This document shows positions 1 to 64,000 of a DNA stretch of 64,000 nt, piece by piece; position 1 is the first letter of the stretch; every line of letters begins with the position of its first letter. The stretch covers positions 1,488,001 to 1,552,000 of the forward strand of contig JAPNXP010000013.1 in the NCBI GenBank assembly GCA_028753945.1, in the 5' to 3' direction. The stretch is from Hexactinellida sp. DTS-2022 (Eukaryota; Porifera; Hexactinellida). A program made the translations under genes and the position numbers. Below the pieces are notes generated by a model. The model did not search any database. It was not told the origin of the DNA and saw only the letters and a program-made list of their open reading frames with translations.

Positions 1-1788
1 ATTTTACAAATGGACGAGATACATGTCAAGTCCACCGTTGCTTATAAGGGAGGAAGAATAATCGGATATTCCATGTTACCTAATGAACCAATTAAAACTG
101 TTTTCGCTATAATGGTATCAAGCTTGTCCAGAAAGTGGTCGCAAATTGTCCGCCTAATTCCATGTTCTTCTAACTCTGCTGACGAGATATTTGCAGTTGT
201 CAAATCTGTTATTTGTGATGTAGAATGTTGTGGTCTGACAGTGCAAGTCATCTGCACTGACAACTATCCACTTAACGTTAGTTTTTTCAAATTATTTTCG
301 ACAGATAACAAGACTTTATCTCCTACCGTGATTCACCCCAATGATCCAGAAAGAAAACTCTTTTTAATCTTCGATTTCGTGCACATAATTAAATCAATTA
401 GAAACAATTGGCTCAATTTAAAAGATTACGAGCGTGCCTTTGCCTACCCAAATGCGTTAATTTTTCCTAACTTTGACGACACACACAAAGTAAATATTGC
501 TCAATTCCAAGATGTTCGATTACTTTACAAAAATGAGCAAACTTCGGTCCTCAAACAGGCACATCGCTTAACAGCAAAGGCTTGTTGGCCCACTATTTTA
601 GAAAGACAAAATGTCAACCTGGCTTTGAAAATATTTGATACATCAACACTTACAGCTCTATCAATTTACAACTCTAAGCGAACAGACTTTGAATCCCGCA
701 AGACATGCGAATTTCTAGACATTATTATAAAAGTTTGGAAGATATTCAATATAAATACTACACATAAACACATACGACTTAATGATGAGCTTTCAAGACC
801 TCTTTACTATAATGATGAACGTTTCAATTTCCTCAGGCTCATTATCAACTGGCTTGCACGTTGGAGATCTCGTGAGGGTAAATATGGAAAATTAAGTCCT
901 CAGACATTTACTAGCTTTTCCCATTCATGTCTAGCGCTGATCGAAATCATAAATCATCTCACTCATAACTGTGGTTTTGATTATGTACTTACATCACGAT
1001 TACAGAATGACCCGATTGAACATCACTTTGGGTTGTATCGTATTATGTCAGGTGCACAATATCATATCACTTTTACTCAAATACTTGAAAGCGAACGCCG
1101 TATTAAACTATCAAGCATACTGAAGAGTTTCTCAAAAAAAACCGAATCGGATTACGTGAATCTAAAAGGTATAATCGAATCCTTTTCCTTACCACCTGAT
1201 GAACCATCAAATTCATTAAATTTAGACACATATCTCCTAGCAATGGAATCTTTTCCGACCCTCGCACTGGAAACTTCACTGCTTCAATCAATCGCCTTTG
1301 TAGGAGGTTATGCAGTCCATACTTATTTCAAACAATCTACTAAGTGCAAAGCTTGTTTGTCCTTGCTGACACAGGATAAAGAGCTAGAGATTGTGGATGA
1401 AAAGGATACTTACAAATTCATTCAGCTTATCGATCGAGGTGCCCTCAAATGGCCATCACATATTGTGATAGATGCTATTATTATTGTTTTGAAGATCTAT
1501 ATAACAATAGAAGGTGATTCTAACTTGATGCAGCAGTTTTTGGCAGGACCTTCAAGAATGCTATTAATACAACTCGCTATTACATACATAGAGGATACAC
1601 AATGTGTCAGCTGGAGAAATACGTGCGGATCTTGTAATCAACAAGGATGGACTATACTCCGTAAAATCACATCAATTGCAGCAAACTGTATTCTAGCCAA
1701 TAAAGTCCGGAATGTTAACTCAAGACTCCGAGAACTTGCAATTTCAAATAGTGAAAATCGCCAAATTAAAAAATTCAAGTATTCATAA
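1..1788 (+). CDS. P-superfamily (THAP9-like) transposase, C-terminal part, open to window edge
   Basis: This frame is open from base 1 to a TAA at 1786-1788, so the true start and any THAP zinc finger lie outside the window. It has the RNase-H-like core of P/THAP9 transposases. QMDEIHVK near base 7 gives the first acidic residue. CTDNYPLN gives a second (Asp codon 258-260). FDFVHIIKSIRNNWL (about 370-413) is the family's D-x-x-H-x-x-K-x-x-RN motif. NDPIEHHFGLYRIMSG (about 1006-1050) carries the catalytic Glu (1018-1020). The order matches the P-element D-D-E arrangement. About 595 codons run without a stop, so this is the best preserved transposase frame in the window. The related copy at 26.8-29.6 kb aligns along its whole length but is clearly diverged. 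I cannot tell whether the missing 5' part is intact. Confidence 0.85.
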   Translation: MLQMDEIHVKSTVAYKGGRIIGYSMLPNEPIKTVFAIMVSSLSRKWSQIVRLIPCSSNSADEIFAVVKSVICDVECCGLTVQVICTDNYPLNVSFFKLFSTDNKTLSPTVIHPNDPERKLFLIFDFVHIIKSIRNNWLNLKDYERAFAYPNALIFPNFDDTHKVNIAQFQDVRLLYKNEQTSVLKQAHRLTAKACWPTILERQNVNLALKIFDTSTLTALSIYNSKRTDFESRKTCEFLDIIIKVWKIFNINTTHKHIRLNDELSRPLYYNDERFNFLRLIINWLARWRSREGKYGKLSPQTFTSFSHSCLALIEIINHLTHNCGFDYVLTSRLQNDPIEHHFGLYRIMSGAQYHITFTQILESERRIKLSSILKSFSKKTESDYVNLKGIIESFSLPPDEPSNSLNLDTYLLAMESFPTLALETSLLQSIAFVGGYAVHTYFKQSTKCKACLSLLTQDKELEIVDEKDTYKFIQLIDRGALKWPSHIVIDAIIIVLKIYITIEGDSNLMQQFLAGPSRMLLIQLAITYIEDTQCVSWRNTCGSCNQQGWTILRKITSIAANCILANKVRNVNSRLRELAISNSENRQIKKFKYS

Positions 1789-2779
1789 ATCATAACTATT
1801 CAAGTACTATATAGGCTTAATGGATAGCATATTTGCCTTATAAATATGAATGTTAACTTGTCAATTGCTTGCATTTGTGTTTTGATTAGTATTATTCATT
1901 AATAATTGAACTCATAAATCATGAAAAACCATTTCTTGGACAGTTACTTATCAAATTTATACTCGAACAGCATTAATAATACATAAATGAATGAATGCTA
2001 TTTGGCACTTCTAACATATCCATGGTTCATTTATTTAATTGAGAGGCATGTCCTTTTATTTCGTAGTTCACGATTTATATAATTTGAATTTATCAAGGGT
2101 GGAATTGGGTAACCGTTCTTAGGCTATGGTTGAGACGAGATTTCTCGCCAGGGTAAACGGGTATTTTCCCATCTGACTCATAATACACCATAATTTTTTG
2201 ATTAAAAAAAGTATTATCTAATGAGTACATGAACTGATACATTTGGTACTTTAAGTGACTTAGAAACAATGTTACAGATAATTTATTTTGTGATAATTAT
2301 AAATTGATTTAGGAATAGAGATAATTTATATAGAGCTCACCTCTAGTACAGATCAGCTCTACTAGTGTTCACTTTTGTCAATATTTAGAAGAAATTCCAT
2401 TTAAAGTATCATAGTAATCTACAAACCACTATTACTAGAGAGATATTCTTGATTACTGGATTACGGTTGGAGTTAATGTTGTGTTTTCATAGCTCTAAGG
2501 CTTCTAATATGTGATGGACATTATACTGTTCTGTTGAATTTAGAAATTAGTTTTAAAAATTTAACGAGCCCTTCGGTCTCGGTCGCTTCGCGATGGACCA
2601 CCCTCTCACAAAAGTCGCTTCGCAACCCTTGTTCGTTCTTGTTAGACACTACGCAACACATTTAACGGCAAATTCGCGGCCTTACCCTCCTCAAATATCA
2701 CTCATACTAGTATGTTAAACCTGTGAATTTCGTTTAAATTTGCTTTTACCCCACTGGCTCATAAAGTGTTTAAAGTTAA
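1789..2779. other. Flank of the first P-type copy, no gene seen
   Basis: AT-rich, with stops in all frames. TAGGCTATGG near 2120-2133 resembles the terminal bases of the other P copies and may mark the element's right end, but no partner is visible. At 2566-2640 there is a short GC-rich patch with CCCTTCGGTCTC and GCTTCGCGA, similar in reverse to the end of the Helitron-like repeat near 20245-20280. Confidence 0.4.
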
Positions 2780-2879
2780 GGAGAGATTACACGTGGAGAA
2801 TGAGGAGGAGTGCGAAGAGGAGTGGTTTAGAAGTAAGAAGAGTAAATTTGTTATACAAAACCAACTGTTGATAAAGTTG

Positions 2880-3497
2880 GTACGATATTTATAAATTTCA
2901 AGTCTAGTAAAACCTTTAATGTAGAAAGTTTAAGTAAACGTTCAACAAACAGGGAGGTAGCTGCTATTGGTGAAGAAAATCCAGTCGATGTTGCTACAGT
3001 TTGTGATGGTATTTTGCGTGCAAGTGAAGTTGAAATACTTAGTGATTTAGATTAGTAGAAATGGCTACCATGGAATATAAGTTACCGGCATTCCAACCAC
3101 TTACAATCGGGGGCAGAAGTTATGTGAAGATTTACATTTACAGTTGTCGGATTCGACAATTCCATGAGAGATAATAACCCAGCTAATTTCTAATTTAAAA
3201 GAATATGTTCCTTCGAAGTGTTTGCGAATTCCTGGAGATGGAAATTGTTTATTTGGATCATTATCATGCTAGTTGACAGGAAAAATTGATAGTTTTATTT
3301 TGTACGGTTGAAAGTTGTAGAGAATATGGTTTGTAGGCTGAAGGATGCATGCAATAAGTTATTTGCCAATAAATTTCTTAAGAGTGTAATTAACTATCAT
3401 AATGTGGCGGACTATGTTGTGAAATCAAATATGAAGAGAATTCTACGTGGGCTACTGATGTGGAGTTATTTGCTACGGCCTTATTCTACAGACGGAT
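2880..3497 (+). pseudogene. DDE-OTU transposase, C-terminal fragment: first part of OTU domain
   Basis: Pieces in shifting frames match the C-terminal part of the DDE-OTU protein also seen at 35.8-37.0 kb. The stretch starting FKSSKTFNVESLSK (about 2895) is open for about 150 bases. At 3207-3263 the frame reads KCLRIPGDGNCLFGSLS, the OTU cysteine-protease signature (D-G-N-C, Cys codon 3246-3248). Further on, VENM (about 3317) and WATDVELFATALFY (about 3448-3492) match VENM and WATDLEVFATALLF of the other copy. At least three frame changes or stops separate the blocks, so it is dead. The domain is interrupted at 3498 by a separate transposon and resumes at 4663. The DDE core is not found upstream, so this copy is truncated at its 5' side. 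Confidence 0.6.
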
Positions 3498-4662
3498 CAC
3501 AGTGGGCATTTAGGTGGAAATAGGCTACTTTTTTGTATTCCCAAATCACTTAATCATTTCCTCCATTGAATTCACCATACTTTCAAACATAGGAATGTAA
3601 ATTTTCACTTATATCTAATCATAAAATTTGTTGTTATGGTGATGATAGCCAAAGGCATTTGAACAATAGGAATTTATTTTTGCGGTTGATCAAAACGACT
3701 AGGTTCATTGCAATATAAAATGTACACAATTAGTAAATTGATTGATTGATTTATGTATATTTAATAACTATATACTATATAACTACATCAATTTAAATGA
3801 TTGGAACTCTTTCAACATACTTTGTTTTTTGGTGCCAACTTTTTCTTATGCTTCAGTTTCGGACAAAAGAAATCATTTAAGCCGCCATCTAAAAAGTGAT
3901 GGGACTTATAGTGCTGTGCCCTGCTGTGAAATCTGTATAGTTAAAAAATGTTGCTTATATACTAATATTCAAATTACGAAAGTATTTTACCCCGCACGGA
4001 GGCGCACTGAACACTTTATTTTACAAATGGATATACCACTTCAGTAAATATATAGCATCACTTTCAATCGAGAAGCTCTTGAATTTCTCAAAATGCAACC
4101 TTTGTGAGAGAAGCTTCCAATCCAGTGACTTTATGGATAATGATCAATTGGGATCTGACTAATATCAAACAATTCGGTGTCAATTTGGTGAATTAAAGTT
4201 TGGCAGGGAGCTGAACTGTCGGCGAATTAGTGGAAACATACTTTTTTGCATACTCAGATGTCAATAATATTGCCAAAACTGTATTCTACTTGCTCTAAAA
4301 CCTAGTAGGTGATGCAATATTCTTGTAAAAAAGTATCTAAATGCGCGAAAAGGGGCGACGTGGGTCACTTAATAACTTTGAGCCATATATATTACGATTT
4401 TTGAAATAATTACACCTTGTTCAAGAAATATAATCAATAATCATGGGTGAACAATAAAAATTTTGTTAACAAACCTAAATATAATTTATGACAGAATTAA
4501 CATGAATTGTCTAGAACTACGTTTAGGAGACTACGTACATCATTTGTGATGATGCCATTCAGTTTGCAGCTACCGATAACCTATATGTCAATAATACTTC
4601 ATTAGAGTCTATCTAGCATAGTTTTCCTATTTCCACTTACACCCCTGAAAATGCCCACTGTG
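3498..4662. mobile_element. Transib-like nonautonomous element with CACAGTG ends and 5-bp TSD
   Basis: The left end reads CACAGTGGGCATTTAGGTGG. The right end is its reverse complement with a short insertion (…AAATGCCCACTGTG). CGGAT directly flanks both sides (3493-3497 and 4663-4667), a 5-bp target duplication. Removing the element lets the OTU frame run on from ALFYRRI to FGYLVQTW, which confirms the borders. Transib and ProtoRAG transposons make 5-bp duplications and have ends starting CAC, so Transib-like is my inference. The interior contains short cysteine/histidine-rich pieces (CNLCERSFQSS near 4094) but no recognisable transposase. The right end of a second copy is at 51270-51571. Confidence 0.6.
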
Positions 4663-4880
4663 CGGATATTTGGGTATTTAGTTCAGACATGGGTAACAAG
4701 TGGATGGGTTTCTCAGGTAGAGGGGTTAAACTCATTGATACTTTGGAATCTCCCTCAGGAAATAATGCAGGCTCTACATATCTATATTTATCATATTGGG
4801 GTACATTATGGACCTATATTAGCTTACGAATTTATATGGTTTCAATTCGCTCAGTTTCTCCCTGACTCTAACTCAAGAGA
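4663..4880 (+). pseudogene. DDE-OTU transposase fragment: end of OTU domain
   Basis: This continues the OTU domain broken at 3497. The frame beginning RIFGYLVQTWVTSGWVSQ reaches IYIYHIGVHYGPILAYE. The HYGPI motif (His codon 4804-4806) aligns with HYEPI in the copy at 36.98 kb, where the OTU catalytic histidine is expected. A neighbouring frame (GFSGRGVKLIDTLE) matches RWASFSG and the following residues of the other copy better, so a frame change lies in this stretch. Nothing recognisable follows 4880. Confidence 0.55.
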
Positions 4881-5395
4881 TATACTGAAATCCCCCGTGG
4901 ATTGCTTTGGATACTCGCACAGGCCAATGCACTCATCGTCTCAGATCCCAAGAATCCATTGCCGAGGCAGAAGAGGTTCTGCACATAGGAAAATAAAATC
5001 TTTCTTGGTTCTATGCGCAACAATGTCCAACCTGTAATATCCATTGGGCATGTTAAGTTTTCCTAGTTGAAAGACTACTGTATTTCTATTAATAGTGGAG
5101 TTGCTTCATTAATTCTGAAGAAATTCCATCCTTATTGGACCACAGTGCAAATCTTTTCACTATTGTGGCAAATTTCCTCTCGTTGTATTGTGCTTCCGAT
5201 CTTTTCCAAATTTTTCCAGAATCATATATTCTTTAGAAATACAAACTATTGTCAAAAATAGTGTGCCAGATAAGGTTTAATCGATCATGAGGTGTTAATC
5301 ACGATAAGTGGCGGCACTAGCGTACTATATCGAATCCGCTATCACTGGCTGATTATTTTCTTAATTAGGGTAGCAAAAACTTTGTATATAAATTA

Positions 5396-5781
5396 CAGTC
5401 ATCTCCGCTTAATTGGGACACCGGTTAATCGGTTTCTCCGCTTAATCCGGTCAAAATTTCACAGGATTTATAGGACAGAATTACAGTTTGGCTTACAATA
5501 TTTTCGGTTAATCGGTTTCTCCGCTTAATCGGGTCAAAACAACCTGGTCCCGATGTGACCCGATTAAGCGCAGTTGACTGCAGGGTATTATACAGGACTA
5601 GAATTGAACACTCCTAACTGTCCTAAGGTCACTAAAGTGTGAATTTTGTACGCCTAAAAGGTTATTTTTGTATTACTCTTTGGGGACTTTCGGCAGTTTT
5701 CGCGCTCCTAAACACAAACATATCCCAATCTATACGCCTCTAGGCGTATGGCGCGCTCCTGGAAAAAACCCTGGTTGACTG
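5396..5781. mobile_element. pogo-like MITE (TA TSD), split by a hAT MITE
   Basis: The left end CAGTCATCTCCGCTTAAT pairs with the right end ATTAAGCGCAGTTGACTG. TA lies at 5394-5395 and again at 5782-5783, but the right TA appears only after the nested hAT element (5581-5773) is removed. Internal CTCCGCTTAATC motifs recur at about 5450 and 5519. No coding capacity. The CAGT…TTAATCGG ends with TA duplication are typical of pogo/Tigger-derived MITEs. Confidence 0.7.
5581..5773. mobile_element. hAT-type MITE, 193 bp, 8-bp TSD GTTGACTG
   Basis: It starts CAGGGTATTATACAGG and ends GGAAAAAACCCTG. The 8-bp duplication GTTGACTG (5573-5580 and 5774-5781) is made from the last 8 bases of the surrounding pogo-like MITE. 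Internal sequence with several GCGC and TACGCCT motifs resembles the 185-bp element at 52952-53136. No coding capacity. Confidence 0.75.
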
Positions 5782-5783
5782 TA

Positions 5784-6619
5784 TGCTATTATATTTACTT
5801 TACCCAAACCACATTTTTCCCCATAACCGGTTCCTCGGGTTAGCAGATTATGATTACCCAACCTAGATTATCCCAGTATTCTACCCTGTGTCAAAGTTAC
5901 CCCCCCCCCTCAGGTTCTAAATATCCCAGGCTTTTAGTCAGATTTATTTACAGCTTTGTTAGATTTTAATTCTTATTTACTTAGTTATTTTTATATTACT
6001 CTTCACATTTTTCCGAAGGTTAAATTGATGTATATTACCGAAATAATTTGAATAACCTTCGGGAATAATTTCACTGGTACAAACAAGCATGACTATTTTG
6101 TTGGAGTATAGTTGATGCTGAGACAAAATCAAAATTATTTATTCCATTTTTCTGTATTTTAAAACTTTTTATAGCTCAACCTGATCAGCCTCAACGGCTG
6201 ATCAGGTCACAGCGGGCGTTAAGAAACTCACTGAAGGGAGATATAGTTGTGGGAAGCAGAGGAGAGTAGGAGGTATAACGCATTGGCTGTGCGAAAGGAG
6301 AGGATTATGTGAAGCGATCATACTTACCCATTAGACGGAGATAGTAGAGCGTCCGCAGGCTTTGATACAAAGGTTTTTCCTTAGGGGGGGGGGAAACTTT
6401 CCTAGAAACAGACTGTTCCCTTGGAAAAAGGAGCAGCATATACATGTATTGGCCAAAATAAGACAATTCCTGGGATGGGGCATCTTTCCTGGAGGGTGGA
6501 ATCCCATTGTCCCCCCCTCTGTATCACACCCTGGTCCGAATGTGAGTTATTGTGAAGTGAAGGTAGGCATGAAGTGGAAAGCGAGGGATTCCCAATATAA
6601 GATAACTCGCACCACATAG
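5784..6619. other. No gene seen; small hairpin
   Basis: Holds a C-run at 5900-5910 and a hairpin at 6186-6206 (TGATCAGCC/GGCTGATCA). From about 6200 base composition becomes much more GC-rich, leading into the MULE fragment. G- and C-rich runs at 6383-6393 and 6512-6518 may be remnants of terminal repeats. Confidence 0.4.
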
Positions 6620-6779
6620 TGGGTGATTATCTTCAAATGTACCTGAGTGCACTGTTGCTAAACTGCCAAAGCTTGACAGCCTCAAGTGTACCATACAGCG
6701 CCAGCGAGTGCGAGTCAAGCAGCCCCAGTGCAACCCGACTTTCTGGAGCAGCTCACTCTAAGGGAAGAGTACAAGCGGT

Positions 6780-7640
6780 CGTCCAAAGCGAGCAGTTCCT
6801 CCTGTACGACTCGGGTCGGAGACTCAGAGGATCTTCGTCTTCGGAACTCAACGAGACCTGGAGATACTGTTGGTGTCCAGTATCTGCTTGGCTGACGGAT
6901 TTTAAGACATCTCATTCGCTATTCACGCAGGTATACGTGAACAACGCACTGGTTGGGAGTCCTGACAAGATGAAGGACGGTCACCTGTTTCCGAGTCTAT
7001 TCGTGCTTCTTCCCAACAAGCCCGAGGCTACTTGCGCGAGAATGTGGGATCAAGTCCAGCTGTTTTGTCCATAAGCAGACTCCGCCAAGATGCTGACTTT
7101 GAGCACACGTGGCCTAGTTCTGTGGTCACCTCACGCAGAATCTGTGGCGCAAGGTGCAGGCTGAGTACTCCCAGGACCAAGAGCTCCCTATCCGCATCCC
7201 ACTGATACCAACTCTGGCGTTTTGCTGCCCCCCACTATTTGCCTGACCTGTTCGATGAGGTGGCAGCACAGCTTCCCACGCCCGAAGCAGACGGTCTGAT
7301 GGAATACTTCGAGAGGACCTATGTCGGACGATCACTCCCACGTGGTACGTACCAGCAGCCACTGTTCTGTCAAGATGTGAAACCACCAATTTTTACACGG
7401 CTTTCGTTCTACTTCGAACGAATGCAGTGGAAGCTTGGCATCGAAGCTTCAACGAAACTGTAGGGTGTCATCATTCCAAAATATGGAAGTTCATCTCTGC
7501 ACTCAAGCATGCGTATGGACTGGTCGAGCTCAGGCAGGCCAAGTACAGTGCTGGAACTCGGCCCACCAAGCGCAATGCTGCACAGGTTAATGGACAAGCT
7601 ATGGTGAATCTGGCTATGCTTCTCTACATCGTACCATCAT
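6780..7640 (+). pseudogene. MULE-type transposase fragment
   Basis: Read in three alternating frames, this gives a recognisable MULE core. IFVFGTQRDLEILL is followed by KTSHSLFTQVYVNNALVG, then HLFPSLFVLLPNKPEAT and MWDQVQLFCP. After a gap come PDLFDEVAAQLP, GLMEYFERTYVG and RTNAVEAWHRSFNETVGCHH. The last motif contains the C-terminal N-x-x-E-x-x-H region typical of these transposases. At least four frame changes or stops break it. The stretch is much more GC-rich than its surroundings, which suggests an element with a different composition. N-terminal FLYWCH-type or SWIM fingers were not found, and neither were terminal repeats. Confidence 0.65.
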
Positions 7641-7644
7641 GAAA

Positions 7645-8522
7645 CTTAAGAGGTGCAACAACAAATTACGTATATCAATAATGAAGCTAAGTTGAGTAAT
7701 AAATGTATAATCATAAATGTAATAACTTTCTACAATTGAACTCCTTATAATGTACACATGCGCGGCGCCAGGATTTGGAACTGGGGGGCAGAGGGGGGCA
7801 ACCAATTTCAGGGGGGAAACTTTTACACCCGTCATAAATTATCTGAAAACAATGGAGCTGCGGTAAACTTGTCACACTTACAAACTATCCAGGGATTAAG
7901 GGAATTCATCGAATGTCCATGGAATTTTTTGAAATTATATTTGCTTATCTTTCCGTTAATAAATAAGCATTGTATTTACAATAATGTTATTGTAGAATTA
8001 AATATTATCTAAATAGTTCAAGACGAACTATGGAATGTTCATTTCCTGGTATTTAGCAATGAAAATCCAGGGAATACCCGTGATCTTTAGGAAATAATTT
8101 AGAATTCTTAAGAAGCTGAAAAAACTGGTTAGACACGATTCATACAAACGGTAAAATATCTGAACGTTTGCATGCAAACGGTATTGATACACGTGTACAA
8201 AGCCACACCCAATTTATACATCTCACCTTTTGGGATTTTACACATGGTCAACAAACTCAAACTCCTTGTCTCCACAAACTCAGTATATCACTTCTGAAAG
8301 TCACTATGATCTGTAATTTGTAATAGAAATTATTCCAATGAGCGTATTTATAGGTAATTATTATTGTTTTCGCCACTTTGGGACCAAAGAAAATAATGAG
8401 TTTTCGAGAATATCACAAGTTGTCACAATTTATTTATTAAAATTGGTTGATAATCATGTTAGGGAATATATTTGAAAAAGGTTTCTACTACATGTATGTG
8501 CAGTGTTAATAAATTTTATTAG
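7645..8522. other. No gene; hAT-like terminal remnant near its left side
   Basis: GCGGCGCCAGGATTTGGAAC (about 7762-7781), followed by G-rich sequence, resembles the start at 11849-11870 (GGTGGCGCCAGGATTTTTGG) and hAT termini in general. No second end or target duplication was found. The rest is AT-rich and non-coding. Confidence 0.35.
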
Positions 8523-8738
8523 ATACCTTGGGGAGCGGCTGCCCCCCCCTGCCCACAGTGGTCAAAGCAGGAGAAAAATTGTGAAATTTAGGTTGTTAAA
8601 ATTATATTTTACTTCTAATGAATTCAGCATATGTCCTCGAAACCTAGAAACACTTTCAGCAGTGGAGAATAATTATCGATTTCTCCTGATTTACCATTTT
8701 TGACCACTGTGCTGCCCCCCACTATCGCCTCGCCTGAG
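8523..8738. mobile_element. MITE with imperfect inverted repeats
   Basis: Left arm CCCACAGTGGTCAAAG…CAGGAGAAA and right arm TTTCTCCTG…TTTGACCACTGTGC are inverted copies, with C-rich outer ends on both sides. About 216 bp. I could not define a target duplication, so the superfamily is open. No coding capacity. Confidence 0.5.
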
Positions 8739-9149
8739 TGTACACTGGCTCTAAACATCTCGACATAATGAACAATAATTCTGCTCCCTAAGATGTTGAA
8801 AATGGAGAGTGGTAACTGTGTACTTAATGCATTAAGCTGCTTCACCTATTACAAAAGAATACTCTTTCTTACAGAAGATATATGAGTTCTGCATGCTAGG
8901 TCCATTCGCGATGGATAACTCGACTACTATGAGGACTTAATCTTAAATGCAAATATGCAACAATATGTTTCTACTTACCCTACTTGTATTTTCATTCAAA
9001 TGACATTTGGAATTATCTCTACACTACCCCTATTACTTAATACAGCCCGGACACACAAATATATTGGTGTGAAAAATTATTACTTTTTTGATTTATTATG
9101 ACAGCTAACATATATATTAATGTTATAATAATAACTTTGAACATTGATT

Positions 9150-9965
9150 ATAAAGCGTAAATAGGCTTAAATTAATAAAATTTTAATTGTGGAATTTTAA
9201 TGAACATGTTATCATGCGATAATGAGCAATAATATTGGAAATCTGGTGTGACCAACATGTCCGCATTATTAATGTGCGTGTTCTATTAAATTTTCAGTTT
9301 TTTGTCTAGTTGAGGGCGCGAATTATGTTCGATTAAGTGACTTTTCAGGATTCTTAAAATGTGACCATAACGTCATAACTTGGCGCGTCGAGTTGTGAGA
9401 AATTTCTGATGGAACCACAACTTTTGGCGGGGGCCAATGGTTACGCATATATGCCAAAATCACTTTTGGAAACCGTCTCAATCAACTCAGAACATACAAG
9501 CAAATACGTATATTTAATACACATACATATATTTATATATATATACGTATATTTGTTTGTATGTTCCGATTTGATTGAAGAAATTGGACGGGTTCCAAAT
9601 CTGATTTTTCATATAGGGCACTTTTGGCACCCGACAACAAGTTGAGGTTTTCACTCATAAATTTCATACCTCGAAAAGTTATGACGTCATTGTCACATTT
9701 CGTGAAGCATGAAAATTAAAAATCTGCAAATTTTATAGAACATGACATTAATGATGCACTCAAACCAGTTTATCAGCATGCTTACTCAATATCGCATCAT
9801 GAAGTAATCATTAAAATTTCACACCGTTATATTTGACTATTTTAGACCTTTTTGCGCTTTATAATCGATGTTATACTTTTATAAACTACACACACCAACC
9901 GCAAAGCGTTTGGTATGCTTGGTTATGTTTGCCGCGTAGCGAACTAGCAAGCGAAGAATGCTTGT
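9150..9965. repeat. Inverted pair of a dispersed repeat (family with GCGAAGCG hairpins)
   Basis: The left arm (about 9150-9520) is the reverse complement of the right arm (about 9545-9900), joined by an AT tract at 9530-9550. Shared marks include TTGATTGAAGAA, TGACGTCATTGTCACATTT and ATGACATTAATGATG. Only the right arm keeps the terminal AACCGCAAAGCGTTTGGT hairpin. Single copies of the same family are at 17205-17660, 48880-49215, 50640-50910 and 62085-62530, with fragments at 11940-12075 and 47915-48010. Confidence 0.6.
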
Positions 9966-10164
9966 TTATTTTTAATTCGCTTTTCATTTCACAACTTTTC
10001 TGAATTAGAAAGACTGAAAATTTGTAAGCCAAAATACTTTCAGGATTCACTCCTATCTAGTAGAATTCAACTTATTATTCTAACAGTGCAACAATTTGAT
10101 ATTTATTCAGCAATACCAATTAGTTTAGGACAACCCTTGTATTAGAAAGCCAAGCTATGTGTAG

Positions 10165-10639
10165 CAGAGTTGCACGCGTCACTTCCCGGGCCGCAAGCCC
10201 GCGCCTAGTCTGCGGGCGGCTCGTTGGCTGCGGGACGACTTTTCATATCGGCCCGCGGGCCGTGCAGGCCGAAAGACTATTTTTCGGGTCGCGAGGGCCG
10301 GCCGGGAATTACTCCCATTATAATCCGCATCACTGTTTTGAATTGTAACATAAAAGTAAGAAGACTAATACATAAAAGTAAGAAGACTAATTTTCCCTTA
10401 TTCATCAGTTTCCGCAACTCGGTTTCACACAAGGATTCCTTAATTATCCTCTTGACCTGAAATTAATAACAAACATATTGAGATTTATATACAAGCTGCG
10501 GGCCTCTTTCGGGCCAAAAAAATCCATGCGGGATTTTTTCGGACCGAATAATTCATTCGCGGGCCGCGTGCCGGGCTGCGGCCCGGGTTTACTTAATATT
10601 GCGGCCCGCGGTGGAAATTTCGGCTCGCCTGCAACTCTG
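10165..10639. mobile_element. hAT-type MITE, 475 bp, 8-bp TSD ATGTGTAG
   Basis: It starts CAGAGTTGCACGCG and ends CGCCTGCAACTCTG. ATGTGTAG flanks both sides exactly (10157-10164 and 10640-10647). The outer thirds are very GC-rich (repeated CGGGCC/GGCCCG) while the centre is AT-rich. No coding capacity. Confidence 0.85.
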
Positions 10640-10903
10640 ATGTGTAGTCATTAAGCAATGTATCATAAGAAGTTAATTACTTTAGTTTAGTGCATTCTTG
10701 TTAACCAAATTAATTCAGATCACCCACATATAATTAAAAATATCGTACACATTTCAGCAAATAACTTTCGTAAAGGAAGTTTTTGCGATCTAATAATTTT
10801 CTCTAAGATGTGCCATATTTGTTGCAGCATTTTATATTAATTTATACTAATCGAGTCAAATTTGTTTAAGTTATTGAGCAAAATAATATTGTGTGATGTT
10901 ATA

Positions 10904-11090
10904 CAGTGGAGCCTCCCATAACGGACACTCCAAATAGCGGACAACCTCTAAATAACGGACAACCCTCGTGGCATGGATTTATTTATTTAGCATATGTCTA
11001 ATAGAAATGCAACCTCTAAATAGCGGACAACCTCTAAATAACGGACAACGGTTCCGGTCCCAAGGTGTCCGTTGTTCAAAGGCTCTACTG
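10904..11090. mobile_element. pogo-like MITE, 187 bp, TA TSD
   Basis: Left end CAGTGGAGCCTCCCATAACG and right end …GTTCAAAGGCTCTACTG are inverted copies. TA flanks both sides (10902-10903 and 11091-11092). Internally, CCTCTAAATAACGGACAA is repeated three times. Confidence 0.75.
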
Positions 11091-11282
11091 TATTCCCAAA
11101 GTTTTGTTTTGAGAATCAATAGATTTGTCTCTATGCCAAATCTTTGCTATATCGAAATTTCACCTCGCATTTCTCTTCTACGTATTATTTCTGGGCAAAC
11201 ACATAACCAAACAAAATTATGTTTTTAATATACGTACTATATATATTTTATCAACAGTTCCTTCTTAATGTCTTATTATTAG

Positions 11283-11582
11283 GCATATTTATTTTATTTA
11301 CTGATGGTGAAGAATCTGCAATTCTTGTCGAAGAGGACACTGTTGTTATCTCTTCTTCATTCACTCTTTCTTGCTTCGTTGGTTCAACGGAAAATTTTTC
11401 TCACTTCTATTTTTCTTACTTACACAAAGACTTGGATACTTACACACACCGAAATGAAACATCTCGATCCATACATTTACAATTTTCTAAATTTGGCACT
11501 AATGACAACGGATACTATACTTGTGGGGGTAATCCTGGCATTGATCAAAGCATCACTGTTAGATTAATATCCTTTATATCTG
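11283..11582 (+). CDS. Exon encoding an immunoglobulin domain
   Basis: The acceptor is TTATTATTAG|GC after a pyrimidine-rich tract. The donor is TCTG|GTACGT. Both are phase 1, and the 300-bp length suits a one-domain exon. The peptide has the Ig cysteine pair: SCFVGS (first Cys) and NDNGYYTCGG (second Cys, with the D-x-G-x-Y-x-C motif). The usual core tryptophan is replaced, and the region reads HFYFSYLHKD. It is preceded by a strand-like VEEDTVVISSSFTLS. It lies on the same strand and in the same splice phase as the FN3 exon at 39.6 kb, so the two could belong to one large receptor or adhesion gene. No neighbouring exon was found within 10 kb either side. Confidence 0.7.
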
Positions 11583-11844
11583 GTACGTTTTATTGAATAA
11601 TTGTTGCTAGTATTTTGAATTCGCATATTTTTATACTCTCACTTGATTCTTTATCCATATTTTCTGGAAATCTTCCTTACAAAAATGACAAAGCAACTTT
11701 TATTATACCAATTTTAACAAATTGCCCCACGGATTATTTAGGATTACTCACCAATCTTTTTTCTTTTATCAAATTTATTTTCGTATAGATATTTACGTAT
11801 GTCTTTTGATTTGAGGAACTCACCAAGTTACTTAGTTTAGTTCA

Positions 11845-12080
11845 ATGGTGGCGCCAGGATTTTTGGAAGGAGGTTTGGGAGGGACACACTTAATTTTTTG
11901 TTTCATAGAAGAAACTGGATGATTTGGTTATCTAATTATTGGCATATATGGGTATAGTAGCTCTTGACCTCGAGAACATGTTCAGGTTGCCACTCGAAAT
12001 TTATCACTTTCAAATTTCACCTAAACGCACATAATTCACACCGTATCACTGTGTGAGTGATTCCCTACCTATTTCATAAG
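11845..12080. repeat. Remnants: hAT-like end and dispersed-repeat fragment
   Basis: GGCGCCAGGATTTTTGG at about 11852 matches the hAT-like remnant at 7764. From 11940, CATATATGGGTA…CAGGTTGCCACTCGAAATTT is a degraded piece of the GCGAAGCG family. Confidence 0.4.
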
Positions 12081-12084
12081 TTGA

Positions 12085-12165
12085 TTAATACGCGTATTGC
12101 GTATAATACGTATAATTCGTTTTATACGTAATACCCTATCCATCAGTACGTATTATACGTTAAAT
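12085..12165. repeat. Cluster of TACGTA palindromes
   Basis: ATACGCGTATTGCGTATAAT, followed by several ATACGTAT/TACGTATT units, can fold on itself. Origin unknown. Confidence 0.45.
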
Positions 12166-12449
12166 CTATGATCAACCAGGGAGGTTTTCGAAGTAAAAAG
12201 TATAAATTAACCTAGCCCGTGCATACATCATGATACATTTTATAATTATATTTTAACCCTAAGCTGACTGGCGAAAGTGAAAATGAAAGTGAAAGTTAAT
12301 TGAATTTCAATTGGAAGTGAAAATGAAAATGAAAGTGTTTTTTTCTATTTACACTTTTACCCCACAGCCAGCTTCGTTAATTAATTAATTAAGATCTCTC
12401 TTTTAATTTCTCCTTAAGTAAAATGTTTTAACCTAATATTAAAAAAAAA

Positions 12450-12587
12450 CTTATATGGAGCTGAGTTACTGGTGACTGAAGTGGTTTTTATTTAAGTCTA
12501 AATTTCATTTCTGAGCTTATGGGTCTTTTAGAATTCAAACACTTCCTTTAATGCAGTTCAGTTACCAGTAACTGAGCTCCATATAAG
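12450..12587. mobile_element. MITE, 138 bp
   Basis: CTTATATGGAGCTGAGTTAC at the left is mirrored by GTAACTGAGCTCCATATAAG at the right. Target duplication unclear because the flanks are low-complexity. Confidence 0.6.
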
Positions 12588-12639
12588 TAAGCTGATATTT
12601 TCAACCTATTTTTAATGGCTTCAGGGGGAAAGAAGAGAA

Positions 12640-13415
12640 ATTATTCCAATTAATACATCAAATTTGGTTTCACCCTATTTTCTGATAGTGGTTTTGAGTT
12701 CCCTAAGTGTGTTATCTGTTTTAAGACTCTTTCTGCTAATTTTTTGAAACCAAACTCCTTTAAAGGCATCGTAATGGATGTCACCCCGATTTTAAAGATA
12801 AAGCCGTTCTGTATTTTCGAAGAAAGGAAAATGGCGTACAACAAGTCAGGTTAGATACAGCTGAAACATATATAAGCAACTAACAATATCTGCTATTGAA
12901 ACTTTATATGTTATTTCTTTGAAAATTGCACAGCAGAAGAAGGTCATATAATTAGGAAAGATTGATTCTTCCTTGCATCAAAGAAACTGAGATTAATGCT
13001 AGGTGAAGACAACGAAAGTAAATTAGCGCAGTTTTCACTTTCAAAGAACACTTCATCGCCGTATTATGATATGTCAGAAGATGTCAAGTTACAGGTTACA
13101 GCCGAGGTGAAAACAGCGTCACTGGGAATATTCAATATTCAGTTGGATCAGGATCAGTCTACTGATGTTTCTTCTTGTGCTCTGTTATTATGCCTTGTCA
13201 AGTATAATTATGATGGTGATTTCAAGAAGATTTTCTGTTTTGCCTTCCTTACAAACAACAACAAAAGGAATTGACATATTTGTATAGGGGTATGAATTTT
13301 TTATCGATAACGGTTTGGACGGGGAAAACATTTGTGCAATCTGTACTGATGGAGCTCCACCAATGTTGGGATATCGTTTAGAATTCCAAACCCGAGTTAT
13401 GGCACAAGTTTCGAT
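12640..13415 (+). pseudogene. hAT transposase fragment, ZBED5/SCAND3-like
   Basis: The first block (12649-12835) reads IKFGFTLF…FPKCVICFKTLSANFLKP…FEERK, which matches the BED-finger region of ZBED5-type hAT transposases. CVIC supplies the paired cysteines, but the distal histidines are lost. A gap with stops follows. Then 12980-13270 gives EDNESKLAQFSLSKNT, MSEDVKLQVTAEVKTASLG and QSTDVSSCALLL, the start of the RNase-H-like core (usual motif D-E-S-T-D). At 13320-13365 GENICAICTDGAPPMLG carries the C-T-D-G-A motif. It is decayed, with at least four breaks, and the C-terminal dimerisation domain is missing. No terminal repeats found. Confidence 0.7.
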
Positions 13416-14174
13416 TTAATGTCTTTAATTCTGGGGTTTATCTAGGATTTACGTGGCTGACACTTTATTAAAGAGGTATAAATTTAATGTCACCCTAAAG
13501 GTATTAGCCATAATACATAATCAGTATAATTCAATGATTCGACAGTATTTTAAGGAAGTAAATTGCTACGGTGCACAAACATTTGTTTGTCCAAGCATTT
13601 CTGGACGAGAAAATGTGGCCATTCACCCGGCACCTAATTAAGTGCCAACCCAGCACATAAATCGAATCGCAATTCACGCACTTTTTCACGACAACTGATG
13701 CCGGCCAGGCACCTAGATAAACCCCTGACATAATACCACTTGTTTCTATTGAGCGTTTTATATCTTATTATAATATAAGTGATAACTACCCTCTTTGTTG
13801 TGATGACGCCGCGAAACACAACTTTATCGTCCCACCCCTTAATTTGGGAGAGTCAGTCGAGATTAGGGAATGCTATTTCGTCGTGCAGCTTTTTGATCTG
13901 TGTCTCAGGGAGAATATTCAGTTTTGCTGGCGTTTGGACCTTGATTGGTTATGGATTGGAGAAACGAGATATTTTCATATGCATTTGAGTGCAAATATTT
14001 CGACCCGGACGATCCCCTGTATACTGTATATTGTCTATCATCGTTGTGTCATATCATACTAATGTCAAGCCTCACAATAAGTTCCGTGGTTAGGGGGGCT
14101 ACTTGGGTTAGAACCGGAGGGCTCGGAGGCAGTGGGGCCCCGAAATATAGGGGACAGTAATAGACAAATACACA
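13416..14174. other. No gene seen
   Basis: Short open frames only. 14086-14130 has a weak resemblance to a tRNA-derived repeat (GTGGTTAGGGG … GGTTAGAACC), too poor to call. Confidence 0.4.
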
Positions 14175-17002
14175 CACTGGGACGTAGCCAGTGGGCCTGA
14201 GCATTTTCAGAATTTATCCATTTGAAATGCAACATCAACCCTTAATTACCTAAGGTGGAACTGGACTAATTACAAATGGAAAATTTGTATTTTATTTGGC
14301 TTGAAATCTTAGTTATATGGTCGTACGTGTCAGTTTCCTTTTTTACTTCAAACATTTAATCAGTTTCAGTTCTGCTTGTAGCTTGCATTCATTTATACCT
14401 GTGTATGTCCGGTATTTAGCTTTTCCTTTAGGATAACCTGGCTACCTCTACTCCTTTACAGAGGATATTTTGTACTCAACAAGCTAACTCTTTGTCTGAA
14501 GTCTATAGCAATGATAACGATAATATTAGCATTGACGAAGAGACTATTCCTCCAAAAACTAAACAGGCCAAGTTTATGTTTGCTAACATTGATGATTCAA
14601 TTCATACTGACATTTCACAGGATATGCTACAGAATCAATTTCAACCTACTGTAAATAGACATTTGCTATTGGCTGATAAGCACGGTGAATTCTTTCAAAC
14701 GGCATGGTATACTGACAGATCTTGGTTGGAATATTCAGTATCGAAATCTCGAGCTTTTTGCTTTTGTTGCCGCCATTTTCCTAACACTCGCACTGGTGTG
14801 GTATGGTCGAGAGATGGCTTTGACAGTTGGAATAACGGCAAGAAGGCAATTGGCAAGCATGAAGTTGGGGGAAGCACACAAAGATAGTATGGCGTTGTGG
14901 ACGGCTATGAAGGTTGCAAAGCCTGGCATCAAGTCTTTAGTGAGTACACCGCACGCTACAGAAGTCAGACAAAACAGCGAGTATTTGGAAGCTGTTATTG
15001 ATGTTGTTCGCCTGCTTGGAAAGCAAGGACTGGCTTTCAGAGGACATCTCGAAGGTGAATCTAGTCAAAATAAAGGAAACTTTCTGGAAGTTATGTGCTT
15101 TCTCAGCAAGTATTCACCCATCGTGGAATAAAAACTTAAAAGAAAAGACGTTAGATATACATCACCAGAAATTCAAAATGATATAATATAGATTATTGCT
15201 TCTAGTGTGCGTCGCGAAATTGTTAGTGAAATTTCCTCTGCTCGATTCTTCAGTCTATTAGTTGATGAAACCAAAGATCTTTCCAAAACGGAACAATTTC
15301 ATTTTGCTTACGATATGTTTTAAATGATGAGCCACACGAAGAGTTCTTAAATTTTATTCCCGCTGATGAACTGAATACTCAAAGTCTGTTCGCTGTTATT
15401 GTGGAAACTCTTTCCAAAGAAGGTGCGATATCCAACAGTGTGTGCGCAGTCCTACGATGGTGCATCTGTAGTGTCAGGTCACTTATCCGGTGTTAGAAAA
15501 CCTATGACGGATAAAGTTCCAGGGTGCTTTTACATCCACTGTAATGCACACAAGATGAATCTCTGTATTGTGGATTGTGTTAAAGGTATTAGTAAGGTGA
15601 CTGATTTCTTCGAAATTCTCCAGAGACGTACATATTCATAAGCGATTCTGCTGCTCACAAGATATTTTTAGAAAAGCTTAAGTCAGCTAATAAGGACCAT
15701 AAGGCTGGAGACGAATTCAAACTAACCTTAAAACGGCATTCTGACACTAGGTGGGCTAGTCTGATTTGAGTCATATGCAGAGCAGTTCGCTCTTCCATAG
15801 AAATTATAGTCGCAACCCTTAATCATTTTGCTGATAATGAAGAAAGAAACGCCGATCAAAGAAATGTAGCTGACAGAATATCATCATAAATTACTACTAC
15901 TTTTATGATACATCTAGTCATGTTTGAAGAGATTTTTAGAGTGACTTCCATACTTGCAAGGTATCTTCAGGGCAAGACATTGGACCTCGCAAGTGCTATG
16001 CATCAAATTGAAACCATTGAAATTAAATTTGACATCGCTAGGCGTGATGCTGTATCTGCTGCAAGTCTTTGGCAGACCATTTGGGTAACCGCCCAAGCGA
16101 TCATAGGGAATTTAGAATTACCATATCCTGCTGCTCGATTCACTCGAAGGACTAGACACCAGACTGAATCTACAGCTGAAAACCCTAGCACCGAGGCTGA
16201 AAACCCTAGCACCGAGGCTGAATACCTCCACATTCTTTTCTATCCAGTTTTAGACAGAATACTGATGGAAATCAGAACCACATTCTGTGGCAGAAACACT
16301 GATATATATAAAGGCATTATTGCACTGAGTCCATTAGATCCAACATTTCTTGACACGGATGCAATTCTTGGTTTTGGGATCACATTACGCGGGGCCCCAT
16401 CAAAATGCAATATTTGAAGAACGATATTGCTGCAGTGCGGAGATTATTTGAAAGCTGTAAAGTTACTGCCGAAAGGTCTGGCACAGAGATGGGCAGTGTG
16501 AAAGCCCCAAGAATATTGTCGAGGTTCTCTCTAGTCTTAAAGAACTTAAAGAAGCTATATCTGAGTTTTATACACTTCTCAGGATAGCTGTGACACTTCC
16601 TATAACTACTGCTTCCTGTGAGAGAAATTTTCAGTGTTGAAGAGGATTAGAAACTGGTTAAGGACGACCAGCACTGATGGTAGACTAGGGGATTTGGGTG
16701 TTTTGGCTATATGCTCGAAACGTGCCGAAGCAATTCCAATTGAAGATATAATCTCCGAATTCAAGGCTACAGGACCAGGAGGGGAAAGGAAAATAGCACT
16801 TTAGTATTGCTTATTAGAAATCATAGATATTATTGTATTTTCATATTTAGCAATTATTAAACACTCTTGGAAAACATGTTTTAAACTACGTAATACGAAA
16901 TCAGCAAGTGATAAACAAATGAGATTATAAATAATTTGCAGGCCCTACGGCAAAGCCGCAGGTTCCATGAAGGCCCAGTCCGTAAACCTGGTTGCGCCAC
17001 TA
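14175..17002 (+). mobile_element. hAT element copy 1 (near-identical to inverted copy at 32.8-35.6 kb)
   Basis: The left end CACTGGGACGTAGCCAGTGG and right end (reverse complement TAGTGGCGCAACCAGG) are degenerate hAT termini. The interior matches copy 2 base for base wherever I compared. Exceptions are a deletion of about 50 bp just inside the left end, one substitution near the right end (GGTTCC against GGTCCC), and about 16 terminal bases that copy 2 lacks. The right flank GTTTTGAC (17003-17010) pairs with the flank of copy 2, not with its own left flank (see findings). Confidence 0.8.
14462..16800 (+). pseudogene. hAT transposase, TTF-type zinc finger + DUF4371 + hAT C-terminal domain
   Basis: This is the gene of hAT copy 1 and resembles the ZMYM1-like family of animal hAT proteins. 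AFCFCCRHFP (about 14752-14781) is the TTF-type zinc finger. SSARFFSLLVDETKDLSKTEQ (about 15235-15295) and CAQSYDGASVVSG (about 15440-15478) hold acidic core residues. FYIHCNAHKMNLCIVD (about 15530-15577) is the family's H-x-x-N/L motif. IAVTLPITTASCERNF (about 16585-16632) is the C-terminal dimerisation motif. Frame changes (first near 14860-14880) and several stops occur throughout, so the protein cannot be made in one piece. A 21-bp unit encoding ENPSTEA is duplicated at 16178-16219. The reverse copy carries the same defects. Confidence 0.8.
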
Positions 17003-17204
17003 GTTTTGACACCTTTACATATATGGTAATATTGTTAAAATCTCGAGATCAGTTAGCTTTAGACATATGAAATGTATTATTGTCGTATAGGAAGTCATAT
17101 TTTGGGAGTCCAACGGACAAATTGGATTATCGAAAACATTTGTGGAATGTGAGTTATGCCGTTTTGACACCTTTCCATATATGGTAATCTATGCTATTAA
17201 AACA

Positions 17205-17660
17205 CAAGGATGGGTGAGTGTATATATATGTGTATTTATTTGTTTGTATGTTCCGAGTTGATTGAAGAAAGTGGACGATTTCAAATTCTGATTTTTGTCA
17301 TATAGGGGTAACCTTTGGCACCGTCAACAAGTTGAGGTTTCCACTCAAAATTTCTCACACCTCGACAAGTTATGTGGTCATTGTCACATTTCGAGAACCC
17401 TGAAATTCACTTAATTGCACATAATTCGCGCTCAATTTGAGATAAAAATCTGAAAATTTAATGGAATATGCACATTAATGATGCGGACACGTTGGTCACA
17501 CAAGATTGCCAATATCATAACACATTATCGCATGATGACGTAATCAGAAAAATTTCACTTTGTAGATTGGCCTATTTACGCTTTATAATGAAGGTTTCTA
17601 AGTGTATAAACCACACACCAACCGCGAAGCGGTTGGTGTGTGGTTGTGATCTGCCGCGAA
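17205..17660 (+). repeat. Copy of the GCGAAGCG dispersed repeat inside the Galileo-like arm
   Basis: Has GTTTGTATGTTCCGAGTTGA, a CATTGTCACATTT box, ACATTAATGATGCGGACACG and the hairpin ACCAACCGCGAAGCGGTTGG (about 17616-17638), then GCCGCGAAGCGCG. No coding capacity. Class uncertain; the terminal hairpins suggest a Helitron-related nonautonomous family but a clean CTRR end is not seen. Confidence 0.55.
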
Positions 17661-19702
17661 GCGCGTTAGTATTAATGAAACCACGACAACAGTTGGGTCG
17701 ATTAGGTATTTCGTAATCGGTTAAAGTTAGACACATAAAATGTATTATTGTCGTATAGGAAGTCATAGTTAAGGAGTCCAACGGCATATTGGACTATCGA
17801 AAATGTTTATGGAATGTGAGTTATGCGGTTTTCACACCTTTCCATATATGGATATTTTTAATATAACCACGACAACAGTTAAAGTTAGGCATATTTAAAT
17901 ATATTATTTGCCGATAGGTAGTATAATATGGTGAGCTATTTGTCGTGATAATTATTTGCTATACCTCTAATGTTTAAGTTACAAGTTTGGATTTGATTAG
18001 CATGATAGTTAGCATGGAGAAAGTATTATCAACTCAATGTTGTATGTTGATTGCAAAGAATAATAATGCTTAGTTTTTACATTTTATTTCGTATTTACAA
18101 AATCTAGCATATAATCTCACAAGCAACACAGTAATCATGCAAAAACGTTGTGCAGCATTCAACTGTCGTGGTAACTATGATGGGGAACCATATAGTCAAG
18201 TTGTCAGTTTTCCCATAGATAGGGTTGAAAGGACAAGATGGATTGAGGCCATGCCAAGTGAACCTGGGAGTCTTAAAAATCGAAAATAGATATTTGCCTG
18301 TTCATCACAATTTGAAGCAAATGGGTAACTGTACTGGGAGGAAAGCGACCAATTGGACCTCCTACATATTTTAAAGGTGTGCCCAAGTCTTGTCAGAAGC
18401 AGTCTATTACACATCCAAGGACAACAGGAAGACTACTTTTGCTGTAAGGGATAAATTGCAGAGAGAGTATATTGATAAGTGTGATAAGATCTTAGATTTC
18501 ACCACTTTTGCAGAAGAATTTGAAAGACGATTCACATCATTCAGCGTTAAAAATCACGGAGAAAAATTGACAGTGTTCATGTTGGATTAATTAGGGAGTA
18601 AAGTGGTTCAGTATTTCTGCCTTAAGAAAGTAGAGTCTTGCTTTGGGTTTATTCATTTGTCTAAAGTAGAAAAGAATGGTCATGAAATCCCAAAGATAAT
18701 TTCCAATCTACAGAAGAATAGCCTCCTTCATAGATGGTCTCAGATGGAAGCAATCCTCTCGATTGCTAATAATTATGAAACTTCTAACAATGATCATTTG
18801 TTAAAGGCCATGGAAGAGTTGAAACAAATGACAATAGATGTACAAGAATCAACACATTTTCAGTTCATAGAGACCCAGCTAGAATTTCTCTTGATTTCAG
18901 ATAATAATATCCGATATACAAAACACCTACTGATTTTTGCAGGAGAACTTCTTTGTATATCTCCAGCTGCATACAGGATGATAAGAAATTACAGAATAAT
19001 AAAGCTCCCTAGGGAACAACTTGTTCGAAATTTAATGTCTCGTAGTTTCGCAAACAACAATCTGCCGCTCATATTCAAAGTACTGAAACCTGAGCAACGT
19101 CTTATTAACATACTATTTGATGAGGTAAGTTATTCAATACCGCGCGCTTAACAGCCGGCCACATCATTGGTTATGCTACTAATGCCTCAGAGGCAGTTGC
19201 TACATCTGCCTTTTGTATAGAAATTGTTTTCCATTACGGAGGACCACGCTTAGTGATTGGTGTTCATCGAGTTTCTAATAAATGCAGCGAAGGCTCGAGA
19301 TATTTTGATGGAAACAATTGAAGGATTGAGAAAAATGGATATCCAGCCAATATCCTTTATCTGTGATAACTGTCCGCTAAATCAAGGTGTGTTGGTGGTC
19401 ATGGGAAAGTGGAGGTATGCGGTGTCGATATGTAATTGTCCTTTAAAGAGAACAGTGTAGAAAATTTGGAATGTTGGAGAGACATCCAAGCTCTATATGA
19501 GGAAGATAAAAAGATGTCATTACGTCTTACAAAGCTTACTCACACCTCAGTCTTTCCTAAACCACTACAAAGACAGAGCGTACCGCTGGTATGTCAAGTC
19601 TTTCATGAAAAGACGATCGCAGCATTCAAAGCCTTAAAGGGTACTATCGTTTATCAGGAGAGAACTATTAAATTTCGGGACTGTTAAATTGCACCTTGGA
19701 CG

Positions 19703-20398
19703 CAGGGCCGGATCACCCAATAGGCTAAGTAGGCTGCAGCCTAGGGGCCCGTCGATTCTGGGGGCCCGATATAATCTGCTCGTCGTAAGTTTTTACATTA
19801 ATTAATACATTGTTGATCTATCAAAACGTAATTATTGGCCTACTAATAAGTAATTAAATTACAATCTATATATTAAAAGCACGATTGTTTCTTTGTTTGT
19901 GTGTGTTTGTGTTTGCCGGGTGTATTAAAGTGATGGGGGAATCGAAACCGCATTTATAATTGAGATAGACACTAACTTCAAAATTTTATAATAGGTAAAC
20001 AAGTATGCTGATTTCAAATTTCCAGTTACAAATTTCTAATTTCAATAATTGTTGTTGTTGTTGTTGTTAGTGTTGTTGTTTACACAAATAGGTGAACAAA
20101 TTAATTAAAATTCAAAATCGACCCAGAAGTAGGCTTTCATTGGGTTTTACGTAACATATTGTGAGTATGCAAAATGCTTGAAGGGATGTATATGACTAAG
20201 ACAATTATTAACAAACTATGTAATTTATTGTTTGATCAGGAGTAAGGCCGCGTAGCGCCAGTTAACTTGAGACCGAAGGGATCGTGATCATACAATTAAA
20301 TATACTAGTTATTTTGTGATCCATATTTTGATTGAAGGGGGGAGGGGCCCCCTAATTTTACCCAGCCTATGATCCCAGAGACCCATGATTCGGCCATG
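19703..20398. mobile_element. hAT-type nonautonomous element, 8-bp TSD CTTGGACG
   Basis: Left end CAGGGCCGGATCACCC and right end …ATGATTCGGCCATG are inverted copies. CTTGGACG flanks both (19695-19702 and 20399-20406). The subterminal TAGGCTAAGTAGGC…CCTAGGGGCCC is shared with the element at 52639-53703, so they are one family. It contains a Helitron-like insertion (19865-20308). Confidence 0.85.
19865..20308 (+). mobile_element. Helitron-like nonautonomous element
   Basis: It begins TCTATATATTAAAAGCACG, like many animal Helitron-type 5' ends, and ends ACTAG (CTRR), lying between A (19864) and T (20309). A small GC hairpin (GGCCGCGTAGCGCC, about 20247) sits about 50 bp before the end, further in than usual. 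A GTT microsatellite is at 20048-20082. No coding capacity. Confidence 0.5.
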
Positions 20399-21234
20399 CT
20401 TGGACGTTGAATTGTGACAACTTTAGCAAACTATCAGCAATGTGCGACGTTATAGATTCCTGTCGATGGGAAGGAGCAAGATTTCGAAAAAAAGCTTACT
20501 CAATTCACTGTCGATGCTTTTAAGATCACAACAAAATATTGTATTGTAGCCGCCACTTATCTATTGACTTACCACAATTTTCAGTATGTTATTCCTGCGG
20601 TTTTCTCACAAGACCCCTTGGAAATTCTTTTGGACAAGCCAGACAGCACAATGGAGGAACTTTTATATTGATATTGTTGATGTACTCTCTTTAGCCAAAG
20701 CATAGCGATTACATCAGTTGGTGAAATACAATATATTTCCTCAAGGAATTCCAGAGTTTACCTGCCCAGAATGTACAACTCCAGTCAGTTTGAAAATATA
20801 GAGCTAATGCAAGAGATCAGTATTGAAGACACGCAACTCCTCCTTGATTCAGGCAATACTTTATAGCACAAAGTAGTGTTCATTGCTGGATATATAACAT
20901 TTAAGCATGGTGAAATGGAAGGGGACCTAGTATCTACTGAATTTCTACAAGAACTCGACAGGGGAGGGCTGAGAGTGCCAACATTGTCCACGACTTGTTT
21001 TGTTCAAACTGCTGTTAATCTTCTTGAGTTACTTCCGAGGGTCAAAAATAGTTGTCGAACATATGTAATTAAAGTCCTTTCATTTTTTGATTATCCTCTT
21101 GCTGAGACAATGTAGCTCTATACTCATTAGTTAATACCTCTTAAAAGCTCAAGTTAACCGTGCTTGGATGTCTTCGACGAAGGGAAAAGTTACAAGAAGA
21201 AAATTATTAATTGTGAACAGTTTTTAGATACAGT

Positions 21235-21630
21235 CTATTTACTGATAATACTTTCTCCATGCTAACAATCATAGTAATCAAATCCAAACTTGTAACTTAA
21301 ACATTAGAGGTATAGCATAGCTATCACGACAAATAGCTCACCACATTAAACTACATATCCGAAAATAATATATTTAAATATGCCTAACTTTAACTGTTGT
21401 CGTGGTTATATTAAAATTACCATATATGGAAAGGTGTGAAAACCGCATAACTCACATTCCATAAACATTTTCGATAGTCCAATATGCCGTTGGACTCCTT
21501 AACTATGACTTCCTATACGACAATAATACATTTTATGTGTCTAACTTTAACCGATTACGAAATACCTAATCGACCCAAGTTCCAGGACCCGAGAATGAGC
21601 GCCTACAGTCCTTATTTAAAGGCGTCTAAG
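21235..21630 (-). repeat. Right inverted arm of the Galileo-like element
   Basis: Mirrors 17692-18030, including ACTTTCTCCATGCTAAC, CACGACAAATAGCTCACCA, AACTGTTGTCGTGGTTATAT and a CCATATATGG box at 21420-21429. Its outer 60 bp (CCAGGACCCGAGAATGAGCG…) are matched at 35768-35821 but not at 17692. Confidence 0.75.
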
Positions 21631-23914
21631 GGCAATGCTAACAAAATGTCTCCCAAATGGAGATTTTAACTTAAAGGTTTACTGTCCTTGGTAGCAATCG
21701 AATTATTGAAATCTTCTTCTTCTAGATTGTGGCTAACCTCGGTTAAGTTATGGTATTCATGAAGTATATATGATTCTAATGTACAGTGTAACCTTGCTAA
21801 CCGGGGCCTCGATAACCGGGGAGCGGGGAATTCTTTTTTTTATTTCGTCGTTTAATATACAAATGACTCTCTCTAACCGGGGAATTCTCCTAAGCGGGGA
21901 ATGGGGAATGTGATCTGGTTACGACTTCGTATATTACTTTAAATCCTAACCTCGCTAAACGGGGAATTTATAACATAAGTCGAGATGAATAGTATTATTA
22001 CAGTGTCTTACTAATAGTACTTTACTTACTACAAACAATCATTCTACTAGTTTCCCTAAATCTGAAAGTTTCTAGAACACAAATAAGCTACACGGCTAAT
22101 TAGAATTTCCGAAAAAGTCTGTGATGCTTGCCTGAATAAGTGTGCTAAAATATAAGTTTCAATAGAAAGTCAAGACCATAGGAAAATCAATAAATAGAGA
22201 CACCCTCTAACCGGGGACTGGGAATAACTTCAAAATCTGTAGTCCCAAATTCTCCGGTTAACGAGGTTACACTGTATTCATATGGGTTTTCACCTTTGCA
22301 CTTAATGATGTACTCTTAAAAACATAACACAAAGAACTAAATAATATATATATATCAGAGATGTCGGTACAGCGCACAATGAATCCAAGAGAATGTAAAA
22401 ATAGTTTTTTACATCCTTATTTAAATTGAATTTCTTGTATATATGATAAGCTACACTATGCATTAAATGGGCTGAACATAAGTGCAAAACTACTTGGTTT
22501 TCAGTTTCTTCCACATTGTTTACTACTCTACTCCAACACTTATCAAGATAAGAATCGATATCGCACCTAAGAAAAACATTGGATGTACTGTGAATTAAAG
22601 CCCAGCTGAAGTCTATTTCGATTAGTGAAATATTAAGATTACTCCCTAGTATTTTCTTTGCATTTAGGGACCATTTGTGTAAAAAATAAGTGATTTCAGC
22701 GCTTGTGTGTCCGAAAATAATCATCTCTGCTAGCGGAACTGGACAAGTTGTGTATGTAATAAAATACTTTCTTTTGTGACGGTTCAATTTTTCTAATTAT
22801 AGAACCAGTGGAGTCTAAGTGAAGGAATATGCTTTTTTCTTTGAAAGATGTTAAAATTCGAATTTGATCTTCGCTGTATAGATGAAGAATAAATGGATTA
22901 TGTCCTAAAAATTGAATGTAACCGGTAACATGACCACCAATGTTAATGCTCTGATAATACTGTTGTAGACTAATTAATTCAGTCCAATTGTCATTATAAT
23001 ATCTTTGTAAGCTAGATAAATCAAATCTCGCTTTCCGTAAGACTGAAGAACTTCGAATTTTTATTTAAATTGCCATAATTAAGTGCCAAGTCATTATTTT
23101 CGGATGACTCGAATTGATTATAGAAATACCTATTCACAGATGCATCAGTTAGTTCTTTTGCAACTTGAGTTCTTTGCAAATTAGATAAATTATCTGAATG
23201 TTGCTCAGATAAGGCACCAGAAGCTATATACTCTACAATAATAGTATCATTACTATTTAAATCATTTAGCCCCTTCTTGATTAAGAATGTAAATTCTAAA
23301 CAATTACTAAATTTACAAACTGCTTTTGCTCTAAAATAATAAGCATTTTGTTTTCTACTAATTTCCTTATTAATTTTTTTGTATTTAAAACAAAGTACAC
23401 ATACAAAAATACTCTCCATTTTTGTACTGATAAGTTGGTACAATTGTTCGAAAATTTGATACATTTTCTGCATTAGAGTAATACCATTCCATTCCTCTAC
23501 ACTAATCAAAAATTCGCCTCTTATCTCTTCTTTATCCATAAATGGATCAACAGTTAGTTCATTACCTAGTCCTAGAGTATCATCGGTGCCACTAATACAT
23601 CCGAATAGAGTCGGAATTACGAGAATATATGTTCGAAGTCCACCGAGAGAATGAGGTTTTGTGTTTATTAATACTGAGGTTTGTGGCACACTTGAAAACA
23701 AGACAATTTTGAATTTTTCGGATAAAGATGAATGAAATGAGTTCAGTATTCCTAAATTCTCAAGACTAGTTAAAGTAAATTTAATAAATACTTCTAGCTT
23801 TTGAACTGTAAATGCAATATACGAATTATCAAATATTTCTAGTACTTGACACTTGATATTTTCCACATTTATTGCTATTTCTGATACTAAATAGTCTATA
23901 ATATGCCAAACCAT
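21631..23914 (-). pseudogene. DDE-OTU transposase, N-terminal half (rest at 35822-37030 +)
   Basis: Reading leftwards on the - strand, ORFs at 23914-23021 and 22787-22302, plus 21783-21631, cover the N-terminal and central part of a large DDE transposase. I cannot place it in a named superfamily with certainty; it looks MULE-related. LHLDSTGSIIRK (about 22825-22790) gives the first Asp and IEIDFSWALIH (about 22625-22593) the second. HLCSAHLMHS (about 22490-22460) is the C-x2-H motif. After a pogo-like MITE (22274-21784) the gene resumes with EYHNLTEVSHNLEEEDF and SPFGRHFVSIA, ending at the Galileo-like insertion. The third acidic residue is in the displaced half. The first 297 codons are unbroken; two or three frame changes follow. 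Its 5' side is cut at 23912 by a P element. Confidence 0.7.
21784..22274. mobile_element. pogo-like MITE, 491 bp, TA TSD
   Basis: Left end CAGTGTAACCTTGCTAACCG and right end CCGGTTAACGAGGTTACACTG are inverted copies, flanked by TA (21782-21783 and 22275-22276). Several internal CTAACCGGGGA units. It sits inside the DDE-OTU pseudogene. Confidence 0.8.
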
Positions 23915-26550
23915 AGCCTACTCTATATATGTCCTGACAGTAACCTAGAATATGTGGACCAAGGATGAAGGAGAAGATGGTAATATTTATCCAACCACAA
24001 TATTTAATTTCAAAAATAATAATCATAATCAACCACATTAATTAGAAATATTCTTGAAATATATACAATTATTGATCAGATTTTAATCCAAACTCTTCTA
24101 TTGACGTAAAATCTCATCCTTTTAATTTCGCTTTGGTATTTTATTCATATTAGCTTCTATTCATGCCTAACTCGTGTTCTGTCCCCGGATGCAAGAGCAA
24201 CTACAACCCAAATGGCAATGTTCCTTGTGTTCAAGATGCCTCAAAATCCACCAACCCTGAATCATGCCTGGACATACGCTCTTCGTCGCGAGGATATCGG
24301 TGACCTGAAGGTGGTCTATGTATGTATCAACCATTTTCAGAAAGAAGACATAGACTACACTTTCCAAGTCCCAAGAGGAGATAGTACTTTCACTGAAGCA
24401 CCGTGGGCAAAGCCAAAGCTGAAGGAAGGCGCTGTACCAAGTTTGCTGCCCGGCTGCCCAGCGTATTGCTCATCCAAACCTTACAAACGGAATCGCTTCT
24501 CATACGATGCAAAAGAGGAAGAATTGATGAACCAAACACTCCAACTCAGCTTGAGATCCGAGAGTCAAGAGAAAGAGAAGTTTGTGGTAACTCTCCACAG
24601 GACTTGAAAGATAAGTTAACCTTGATTTCTTTACCTTATAGTTGGTTGGTGTGGTTCCGTAATGAGAGTAACATAACGTTTGTTCTCGCTAAAATGGCTG
24701 AAAAAATATCTCAGTAGATTTGTACCTTGAAATCAATGCTTATTTACCCACCTCAGCCTATTTTAATAGACAGAGTATATCCGTTTCCATTGCTGCAATT
24801 AGTGACATCCGAGAAATTGAATCTGTTTTGCAGGAACTTGCTTTAAAATCAACTCTAGTTCTTATTATGATTATCCCCTTAAGTTCGGTTGTGCATCCTT
24901 TGAAGATGTATGTCAATTATATAATTCAGAAGAACAAGTTTATCCAAGTTAGCTCCTCATTTGACTATGGAGTCATGTTTTCCGTCTAGCATAGAGCGTC
25001 AAAATGTAAAACTGGTTTCGAAAGTCGTTAACTAATTAACAATATCTGCGCTAACTATCCAGAATATAGAAATAATACTCCGGAGTTTGTTGATACCCTT
25101 CTTACTGTTTGGAAATTATTCAACGTTAACACACCATTTAAAGGAATACGTTTGAACGATATTTCTCTAGACCTTTGACTTTTAATGACGAGCGATTTCT
25201 ATTTTGACTCATGTAGTTTTGTTTAGATGCTTGGCAAACTTTACCAGAAAAAATTGGCAAACTGAGTAAACAAACATACACCAGTTTAGACATGCTTGTA
25301 TTACCTTACCACAAATTACCAATCATTTGACTCAATCTTATGGCTTTACATATGTGTTGTCCTCCTTTCTACAGACGGATCCCTTGGAACACCATTTCGG
25401 TCTATACCGTATGATGTCGGGTTCTAATTATCACATCTCCTATCTTGAAATCCTTGAACGGAGCGTCGACTTAAACTTTCTAGCATAATCAAACATATTT
25501 ACTGACCAACAAGACACTTCCTTTCAATCTATTCAGTCATTTGTTAAGTCATTTTCTTCTCCATATAGCGTATTCAACTACTGATGGTGAGTTCAATTTG
25601 GAGCCATTTCTTGATGCGATTAATGATCTATCAACAATTGATTGTGGTTCACAGTTGCTTCAATCATTAGCCTTTATTGCAGGCTATACTGTCCATCAGT
25701 ACCTGAACGAACAAAACCGTGTCATGTCTGTACATATGCTAACAGTTGATAAATAATTTCTCCTTGCTGGACTCTCAGTATAAACTTCTGCCGCTAACGT
25801 ACCGTGGCGGACTTAAGTATCCATCTGAGCCAGTTTTAAATTCCATATTTATTATATGGAAGACCTTTTGTGCCATCGAAAACAATAAAGAGCTGATGGC
25901 GAAGCTTGTAAGTGGACCTTCTAGAAAAATACTAGTTGTACTCACGTTGATGTATTTGAAAGATAGCGATAATCGTGACCCAAGTATTTGGAAGTCTACT
26001 TGTATTAGCTGTGGTGTGTTTAGTTGGAACATCTTATCGAAGCTCGTCTTAACTGCAGCGAATTGTTTTCTTGTAAACATTAACAAAGTTAAGAATTATA
26101 ACTCGCTGGTTCTTTCAAAAAGTATAGAAAGCGTAAATTTAAGAAATTCTCTTAATTATGTGTCTACTTATTTGTATTTACCATGATTTGTATTACTCTG
26201 TTATTCTTATTTCTATTATGTAGTTAAGTGTGTCATGTGTCACTGCTAGAGCCAGAGAGAGAAAGAGAAGAGAGGAAAGAAAGCAAATAATTGTGTATTA
26301 TTTACTGTATATTAATATAGAAATTGTACTGTTTGTGTTTATTATTACTATTAAATTATGAAAATCCAATCACCGTTCTCATTACAGCTAATACTAATCA
26401 CGAGCTAGCAGGGCTGAGTTATGTTTACGACCTAGAGACCCATAAGGAATTTAGTAGTTCAATATAGAAAACATTAAAAAATTAAAATTTCCCATCTTCT
26501 TGTGCATCCCTGGTACATCTACTGTCAGGCCATATATAGAGTAGGCTATG
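23913..26550 (+). mobile_element. P-type element copy A, 2.6 kb, 8-bp TSD GCCAAACC
   Basis: Left terminus ATAGCCTACTCTATATATG and right terminus CATATATAGAGTAGGCTATG are inverted over about 31 bp with one mismatch (starting at 23912). GCCAAACC occurs at 23905-23912 and 26551-26558, the 8-bp duplication expected of P elements. It is inserted in the DDE-OTU pseudogene. Copies B and C share the same terminal sequence. Confidence 0.85.
24163..26186 (+). pseudogene. THAP/P-type transposase of copy A, internally deleted
   Basis: The THAP finger starts MPNSCSVPGCKSNYNP at 24163. After a frame change it continues VFKMPQNPP…LRREDIGDLKVVYVCINHFQKED, so the C-x4-C and C-x2-H ligands are all still encoded. 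A RPKLKEGAVPSLLPGCP-like linker follows (the copy has AKPKLKEGAVPS). The region with the first catalytic Asp (MDEIHVK in sister copies) is missing: after SDIREIESVLQELALK (about 24800-24845) the sequence jumps to ERQNVKLV. LQTDPLEHHFGLYRMMSG (about 25370-25418) keeps the catalytic Glu. The C-terminal ORFs 25541-25756 and 25746-26186 hold LSFIAGYTVHQYL-like and SGPSRKILVVLTLMYL motifs. It could not make active transposase. Confidence 0.8.
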
Positions 26551-26639
26551 GCCAAACCAACCATAAAATTGGTCAATTTGCAACCAGGGTTGATTTTGAA
26601 GATGAAATTATTAATAACCCATAATGTATATATTCACTA

Positions 26640-29600
26640 ATGTACATATATAAACATTTATCTAAAAATTTGTATTTCCCCTATTATCTCGTTATTTCTC
26701 ACTATTTCTCTTTATTAATCCACATTTCTGATACTTTCCAATCTGTTTCTGGTAACCTAGCTATTATCATGCGCAACAACTGTTCTGCACCAGGTTGTAA
26801 AAGCAATTATGACCCAACCGACAGAATACCTGTGTTCAAGATGCCACAGACGCCGGATTAACTGAGACAATGCTTGGTTACGAGCGCTACACAGAGATGA
26901 TATTGATAAACTGAAAGTCGTGTACGTGTGCTCAAAACATTTTAGAGAAGATGAAGTCGAAACAACACAGAAAGTTCCCAATGGAGACGGAAGTTATCGA
27001 GAAATACCAAGAAACCGTCCTAAGCTGAAAGATGGAGCTGTGCCAACTATTTTACCAGGATGTCCACGGTACTATTCATCTCATACTGCCACCAAACGCA
27101 CACGTCTATCTCTAGAGGACAATGATGACGAACTTATCTATCAAGCAGTTAAACTAAGTCTAGAGTCAGATGTCGAAGAGAATGAAAAGTTCAAGATCCA
27201 CAGTTTCCATGATTTACAAGCTAAGTTACCCTTACTCTCAATTGCTAGTATATGGTCTACGTGGTATCCTGACGAATATACATTAATTTTTATGCGTCCT
27301 CGTATAGATAGTTGTAAGATTGAAGTTAATACGTACTTATCGGTAAATTTTGACTTTTCCGTCAAAGTTTTTCATAATGGTGTAAATCTTCCAATTTCTA
27401 TCGTAACGCTATGTGATGTTCGACAAATTGATTCGCTTCTAATTGAAATTTCTATTCCGCCATCTGCACCCAAAATCTCTGAGAATATTTCCACTAATTT
27501 TGATAACACATCTCATATCGCATCTGCGGAAAGTCATATCCAACAAGTTATTGATAACATGTACGACGGTAAATCTGATGATGACTTGGTTCCTTGTCCT
27601 GAAGTTTCAAGGCTCCAGTTTGTTCTTTGTCAGCTTCGAAATAGTCTTGTTCCAAAAAAGAGGCGGAGGTATAACGTATTGACGCAGATCTTAGCTCTTA
27701 AAACACATCTCATTTCTCCTGCTTTTTATCACTATCTACAGAGCATGTCTTGCATTTCTCTTCCTCATTCCAATACCTTACAAAAATTGTATTCATCTTT
27801 TGGACTTGAAAATGAATTCTTTATGTTTCTTAAAGAATCCACACATTCCTTTTCTCAGGAACAGAGGCATGTCATTATTCAAATGGATGAAATTCACGTG
27901 AAATCTGATATTTCTTATAAAGGAGGGAGATTGTTTGCTTCAAACCTCGATCCAGATAATCCTACCAAGACAGTTTTCGCTATCATGGTGTCGAGTCTGT
28001 ATAAGAAATGGTCTTGTATTGTTCGTCTACTCCCATGTGCTTCTGAAACAGCTGGAAAGTTCATGATGTTGAAGATTGTGGCTTGTTCGTTGAAATCATC
28101 TCCACTGACAACTACCCCCTTAATGTGAAACTTTTCAAATTGTTTTCCCCTAATAGAAAGCTGGAGACTCGAGTACCACACCCTTGTGATATAAGCAGAG
28201 GTCTTTTCCTTACATTTGACTTCGTACATATTCTGAAAACTATTCGCAATAATTGGTTGAATCAACAAACTGATAATAAGCTCTTTTCTTATCCTGAGTT
28301 GAACTGTATTTCTATTGACCAATGCGCTTATCCATTGAAAATCTGTCATGCTTCTTTCCGTGATATCCGTATACTATATAATTCTGAGAGAGATAGCCTT
28401 GCTAAACTTGCCACTCGTTTGACTTCTAAGGCTTGTTATCCATCCAATTTAGAACGTCAAAATGTTAAGTTGGTCCTAAAAGTAGTACACGAATCTACAA
28501 TTGCTGCTCTAGCTATCCAGGATGAGCAGCGTTCTCCTGCATTCAAATGCAACACTTCTGATTTCGTTGGAATTCTCCTATCTCTCTCGAAAATTTTCAA
28601 TATCAATATGCCATATAAACATATCAGGTGGAACGACCCATTGTCTAATCCAATAAGATTTAACGATGAGCGTTTTCTCTTACTGACTAGGATTGTCTAT
28701 TGGCTAGAAGCTTGGGAGCCACTGTCTGGGAAAGGTGGCAAATTAAGCAAGCAGACGTTTACCAGCTTCAAACAAGCATGCCTCGTGTTGCCACAGATAG
28801 CAAATTTTCTAACTCAGGACTGTGGGTTTTCATACCTCTTGACATCTTTCTTGCAGACTGATCCATTGGAACATCATTTTGGACTATATCGTATGATGTC
28901 AGGAGCTAATTATCATGTTTCCTATCTTCAGATCTTAGAATCAAAAAGTCGTCTTAAAGTATCCAATATACTACGTCTATTTTCCAATCAGAATGATTCT
29001 AGTACTTCTTTGCAGGAGTTCATTCAATCATTTTCACCATCGGATAGCGCAGATTCTACCAGTGAAGTTGACCTTGATCCTTTCTTGAGCGCTATATCAG
29101 ACCTCTCAGCCATTGACAGAAAATTTCAGGTACTTCAGTCATTAGCCTTTATTGCTGGCTATTCAGTACATCAACACTTGAAACGTAGTCAACCATGTCG
29201 TATATGCCTGGATTCTTTGACTATTGAAAGAGATTTACTCATCGATGAATCTGATACTATATCTAAGTTCAAACTATTAGAACTCTCTGATCGAGGAGGT
29301 TTGAAATATCCATCGGAGGTAGTCCTATAATCTATTGTCACTGTTTGGAAGATCTTTATTTGCATATAAAATGATAGCGAACTAATGGAGATATTTGTGA
29401 AAGGTCATTGTAGAAAAATTCTTGTTGACTTATCTATGAATGTATTATTAGATGCTGATGGTTGTAAATAATGGAGAGAGAAGTGTTCATCTTGTAGTGT
29501 GAATGGTTCCCATGTCCATCAGAAGCTTGTATTCGTAGCTGGGAATTGTTTCTTAGCGAATAAGGTTAAAAATTACAATTATATGGTGATTTTCAAGAAT

Positions 29601-30129
29601 ACTGAGAAGCGAAAGTTTAAAAAATTCCATTAAAGCATAGGTATTCATGTGTGTATTCTTAGTTGATTTGATTTTGTGTATTGTTAATTGGAACCACAAA
29701 TATATTTTATCATTTTACACTAGGTAACAGAAAGATTTAGTGATGTTCCCGTCAGAATAATAAATAGCTTGAGAAGTTCGATGCTGTTGCGAGATGTTTG
29801 ATGAAACTAATGAGTGATGAATGTACCGTGTTGCCTCTTATAATGTATTTGTGACCTGTAATTGTAAAATTATGTCTATAACTATTAAATATATGTTGAA
29901 TTATATATTAATATTAAATCAGCTGTGTTCAATTTTAGTATGCTTATGGGGTGGAAACCGTATTATCAGTGATATGATGGTTCTAAAGCTCTTAGAAAGG
30001 TTTAACTGACTAAAAATATACATCTTCTCTAAATTTGCTATTGCCTGTATTTTATCGTTTATATCGGCTAACACATCCCTGGTCCAAAATCCACATTTTG
30101 ATCTTAGGCCTTATGTATAGTAGGCTATG
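26640..30129 (+). mobile_element. P-type element copy B
   Basis: The right terminus …TTATGTATAGTAGGCTATG ends at 30129 and matches copies A and C, including the subterminal CATCCCTGGT at 30075. No left terminus could be found between copy A and the gene, so the left border is approximate and that end is probably lost. Confidence 0.6.
26769..29632 (+). pseudogene. THAP/P-type transposase of copy B, nearly full length
   Basis: The most complete THAP-to-C-terminus gene of the family here. The THAP finger starts MRNNCSAPGCKSNYDPTD at 26769 and ends VYVCSKHFRED. An in-frame TAA lies at 26859-26861 and a frame change directly after it. The long ORF 26920-28128 carries the linker PTILPGCPRYYSS and coiled region, then IIQMDEIHVKSD (first Asp, about 27880). 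A frame change near 28060 leads to ORF 28083-29330 with ISTDNYPLNV (second Asp), FDFVHILKTIRNNWL and LQTDPLEHHFGLYRMMSG (Glu, about 28865). A TAA at 29328-29330 comes before the C-terminal GLKYPSE/KILVDL region, which runs to about 29632 with further stops. All three catalytic acids are retained but about five breaks make it dead. Confidence 0.85.
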
Positions 30130-30554
30130 GTTAAAGTAATTTGGAAAAATCGCGGGAGGAAATGCCCCCAGACCCCCTTATTAGCTCGCTTCACTCACTC
30201 AGGACCAGTGCTCTACAAATTAGATGGTTTGGTGGCGTTAGCCACCAAAATCCCTTTAAAGCCACCAAATTTAAACTTTGGTGGCTTAAATAATCCACCA
30301 ATAATTGTGGAATTATTTGATGTTGTGTGGATTATATTACATTGTTCGTTGAATTATTGGTTATTTTAATATTAGTGTTGTTTTAAGACATCAGAAGTTT
30401 TCCAAGCCATCAGGGGTTTGTTAAACGGACCGTTGATAATTCTTTGGCCACCAGAAAAAGTGAAGTTGTGGCTTAATTAGCCACCATCTAAATTTTATTT
30501 TGTCGAGCACTGCTCAGGACCCCCCCAATCAAAAACCCTGGCTACGCCCCTGAG
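30130..30554 (-). mobile_element. hAT-like remnant with a nested hAT MITE
   Basis: The end at 30530-30551 (reverse complement CAGGGGCGTAGCCAGGG) is a classic hAT terminus. The opposite end near 30140-30180 (GGAAATGCCCCCAGACCCCC) is unclear. Split by the element at 30206-30512. Confidence 0.45.
30206..30512. mobile_element. hAT-type MITE, 307 bp, 8-bp TSD CTCAGGAC
   Basis: Left end CAGTGCTCTACAAATTAGAT and right end …TTTTGTCGAGCACTG are inverted copies. CTCAGGAC flanks both sides (30198-30205 and 30513-30520). Internally GGTGGC/GCCACC occurs many times in both orientations, giving strong secondary structure. Confidence 0.85.
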
Positions 30555-32766
30555 TATACTGTATATTTTAATCACATACAGTGAGTAAAAACTTAGCAAG
30601 AACCAAATATTTTCTAATACAAAAATTTTCGGCTATTCAAAACAAACTCCACTTAATTAGGACTAGCACAGAATATACCGCGTATAATCTAGGCTAGGAC
30701 AGATTAACTTCGGGTATAATTTGGGCTAGCCCAGATAATACCCCAAAGGAGTGAAAGGGCTTTTCACTCCTTTGTATTGATGAATAATAATCAGATATCA
30801 AATCGACACAATGGAATGTTAGAAATGTATGGCTAGTCAGACTGGAAAAAATATCTGATTGGATGAATGAACTTACTCTCGATCAATTAAAATGCAGTAT
30901 CAGATGGGCATTCTATAATGTACACTCAACAATTGATAGAGACACTAAATTCCATTTATACTAAATACATGTAGCTGATAATCCATACTGGAAAACCCTT
31001 GAATCTAATTAGTAAACTTTGTTAACTTAAGATAGAAGATGTAAATATGATTCATAGATATTTAAACTTGTTCCCAGAAACCACATTCCCCATCCTCCAG
31101 GCAATTATTAAGTCTGTAATCCTTACCAATTCCTCAATGAATTCCGAATAAAAATCCAAAATTGAAGCTGTGCCGACGCATGTTCCTTTGGTGGCACTAT
31201 ATTTTGGTGGTGGTTTATTGATAGTCCCTCCAAAGCAAAATGTTGTCGGAACAGCTGCAATTTTTTTCGCCATGTCATCATCACTATGAAGGTGTTAAAG
31301 TATTTCAGAAAGGTGTTTCAAAAGGCAACGACCCTTAGTTAGTTGGAAGTTTCGTTTTAGCTCACTTCATTTAAAGATATTCAAGTTTCTGTAGAATATA
31401 ATAATTGATGAGTCAGGATTTTTTATGTGCGTGTTGGGTGATCACCCAACAACAACCAAATACCCATTCGAATTATATAATTCACAAATTTGTAAAAACA
31501 CATTTTTTTAACGATCTCATCATCACCTCAAGGTGTCAGGACCCATTTGTAGAGGTGTTACGTGGCATAAGGATCAATTGATAAATTGGAAGTTTGTTTT
31601 TATCTTATATCATTTAAGAGATAAATGAAATTTAGCTAATCAGTATAATAATTTAACACCATTATTATGTACAGCAAAATAAATTAAGTTCAATTATTTG
31701 AAATAATTATTAATCTAAATTGAATTTCACCTTAATATTTGAATTCAGCGCACGCGCACTCGATAATCCCAATAATCTAATCGGAACCGTCTCTTTAAGT
31801 TAAACACAGAGCGGATTAATTATAATTTAATTAATTTTAATATGTCATTACCCATTGTTTGAATATCCTGAAATGGTTCTGAAATTGAATAACTGTTGAG
31901 TGAAAGTGAATTTTCATAATAGAGAAAACTTTAATACAACTATGATTTAGAAATTGATTTATATAGAGCTGATATTGAATTAAATTGAATTATTCATATA
32001 AATAGAATACTTTATTGTAACTATGATATCAGAAATTGATTTGTATAGTGATAGCTATTGAAAATGAAAATTAATTATTCATATATACTAGAATTCTTTA
32101 TTGTAATTATGATATCAACAATAACTTGAATCGAAATAACACTGAATCTAATTGAATTATTCATAAATAGTAGATCTTCACCGAAACCACGAAATAATTG
32201 CATGATTGAATATTAATGAATTTACGATTTTAGAAAGTTAAGGGAGAATTGTGGCAACTTTGAGCCTAATTATCAGGAAAATGTGGACGAATTTAAAAAA
32301 ACTTGAAGAGCTATCAGTTCCAAAATACTTTTCTGAAACTAATGATTGGAATTTTTTTCTTGTTATTGCTTTTATTTTCTTATGGGACGAAAAAACCCGT
32401 TAAAAGACTTGAGAAAATTTTTAACGTCCGTTAAAGTTTTTCTCAAGTCGAAATTGAAAAATCAGGCCAAGAAGTGCACATTATAAAACAACCAGAAACT
32501 ATTCTGAAAATCTCAGAGCTCTAGCACTTATGGTTTAACCTGGGGAGGCGACAAGGAGAAATAAAACAAAATCCAAGGCAGTAAGAATAGAACTGGGCCA
32601 CTATGCTATAGTAGAGAAGGCACAGTAAAAACACATAAAACCCACGTGATTAAATATACTGCATAAGATAACAAATCGCTATTACTTGTGCAAGTAATCA
32701 CCAACCAAGGTTTCTTTGTTACGCATGGATTTGACATTGAGCAGTAGAAAGATATTTTGTGTGAGT
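30555..32766. other. No gene; a direct repeat pair
   Basis: Segments 31269-31390 and 31505-31640 are diverged direct copies (CATCATCAC…AAGGTGT…ATTGGAAGTTT). A reverse-oriented relative lies at 48065-48180. GTTGGGTGATCACCCAAC (about 31434-31451) is a perfect palindrome. The rest is AT-rich with only short open frames. Confidence 0.45.
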
Positions 32767-35625
32767 TTTACGGACTGGGCCTTCATGGGACCTGCGGCTT
32801 TGCCGTAGGGCCTGCAAATTATTTATAATCTCATTTGTTTATCACTTGCTGATTTCGTATTACGTAGTTTAAAACATGTTTTCCAAGAGTGTTTAATAAT
32901 TGCTAAATATGAAAATACAATAATATCTATGATTTCTAATAAGCAATACTAAAGTGCTATTTTCCTTTCCCCTCCTGGTCCTGTAGCCTTGAATTCGGAG
33001 ATTATATCTTCAATTGGAATTGCTTCGGCACGTTTCGAGCATATAGCCAAAACACCCAAATCCCCTAGTCTACCATCAGTGCTGGTCGTCCTTAACCAGT
33101 TTCTAATCCTCTTCAACACTGAAAATTTCTCTCACAGGAAGCAGTAGTTATAGGAAGTGTCACAGCTATCCTGAGAAGTGTATAAAACTCAGATATAGCT
33201 TCTTTAAGTTCTTTAAGACTAGAGAGAACCTCGACAATATTCTTGGGGCTTTCACACTGCCCATCTCTGTGCCAGACCTTTCGGCAGTAACTTTACAGCT
33301 TTCAAATAATCTCCGCACTGCAGCAATATCGTTCTTCAAATATTGCATTTTGATGGGGCCCCGCGTAATGTGATCCCAAAACCAAGAATTGCATCCGTGT
33401 CAAGAAATGTTGGATCTAATGGACTCAGTGCAATAATGCCTTTATATATATCAGTGTTTCTGCCACAGAATGTGGTTCTGATTTCCATCAGTATTCTGTC
33501 TAAAACTGGATAGAAAAGAATGTGGAGGTATTCAGCCTCGGTGCTAGGGTTTTCAGCCTCGGTGCTAGGGTTTTCAGCTGTAGATTCAGTCTGGTGTCTA
33601 GTCCTTCGAGTGAATCGAGCAGCAGGATATGGTAATTCTAAATTCCCTATGATCGCTTGGGCGGTTACCCAAATGGTCTGCCAAAGACTTGCAGCAGATA
33701 CAGCATCACGCCTAGCGATGTCAAATTTAATTTCAATGGTTTCAATTTGATGCATAGCACTTGCGAGGTCCAATGTCTTGCCCTGAAGATACCTTGCAAG
33801 TATGGAAGTCACTCTAAAAATCTCTTCAAACATGACTAGATGTATCATAAAAGTAGTAGTAATTTATGATGATATTCTGTCAGCTACATTTCTTTGATCG
33901 GCGTTTCTTTCTTCATTATCAGCAAAATGATTAAGGGTTGCGACTATAATTTCTATGGAAGAGCGAACTGCTCTGCATATGACTCAAATCAGACTAGCCC
34001 ACCTAGTGTCAGAATGCCGTTTTAAGGTTAGTTTGAATTCGTCTCCAGCCTTATGGTCCTTATTAGCTGACTTAAGCTTTTCTAAAAATATCTTGTGAGC
34101 AGCAGAATCGCTTATGAATATGTACGTCTCTGGAGAATTTCGAAGAAATCAGTCACCTTACTAATACCTTTAACACAATCCACAATACAGAGATTCATCT
34201 TGTGTGCATTACAGTGGATGTAAAAGCACCCTGGAACTTTATCCGTCATAGGTTTTCTAACACCGGATAAGTGACCTGACACTACAGATGCACCATCGTA
34301 GGACTGCGCACACACTGTTGGATATCGCACCTTCTTTGGAAAGAGTTTCCACAATAACAGCGAACAGACTTTGAGTATTCAGTTCATCAGCGGGAATAAA
34401 ATTTAAGAACTCTTCGTGTGGCTCATCATTTAAAACATATCGTAAGCAAAATGAAATTGTTCCGTTTTGGAAAGATCTTTGGTTTCATCAACTAATAGAC
34501 TGAAGAATCGAGCAGAGGAAATTTCACTAACAATTTCGCGACGCACACTAGAAGCAATAATCTATATTATATCATTTTGAATTTCTGGTGATGTATATCT
34601 AACGTCTTTTCTTTTAAGTTTTTATTCCACGATGGGTGAATACTTGCTGAGAAAGCACATAACTTCCAGAAAGTTTCCTTTATTTTGACTAGATTCACCT
34701 TCGAGATGTCCTCTGAAAGCCAGTCCTTGCTTTCCAAGCAGGCGAACAACATCAATAACAGCTTCCAAATACTCGCTGTTTTGTCTGACTTCTGTAGCGT
34801 GCGGTGTACTCACTAAAGACTTGATGCCAGGCTTTGCAACCTTCATAGCCGTCCACAACGCCATACTATCTTTGTGTGCTTCCCCCAACTTCATGCTTGC
34901 CAATTGCCTTCTTGCCGTTATTCCAACTGTCAAAGCCATCTCTCGACCATACCACACCAGTGCGAGTGTTAGGAAAATGGCGGCAACAAAAGCAAAAAGC
35001 TCGAGATTTCGATACTGAATATTCCAACCAAGATCTGTCAGTATACCATGCCGTTTGAAAGAATTCACCGTGCTTATCAGCCAATAGCAAATGTCTATTT
35101 ACAGTAGGTTGAAATTGATTCTGTAGCATATCCTGTGAAATGTCAGTATGAATTGAATCATCAATGTTAGCAAACATAAACTTGGCCTGTTTAGTTTTTG
35201 GAGGAATAGTCTCTTCGTCAATGCTAATATTATCGTTATCATTGCTATAGACTTCAGACAAAGAGTTAGCTTGTTGAGTACAAAATATCCTCTGTAAAGG
35301 AGTAGAGGTAGCCAGGTTATCCTAAAGGAAAAGCTAAATACCGGACATACACAGGTATAAATGAATGCAAGCTACAAGCAGAACTGAAACTGATTAAATG
35401 TTTGAAGTAAAAAAGGAAACTGACACGTACGACCATATAACTAAGATTTCAAGCCAAATAAAATACAAATTTTCCATTTGTAATTAGTCCAGTTCCACCT
35501 TAGGTAATTAAGGGTTGATGTTGCATTTCAAATGGATAAATTCTGAAAATGCGCAGGCCTGCTGGGCCTGCGGGAATTTAGTTTGGGCCTCCGGCAGGCC
35601 CTTTAGGCCCACTGGCTACGCCCTG
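32767..35625 (-). mobile_element. hAT element copy 2, inverted relative to copy 1
   Basis: This is the reverse complement of 14175-17002 with almost no differences. Its L end (reverse complement CAGGGCGTAGCCAGTGGGCC) is better preserved and keeps about 50 bp of GC-rich subterminal sequence missing from copy 1. Its R end stops at TTTACGG, about 16 bp short of copy 1. GTGAAAAC (35626-35633) lies directly outside the L end. Confidence 0.8.
32940..35307 (-). pseudogene. hAT transposase of copy 2, same defects as copy 1
   Basis: Reads as copy 1 does: TTF finger AFCFCCRHFP (about 35013-34984), DUF4371 region, HCNAHKMNLC motif (about 34225-34190), and TLPITTASCERNF near the end (about 33160-33125). 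The broken reading blocks are the same lengths as in copy 1 (131, 148, 62, 80, 170 and 60 residues), so both copies derive from one already defective source or have been homogenised. Confidence 0.8.
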
Positions 35626-35821
35626 GTGAAAACCGCATAACTCACATTCCACAAATATTTTCGATATTCCAATATGAACTTTGGACTCCTTAACTATGAC
35701 TTTCTTATCCGACAATACTACATTTATGTGTCTAACTTTAACTGATTAAGATATACCTAATGGACCCAAGTTCCAGGACCCGAGAATGAGCGCCTACACC
35801 CCTTATTTAAAGGAGTATATG
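35626..35821 (-). repeat. Detached outer arm monomer of the Galileo-like element
   Basis: GTGAAAACCGCATAACTCAC … CCAAGTTCCAGGACCCGAGA … TTATTTAAAGGAGTATATG matches the right arm 21430-21630 in the same orientation and is followed by GCATTGCC (35822-35829). It therefore provides the other outer tip of the element at 17003-21630. Confidence 0.75.
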
Positions 35822-37030
35822 GCATTGCCAAACTTTGCGAAAATGATATTTTTAATAATGCTCCAAAAAGTATACTAAATCCCAATCCTTGATATAATCC
35901 AGATCTTGTAGAATACTTGTCAACTTATTACTTCCCAATTTTACCTTTATGGAGTGGTATCATATTAGGATTGAATAGTATTTCAGTAGGTTCAAATTAT
36001 GCTCATTGTAGTAATGCTATCGTAGAGAATTGGATGCGTATTGTAAAGTTAAATATTTTGGGCTCTGAAACTAATTTAAGACCTAGAAATCTTATTAAAA
36101 ATTATATTCTGGTATAGTAAGTAGGATTCGTGCATTTCGGTTCGCCTTTAATCCGAGAGATAATATAGTTTTTAAGGTCATAAACGATTGAGACATAATT
36201 CGGAAGAGCAAAGTATTGAAGAGTGGTCAAGGAAAAGTAAACAAACATGTGGCTATTTAAAACCTAAAATTTAAGAATTTCCTATGACGAAAAAATCAAA
36301 GTTGATGATAAAGTACATAGAATTCTTGACAAATTGTCCCTAGAAAATATGAATTATTCTCTGCCTTACAGAAGGATTGTAGATTACCAGAATCCAAAGT
36401 AGCTTCCATCATAACTGATGAAGAACTGGTAGAAACGGGTATTATAAGTTATTACCAAACTTTCATCCACCTCACATTGAGTGGCAAATTGAAACTTATA
36501 AAAATTGGAATTTGCAATTTTGTCAGCAGGTGGGATACTCATTTTCTGATATCTTACCGAACGAGGAAGGTTAGTTTATTTATGATCCAAATTTCATGGA
36601 ATATATAGTAGATGATGGAAATTGCTATTTTTCTACTATTTCATACCTTATAACCGGAAGTAAAGGATATCATTTAGATATACGAACCCTAATAGTTGAA
36701 AATATGCTTTGTAAAATTAAGCATGAGCTGTAATAAATATTTGCCTACAAAGGGTAATTATAGTAATGTCCAGGACTGGGTTAACATAATTGGATTGAAT
36801 AAGAATGGGAAATGGGCTACGGACCTGGAGGTTTTCGCAACTGCACTGCTGTTTAACATTGATTTTTGGATATATTTGGGTCCTCTTGTAAGACGTTGGG
36901 CAAGCTTTTCAGGAATGGATCAAGTTATGATCAGCTAATAAAGACACAAACATCAAATGGTTTGTATATACAGAATTTGGCTAATCATTATGAGCCAATT
37001 CTTTCTGTTAAGTTAGGAAATCATACTTAG
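35822..37030 (+). pseudogene. DDE-OTU transposase, C-terminal half with OTU domain
   Basis: After SIA the frame continues KLCENDIFNNAPKS and, past one stop, NPDLVEYLSTYYFPILPLWS. Then comes GSNYAHCSNAIVENWMRIVK (36000-36048), whose Glu (36025-36027) is the likely third catalytic acid. From about 36500 the OTU domain begins. VDDGNCYFSTISYLITGSKG (36608-36667) has the D-G-N-C signature (Cys 36623-36625). WATDLEVFATALLFN is at about 36812-36856, and NLANHYEPILSVKLGN places the His at 36986-36988. About five frame changes or stops. OTU proteases remove ubiquitin; what one does for a transposase is unknown. The N-terminal half is at 23914-21631 on the other strand. Confidence 0.7.
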
Positions 37031-38360
37031 TAGTATTTCTCAATATTGTATTATTTATTTAATTAAAGTTATGTCAAATAAATCACTTGTTTATCATCCC
37101 ACCTTTCTCAATATTATTCTCCAAATAGCAACTACTATAACATCTCAATGTAAAGTTCTCCTCAGTATTAATATCTTGTATTTAACAGTAACAATCTTAT
37201 GAACACATGACATGTTATCGGCTACAAAGAAACTATCCACTTTAATCTATTTTATGAAAGTAGATGAATGTAAATTATTGTTGATACTATACTTAGGCTG
37301 ATGAGGATGATGATATAGTCCAAAAGTAAACAACATACGTGCATACTACTTTATAATTACGCAATTAGTTCTACCTCTTCCCTGTCAACAATTAGTTCTC
37401 TCTTTTTCCTAGTTAAATTAGATTTCTCTAATTCGAGTTCTCTCTTCTAATTAATATGTATATTGCTTGTTTGGAGAGATCAATTGACAATTAATCGCAA
37501 GCCATCAAAGTCGATCGATTGAAAATCTTCAAATCAATGAATTGTAAATATAATTTTATGGTATTGTCAAACCAGTGTTATCAACTTATCATAACTTATA
37601 TAACTATTCATAAAGTCGATGAATTATTACGCTCTTGTTGTAAGTTATATTCTTTATAAATATTTTTCAGAAAACTAGGTATGAGATTTATCCTCTAGTT
37701 CTTTAACAGAGCAGATACGAATATTTGATGAGATATGAAAATCGGCTGAATTAACCCGCTGATAACCACTTGTGACCCACATGCCCATATATGGGCATAA
37801 AGTTGTTTAGTTCCATTTCCGTGACCCATCGGTGGTAAACGTCGTGTTAAGAACGTACCAAAAGCAATCAGAGTCGTTAGAAGTTACTCAAATTATTATA
37901 TGGAAATGAAATTTGGATAACCTAGTTTGAGTTGGTAAAAAGCAACTTCAATCGATAGTAATTTGAATAATTTTTTGTGTATTGATGTATTATTAGGAAA
38001 GATTGTATTCTAATTATTTGATTTGTTTGTACAATTATGTGAAGTATCAAAAACAATTTATTACGTATTGATGAATAAGTGTTTAGATAAACTCAATAGA
38101 ATGGGAACTAAAAGGAGAAGGATGAATCGTTGTACTTACCGAAAGTATAATTAATAATCTTTTATGTCATGAAATGTTGGTGTAGGCTTTAATTAAATTG
38201 TGAAGATATCCAAATTTCAAAGATAATAATTTTGAGGAGTTTACACACGATTAGTTTTAGTAGTAGCATAACGAAGAATGACATCCTTATTTACTAATCA
38301 TTTAAATTTGTACTTTTTCGTTACAAAAACGAGGATAAAATGTAATACAATTTACGGAGT
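37031..38360. other. No gene seen
   Basis: AT-rich. A short hairpin at 37780-37797 (ATGCCCATATATGGGCAT) is the only structure noted. Likely intron or intergenic. Confidence 0.4.
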
Positions 38361-38499
38361 CAGGGGCACCGGCGACCCGCCGGAGCAACGGGTGCACGAT
38401 AAACCAAAACCGGGGGTGCAAATCCCCCCCGCACTCCCCCTTCATGCAAAATAAAAAATTGACCGGAGCAACGGGTGCACCCGTGCCGCCGGCGCCCTA
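38361..38499. mobile_element. Small GC-rich hAT-like MITE
   Basis: CAGGGGCACCGGCG at the left is mirrored by CGCCGGCGCCCTA at the right. CCGGAGCAACGGGTGCAC occurs twice in direct orientation inside (about 38380 and 38463). GGAGT lies on both sides, a degraded target duplication. Confidence 0.6.
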
Positions 38500-38659
38500 G
38501 GGAGTATAAATTGATAAGAAATGCTTATGTGTACAGTATGAAAAACGTGTTAATTAATTGACTTAATTAATTATCACGCACTAATACAGAAAAGCTGCTC
38601 GTCCCTCTATATAGCTAATATTAGACATACTGTACCATTGACCGTAAAACAAATTTTGA

Positions 38660-38760
38660 GATCTTGTGGACCCCCTACTGCCGTCCGGGAACGCCAGGTG
38701 GACCACTGAGCTAAAGGATAAAAACCCTTCGCAGACGAATGGGAGTGTGCTTCTTCTGGT
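38660..38760 (-). repeat. Possible tRNA-derived SINE fragment
   Basis: On the - strand CCTTTAGCTCAGTGGTCCAC resembles a tRNA A box. A related TTTAGTTTAGTGGTTTATC occurs on the - strand at about 47310. The B box is poor and no tail is visible. Confidence 0.25.
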
Positions 38761-39563
38761 TCGCAGGTCGTACCCAATGTTTGATTTAAATATAATTTCT
38801 ATATTTCAAATTACATTTCATCTTAATTTAATATAATTTAATTAATGTTTGAATTGTAAAGAATTCAAATAAGAATCGTCTTTAATTAATTAATTAAAGT
38901 AAGATTAATTATTACAAATAGAAATAGGAATCCGTGGAGTATTTACGTTACTGTTTTGAATAATGGAATTGACATAATCAACAATGTAAAACAACTAGCA
39001 TCATCATAAATAACATATAGTATGTAATATTCTATAGTATCAGTATACTTGAGTAATACATATGTAGACTATTGAGTAGAATATTCGATTCTTGTTAAAA
39101 AATGCTAAAATGTAAATTTGGTCAAAAATGAATATTTTTATTTAAAAATTGAACTATAAAATGTACCAAGTGATATATAAACGTTGTTAAAAGGAAATAT
39201 CTCTATAATAAATATTTGTCGAGTTATTAACCAAAAACCAAGGTCAAAATTATATTGAGTTTTGCTGACTCATCATGACGATTTTGGTATTATTAAAATG
39301 TTTTATGAAATGTACCAAGTTTGTTCTTTCGAATGATCCAACTATTTCTTACACTGGACTTATACTTTTTGAGTTATAAGCCTGAAAGCATGGTTTTTGA
39401 ATCCGCTGCTATGATACCACTCGTCCTATGACTTCTAGTCCAATGCCGATCCTAACTTAAGAAGACTGTTCTAGGCCCCAGTTTCACATTTTTAATTTAT
39501 TAATGTGGCTATTTATTAATTTATCTTTTATCCAATATTATTTTACCACTAGTATTCTATTAG

Positions 39564-39857
39564 TCCCCTCAATTTCACAGCTCAACCTTTCAGTGTTACA
39601 AATTGGACCCAATTATATTTCTTTATTGTGGAATGATATATTTCTGTTTGAGAATAACCGAAATTTTCTGGAGTATATTTTAAGTTACAGAACTAATTCT
39701 ACTTCGCATTTTACAGAAATATTTGGGGTAAAGGGATTTTCTTATACCCTAACTTCGCTTATGTCATCTTCTTTTTATGAGATTTCAATTAGTGCCAGAA
39801 ATTCTTTTGGGATCAGTTCTCCATCATCTTCATTGTTTGTTAAAACATTATATCAAG
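39564..39857 (+). CDS. Exon encoding a fibronectin type III domain
   Basis: The acceptor CTATTAG|TC and donor TATCAAG|GTAATT are both phase 1. The 294 bp (98 codons) fit a one-domain FN3 exon. The peptide starts VPSISQLNLSVLQIG. It has the conserved core tryptophan (YISLLWNDI), the tyrosine strand (LEYILSYRTN), the L-x-x-L turn and Y of the F strand (LTSLMSSSFYEISISARNSF) and a final G-x-S stretch. No stop or frame change. Same strand and phase as the Ig exon at 11.3 kb. FN3 domains occur in adhesion receptors and many extracellular proteins, so the specific gene is unknown. Confidence 0.75.
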
Positions 39858-40784
39858 GTAATTATTTATTAAGACTTTCAATTTACAGATAGTAGATCGT
39901 TTATTACCCAAACTTTTGAATGATAATATAATAAGGTCCACTTTTGCAATGTTCGTTGTTCGCCAAGAATTTAGGACCTTGGAACTCTTTTATTTATTAA
40001 CAGCAAAATCAATCTGAAACTAATTTTTTAAATTTATTGCTGCATATTTCAAACCTTATTCCGTAATTAACTCCACGATAGTCAGTATCTCAATTATTTT
40101 TTGTTTTTTATGTCATTTTATGTCATTGGACAACAATTTACAATCTCGAGCTCGAATTGCTCGCAATTTTCAATTGGTTTCAGATAAATACTTTAGGAAT
40201 TTCCTAGATCCGAATTATGTTAAGATACTGCTCGTTATTTCGATTAGTGATGATTCCATTAGCGTAGCTATTCCTCTACACTGTTGGTCTACTCCCCCCA
40301 TTATTTACTTTGAAGTGGTCGAGGAGGTATTTATTTCGATGACCATCACACTGCATAAACTTTATGTTTGAGTTCAGAATCAGCCCTTATCCCTTATAGA
40401 TTGGAATATATTGGAATAACCTCTCGTTGATTTTTATATCAGCTCCTTGTTTCAACCATACACTCCGACTTTAATGAATGAATTGCAGGAAATTCTGTGA
40501 TGCGTAAATATATCTATTCTTTTTTGCTCAGAAATTTATTTCCATAATGAACCCAAATGAATCTTTTCAAACGAGTTTGATTAATCATGAATGTCGAAAA
40601 TAATGAAATAGTACTTATTCCATGCTGGATACAATGCTATATCTCAAACCTTCTGGTTCAGTCAGAATGCGTATCCAATATTAGACTACAATATTACAGT
40701 ATTGAAAACATGAGAGCATACGTTTATTCATTGAGGAAGTACAATTTAGGCAATTTTATGAAGACACATGATCATTCTGTGCAC
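39858..40784. other. Probable intron, no structure seen
   Basis: Starts at the FN3 donor. Open frames at 40120-40371 and 40587-40796 show no domain motif. Confidence 0.4.
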
Positions 40785-40945
40785 TGTCAACTCTAGTTAT
40801 AACGAAGTCTGGAGTCCGAAGTTCATTTGTTATAATCGGAGTCTGTTATAGCGGAGTTCGATCGCAAAAGTGTTCATTGCAAGTTGATTTCGTTGTATTA
40901 ACCGGAGTTATTATATTCAGATTTCGTTATAACCGAATAAAATTC
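40785..40945. mobile_element. Decayed pogo-like MITE
   Basis: TTATAACGAAGTCTGGAGTC at the left, internal GTTATAATCGGAGTC units, and TCAGATTTCGTTATAACCGA at the right form imperfect inverted ends. TA duplication not clear. Confidence 0.45.
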
Positions 40946-41089
40946 AATAGCTTAGACTTAGAGCAATGTTTCCCAACCCTTTTGTGCTGGCGGCACCCTT
41001 TTACAACGTATTCGGTTTAGCGGCTCCCCCAATTTGAGATTTAGGCAGACCAGTTAATGCTAGTCTTAGAATTCAAAGAACTGGCACGG

Positions 41090-41462
41090 AAATTTTGGTC
41101 CCCTTTGAAAATTGGTCCAGGGGAACCAAAGTTTTCATGGAAAATTGGTCCTTATGTGGAAAATTGGTCCCTCTGAGGTTTGTGTTTATTTAGTTAACGT
41201 ATTTATTTGAATAGTAGCCTAGGCGATTTTTCCCTATTGGTACCAAAGTATTTATGAATATGCCTGTCACTTGAAAATTGGGCCCCGAAAAATTGATCTG
41301 GGACCAAAAACTCTTGGAATATTGGTACTAGGGCTAGTTATCCATGAATTATTGGTCTCATGGAGGGACCAAAGATTTTTGTCTAGGCCCATTTCTGCAT
41401 GGAATTTGTTCGCCGGACCAATTTACCCGAAAAGTTTGGTCTGGGAGACCAATTTCCTGTGA
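41090..41462. repeat. Degenerate repeat built on AAAATTGGTCC
   Basis: Units such as GGAAAATTGGTCC and TTGGTCTGGGAGACCAATTT recur in both orientations at roughly 20-30 bp spacing. No coding explanation. Confidence 0.45.
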
Positions 41463-42214
41463 TAGAACTATAAATACTATAATAATATATGATTAACAGA
41501 CATTTTTATAACTTCTGATACAGGAGTTATTTTTCTTAGCATACTAGATGGTAGTTTCAAGATCTGGAAAGCGTACATTTACACAACCCCAAACAGAAAT
41601 AATTTTTTCATGAAGTAGCAATACTTTAGCGGGAACCTAGGGACGCGGACTCCAGTTTGAAGACCATAATCTGATATCAGGCACAGGCTTAATGATAGTA
41701 CTGATATAATGTGCAAAACTATCTTTTACAGATCAAATAATAACCAAAAGATTCTTTCTGAGTTATATAATTCAGTTGGGTTTGTTTGAATGACACCAGC
41801 TTATTTAGACCTATTTATACGGTTTCTTTGTGTTCGAAACAAAAGATTGTTGTATTGGTTTGAACTTTTTTTCACATCCTCTTTGAGGATCTATAATAAA
41901 CCTTTCAACTAGCGGCAGTAAAGTTGATATACCTTCTATTTATACAATCAACTTCTGATTCATTTGTTTTAAGGTAGTTACATCGGCTGCAATCTCTCAG
42001 GACCCCAAATTATCTTGCCTTAAACTGGTTCTCTACCTAAGAGAATTCGGTAAACGGAGTTTTAAACTATGAATATCGACTGGACGAGATTTAGGACTTG
42101 ATTGAAAAATATATTGAGCAATTAGTAAGGGAAATAAAATGAATATTTTATTTAATCACTTTAATTTAATGGGTAATTGAAATTGAAAAATAAAATAATG
42201 CCTAAGGGGATATC

Positions 42215-42600
42215 ATAACACATACGGGACAAATGGAATTAAACGGGATATTTGGTTCAAGCTGGATTTTTTTTATCTGGATGGGATGTATTGACCTGGA
42301 CGCGATAAATTGACTTAACGGAACAAATGTTCATTTGTTCCTCTTCAGGGCCATTTGTCCCGTTCAGATCCATTTCTATCGTTACCTCCATTTGTCCCGT
42401 TATCTCTATTATACTTTTGTTCCATTTTTCTTGTTCAGGTCCTTTTGTCCCCTTCAGGATAATTTGTTCCATTCAGCTCCATTAATCCAGTTCATATCCA
42501 TTCATTCCGTTCAAATCCTTTCATGCCGATCAAGTCCATTCATCATGTTCAAGTTGATTAATCCCGTGCAAGTCCATTCATCCCGGGATTTTTTGACTTA
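42215..42600. repeat. Degenerate ~20-bp tandem array that switches strand at about 42330
   Basis: Right of 42330 the unit reads approximately CATTTGTCCCGTTCAGGTC (about 14 units, decaying to CATTCATCCCGTTCAAGTC). Left of 42330 it appears as its reverse complement (GGGACAAATGGAATTAAACG). The centre is AACAAATGTTCATTTGTT. Open frames across it in both directions are a by-product of the periodicity. Confidence 0.6.
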
Positions 42601-43786
42601 CCACGTTTTGCTTTCTCTATTCATTGTTTCGTAAATAATTTTCTCTTTATTTTCCAAATCACTTTTCCATTCGTTCATTTTCCTATTATTTTCCATTACT
42701 TCATTTTCCCTATTTCATCAATTGTTAATATCATTTTTCTACCGTGTCCAAAATCCCGTCTATTCGTGGTTTCCTTCTGTGAATCTAGTTTAGTGTTTAA
42801 GAGTTTTGAGTAAGGTTAATATCTTAGCCAATAATACGAATCATTTGTTTTACAAATGAGGTAGCGAAAACCTATTTAACCCCTTTTTCTCCCTTTAACA
42901 AATTCTTGACATTGGGAATGTCTTGCCATGCCATGAAAAGATTTACATCTAGACCATTTCTCTCAGATCATTGAAGATAAATTGACTTCTTGTATTAATT
43001 AGCATTATCGCTCTCCAGTATATTTTTTGATCCTAACAACAGAATATGTACATGATTTTGTCGACAACTTCCTAAACAGCTCGTTTTGCAATGGCCAAAA
43101 GATAACCGATTTGTAGGTAAAATTTGTTGTAAATTCTAAAATCTATTGATTGTTTTGGAAATCAATTAATCATTTACCTCGTGGCGGAAAAGTTGAAGAC
43201 CATATCGGTTTAGCACGTGTTCAAAAAGACTTGGATTTAGAAAATCTGCAGTACTATTGCTTGATTAATGCAAATGTAGCATACCGCCAGAGATTCTATA
43301 CAATTAGAAAAATATATTTCGTTTTAAAGTATCATTCTCGTTATACGAAATTCAAGGAAACTCACAGTACTTGTTGAGAGGAGTAGCCAAAGAGTCTCTC
43401 TTTGATTTTATGGAGAATGCCCATTAAGAGGTAGGGATGTCCTTTATTGCCCGAATAAGGTCCACTTAGATATTCATTATCTCATATTTTTCATCTAAAC
43501 TGATTTCTGATTGGAACATCTACTAGAATTAAGGTTGTCATCGATTCTTCCCTTGCTTGACATGATACAAGCGAGTTAACCTCTTGAACAAAGTGAATCT
43601 TTTATTTAAGTATTGTGTGGGACTGATACAGGGCGGTTTGTGTTTGATAATCTTGACCTAGCTATTTATCTTCCTCAGGTGATCCAATTCATGGCAAAAA
43701 CTGGTAATGTAAATTTAAACTTTGTAATACTACATTTTAATTATGTTTAGTTACGATTTGATTCGAAGCAAAGTAAGAGCATTTTT
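42601..43786. other. No gene seen
   Basis: The open frame 43150-43377 has no recognisable motif. AT-rich otherwise. Confidence 0.35.
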
Positions 43787-43880
43787 ATATTACCGTATTC
43801 CTTCGAATAAGCGCTCCTGCACGAATTGTTTTTGTGTGCCAAATTTATTGTCCGGAGCTTATTCGAAGCAGTATTGTAAT
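43787..43880. mobile_element. Short relative of the CCGTATTTCC MITE family
   Basis: CCGTATTCCTTCGAATAAGC and GGAGCTTATTCGAAG are inverted and match the ends of the 44439-45047 element. Another fragment (GGGGCTTTTATTCGAAGC) lies at about 57782. Confidence 0.5.
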
Positions 43881-44438
43881 TTCATTCGATTTAATTTCCA
43901 ATTTGTCCGATCGTGTGGGGATAATCATTGGAATTAAATGGTAACCATTTCTACTAGATTAAGCTAATTAATTAATTACTTCGGCTAAATGAGTTATAAA
44001 TTTATTTACTGTTAAATAAATAAATAATTATATTTCATAAATATATTTGGAAATACTTTCTGACTGCAAAACCTTACATTGGTGCCTCATTATTAGAATT
44101 TGCTCAACTTGATACTAATTTCACAATTAATGATTGATTGCTTTGTAAAAACGTTGTATTTGTTCTAAGCCCATTTGAGCAAGCAAAAAGGGTTTATATA
44201 AGCATGTATAAGCTCGATTTGAAGATGTTGAATGATTAAGAATTTTAGATTAATTAAATTCTCTAAAATGCACAATGGAACGCGTTTTCGGAGATAGATA
44301 AAATCCCAGTTTTTGTTTATCTCGTCTTCGAATCCAGCATTTAATTACACAATTGAATTGTGCTGAAGAGGTAACAAGGGGCCTTATTAACTAAAACTCT
44401 TCATATAACTTTGCTTGACTTTCGTTAAAATTCATATA

Positions 44439-45047
44439 CCGTATTTCCCCGAATAAGCGCCGGGGGCTTGAATAAGCGCCGGGTCAATAAAAATTACATT
44501 GGAATGTTAAAATTTATACACATTAGTTGATCACTGTAATGTAATTCCATTGAATTCATACCTGCCAACCGTACAGGGATTCCCTGTATAGTACAGGAAT
44601 TTTAACCATTTTGCTGTTCTGTACAGGGAATTATTACATTTGTACAGGGATTTTAAGTCTGGACAAAATTAATGATTGTAAGTCAAATACACCTAAAAAT
44701 GTCTTTACTCTCAAAATGTAGCATTTTGTTAAAGTAACAATTCCTAATCAAGCGTATAGTGTTTGTCTCGCTCATGTAGGGAAATTTCCCTACATGAGCG
44801 AGACAAAAGATTTTCGGGTGTACAGGGATTTTTGCCAATGTACAGGGGAAAATTGGAGCTCCGTACAGGGATACGACTCAAAAAGGTTGGCAGGTATGTG
44901 AATTTGGCAACTTTGGTAGGTATACTGTTGTTGGAAACCATTAGAACCGACCTAAATATTATATTCTGGATTTTTCACAAAAAAATTCAGGTTAATTTTG
45001 GCCCACGAAAACAATAAGCGCCGGGGCGCTTATTCGGGGAAATACGG
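44439..45047. mobile_element. TA-flanked MITE with a nested element
   Basis: CCGTATTTCCCCGAATAAGC at the left is mirrored by GCTTATTCGGGGAAATACGG at the right. TA lies at 44437-44438 and 45048-45049. Interrupted by 44557-44898. Confidence 0.8.
44557..44898. mobile_element. Nested MITE, 342 bp, TSD TGAATT
   Basis: CATACCTGCCAACCGTACAG at the left and GGTTGGCAGGTATG at the right. TGAATT occurs at 44551-44556 and 44899-44904. GTACAGGGA is repeated about six times inside, and a perfect 44-base palindrome (44763-44806, arms TTGTCTCGCTCATGTAGGG) marks the centre. Confidence 0.75.
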
Positions 45048-45124
45048 TACGTATAATACTAAGAATTTGATCAGTTCTAAGGAAAATATTTGGTATGGTG
45101 AAGAGAACACTTAACTCTAATCTA

Positions 45125-45425
45125 CACTCCAACATCCCTTATCCGGGCACTGTGGATCGGAGGGTGCTCGTAACTCGGAATTTTGGGGGTCTGAGAAATA
45201 CAATTACTGGTAAACATGGAAAGCCAGTGTATAATCCTTGATTTATAATTCAATGAAAATTTTAACTTTTTGTTTTTAACGGGGTGTGGATAATGAAGTA
45301 TAATTTTAACATTGAACTCCTCCATTATTGTTTAAATGAATACATATTTAGTTTCTCTTTACAGCAAAAGTTTTTTCCGATTTGGGGAGGTGCCCGGATC
45401 TGGGAGGCACGGATGACGGAGGTTG
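45125..45425. mobile_element. pogo-like MITE, about 301 bp, TA TSD
   Basis: CACTCCAACATCCCTTATCC…GGGCAC at the left is mirrored by GTGCCCGGATC…GACGGAGGTTG at the right, flanked by TA (45123-45124 and 45426-45427). A partial relative is at 55865-56050. Confidence 0.65.
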
Positions 45426-45579
45426 TATTTCCTTTTTTATGAGGTTAGACAAAAATGCATTATTCAGCAAAGAAAATTGTTAATAGCTAAAGAGAATATG
45501 TTTTATTATCATAATCACAAATTATAATTATCACAACTTAGAACTAGTTCTACCCTAAACTTTAACACCTCCATAAATA

Positions 45580-45735
45580 TGCAAATTCAAAATTAAAATT
45601 GTTTTATTTTGTAAATATATCGTTTCATGTCCACATCCATGTTGAAGCATCTACAAATGTTATCATGCTGCTAGGAATTTGAATGTAATATAAATTAATG
45701 TTGCTTAAATACTTTTGCCCGTCTAGTGACGTAAT
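45580..45735 (+). repeat. Tc1-like short repeat, copy 1
   Basis: TGTTGAAGCATCTACAAATG and AAATACTTTTG are shared with 46320-46480 and, inverted, with 57238-57400, where the end reads CACTACCTGGCCAAAAGTAT, like a Tc1/mariner terminus. Confidence 0.5.
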
Positions 45736-46319
45736 CTATGCAATTTTATCCATCTGTCTTTTTATTATCATCTTTAGTTATGGCTTACAAGTATAAATAA
45801 TATGAAAATGTATTTATTATAATATATATAATTAACATCTTCATATTATCTTATCAATCGCTCGCATTATGATCACTCTAAACTCCAAAATTCGTTCTAA
45901 GAATTTTCTCAGAAAATAATGTCACTCGTGGATTTTATTCATGGCAAAAATTAAACTGTTCAGCGCTCTAACATCAACTTTGACCTTGATGATGCAAAAT
46001 ATGGGAAGATTTTTCAGGCAGAGTAGACTTTCTGAATTATATGGGAATGTAAGAACAAGACATGATATCATGAGATAATGGTATTTGGTACTCTAACAAA
46101 ACATATGCTTCATATTTATGAAAAGTTATCATCAGATAGAAAAGCTGGAGGAGTTCCTGCAGATGCTGATTTACATGAAATGTAGCAAAATCAGTAGCAT
46201 CAATTATCCACCTAGAGTAATTCAACAATGTCGTATTCAAATCTGGAACTAAATTTCCTAAATACGTGTATGACCATAAATTAGATATTTATAATTAGGT
46301 ATTTATATTGTTACAGAAT

Positions 46320-46480
46320 TTAACACCCCATAAAAGTGTAATTTCCTAAATTATGTTATTTTGTTGTACTTAACTTGTCGTTTTATGTTGAAGCATCTAC
46401 AAATGTTACTAGCTCCTATAAGCTTTAATGTATGGATGAAAATTATACTTATCAAATACTTTTGACATTTAGTGTATATT
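46320..46480 (+). repeat. Tc1-like short repeat, copy 2
   Basis: Contains TCGTTTTATGTTGAAGCATC and CAAATACTTTTGACATTTAG. Same family as 45580-45735. Confidence 0.5.
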
Positions 46481-46484
46481 CTTG

Positions 46485-48065
46485 TTTATTCATTTATTTA
46501 ATTATTTGATGTGATTGACAGACGATCTCAAGTGTATTTAATTGAATACATTGCATGACTAACATATATGGCGAATTACAGATGATTGCATTTTATAATC
46601 GACATTACGCCCTAGATATACGTATGCATCAAACATTGCAGAAACATCCATAATTTCAACATCACTTTCCCATATGGATTCACGATGGTTGTGTTTCCAA
46701 TATCAGGTAATGACACGTTGTCGTTTGCTTTGATTTAAAATACAATAATTATCCAAGTTTTCCTCTCCGAACGTTACCAATCAAACGGGATTTAACGGAA
46801 CCAAGTTGTATGTAGCTATTTTAAATCCCATTAGTTGTTTTGAGATCCATCTGTTGAGAAAATTATTACTCCTTTTTATATTTTCTCTCTGCCCTTGATC
46901 GTTTACTAAGTCAAATTTTATTTCCAACGATATTCGATGGTTGCTTGCTAAGTAAATCAATGTTGTCCTGAAGAGAACATATTTGCTAAGCTGCCAATTC
47001 TTATCTTATTATTAATTTAGTGTCCTCAGGATAGATCTGTTTCATCGAAGGTATCGTATCGAGATATTCAAATTGCCTAATGAAAGTATGAATTATTAAA
47101 TATATGGGATTTGTAATTAAAATACCTATGATTGAATACTTACCACGAATCCAGTGTTATCTGTGCACATGTCTAGCACGTTGTCCAATTTGATCTCTCT
47201 ATTTCTAGCATTTAATATTGTGTTCGAAAACCGACCATTATTATTTAGTGTGTTTGCAATACACTAAGGTATCACTGCATCTTCTGTTCCAATACAGCGA
47301 CGCAAGATAAACCACTAAACTAAAGGTCTTCTAATCACATTATAAATATATATCTGTGGATAATGTGTAAGATGGTCCAATTGAAGATCTAATGTTTAAA
47401 CTGAATATTAATCTCCAAATTATCGTAATGACAATTAGTTTGGGTGAATTCTTTAGATGTTAAATAATCGTAAAATCCCATTTTAGAGGGTCGATATGTA
47501 TATAATTCTACTAGTGGAGTTGAACGGGGGTCACTAGATTTAATAGGCCCACAATTTGAGAATGGAATGTTCGCACATTCCTGACATATTTTTGATACAT
47601 TCCAGCGTTGCTATGGAAAAATCAAATTGCTGGAAATTTACGCTTAGTACAAATATGGTGATTATAAGTTGATTAGATTTGATTTGAGCAAGTTAGTTAC
47701 GAAAATGTCGGCGATTTACTATGAAATGGCCGACACTGCCACCCGTGTAAAAAAAATTCCTCAAAAACGGATTTTAGCGGATTTTGGATATGTTATCTAC
47801 GAAAATTTCCGCTTCTAGTGATACTAAATACGCTTTGTATGAATTTTTCTAGGTCAACCTTCCAACGACCAGACTATTAGTGATTACTTCATTATTCGCT
47901 AAGAATATTGATAATCTGTCACTAAAAAGTCCGCATCATTAATGTACATGTTATATTAAATTTCGCATTTTTATCACGTAAAGGTGCTTATGATGAGCGA
48001 TTAAGCAAAATTTAATGCTTTCCATAATTGAAAGTGGCGTTCACATCATTCTTGATCATTTAATA
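46485..48065. other. No gene; repeat fragments only
   Basis: 47915-48010 is an inverted fragment of the GCGAAGCG family (CCGCATCATTAATGTACATG). About 47300-47330 holds the SINE-like A box noted at 38.7 kb. Otherwise nothing recognised. Confidence 0.4.
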
Positions 48066-48210
48066 AATGTTAAATATCTCATTGACGTTATATAAGAGAA
48101 ATAAACTTCCAACTATTAAATTGTTCTTATTACGCTTTACACCTATACAAATGGGTCTAGCACCTATTTTGTTATGATATCTCACAGTGGCTTAGTGGAA
48201 TGAATACACC

Positions 48211-48794
48211 CATAGGCGCCGATGTTGGGGTCCTGAGGGTGGTCCGGACCCCCAGGTCGGAAGACTGGGGGTCTGGGCGGTACACTGGGTACCTGGGGGA
48301 ATATAAACTAAATTTATTAAAATTGAATACGCACAGTATATAAATTTGCAATTATATTCGTGCAAAAAAATTTAACATCATCTGTAATTGTTATGGAATT
48401 TCTAATAGAAGCTACTCGATCTCACAAAGTGACATCGAATAGCTTCTATTTACATTTGAAAACTTAGATTGTATATAATATTATATATTCTACCATACGC
48501 GTCAATGTACCTATCATGGTGGGCTCTGGGAGTTACGATTCCCCATGTCGTTGATGTGTTAGCATCCTGTTGAGTGAAGGATTACCCATGCCATAAGGTT
48601 GTAAATTTATTGTACTATATTTGTTTAAACCATTAGTAGCATCATCATTGGCCTCCGAATGCTCAAGTCGCTCGATCTTGGAACGAATTAACCTTTCTAA
48701 TCAACTTTCGACCTTGTGCGGCCAAGGTCGAAAAGATTCCCAAAGGTTGTCTCCCCCAGGAAATACCTCACTCCTACAAAGATCGGCGCCTATG
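48211..48794. mobile_element. hAT-type nonautonomous element, 584 bp, 8-bp TSD AATACACC
   Basis: CATAGGCGCCGATGTTGGGG at the left and AAGATCGGCGCCTATG at the right. AATACACC flanks both (48203-48210 and 48795-48802). An internal inverted pair AGAAGCTACTCGAT/ATCGAATAGCTTCT lies at about 48408-48448. No transposase. Confidence 0.85.
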
Positions 48795-48879
48795 AATACA
48801 CCAGTTTCTCATGTGCACAATTATGTTATTTTATACTTGGATATCATTGCTGTATATTAAAGCAACGAAATCTGATTTT

Positions 48880-49215
48880 GGGCATGCAAGAGCTAACTTT
48901 GCGCACTACATTATGTTCAGGTTTTCACTTGAAATTTCTCACTTCTCGCGAAGTTAATTATCACAAAATTCACTTAATCCAACATATTCGCTCCCTTTAA
49001 GTCTAAGATATAAAAATCTGATAATTCAATGGATGTATATTAGTGACGTGGACATGGCGATTACATTATATTATTATTATGCTTACTCAATTATCGAATG
49101 ATGACTTATTCATTAAAGTTTCACATTATTAAACTATTTAGGCCGATTGACCATTTAATTGTTAAACCACATAACGAGCGCTAAGCGCATTAGCAAGCGA
49201 AGCGCTTGTTTTCTT
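48880..49215 (+). repeat. GCGAAGCG-family copy
   Basis: Ends in GAGCGCTAAGCGCATTAGCA and AGCGAAGCGCTTGTT hairpins; the body matches 17350-17660. 5' truncated. Confidence 0.55.
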
Positions 49216-50639
49216 AAATCCTACAGAATGTTCTCTTTAATAGTCCACCAGTGTGCAAAACTTCCCAAGTAGACAACTAAACCATGATTAGTAGTAGTAG
49301 AATTCTTAATGCTGAAATTTGATAGCAACTACATGTTTTAAAGTATGATTAAACAGTTTAATATATTATCAGTGAAAGTCTTTTCCTCTATGTATAAATA
49401 ATTTAATTCCTGGAATGGGTACGATCATTTTTCAATAATAAACTACTTAATAATGCTTAAAAGGTGTATATTGACTGGAAATAAGTATTTAATAGACACC
49501 AATTAAATACAAATAAAATTAACCTACCATTTACTACAAACACGTTAATAATGTCCTTAGAAATGACTAAAACACGGAAAGAATCTTGAACAAATATACT
49601 ATTTCGATTTAAATATTTCAACTTACGTTTCTCAATGCCCTTTGGCCTACAATCGAGTTGTAATTTTGAACTTTATTTGCTTCTATCAAGAAATTGCTCG
49701 CAACAAAAATCATCCTCCGCACAATTGTCCAGCCACATACTCTGGAAGATGCACAATATTATCTCCATGTTTCAAAACCTTCACTGATCTCTAAATAATT
49801 AAAGTAAGATCCACTAGAATCTTCCTGGATGGACCGTTTCAGAAGATACTCATCAGCTCGCTATTATTTTCGATCATAATTACAATTTACCAGACAACAA
49901 TGATTGAACCCAATACTATCTCAGGAGGATACTTTAGATCAAAAGTTCTATAAGCTTAAACTCAGGTGTGGATGTGTCATCATTAAGTAAATCTTTATAC
50001 ATTGTTGACAAATCTTGGCATGTATGATAATAACTATTTTTGAGGTCCTGATGTGTCGTGCAACCAGAAATAAAACTAATGACCGAAACAGTTAGATGTC
50101 AAATTCAATGACGGATAAATCTGACATTTCACTCAAAAAAGGATTAAGGAAGGTCTCTGTTTGGTATTCTACATTATCTGAATTAGAAAATAATTGAATA
50201 AATTCCTATAAAGAGTGGAAACTATTTTCAGGTGGTTTGATAAAACTCTCAAGATGTTTGAAACCTTTTGACGAAGTTCCATTTCTATTATTTGAAGATT
50301 GATATCTGGTAATTGTCCCGGCCATTAAACGATACTTACCGAAATAGTGCTCTAATCGGTTTGTCTGTAAGAAAGATCTTAAGAGATAATATTATCCGCA
50401 ATTTTATATCAGATAGTTTTCTATTTGGAGCATAGACTCCTTTTTGGAAGGATTAGTATCTGACAATCTGGGATTGCGGAACTTGGATCCCAAGTTCAAT
50501 TTGGGTCCCATCATATCTTGGGTTGTACACATGCTAGAACCTACATCTTGGTGTCTAACATGGGATTTTGAGGGATGAGAAATTAATTAGTTACACTTTT
50601 GACCTTTTAAAACGTCACCTAAAGGTCATGTTAACACAA

Positions 50640-50910
50640 ATAGTCTTTGTAAATATGTATATATTTCTATGTTCTGAGTTGATTGAATAAACTACGAGAC
50701 CCACGGGGCTGAGTTTTGGCATACAGGGGTATTTTGGGTCTGGCTCGGACAAGTTCGAGTCTTAAACCAAAATTCACACCTACCATGGATTTATGACGTC
50801 ATTGTCACGTTTTCCAAAATGTGAAAATCCACCTATTAGCTTATAACTCACGCTCCATGGGTGATATAAAAATCCAATTTATTGTGCTGAGAAACATTCG
50901 AGATCAAGAG
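50640..50910 (+). repeat. GCGAAGCG-family copy, truncated
   Basis: ATTTCTATGTTCTGAGTTGA, TATGACGTCATTGTCACG and AACTCACGCTCCATGGG match the family core; the hairpin end is missing. Confidence 0.5.
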
Positions 50911-51269
50911 TTATGTGTAATGAGATCATCATGTTATAACAATTCTAAAAAAATTAATTTTTGTGGTTTCAGAATTGCAGTATCAAAGTCTTATAAAATT
51001 CAACAAATTATATTATGTTGATGAAATATTCAAGTTAGCTTTATCATTGTCATTGGCATTGTATGAAATCAATGTACACGAATGCATTTTAACTTCTTAT
51101 ATAGTCTTAAATTGTAATACATTTCGACCAGAATTTTATGATTCGGACGCATTTACTAATTTCCAATATTGCTCAAGAACTTTTGAGAGCAATCATGAGC
51201 AATGGTTTTTACATTTTAAATGAAAGGTCATGATGATACCTTCAAATTAAAAATCATTCTAAATTGGCG

Positions 51270-51571
51270 AAAGGGCGACTGGGGTCATCTAATGACTTTT
51301 AAACATGATATATAAGGATTTTAACCATTTTTGAAGAATTATAATCAATGATCATGGTTGAACAATAAATTTTTGTTAACAAACCTAAAATATAATTATT
51401 ACTTATTTATCAATAATCGTATAGAACTGCGTTTAGGAGACTACATATATCATTTTTGATATTGCCATTCAGTTTGCAGCTACTGATGACCTATATGTCA
51501 ATAATACTTCATTAGATTGTATCTAGCATAGTTTTTCCTATTTCAACATACACCCCTGAAAATGCCCACTG
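51270..51571 (+). mobile_element. Right end of a second Transib-like element
   Basis: Matches 4350-4662 (GGCGACTGGGGTCA…, TAGAACTGCGTTTAGGAGAC, …TGAAAATGCCCACTGTG). Similarity stops exactly after CCCACTGTG, confirming that terminus. The left part is not recognised. Confidence 0.65.
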
Positions 51572-52638
51572 TGAGTCATGTGGCAAAAGTTTGGATAAAG
51601 ATTGTTTTTCTGAATAATAAATGACTGGGACTTCCCGAAATGAAGCTGAACATATTATTATTGGAAAGCAACAGTGATCTGCTTGAAATGTTTCTAAATA
51701 GGATATGCGAAAGTTTGCTGTCAGATATGAGCCAATTATTTCGAACTTATTTAGATTGTGGACAAAATCAAACGTAAATAGTGACCCATTGATACCACTA
51801 GGATTAGGTACAAGAGTCCACAGGGGTAATCATTTTTAGAGTTTACATTTAGAGGATAGTTATCATTTGAAATTACCTGAACCAGTAGTCCACTAGTTTA
51901 AATATCTTCAATACAAGATTGTATAACATAAAATATATTTTCAGCTGAAATAGACCCGCATGATAATAAACGGACAATACTGGACCATTTTTAAAAATAC
52001 TAGATACCATGCTAGCAAATACTGTTTGGTTATATCATCAGGATTTAGATTAGAACCAACTTATTTGCCTCCTTTCTAAGATATCTCCGATTTAATGTGT
52101 ATTTCATCCATCTTGATATTGACATGATTTGTTCAGTAGAAAAATATTTATTCCCATGTTTAAGAAAAGAAAGGAATTCATTTTCAAGTTCAAAATAGTG
52201 ATAAAGAATATAATGAGTCTGGAATAGTCTGTACATTCTAAAAATAATTAGAAAGTATATTAGCACGTAAAATTACACCCAGTATTTCCCTTCAATATAT
52301 GAGGCTTTAAAAACTGAACTTGATTTTCCCTATGAACGAGCAAACTACTTTCATTAGTTGCTTGGTGTTGGATGTCTTCCTCGCGACTCTACAGTATATG
52401 CCTAGTTGTTAGAAATTATTTGTTTGATCCCTGCATTGTAAAGTACAGAACACCCTCGCTAATCCGAACAGAGGTGTTCCTGATTCGAAATATTCTGTTC
52501 CGATTAGTGAATTCGTTCGTATTAATTAACTAATGCATTTTCTAGGGGCATCTATAAATGAGAATCTCGATAATTCGAACCAAACTTGTACAAACATTGT
52601 TAATCCACACTAAACCTTAAAATACCTGCCTGACACTC

Positions 52639-53703
52639 ATAGCTGGATTACCGCATAGGCTAAGTAGGCCATGGCCTAGGGCCCCGCGCTTTTGGGGGCC
52701 CCCGCGCAATTAGCGGCTCCGGGGCGTTTAGGTTAATTTTTTGAAAAATTAATAAAAATGAGGCTTCATGTATTGGGAAGATGGACTCATCGTGTCAAGC
52801 TAGTATGCTAATATTTATATTGGGTCCGTTATTATCGGATATAGTGTTACTAATTTTTATTTATAAATTGATATTGATGCAAGCAAATTTCCACCATTTA
52901 TTAGGCAACCAAATTCAATAGACGTTTTTATAACATTGATATGATTGTACTCAGGCTTTCATCCAGACAAAATTTCCCGCGCGCCTAGATTAAGTTTGAG
53001 CTCGCTCATACGCGCCTAAAATACTCAATTTGTATTACGTCTATGGGAGCATCTCTCGATTTTCGCGCAACTAGAAAAGTTTGCTTTTTAAATTACGCGC
53101 CTGGAGGCGCGTTGCATACGCCTGGATGAAACCCTGATTGTACTTCATACATCCTTTATTTATTCATCTTTCACTCCCGCTAAGTTGTTTAAAATACGTT
53201 TTTCATTGAGCACTTATTTGTAATAAATATTTTACCTTTTAATATATCTGTTGTGTTCTTTGAAGTTCTACACTGTCGGACTACTAGTGTTGAGAACCTA
53301 TTTCTGGACAAAATATTACCATGTAAATTTCTAATTGAAGCTAGATGATTTTAATACATCTAAATTATTAATTGATAGTTTTTGTTAAGAAACTTTGTCT
53401 GGTTTGACATTTAGTCAATTAATAATGTGATCTGAATGTTTGATAATTATGCCTCGAAGTGGCAACGTATTTATGTATAATACGTAATATAAGTTTAACT
53501 AGTTAGACATGCAATCTTCGCACCGATATCATTGATGTCTTAGCAAGAATAAAAGCTTGAAAAAAGTTGTTTAATTGATATGTAATGATTCATGTATCTA
53601 AGAAAATAATACATAATAAATTTATTTTCATTAATATGTATTTAGTCCTAGGGGCCCCCAAAAATGTATGGCCTAGGGCCCGCACAGTCTTAATCCGGCA
53701 CTG
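52639..53703. mobile_element. hAT-type nonautonomous element, 8-bp TSD CTGACACT
   Basis: CATAGCTGGATTACCGCATA at the left and CTTAATCCGGCACTG at the right. CTGACACT occurs at 52631-52638 and 53704-53711. Subterminal GGCTAAGTAGGCC and CCTAGGGGCCCCC match the element at 19703-20398. Confidence 0.85.
52952..53136. mobile_element. Nested hAT MITE, 185 bp, 8-bp TSD ATTGTACT
   Basis: CAGGCTTTCATCCAG at the left and CTGGATGAAACCCTG at the right, with ATTGTACT at 52944-52951 and 53137-53144. Same family as 5581-5773; a third relative is at 54437-54560. Confidence 0.85.
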
Positions 53704-54017
53704 CTGACACTTATTTTTTATACTTCCGTTGCAATACCTATATTTACGATTTCCCACTTTATTAGAAACGTATCTTGGTATTTCGTGCTCGGATTAGCGA
53801 GGGTGTACTGTACTTGGCTAATACATTTACCAAGAAATTTCGCTCTGATTAGAGAGCGCCCGCCTAATTTCATTGTGTAGAATGACCATTTATATACCGA
53901 AAGTGTCTACACGTATATTTAAAAATTTTTATATGGTATTTAATATTATCTCTATCATCTTTAATGTTGTTACTGTTCTCAGTGTGTGATTGATTATATT
54001 TTAACTCCTCTCTTTAG

Positions 54018-54255
54018 GCAATTCTCCCATTGGTGTCACATTTTCATCTGTGAGTTCAAATTCCATAATTTTAAATTGGAAGGAAAATCCTTTTATTGAT
54101 GAAAATGTTATACACTATTTCGTGAGTTATTGCATTGTTGATGCTTTACCCATTATGTGCATATTACCAATCAGTGGAATCGATACTATTGCTTTTATCT
54201 TGTTTCACTTTAATTTATGTATTAGTATGCGATTCATTTGACTCCATTTTTTTTG
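54018..54255 (+). pseudogene. Damaged FN3 exon
   Basis: The acceptor CTCTCTTTAG|GC is phase 1. NSPIGVTFSSVSSNSIILNWKE has the FN3 core tryptophan, and VIHYFVSY the tyrosine strand. The second half fits only in the +1 frame (ending SFDSIFFG before TTTG|GTAAT, also phase 1 in that frame). The length is 238 bp, not a multiple of three, so there is one frame change. Either a decayed exon or an error in the sequence. Same strand as the intact FN3 exon at 39.6 kb. Confidence 0.55.
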
Positions 54256-54436
54256 GTAATTTCCTAATTTATCTAGAGTGGAGATTTCCTTCGTTTATTA
54301 ATGGTCTTGTTTTTTTTTAAATCTATTCAACATATCCTCAGAAATGACTGGAATGGGACGGTTGCCAATTTTTTAGCGCCGCGGTTTCGGTTCCGGATGC
54401 GAAGCCTAACCTAAATGGCTTTCAAATATACAATCA

Positions 54437-54560
54437 GTGTTTTCATCCTGGCATACAAAAATTGATCGATGCTCTCATAGACATAATGCAAAAGGAGTAA
54501 TTTAGGCGCGTGTTAACGTGCTTTAAATTAAACTAGGCACGCGGTAACTTTTGTCTGATT
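54437..54560 (-). mobile_element. Decayed hAT MITE of the 52952 family
   Basis: CAGTGTTTTCATCCTGGCAT resembles CAGGCTTTCATCCAG. GATGCTCTCATAGACATAAT is the reverse of ATTACGTCTATGGGAGCATC in the 52952 element. Right border and duplication unclear. Confidence 0.45.
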
Positions 54561-54699
54561 GTAGTCACCATATAGGTATACTGTAATCATTACTAATAAT
54601 TTTCCAAACATTAATATACACTAAACAAGGATCTATAAACTACTAATCAGTAATCAAACATCAAAAGACAAAGATCCTATTTGTCGCTCTTTCATCGTT

Positions 54700-55170
54700 T
54701 CCTCATAGATTCATCAATGGCACCAGCACTGCCAAAGAGATGTTCCAAATGCACACTGGTAGGTGGTGCAGAAATACATATTCGCACCAAATGAATCAAC
54801 CCACCTTATAAATGGGATAGCTTCAGAGGCATTCGTTGCTCAGCAACGAATTAATCGATGGAAACAACGATTGACAACTTATCTTTCCTGTCATCAATTT
54901 CTTCGTTGTCTCTATCTTTAAGTGGCAAGATAGCCATTAAATCATTGTCGCTTGACGGTTTGAAACGCTTTGACTCTGTGTCTACATCATTACTGTTACT
55001 ATTCCCATTTTTCTATTCAAATACTGAACTACTTCTGCGCTTGACCATGCACGTGACTTCGAAGAGAATAACTTGCCTTTGAAATGCTGATCGAGAAAGG
55101 TTGAGATTACAACAATGTCATTATTCTCGAGGCCACCCATAAGACGATTGAGTTCCAGTCTCAATGTTAG
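54700..55170 (-). pseudogene. Possible ZBED-type hAT transposase C-terminal fragment
   Basis: On the - strand 55164-54985 reads MRLELNRLMGGLENNDIVV then STFLDQHFKGKLFSSKSRA. The last block resembles the A/S-T-x-LDPRFK motif of ZBED hAT proteins, with DPR changed to DQH. Nothing else is diagnostic, and only about 60 codons are open. Confidence 0.35.
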
Positions 55171-55364
55171 GCGAAACTATTGGATCATCACGATCTGCAC
55201 CTGACAATAGGAAAGATTTAACCAATAAAAAAGATCACCCATAGTTGCTGTTTAGTCACTTATTTTCACAGTCATCAACTTAAATCCCTCCAATGTGTTA
55301 GTTATTTCTAAACTTTTGTGATTATATATCTAGACTTTGGATGAACGTTTTAATATTTTTGCAC

Positions 55365-55500
55365 GCAACAAATTTGCATGCGACAAGGTAACATACACGG
55401 TGCAACAATGTTGCAAGCAATATGTTGCATGCAACACAATTTTCGTGCGACAAGTTGCATGCAACATTATTTTCCTGCAACATTGTTGCGTGGAAATTGC
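55365..55500. repeat. TGCAACA/TGTTGCA palindrome cluster 1
   Basis: At least ten TGCAAC or GTTGC units in both orientations, including GTTGCATGCAAC and CAACAATGTTGCA, within 135 bp. Confidence 0.6.
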
Positions 55501-55864
55501 TCTATTACACAAGGTAAAAATATTATTTTAAATCAGTACTATACGTATAATTTCAATGGTTTTGTTATTTCCCAATTCATTATTGTGGATAACACACACG
55601 TTGTCGTTTCCGCATTCCAAATTATTATACTTCGCCGGAGGAAATTGCATTTGACCAGTCAATGCAAATTGAGATCTCATGGTTAAAGATTGGATAAATC
55701 GAGAGACGGAAAGTGCATTTCATCTATTGATGAAATAAGTTTTTCAGTTGACACATCCAGTTATACTAATTTCGTAAGGATAGATCGTCTATCCAGTGAT
55801 AATTATCATTAGGTATAGCCATTTTTGCTATTCTTAGTTAGAACTGGATATTTATATACACGTA

Positions 55865-56050
55865 CATCCAAACCTCCTTTATTCGGTTACTCTCGTCCGG
55901 AGGCTGCCCATAACTAGAATTTACACGGATCTTAGAAATACAATGGTTAGTACATGTGCAATCCCAAAGTGTTTAATTAATATTTTCTAAATTAATTCAA
56001 AAATAAAAAACGTCATTAAAATGTCGTGGATAATTTAAGATGTGTAGTAT
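55865..56050. mobile_element. Partial pogo-like MITE
   Basis: CATCCAAACCTCCTTTATTC…GAGGCTGCCCATAACTAGAA follows the left half of the 45125 element. Right end not found. Confidence 0.45.
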
Positions 56051-56279
56051 TTCTAGGAAAAATAATATGCACCAATACGATCAGTGTTTTTGAAACCTTT
56101 CTCAAAATTCTAATGTATACATTTGTGTTCGCATCATAGGTGGCTTGATTAAGGGTACTGAGAAAGTAAGTAGTAAATTAAATTGGTAAAGTAGAAAGAA
56201 TATGTGAATTTTTTAAATGTTTTGAGTAGGTGAAAAAATGCAAACGAAAATAATATGAAAAATATGTACTGAATTTCCA

Positions 56280-56480
56280 TATTTTCGTGCAACAATGTTG
56301 CAAGAAAATTGAACATGTCCAATTTCCATGCAACATGTTGCATGCAACACTATTGCGTGCAACAATCAACATACACAGTGCAACATTCCAACATACACGA
56401 TGCAGCTAAGTTGCATGCAACTTGTTGAATGGAAATTTAACATACACGATGCAACTTTGTTGCATCGTGTATGGTGGGCT
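56280..56480. repeat. TGCAACA/TGTTGCA palindrome cluster 2
   Basis: CAACAATGTTGCAAG, CATGTTGCATGCAACA and ACACGATGCAACTTTGTTGC recur. Shared phrases with cluster 1 (AACATACACGGTGCAAC, TGGAAATT) show common origin 0.8 kb apart. Confidence 0.6.
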
Positions 56481-56600
56481 TTAGCCCTCCCTACAATTTC
56501 CATAGCCCCACCCATTAACACTTTTTGCCTACAGGCCTGTGTCAATTCTTGTAAATCAAACTAATTTATTGAGTTTTATTTGATGCTTATTTTATTCTAG

Positions 56601-56890
56601 ATTACACTATCATCGCGATCCCAACGTTTTTTTTCGTGGATCCCTTTAACAAACACCAAACATTTTGTGGGCTCCCTTCCATTGTACATAATACAAATTT
56701 AGATATCTTGTCGACAACCTACTTCCATTACTGGACCCGATTTGAGGACTGCCCTGCTTTATCAATATTTGTTAAGTATCGGGTTCCTTTGATTAATTCT
56801 ACAGCGATTAAAATTTTCACTCATATTCTCATTGATTTCTCTCTAAATATTGTTGCTAATTGTTATACGTTATTAGTTCATTATGTCTTG
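56601..56890 (+). CDS. Candidate extracellular-domain exon (weak)
   Basis: A TTATTCTAG acceptor in phase 1 opens a frame of more than 100 codons (YTIIAIPTFFF … GLPSIVHNTNLDILSTTYFHYW … LSIFVKYRVPLINS). The YW followed by VKYR spacing resembles FN3 B and C strands. The second half is not convincing and the donor (CTT|GTATGT) would be phase 2. It may be chance. Confidence 0.3.
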
Positions 56891-57043
56891 TATGTATATT
56901 TATTTTCGTGAATTAATTAACTTGTATATGTTGTTTGTTCAAATCTTCACTAACTACCATTATGGATTTCCTTAATATCAAAAGGGTAACAAAGTACAGG
57001 AACTGTAAACCAATGACATACTTTATTATACTTTACTGTAAAC

Positions 57044-57644
57044 CAGGTTGCCAATCCAATCCAATCCAATCTATGTAAATTTTGACAATCGATTATCTAC
57101 CATTTATTTATGGATTATTTACCGATTTTCTATCAATTATCCATTGATTTTCTATCGATTATTTATCGATTATGTATAAATTATTTTAAATTATAGAATA
57201 TTTGTTTAGGGTATTTTATCTTGTCTCCATGATTCCGAAATATGTCACTACCTGGCCAAAAGTATTTGAACAACAATATTATGAATTTATACCTTTAAGC
57301 TTATACCAGCATAATAACATCTGCAGATGCTTCAACATAAAACGATACCATATGTAAGTATAATAAAATAGGAAAACCTTTGAATTAACATTATTATGGA
57401 AGTGCTTTAACTCATTAGCCATATCTTTTTAATTTTCAACTTATCGATCAAACAAACAAATATGTTAATATTATTCGCCTTTACTCGTAAAAATCGAGAA
57501 AAATCGATAATCGATAAAGTATTTCGATAAGAATCCAATCGATGAAAGATTACGGCTTCCAATCGATAATATAATCCTATCGTTTCAAAATTCAGCAATC
57601 GATAATCGATTTGTTCTCTCGATCCGATTGGATTGGCAATCCTG
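57044..57644. mobile_element. hAT-type nonautonomous element, 601 bp, 8-bp TSD CTGTAAAC
   Basis: CAGGTTGCCAATCCAATCC at the left and GGATTGGCAATCCTG-like at the right. CTGTAAAC flanks both (57036-57043 and 57645-57652). Inner flanks are rich in ATCGAT and GATTAT units. An inverted Tc1-like repeat occupies about 57238-57400. Confidence 0.85.
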
Positions 57645-57873
57645 CTGTAAACCTATGACAAACTTTATTATACATGATCTCGTTTAGTTTCATTATCAAC
57701 TATTAAATACCTCGTTTAACCAATCATAGTCCAACAAATTATATGAGTCCATTGCCTTAGTATATTATAATGCTATGACGGGGCTTTTATTCGAAGCAAA
57801 ATTGTAAGTATTGCAAATTTATATAATTTGCATCACTTCACTGTATTATTGGTATTGCTTCTGAATATTCTAG

Positions 57874-58055
57874 ACCGTTATACCCACGGCACAAAATCTT
57901 ATTCAACATTTTGTTCCCATATCATCTGCAATCCTCCTACGCTTTCACAACGCTCGTTTAAAGACGTATTAATATGGTTTAATAATTTTATTCCAGGAAA
58001 TTCTGGAAACATTAATACTCATCGTAATTTGTACAAACCAAGTAGTATAACTATC
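57874..58055 (+). pseudogene. FN3-like exon cut by P element copy C
   Basis: A TGAATATTCTAG|AC acceptor in phase 1 opens RYTHGTKSYSTFCSHIICN then PPTLSQRSFKDVLIWFNNFI, with a proline-rich start and tryptophan as in FN3, and NLYKPSSITI. The frame meets the P element's terminus at 58056 before a full domain length is reached, and no FN3 remainder is seen after 62066. It is therefore probably non-functional. Same strand and phase as the other exons. Confidence 0.45.
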
Positions 58056-58278
58056 CATAGCCTACTCTATATAAGGCCTACCATCAAAGCTGATATTTTG
58101 CACCAACGATGAAATAGTGTACGATATTATTATTGACCCATAGTTATTTACATTTATCTCTGTACAGTTAGAAATATTTTAAAAATAGTTGGATCAACTT
58201 GTCACTAATTTTTGTTAATTTTTAGTAATTAATTAATACAATTCTCCTCCCACCGATATTTTAAGCACTTCCTAGTAC

Positions 58279-59593
58279 CAGGGACTTCTTTAATATAGGG
58301 ACTGTAAACTTCCTTTTGCGGGAAAATTAGCGTAGGCCTAAAACAGTATTGTTACTTATTGATATCCCGTAATCCGCTAATGCTAGACATAGGAAATGTA
58401 TTATTGTCGTATAGGAAGTCATATTTTGGGAGTCTAACGGTAATATTGGTTTATCGAAAATATTTGTGGAATGTAAGTTATGCGATTTTCACACCCTTCC
58501 ATATATGGTAATATTGTTAAAATCTCGAGATTACTTAACTTTATACATATGAAATATATTATTGGCGAATGGGAAATGGGAATTCATATTTAGGGACTCA
58601 GTAGATCACATTGATTTACCTAAGGCGTTCCCATTAGCCTATATTATTATTTTGGCACTCTCCATAGGAGGATTGCCCCGACCCTGTTTTGTAGTTTAGC
58701 TAATTCTTACATTATTAAAAAATCTTGATAAGTTTCTTTCAAATCTATATTTAAATCAATGTTGTCCAATAAAATGTATTAAGTGGTGATGAGAAATGGA
58801 TTTAGGACTACATATTCTGATAAAATTCAAAAAAATTTAATACTTTATACATTAATTTCCCAATAACTCTACTGTTATTCAACAGACCGGCTAACTGGTT
58901 AATAAAATCTCTAATCGTTAACCGATGTCAGCAACGGTAACCGGTTAACCGAATCCAGCCTTGTTGTTTTTTAATAAACAACATAATGACAGATATCTGA
59001 TATGTAAGTATTAGCTAAACTACAAAACAGGGTCGGGGCAATCCTCCTATGGAGAGAGCCAAAATAATAATATAGGCTAATGGGAACGCCTTAGGTAAAT
59101 CAATGTGATCTACAGAGTCCCTAAATATGAATTCCCATTTCCCATTCGCCAATAATATATTTCATATTTATAAAACTAACTAATCTCGAGATTTTAACAA
59201 TATTACCATATATGGAAAGGTGTGAAAATCGCATAACTTACATTCCACAAATATTTTCGATAAACCAATATTACCGTTGGACTCCCAAAATTTGATTTCC
59301 TGTACGAAAATGGTACATTTCATATGTATAAAGTTAAGTAATCTCGAGATTTTAACAATATTACCATATATGGAAGGGTGTGAAAATCGCATAACTTACA
59401 TTCCACAAATATTTTCGATAAACCAATTTTACCGTTGGACTCCCAAAATATGACTTCCTATACGACAATATTACATTTGCTATGTCTAGCATTAGCGGAT
59501 TACGGGATATCAATAAGTAACAATACTGTTTTAGGCCTACGCTAATTTTACCGTAAAACGAAGTTTACAGTGCCTATATTAAAGAAGTCCCTG
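58279..59593. mobile_element. Foldback element, 7-bp TSD CTAGTAC, related to the Galileo-like arms
   Basis: Both ends start CAGGGACTTCTTTAATATAG. The left arm is about 58279-58710; the right arm, about 59000-59593, is its reverse complement but holds one extra monomer of about 175 bp. CTAGTAC is at 58272-58278 and 59594-59600. The monomers contain GTCGTATAGGAAGTCATA, CCATATATGG and TGTTAAAATCTCGAGATTA, the same building block as the arms of the 17003-21630 element. No coding capacity. Confidence 0.85.
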
Positions 59594-59653
59594 CTAGTAC
59601 GTACTATATTTGACTTAGTTTCTTTTTAATAGTTAGATGTTTAATTTTTCTAA

Positions 59654-61802
59654 ATGCCGAACTATTCTGCCCCTGGTTGTAGGGGTAATTATACCCCAGA
59701 AGAGCGCGTCCCAATTTTTAAACTTCCTGATGGTCCACCTGAGTTACGACATGCCTGGATACGTGCTCTCCATCGTGAGGATGTTTCTGACCTCAAAATG
59801 GTGTATGTGTGTGATAAGCATTTTCCGAAGGAAGATATTCAATATTTTCACACGGTACCCAGAGGAGATGGCACATCCTATGAGGTCCCGCGAGGAAGAC
59901 CCAAATTAAATCCTGGCGCTGTCCCCTCTCTCCTTCCTGGTTGTCCGTCTTATTATTCCTCTACCCTTTCAATTAGAATCAAACTCTTACTACTCCAAAG
60001 AGGAAGATTTATTGAACCAAGCAACTAATCTCAGCTTGAGATCAGAGAATACAGAAATGGAGAAGTTTCGTGTTGGTTGTATACAAGAAATATGAGATAA
60101 GTTAGCTTTGATAACAATCCCAACTGACTTGGTTAGTTTGGATTCAAACAAATAATTGTGTGAGATTTTTTGACTAAGATGGAAAATCATAATATTTGTG
60201 CAGATGTTTCTCTTGAAATAAATTCTTTTTTATCTGTGAACGGACATATATATGGGGAGTCCATTTCTCTCTCACTTATCTCTATCACTGATATTCGACA
60301 AATTAAAACGATGTTTACAGAGGTAACTCTGAAACTTAGCTCTTCCCCTCAGAAGAAACATCCTCACCATATCTCTAAAGCAAAATAACATATTGAGGAG
60401 GCCATCTGATAATAAAAGAAAACTCTATGTAACTTTTGACTTGGTGCACATTTTGAAAAGTATTCGAAACAACTGGTTGAATCAGAAAGATATTCGGAAA
60501 ACCTTTTACTTTCCCAACTTTCAGAACATTAAGCTGGATTACTGTGTGTATCCTGTTCAAGTTTACTCTGCATCTTTTAGTGTTGTGCGTCTCCTCTATA
60601 ATTTAGAGAAATAATCCTTAGCTAAGTTAGCTCCTAGCTTGACTATCAAAGCTTGTTATCCTTCTGCTATTGAGCGCCAAAATGTGAAACTTGTTTTGAA
60701 AGTATTCAACGAATTAACTGCTGCAGCTCTGAAGTTACAGAATGAACTCCGTAACCAAGAAGACTGAAACAATACACACGACTTTGGTGAAATGCTTCTT
60801 CAAATTTGGAAACTGTTCAACATCAAGACCTCTAACATACCAGGACGAACAATTTTCATTCTTAGCTTGTGTGTTATTTGGTTAGAGACTTGGCTGGCCT
60901 TGCCAGGAAATGTAGGAAAGTTAAGTAAATAAACGTTTACCAGTTTTAAACATGCATGTACTGTATTGCCTCAGATAACTAACCATTTAACTCGATTTTG
61001 TGGATTTAACTCTCTTTTGACATCCTTTTACAGACAGATCCACTGGAACATCACTTTGGCCTATATCGTATGATGTCAGGTTCAAACTACCATATCTCGT
61101 ATCTTCAAATCCTTGAAACTGAACGCCGCCTCAAGTTATCCAACATATTAAAGATTTTTGCTTAACAACTAGATTGTGGCTTAAATTCAATTCAGACATG
61201 TATTGATTCATACTCATCCCTTGATACGAATAATGGCGATGAAATTGATGTCCAACTAGTCTGGGATGAAATTGATGATCTAACTTCCATTGAATGTAGT
61301 TTACAGACTCTTCAGTCATTAGCTTTTATTGCTGGTTATGCAGTACATAAATATATTTTAAAAACTCAGCCATGTTATGTTTGCATTGATCTTTTGACCA
61401 TTGACAAATACTTTATCTTTGATGAAGATTCACAACCCGAGTCCAGGCTTTTGCAATTACCTGACCGTGGTGGCCTAAAGTATCCATCTGAGTTTATCCT
61501 CGAATCTATAGTAACTTTATGGAAGACGTTAATTGCAATTGAAAGCAAAGACAACTTGTTGGCGATATTGATGCAAGGTTCATCCAGAAAATTATTGTGG
61601 AAGTAACCTTGATATTATTAGAAGAGACTGATGCAATTGCTAAATCGAGTTGCATTTCTTGTGGTGTCTCTATTTTACTATCCTAAAAAATCTTATTTTC
61701 ACTTGCGCCAACTGTTTACTAGCTAACAAGATTAATAATTATAACTCCGCTGTTGCATCTAAAGGAATAGAAAAGCGAAAACTGAAGAAGTTCTCACATT
61801 AA
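59654..61802 (+). pseudogene. THAP/P-type transposase of copy C, internally deleted
   Basis: The THAP finger is in one frame (59654-60028): MPNYSAPGCRGNYTPEER … ALHREDVSDLKMVYVCDKHF. The first zinc ligand is changed: the codon at 59663-59665 is TAT (Tyr) where copies A and B have Cys. The linker GAVPSLLPGCPSYYSS follows. After ITDIRQIKTMFTEVTLKL (about 60290) a deletion removes the MDEIHVK and TDNYPLN region. The frame resumes at LYVTFDLVHILKSIRNNWL. The DPLEHHF motif at about 61038-61056 survives, though its frame is shifted. C-terminal LQSLAFIAGYAVH and PDRGGLKYPSEFI follow, ending near 61802. More than five stops or frame changes. It could not be active. Confidence 0.8.
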
Positions 61803-62084
61803 TGAAATACACCAGAAGGCTACTCTTATATTATTATTATTATTGATATTTGAACCCAGATTATTCTTTATGTATTCTTATCATTGTTGTTAAGTGAGCA
61901 ATAAAGACTCAATAGAGAAAATCTATTAATTTACTAGAATTATTTACTATAACAGATTAATTTCTAAATGAAGTTGAAAACACTGAACTCTGTTTATCAC
62001 TTTCTCATCGTACACTACTTCATCCATGGTACATTTGATGGTAGGCCTTATATAGAGTAGGCTATGAACAATCTTATCTAGTAT

Positions 62085-62530
62085 GCTATTAAAACACTAG
62101 GCTGTTTATATATTTGTTGTTCCGAGTTGATTGAAGAAACTTGACGGTTTCCTAATCTTATTTTTGGCATATCGTGGTAACTCTTGGCACCGGACAAAAG
62201 TTTAGGTTTCCAGGCAAATTTTCTCACTCCTCACCAAATTTGGAGAACCACTAAAATTCACTTAATAGTACATAAATCACACCCTTTGAGAGAATAAAGT
62301 TTTAAAGATTAATAGACCATGCACATTAAAGATGCAGACACGTGGGTCACACCACATTATCTATATGCTTACTCATTACCACATGATGACGTAATCATTA
62401 AAATTGACATTGTTAAATTTCACTATTTAGGTCTATTACGTTTTATAATCAAGCTAATAGTATATAAACCACACACCTACCTCAAATTGGTTGGTGTGTG
62501 TATATGTTCTGCCTCGAAGCAACCTGCAAG
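62085..62530 (+). repeat. GCGAAGCG-family copy
   Basis: TTGTTCCGAGTTGATTGAAG, ACATTAAAGATGCAGACACG, ATGATGACGTAATCATTAAA and AATTGGTTGGTGTGTG match the family; the hairpins are decayed. Confidence 0.55.
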
Positions 62531-64000
62531 CGAAGCCCGCTATTTACAATTATTTGGCCAGGTAAGATAAATTAATTATTTATCATCCCAATATTTTCAG
62601 AAATACGGACTGCGGTCGGGATTTTATTTTTATATTATAACCCATTGGTATGCAAATAACATTATCCTATGCAAAATTATTTATATTCCTATTTAATTAT
62701 ATTAGAAAATCACATGACAATGCTTAGATAATTAAAGTAATGCTTTTTATTACAAGACTTTTAGAAATTGATAAATTATGACTAGTTTACACAAGTTTGT
62801 GGCAAATATTTTATACGTTTATGTTCATGAGATAACAATAAAATATATCATGACTGAGAATTGGGACGGACGGGGGTGATAAACAAGTTATTTATTTTAT
62901 ATGGCCTTATAGTAAATGTATAGAATCACGTTCTATCAAAATAAATTTAGTTGGTTAGGTGAAAATACAGATGCACGAAATTGACGCGAATATGTATTTA
63001 TAAATCATTAAAGAGTATTAATTTCCTTATTAAATACTATTTCTCTAACCAAAATATCCTTCCATTCTACTTGACAAACATGATATCCTGTCATATCCAC
63101 TTGCACATCTGGAAATATGTAGCTTGCAATTTTGAATATCCCTTGTATAACTGTGCTGGATATTTACCAGTGCAAAATATAACTGTGTTGTAAATTAAGC
63201 TCATGTAAATTATCATTCAAGGAAATTATCGTAATGTGAATAGCGCTTTATGAAATTAATGCGATTTAAAGCAATTCGCTTTAGTTTAATGGAGCATTAA
63301 TTTCCTATAATGTTTTTGAGATACTTTAGATACAAATACAAGCCATCTCCGAGTACCGCCACAAATCTAGAGCTGGATAGTCCACTTTTCTGAATGAGCT
63401 GAAGTGAACTATTTCGAAAAATCGTTAATTAGAGTAAACCTTCAGGGAAAATTGTATTTTATCTGGGAGATCGGCTACTGGTTCTCCAGTTGAAGTTAAC
63501 AGGATGATTAGTTCTGTTCACTTTTGTATTTTACTGTTTTAGAATAGAGAATCTCTGGAACCAAAGACTAGTTAATTTATTAGCTAATTTTAGAATAGAT
63601 GATGTTCCAGCACCAGCACTAGTATAAATGAGTAGTTATATAATTACTATAAATATTATTATATGAATGGTTCAATCTGTTACCTTTGGAATTTTGTATC
63701 GATACTGTCATGTTCGCTCCTTTTCTCATACGTATAGTAACCAAAGTTTTATCCAGGAGCGTGAGATGCCCTTTTGGTGTTTAAAATTTGGAAAGTTTAA
63801 ATTGGAGTGAGAAAATTTGGAATGTTCTCCTAACCGCAACATTAGTCTGTGATTTAGGCGTATGGAAATTGGGTCAGACCAGGATTAGGAGCTTATTTAA
63901 AAATTGCTGTATAAAATACTATTAGTAACTGTAATTTAAATTGATTCAAGTTTCTATAGATACCTTATTTATGTTTGTGAAGCAAATTTATCTTGATTAC
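62531..64000. other. No gene seen
   Basis: AT-rich. About 63734-63890 (AGTTTTATCCAGGAGCGTGAG … TTTAGGCGTATGG) may be a decayed MITE of the 52952 family. The open frame at 62981-63193 shows no motif. Confidence 0.35.

What the first reader, a model, noticed from the sequence alone, without database searches (positions are those of the whole stretch)
17003..32766. A 15.8-kb inversion between two inverted hAT copies, readable from target-site footprints
The DDE-OTU transposase gene is in two halves on opposite strands: 23914-21631 (-) and 35822-37030 (+). GCATTGCC lies at both broken edges (21631-21638 as its reverse complement, and 35822-35829), each next to an outer tip of a Galileo-like element. 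hAT copy 1 is followed by GTTTTGAC and hAT copy 2 is followed by GTGAAAAC (reverse complement GTTTTCAC), so the two outer flanks match each other at 7 of 8 bases. Flipping 17003-32766 restores one gene, one Galileo-like insertion with its duplication, and one hAT insertion with its duplication. The protein frame …SPFGRHFVSIA then continues into KLCENDIFNN.
Basis: partly seen in the sequence, partly recalled or inferred. Interest (0 to 1): 0.9.

Follow-up and report, generated by a model that had tools for sequence, protein, structure and literature searches.

The report
Inversion flanked by identical hAT transposons
Two nearly identical, oppositely oriented copies of a jumping gene flank a 15.8-kb stretch of an animal chromosome (probably a glass sponge) that has been flipped around, and uninterrupted copies elsewhere in the same genome show how the pieces were joined before.

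Summary
Two hAT copies (14177-17002 +, 32764-35625 -) flank 17003-32763. Their flanks match at 0 and 1 of 8 bases as they stand; after flipping, one pair matches at 7 of 8 and the other is damaged. Uninterrupted copies in the same genome show the original joins. Transposase gene: 5 of 6 fetched paralogues run straight from half 1 into half 2 with one GCATTGCC. P-element arm: 44 of 46 matches cross the hAT site. The present joins are crossed by 0 of 114 and 0 of 69 matches. The hAT copies are identical over 2,763 interior bases; every difference lies near the tips, so the interiors were homogenised and the event is young or ongoing. Best mechanism: ectopic recombination between the two hATs. 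Not excluded: hybrid-element insertion, or an assembler taking the wrong path through a near-perfect inverted repeat; reads are needed. Transposon-mediated inversions of this kind are already known.

The parts
14177..17002 (+). hAT copy 1 (5' tip next to flank A, 3' tip next to flank B)
   Evidence: family ends set with other copies of the genome
32764..35625 (-). hAT copy 2 (3' end lacks the last 13 bases and joins flank C; complete 5' end joins flank D)
14201..16963 (+). interior of hAT1, identical over 2,763 bp to 32790-35552 (-) of hAT2
17003..32763 (.). inverted segment (15,761 bp)
14092..14176 (+). flank A: left part of a split repeat of about 175 bp, ending in TACACACA (14169-14176)
32668..32763 (-). 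flank C: right part of the same repeat, beginning CACACA (32763-32758)
17003..17010 (+). flank B: target duplication GTTTTGAC
35626..35633 (-). flank D: target duplication GTTTTCAC
17003..21630 (.). P-like element, larger part, inside the inverted segment (broken transposase frame 18591-19148)
35634..35821 (.). P-like element, outer part of its left arm, outside the inverted segment
21631..21638 (-). GCATTGCC, duplication of the P-like insertion, inner copy
35822..35829 (+). GCATTGCC, duplication of the P-like insertion, outer copy
21631..23866 (-). first half of the broken DDE/OTU-type transposon gene (with an inserted repeat 21783-22272)
35822..39410 (+). second half of the same transposon, including the stretch 39066-39410 that its paralogues carry inverted at their other end (terminal repeat)

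Best explanation
A DDE/OTU-type transposon was entered by a P-like element (8-bp duplication GCATTGCC); the left arm of that element was entered by a hAT element Y (duplication GTTTTCAC). Another hAT element, X, sat 15.8 kb away in the opposite orientation inside a repeat of about 175 bp. X and Y recombined with each other (ectopic recombination with crossover), which flipped the DNA between them and exchanged their flanks. The same exchange, by long-tract copying, or later exchanges made the two interiors identical, while the outermost tips kept their differences. Shown here: both original joins, the exchanged flanks, the interior identity and the differing tips. Inferred: crossover as the mechanism, that X and Y were separate insertions, when the homogenisation happened, and that the inversion is in the animal and not only in the assembly.
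For: Gene join: 5 of 6 fetched paralogues abut with an exact 8-base overlap, one reads through in one frame. P-arm join: 44 of 46 matches cross it, several being tandem units of one copy; 26 nearly end to end at 89-95%; 9 fetched copies read through. Second breakpoint: 4 of 13 matches cross the A+C join over 164-170 bp at 75-81%. Present joins: 0 of 114 (A+B) and 0 of 69 (D+C) cross. hAT copies normally have matching duplications: 14 of the 16 copies (of 18 examined) in which both ends were found match at 8 of 8. Each present copy pairs one odd outer tip (A or C side) with one family-like tip (B or D side), as expected of exchanged halves.
Against: The chimeric nature of the copies, the mark that separates ectopic recombination from hybrid-element insertion, cannot be read from an interior without a single difference. 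The A/C duplication is damaged (6 bases left, CA-rich) and is weak on its own; the first A+C test against loci then held crossed nothing, the genome search did. The D-side 5' tip also departs from the other copies, so 'worn X tips, fresh Y tips' is not clear-cut. The control searches score only the 40 best candidates. No reads were seen.
Confidence: 0.68

Rival explanations
1. Assembly error: the animal has the uninverted order, and the assembler left the near-perfect 2.8-kb inverted repeat by the wrong exit, flipping the segment in the sequence only.
For: The copies are identical over 2,763 bp, so short sequences inside them cannot tell the two exits apart; all flanks are explained by the uninverted order.
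Against: The window has no N and the contigs reach 17.6 Mb, which suggests but does not show long-read data; reads longer than 3 kb would resolve the repeat.
Confidence: 0.15
2. Hybrid-element insertion (aberrant transposition from one site): a single hAT lay at A|C; [quoted passage not shown]
For: It predicts identical copies and the same exchanged duplications (PMC2775673 section 10 part 1); the interiors are identical. hAT elements are known to invert DNA by alternative transposition in maize (PMC8225341, passages).
Against: The 5' ends of the two copies differ by a 50-bp gap, a 1-bp gap and two substitutions and the 3' ends by two substitutions and a 13-bp loss, against none in the interior; this needs later change at the tips followed by homogenisation. 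Two copies at separate sites would leave deletions or duplications; none was seen beyond the small loss at C.
Confidence: 0.13
3. Inversion by staggered breaks around a single hAT, whose filled-in ends doubled the hAT in inverted orientation.
For: It gives identical inverted copies, one truncated at its junction, as hAT2 is.
Against: hAT1 has a family-type 5' tip of its own next to A, not a cut-off copy of hAT2's 5' end, so a second hAT-family element was there.
Confidence: 0.03

Closest known systems
Galileo-generated inversions of Drosophila buzzatii, such as 2z3 (Delprat et al. 2009, PMC2775673; passages, and section 10 part 1)
   Same: Two copies of one cut-and-paste transposon in opposite orientation at the two breakpoints, with exchanged target duplications.
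   Different: There the inversion is large and polymorphic and uninverted chromosomes were sequenced, and both copies are demonstrably chimeric. Here it is 15.8 kb, known from one assembly, the element is hAT, the interiors are identical, and the original joins are proved by paralogous copies.
Ac/fAc inversions by reversed-ends transposition in maize (PMC8225341, passages)
   Same: hAT-superfamily elements at both breakpoints with an 8-bp duplication across the two breakpoints.
   Different: That reaction starts from two nearby copies in direct orientation and loses the stretch between them; here the two outer flanks A and C were contiguous, which leaves only the single-site form of aberrant transposition.
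hAT-derived MITE arrays at Atlantic cod inversion breakpoints (PMC12368964, passages)
   Same: hAT-type elements as the proposed substrate of ectopic recombination in an animal.
   Different: Large inversions with tandem MITE arrays; the passages I saw do not use exchanged target duplications as evidence.
Inversions between the glass sponges Aphrocallistes vastus and Oopsacas minuta (PMC10282587, passages, and section 6)
   Same: Probably the same animal class; the authors name what directs inversion breakpoints as an unresolved issue.
   Different: Those inversions span many genes; section 6 ties no transposon pair to a breakpoint.

Membership tests
TE-mediated inversion by ectopic recombination (criteria of PMC2775673) | Two copies of one element in opposite orientation at the two breakpoints | tested here: met
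TE-mediated inversion by ectopic recombination (criteria of PMC2775673) | Exchanged target duplications | tested here: met
   D/B 7 of 8, present pairs 0 and 1 of 8; the A/C pair is damaged, but both joins are crossed by uninterrupted copies
TE-mediated inversion by ectopic recombination (criteria of PMC2775673) | Both copies chimeric | tested here: inconclusive
   no variable site in 2,763 interior bases; only the tips differ
TE-mediated inversion by ectopic recombination (criteria of PMC2775673) | Uninverted chromosome seen in another individual or species | not testable with these tools
   no reads, second haplotype or related animal genome available
Hybrid-element insertion | The two copies are identical | tested here: inconclusive
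   interiors identical, tips differ
hAT superfamily | 8-bp target duplication | tested here: met
   8 of 8 in 14 of the 16 copies with both ends found, of 18 examined; L066 and L067 share one flank; L070 and L072 match at 5 and 2 of 8
hAT superfamily | hAT-type transposase | tested here: inconclusive
   DUF4371 36.2 bits, cut-off 32.1, in frame 14655-15131; that DUF4371 is typical of hAT proteins is recalled; the C-terminal frame given to (15890-16417) had no match
Galileo | 7-bp target duplication | tested here: not met
   8 bp, GCATTGCC, single in 5 uninterrupted paralogues
P superfamily | P-type transposase | tested here: inconclusive
   Tnp_P_element 18.2 bits, cut-off 23, in frame 18591-19148
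DDE-OTU transposase | OTU domain and DDE domain in one protein | tested here: inconclusive
   OTU 21.1 bits, cut-off 23.3, in paralogue L049; relative P0089 bears PF02338; no Pfam match for a DDE domain

The most novel reading that the evidence does not exclude
The locus is a live toggle: the identical hAT pair keeps pairing and exchanging, so that both orientations segregate in the population, and each exchange re-homogenises the interiors while the tips and flanks keep the record. The exchanged duplications would then mark only the last flip.
Probability: 0.2. Interest if true: 0.6.

Novelty: new member of a known kind. Interest (0 to 1): 0.38.

Why it matters
It is an unusually complete record: nested insertions give three joins, each checked against uninterrupted copies in the same genome, so the case for an inversion can be made from one assembly without a second strain. 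It gives a cause for an inversion in what is probably a glass sponge, a group for which PMC10282587 (section 6) calls the cause of breakpoints unresolved. Identical interiors with differing tips are a simple sign of exchange between inverted copies that could be screened for genome-wide.

Tried and rejected
Organism: I first guessed Xenoturbella bocki from 18 contigs and about 112 Mb (recalled). Its published assembly has 43% GC, many Ns and a largest scaffold of 8.8 Mb (passages); here C1 has 17.6 Mb and the window is about 35% GC, so I dropped it. Of 88 relatives of the frame 26866-28128, the 5 that carry a source's name are all from the glass sponge Oopsacas minuta; the species is not identified.

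Reversed-ends transposition between copies at different sites: set aside because A and C were contiguous. Two independent hAT insertions at the same point of two P-arm units: set aside because the gene halves and the A+C join also need the flip. A short 5' form like hAT1's occurs in the small copy L068; I could not tell shared origin from a recurrent deletion. The bases 23867-23911 beside half 1 have no counterpart in the six paralogues and stay unexplained.

Full report
What is there. The window is C5:1488001-1552000 of a 112.4-Mb genome in 18 contigs. Two hAT copies in opposite orientation, 14177-17002 (+) and 32764-35625 (-), flank 15,761 bp. Flank names: A, left of hAT1; B, right of hAT1; C, left of hAT2; D, right of hAT2 (C and D are read on the minus strand). 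The family's ends and its 8-bp duplication were set with 18 other copies of the genome: in 16 a script found both ends, and 14 of those have perfect duplications. As they stand, hAT1 (A/B) and hAT2 (D/C) match at 0 and 1 of 8; flipped, D/B match at 7 of 8.

Join 1, the gene. Half 1 (21631-23930) and half 2 (35822-37100) were searched against the own genome (only the best 40 candidates are scored). Six regions in which both halves were listed were fetched. In five (L049, L050, L051, L053, L054) the halves abut with exactly 8 shared bases, a single GCATTGCC; in L052 the site itself is altered. L049 reads through the join in one open frame. On the 1,365-aa relative P0089 the halves fall on residues 448-878 and 951-1358; they are also consecutive on P0090, P0091 and P0093 (4 of 4 compared, of 7 relatives found).

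Join 2, the P-like arm. The joined D+B sequence with one GTTTTCAC (347 nt) has 46 matches. 44 cross the hAT site, 26 of them nearly end to end at 89-95%; several of the 44 are tandem units or opposite arms of one copy. The two that do not cross are the window's own D flank and a 72-bp piece. Nine copies fetched and aligned read through the site without a hAT, and all nine begin CATAGACTCC.

Against loci then held nothing crossed an A+C join. In the whole genome the joined A+C sequence (300 nt, one TACACACA) has 13 matches: two are the window's own halves, four cross the join over 164-170 bp at 75-81% (C1:11213781, C14:2063033, C14:3187080, C11:6527693), one covers the C side only and six a separate stretch of A. 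The alignment shows A and C as two halves of one repeat. So A and C were neighbours. What remains of the duplication is TACACACA at A and CACACA at C, consistent with a 15-bp loss taking hAT2's last 13 bases and two bases of the duplication; the stretch is CA-rich, so this alone is weak.

Controls. The present neighbours with the hAT taken out, A+B and D+C, are crossed by 0 of 114 and 0 of 69 matches. These searches score only the 40 best candidates, mostly P-arm copies.

The hAT copies. Aligned end to end (2,826 and 2,862 bp) they differ by 4 substitutions (14178, 14200, 16964, 16987), a 1-bp gap, a 50-bp gap near the 5' end and the missing 13-bp tip of hAT2; 14201-16963 is identical over 2,763 bp. 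The next full-length copy, at C5:1783981, is 93% identical. Spread evenly, four substitutions would all fall in the outer 49 of 2,812 aligned bases with a chance of about 1e-7 (my arithmetic). So the interiors were homogenised and the tips were not. Zero differences in 2,763 bp bound the divergence since then at about 0.11% (95%; 3/2763, my arithmetic).

Mechanism. PMC2775673 (section 10 part 1) sets out the choice: ectopic recombination gives exchanged duplications and chimeric copies; hybrid-element insertion from a single site gives the same picture with identical copies. Here the duplications are exchanged and the interiors identical, but the tips differ. Ectopic recombination with long-tract copying explains the flip, the exchanged flanks and the identity in one event; hybrid-element insertion needs later change at the tips and then homogenisation. 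I prefer the first and do not exclude the second. Because the interior carries no variable site, the chimera test cannot be made. The third possibility is a wrong path of the assembler through a near-perfect repeat; the window has no N, but the reads and the assembly method are unknown to me.

Organism. The 5 named relatives among 88 of the frame 26866-28128 are from the glass sponge Oopsacas minuta. A hexactinellid assembled from PacBio data with hifiasm is in print (PMC10232365, passages: estimated size 141 Mb); whether it is this genome I cannot say.

Novelty. Inversions by ectopic recombination between transposons, hAT elements included, are in print (PMC2775673, PMC8225341, PMC12368964; listings). 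A search for 'sponge genome', 'transposon' and 'chromosomal inversion' listed two papers; one is on a human disease by its title, and in the other (PMC10282587) I read passages and section 6, which report no such case. The kind is known; this is a well-documented new case.

Noticed in passing
21783-22272: A repeat of about 490 bp sits inside gene half 1; one search lists it at more than 20 other places at 94-98% identity, and paralogues L049, L050, L051 and L053 lack it at this spot. Its ends read TACAGTGTAACC / GGTTACACTGTA.
   Followed up: partly
23867-23913: The paralogues' homology to half 1 stops at 23866; about 45 unexplained bases follow before a P-like element. The window copy lacks the 5' part of about 1.1 kb and the 5' terminal repeat that its paralogues have.
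   Followed up: partly
23914-30140: Two further P-like elements side by side; the frame 26866-28128 has THAP and TNP-like RNase H domains. The first is flanked by a 7-bp direct repeat GCCAAAC (read by eye), unlike the 8 bp of the split element.
   Followed up: partly
2730-3439: Another fragment related to the OTU-type transposon protein (matches to P0091 and P0089).
   Followed up: no
58273-59599: Inverted and tandem units related to the P-like arm (units of about 157 bp).
   Followed up: no
31147-32636: Two highly repeated stretches beside flank C: 225 matches in the genome, often clustered.
   Followed up: no
13433-13728: A short repeat beside flank A, found at some 37 other places in the list.
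   Followed up: no
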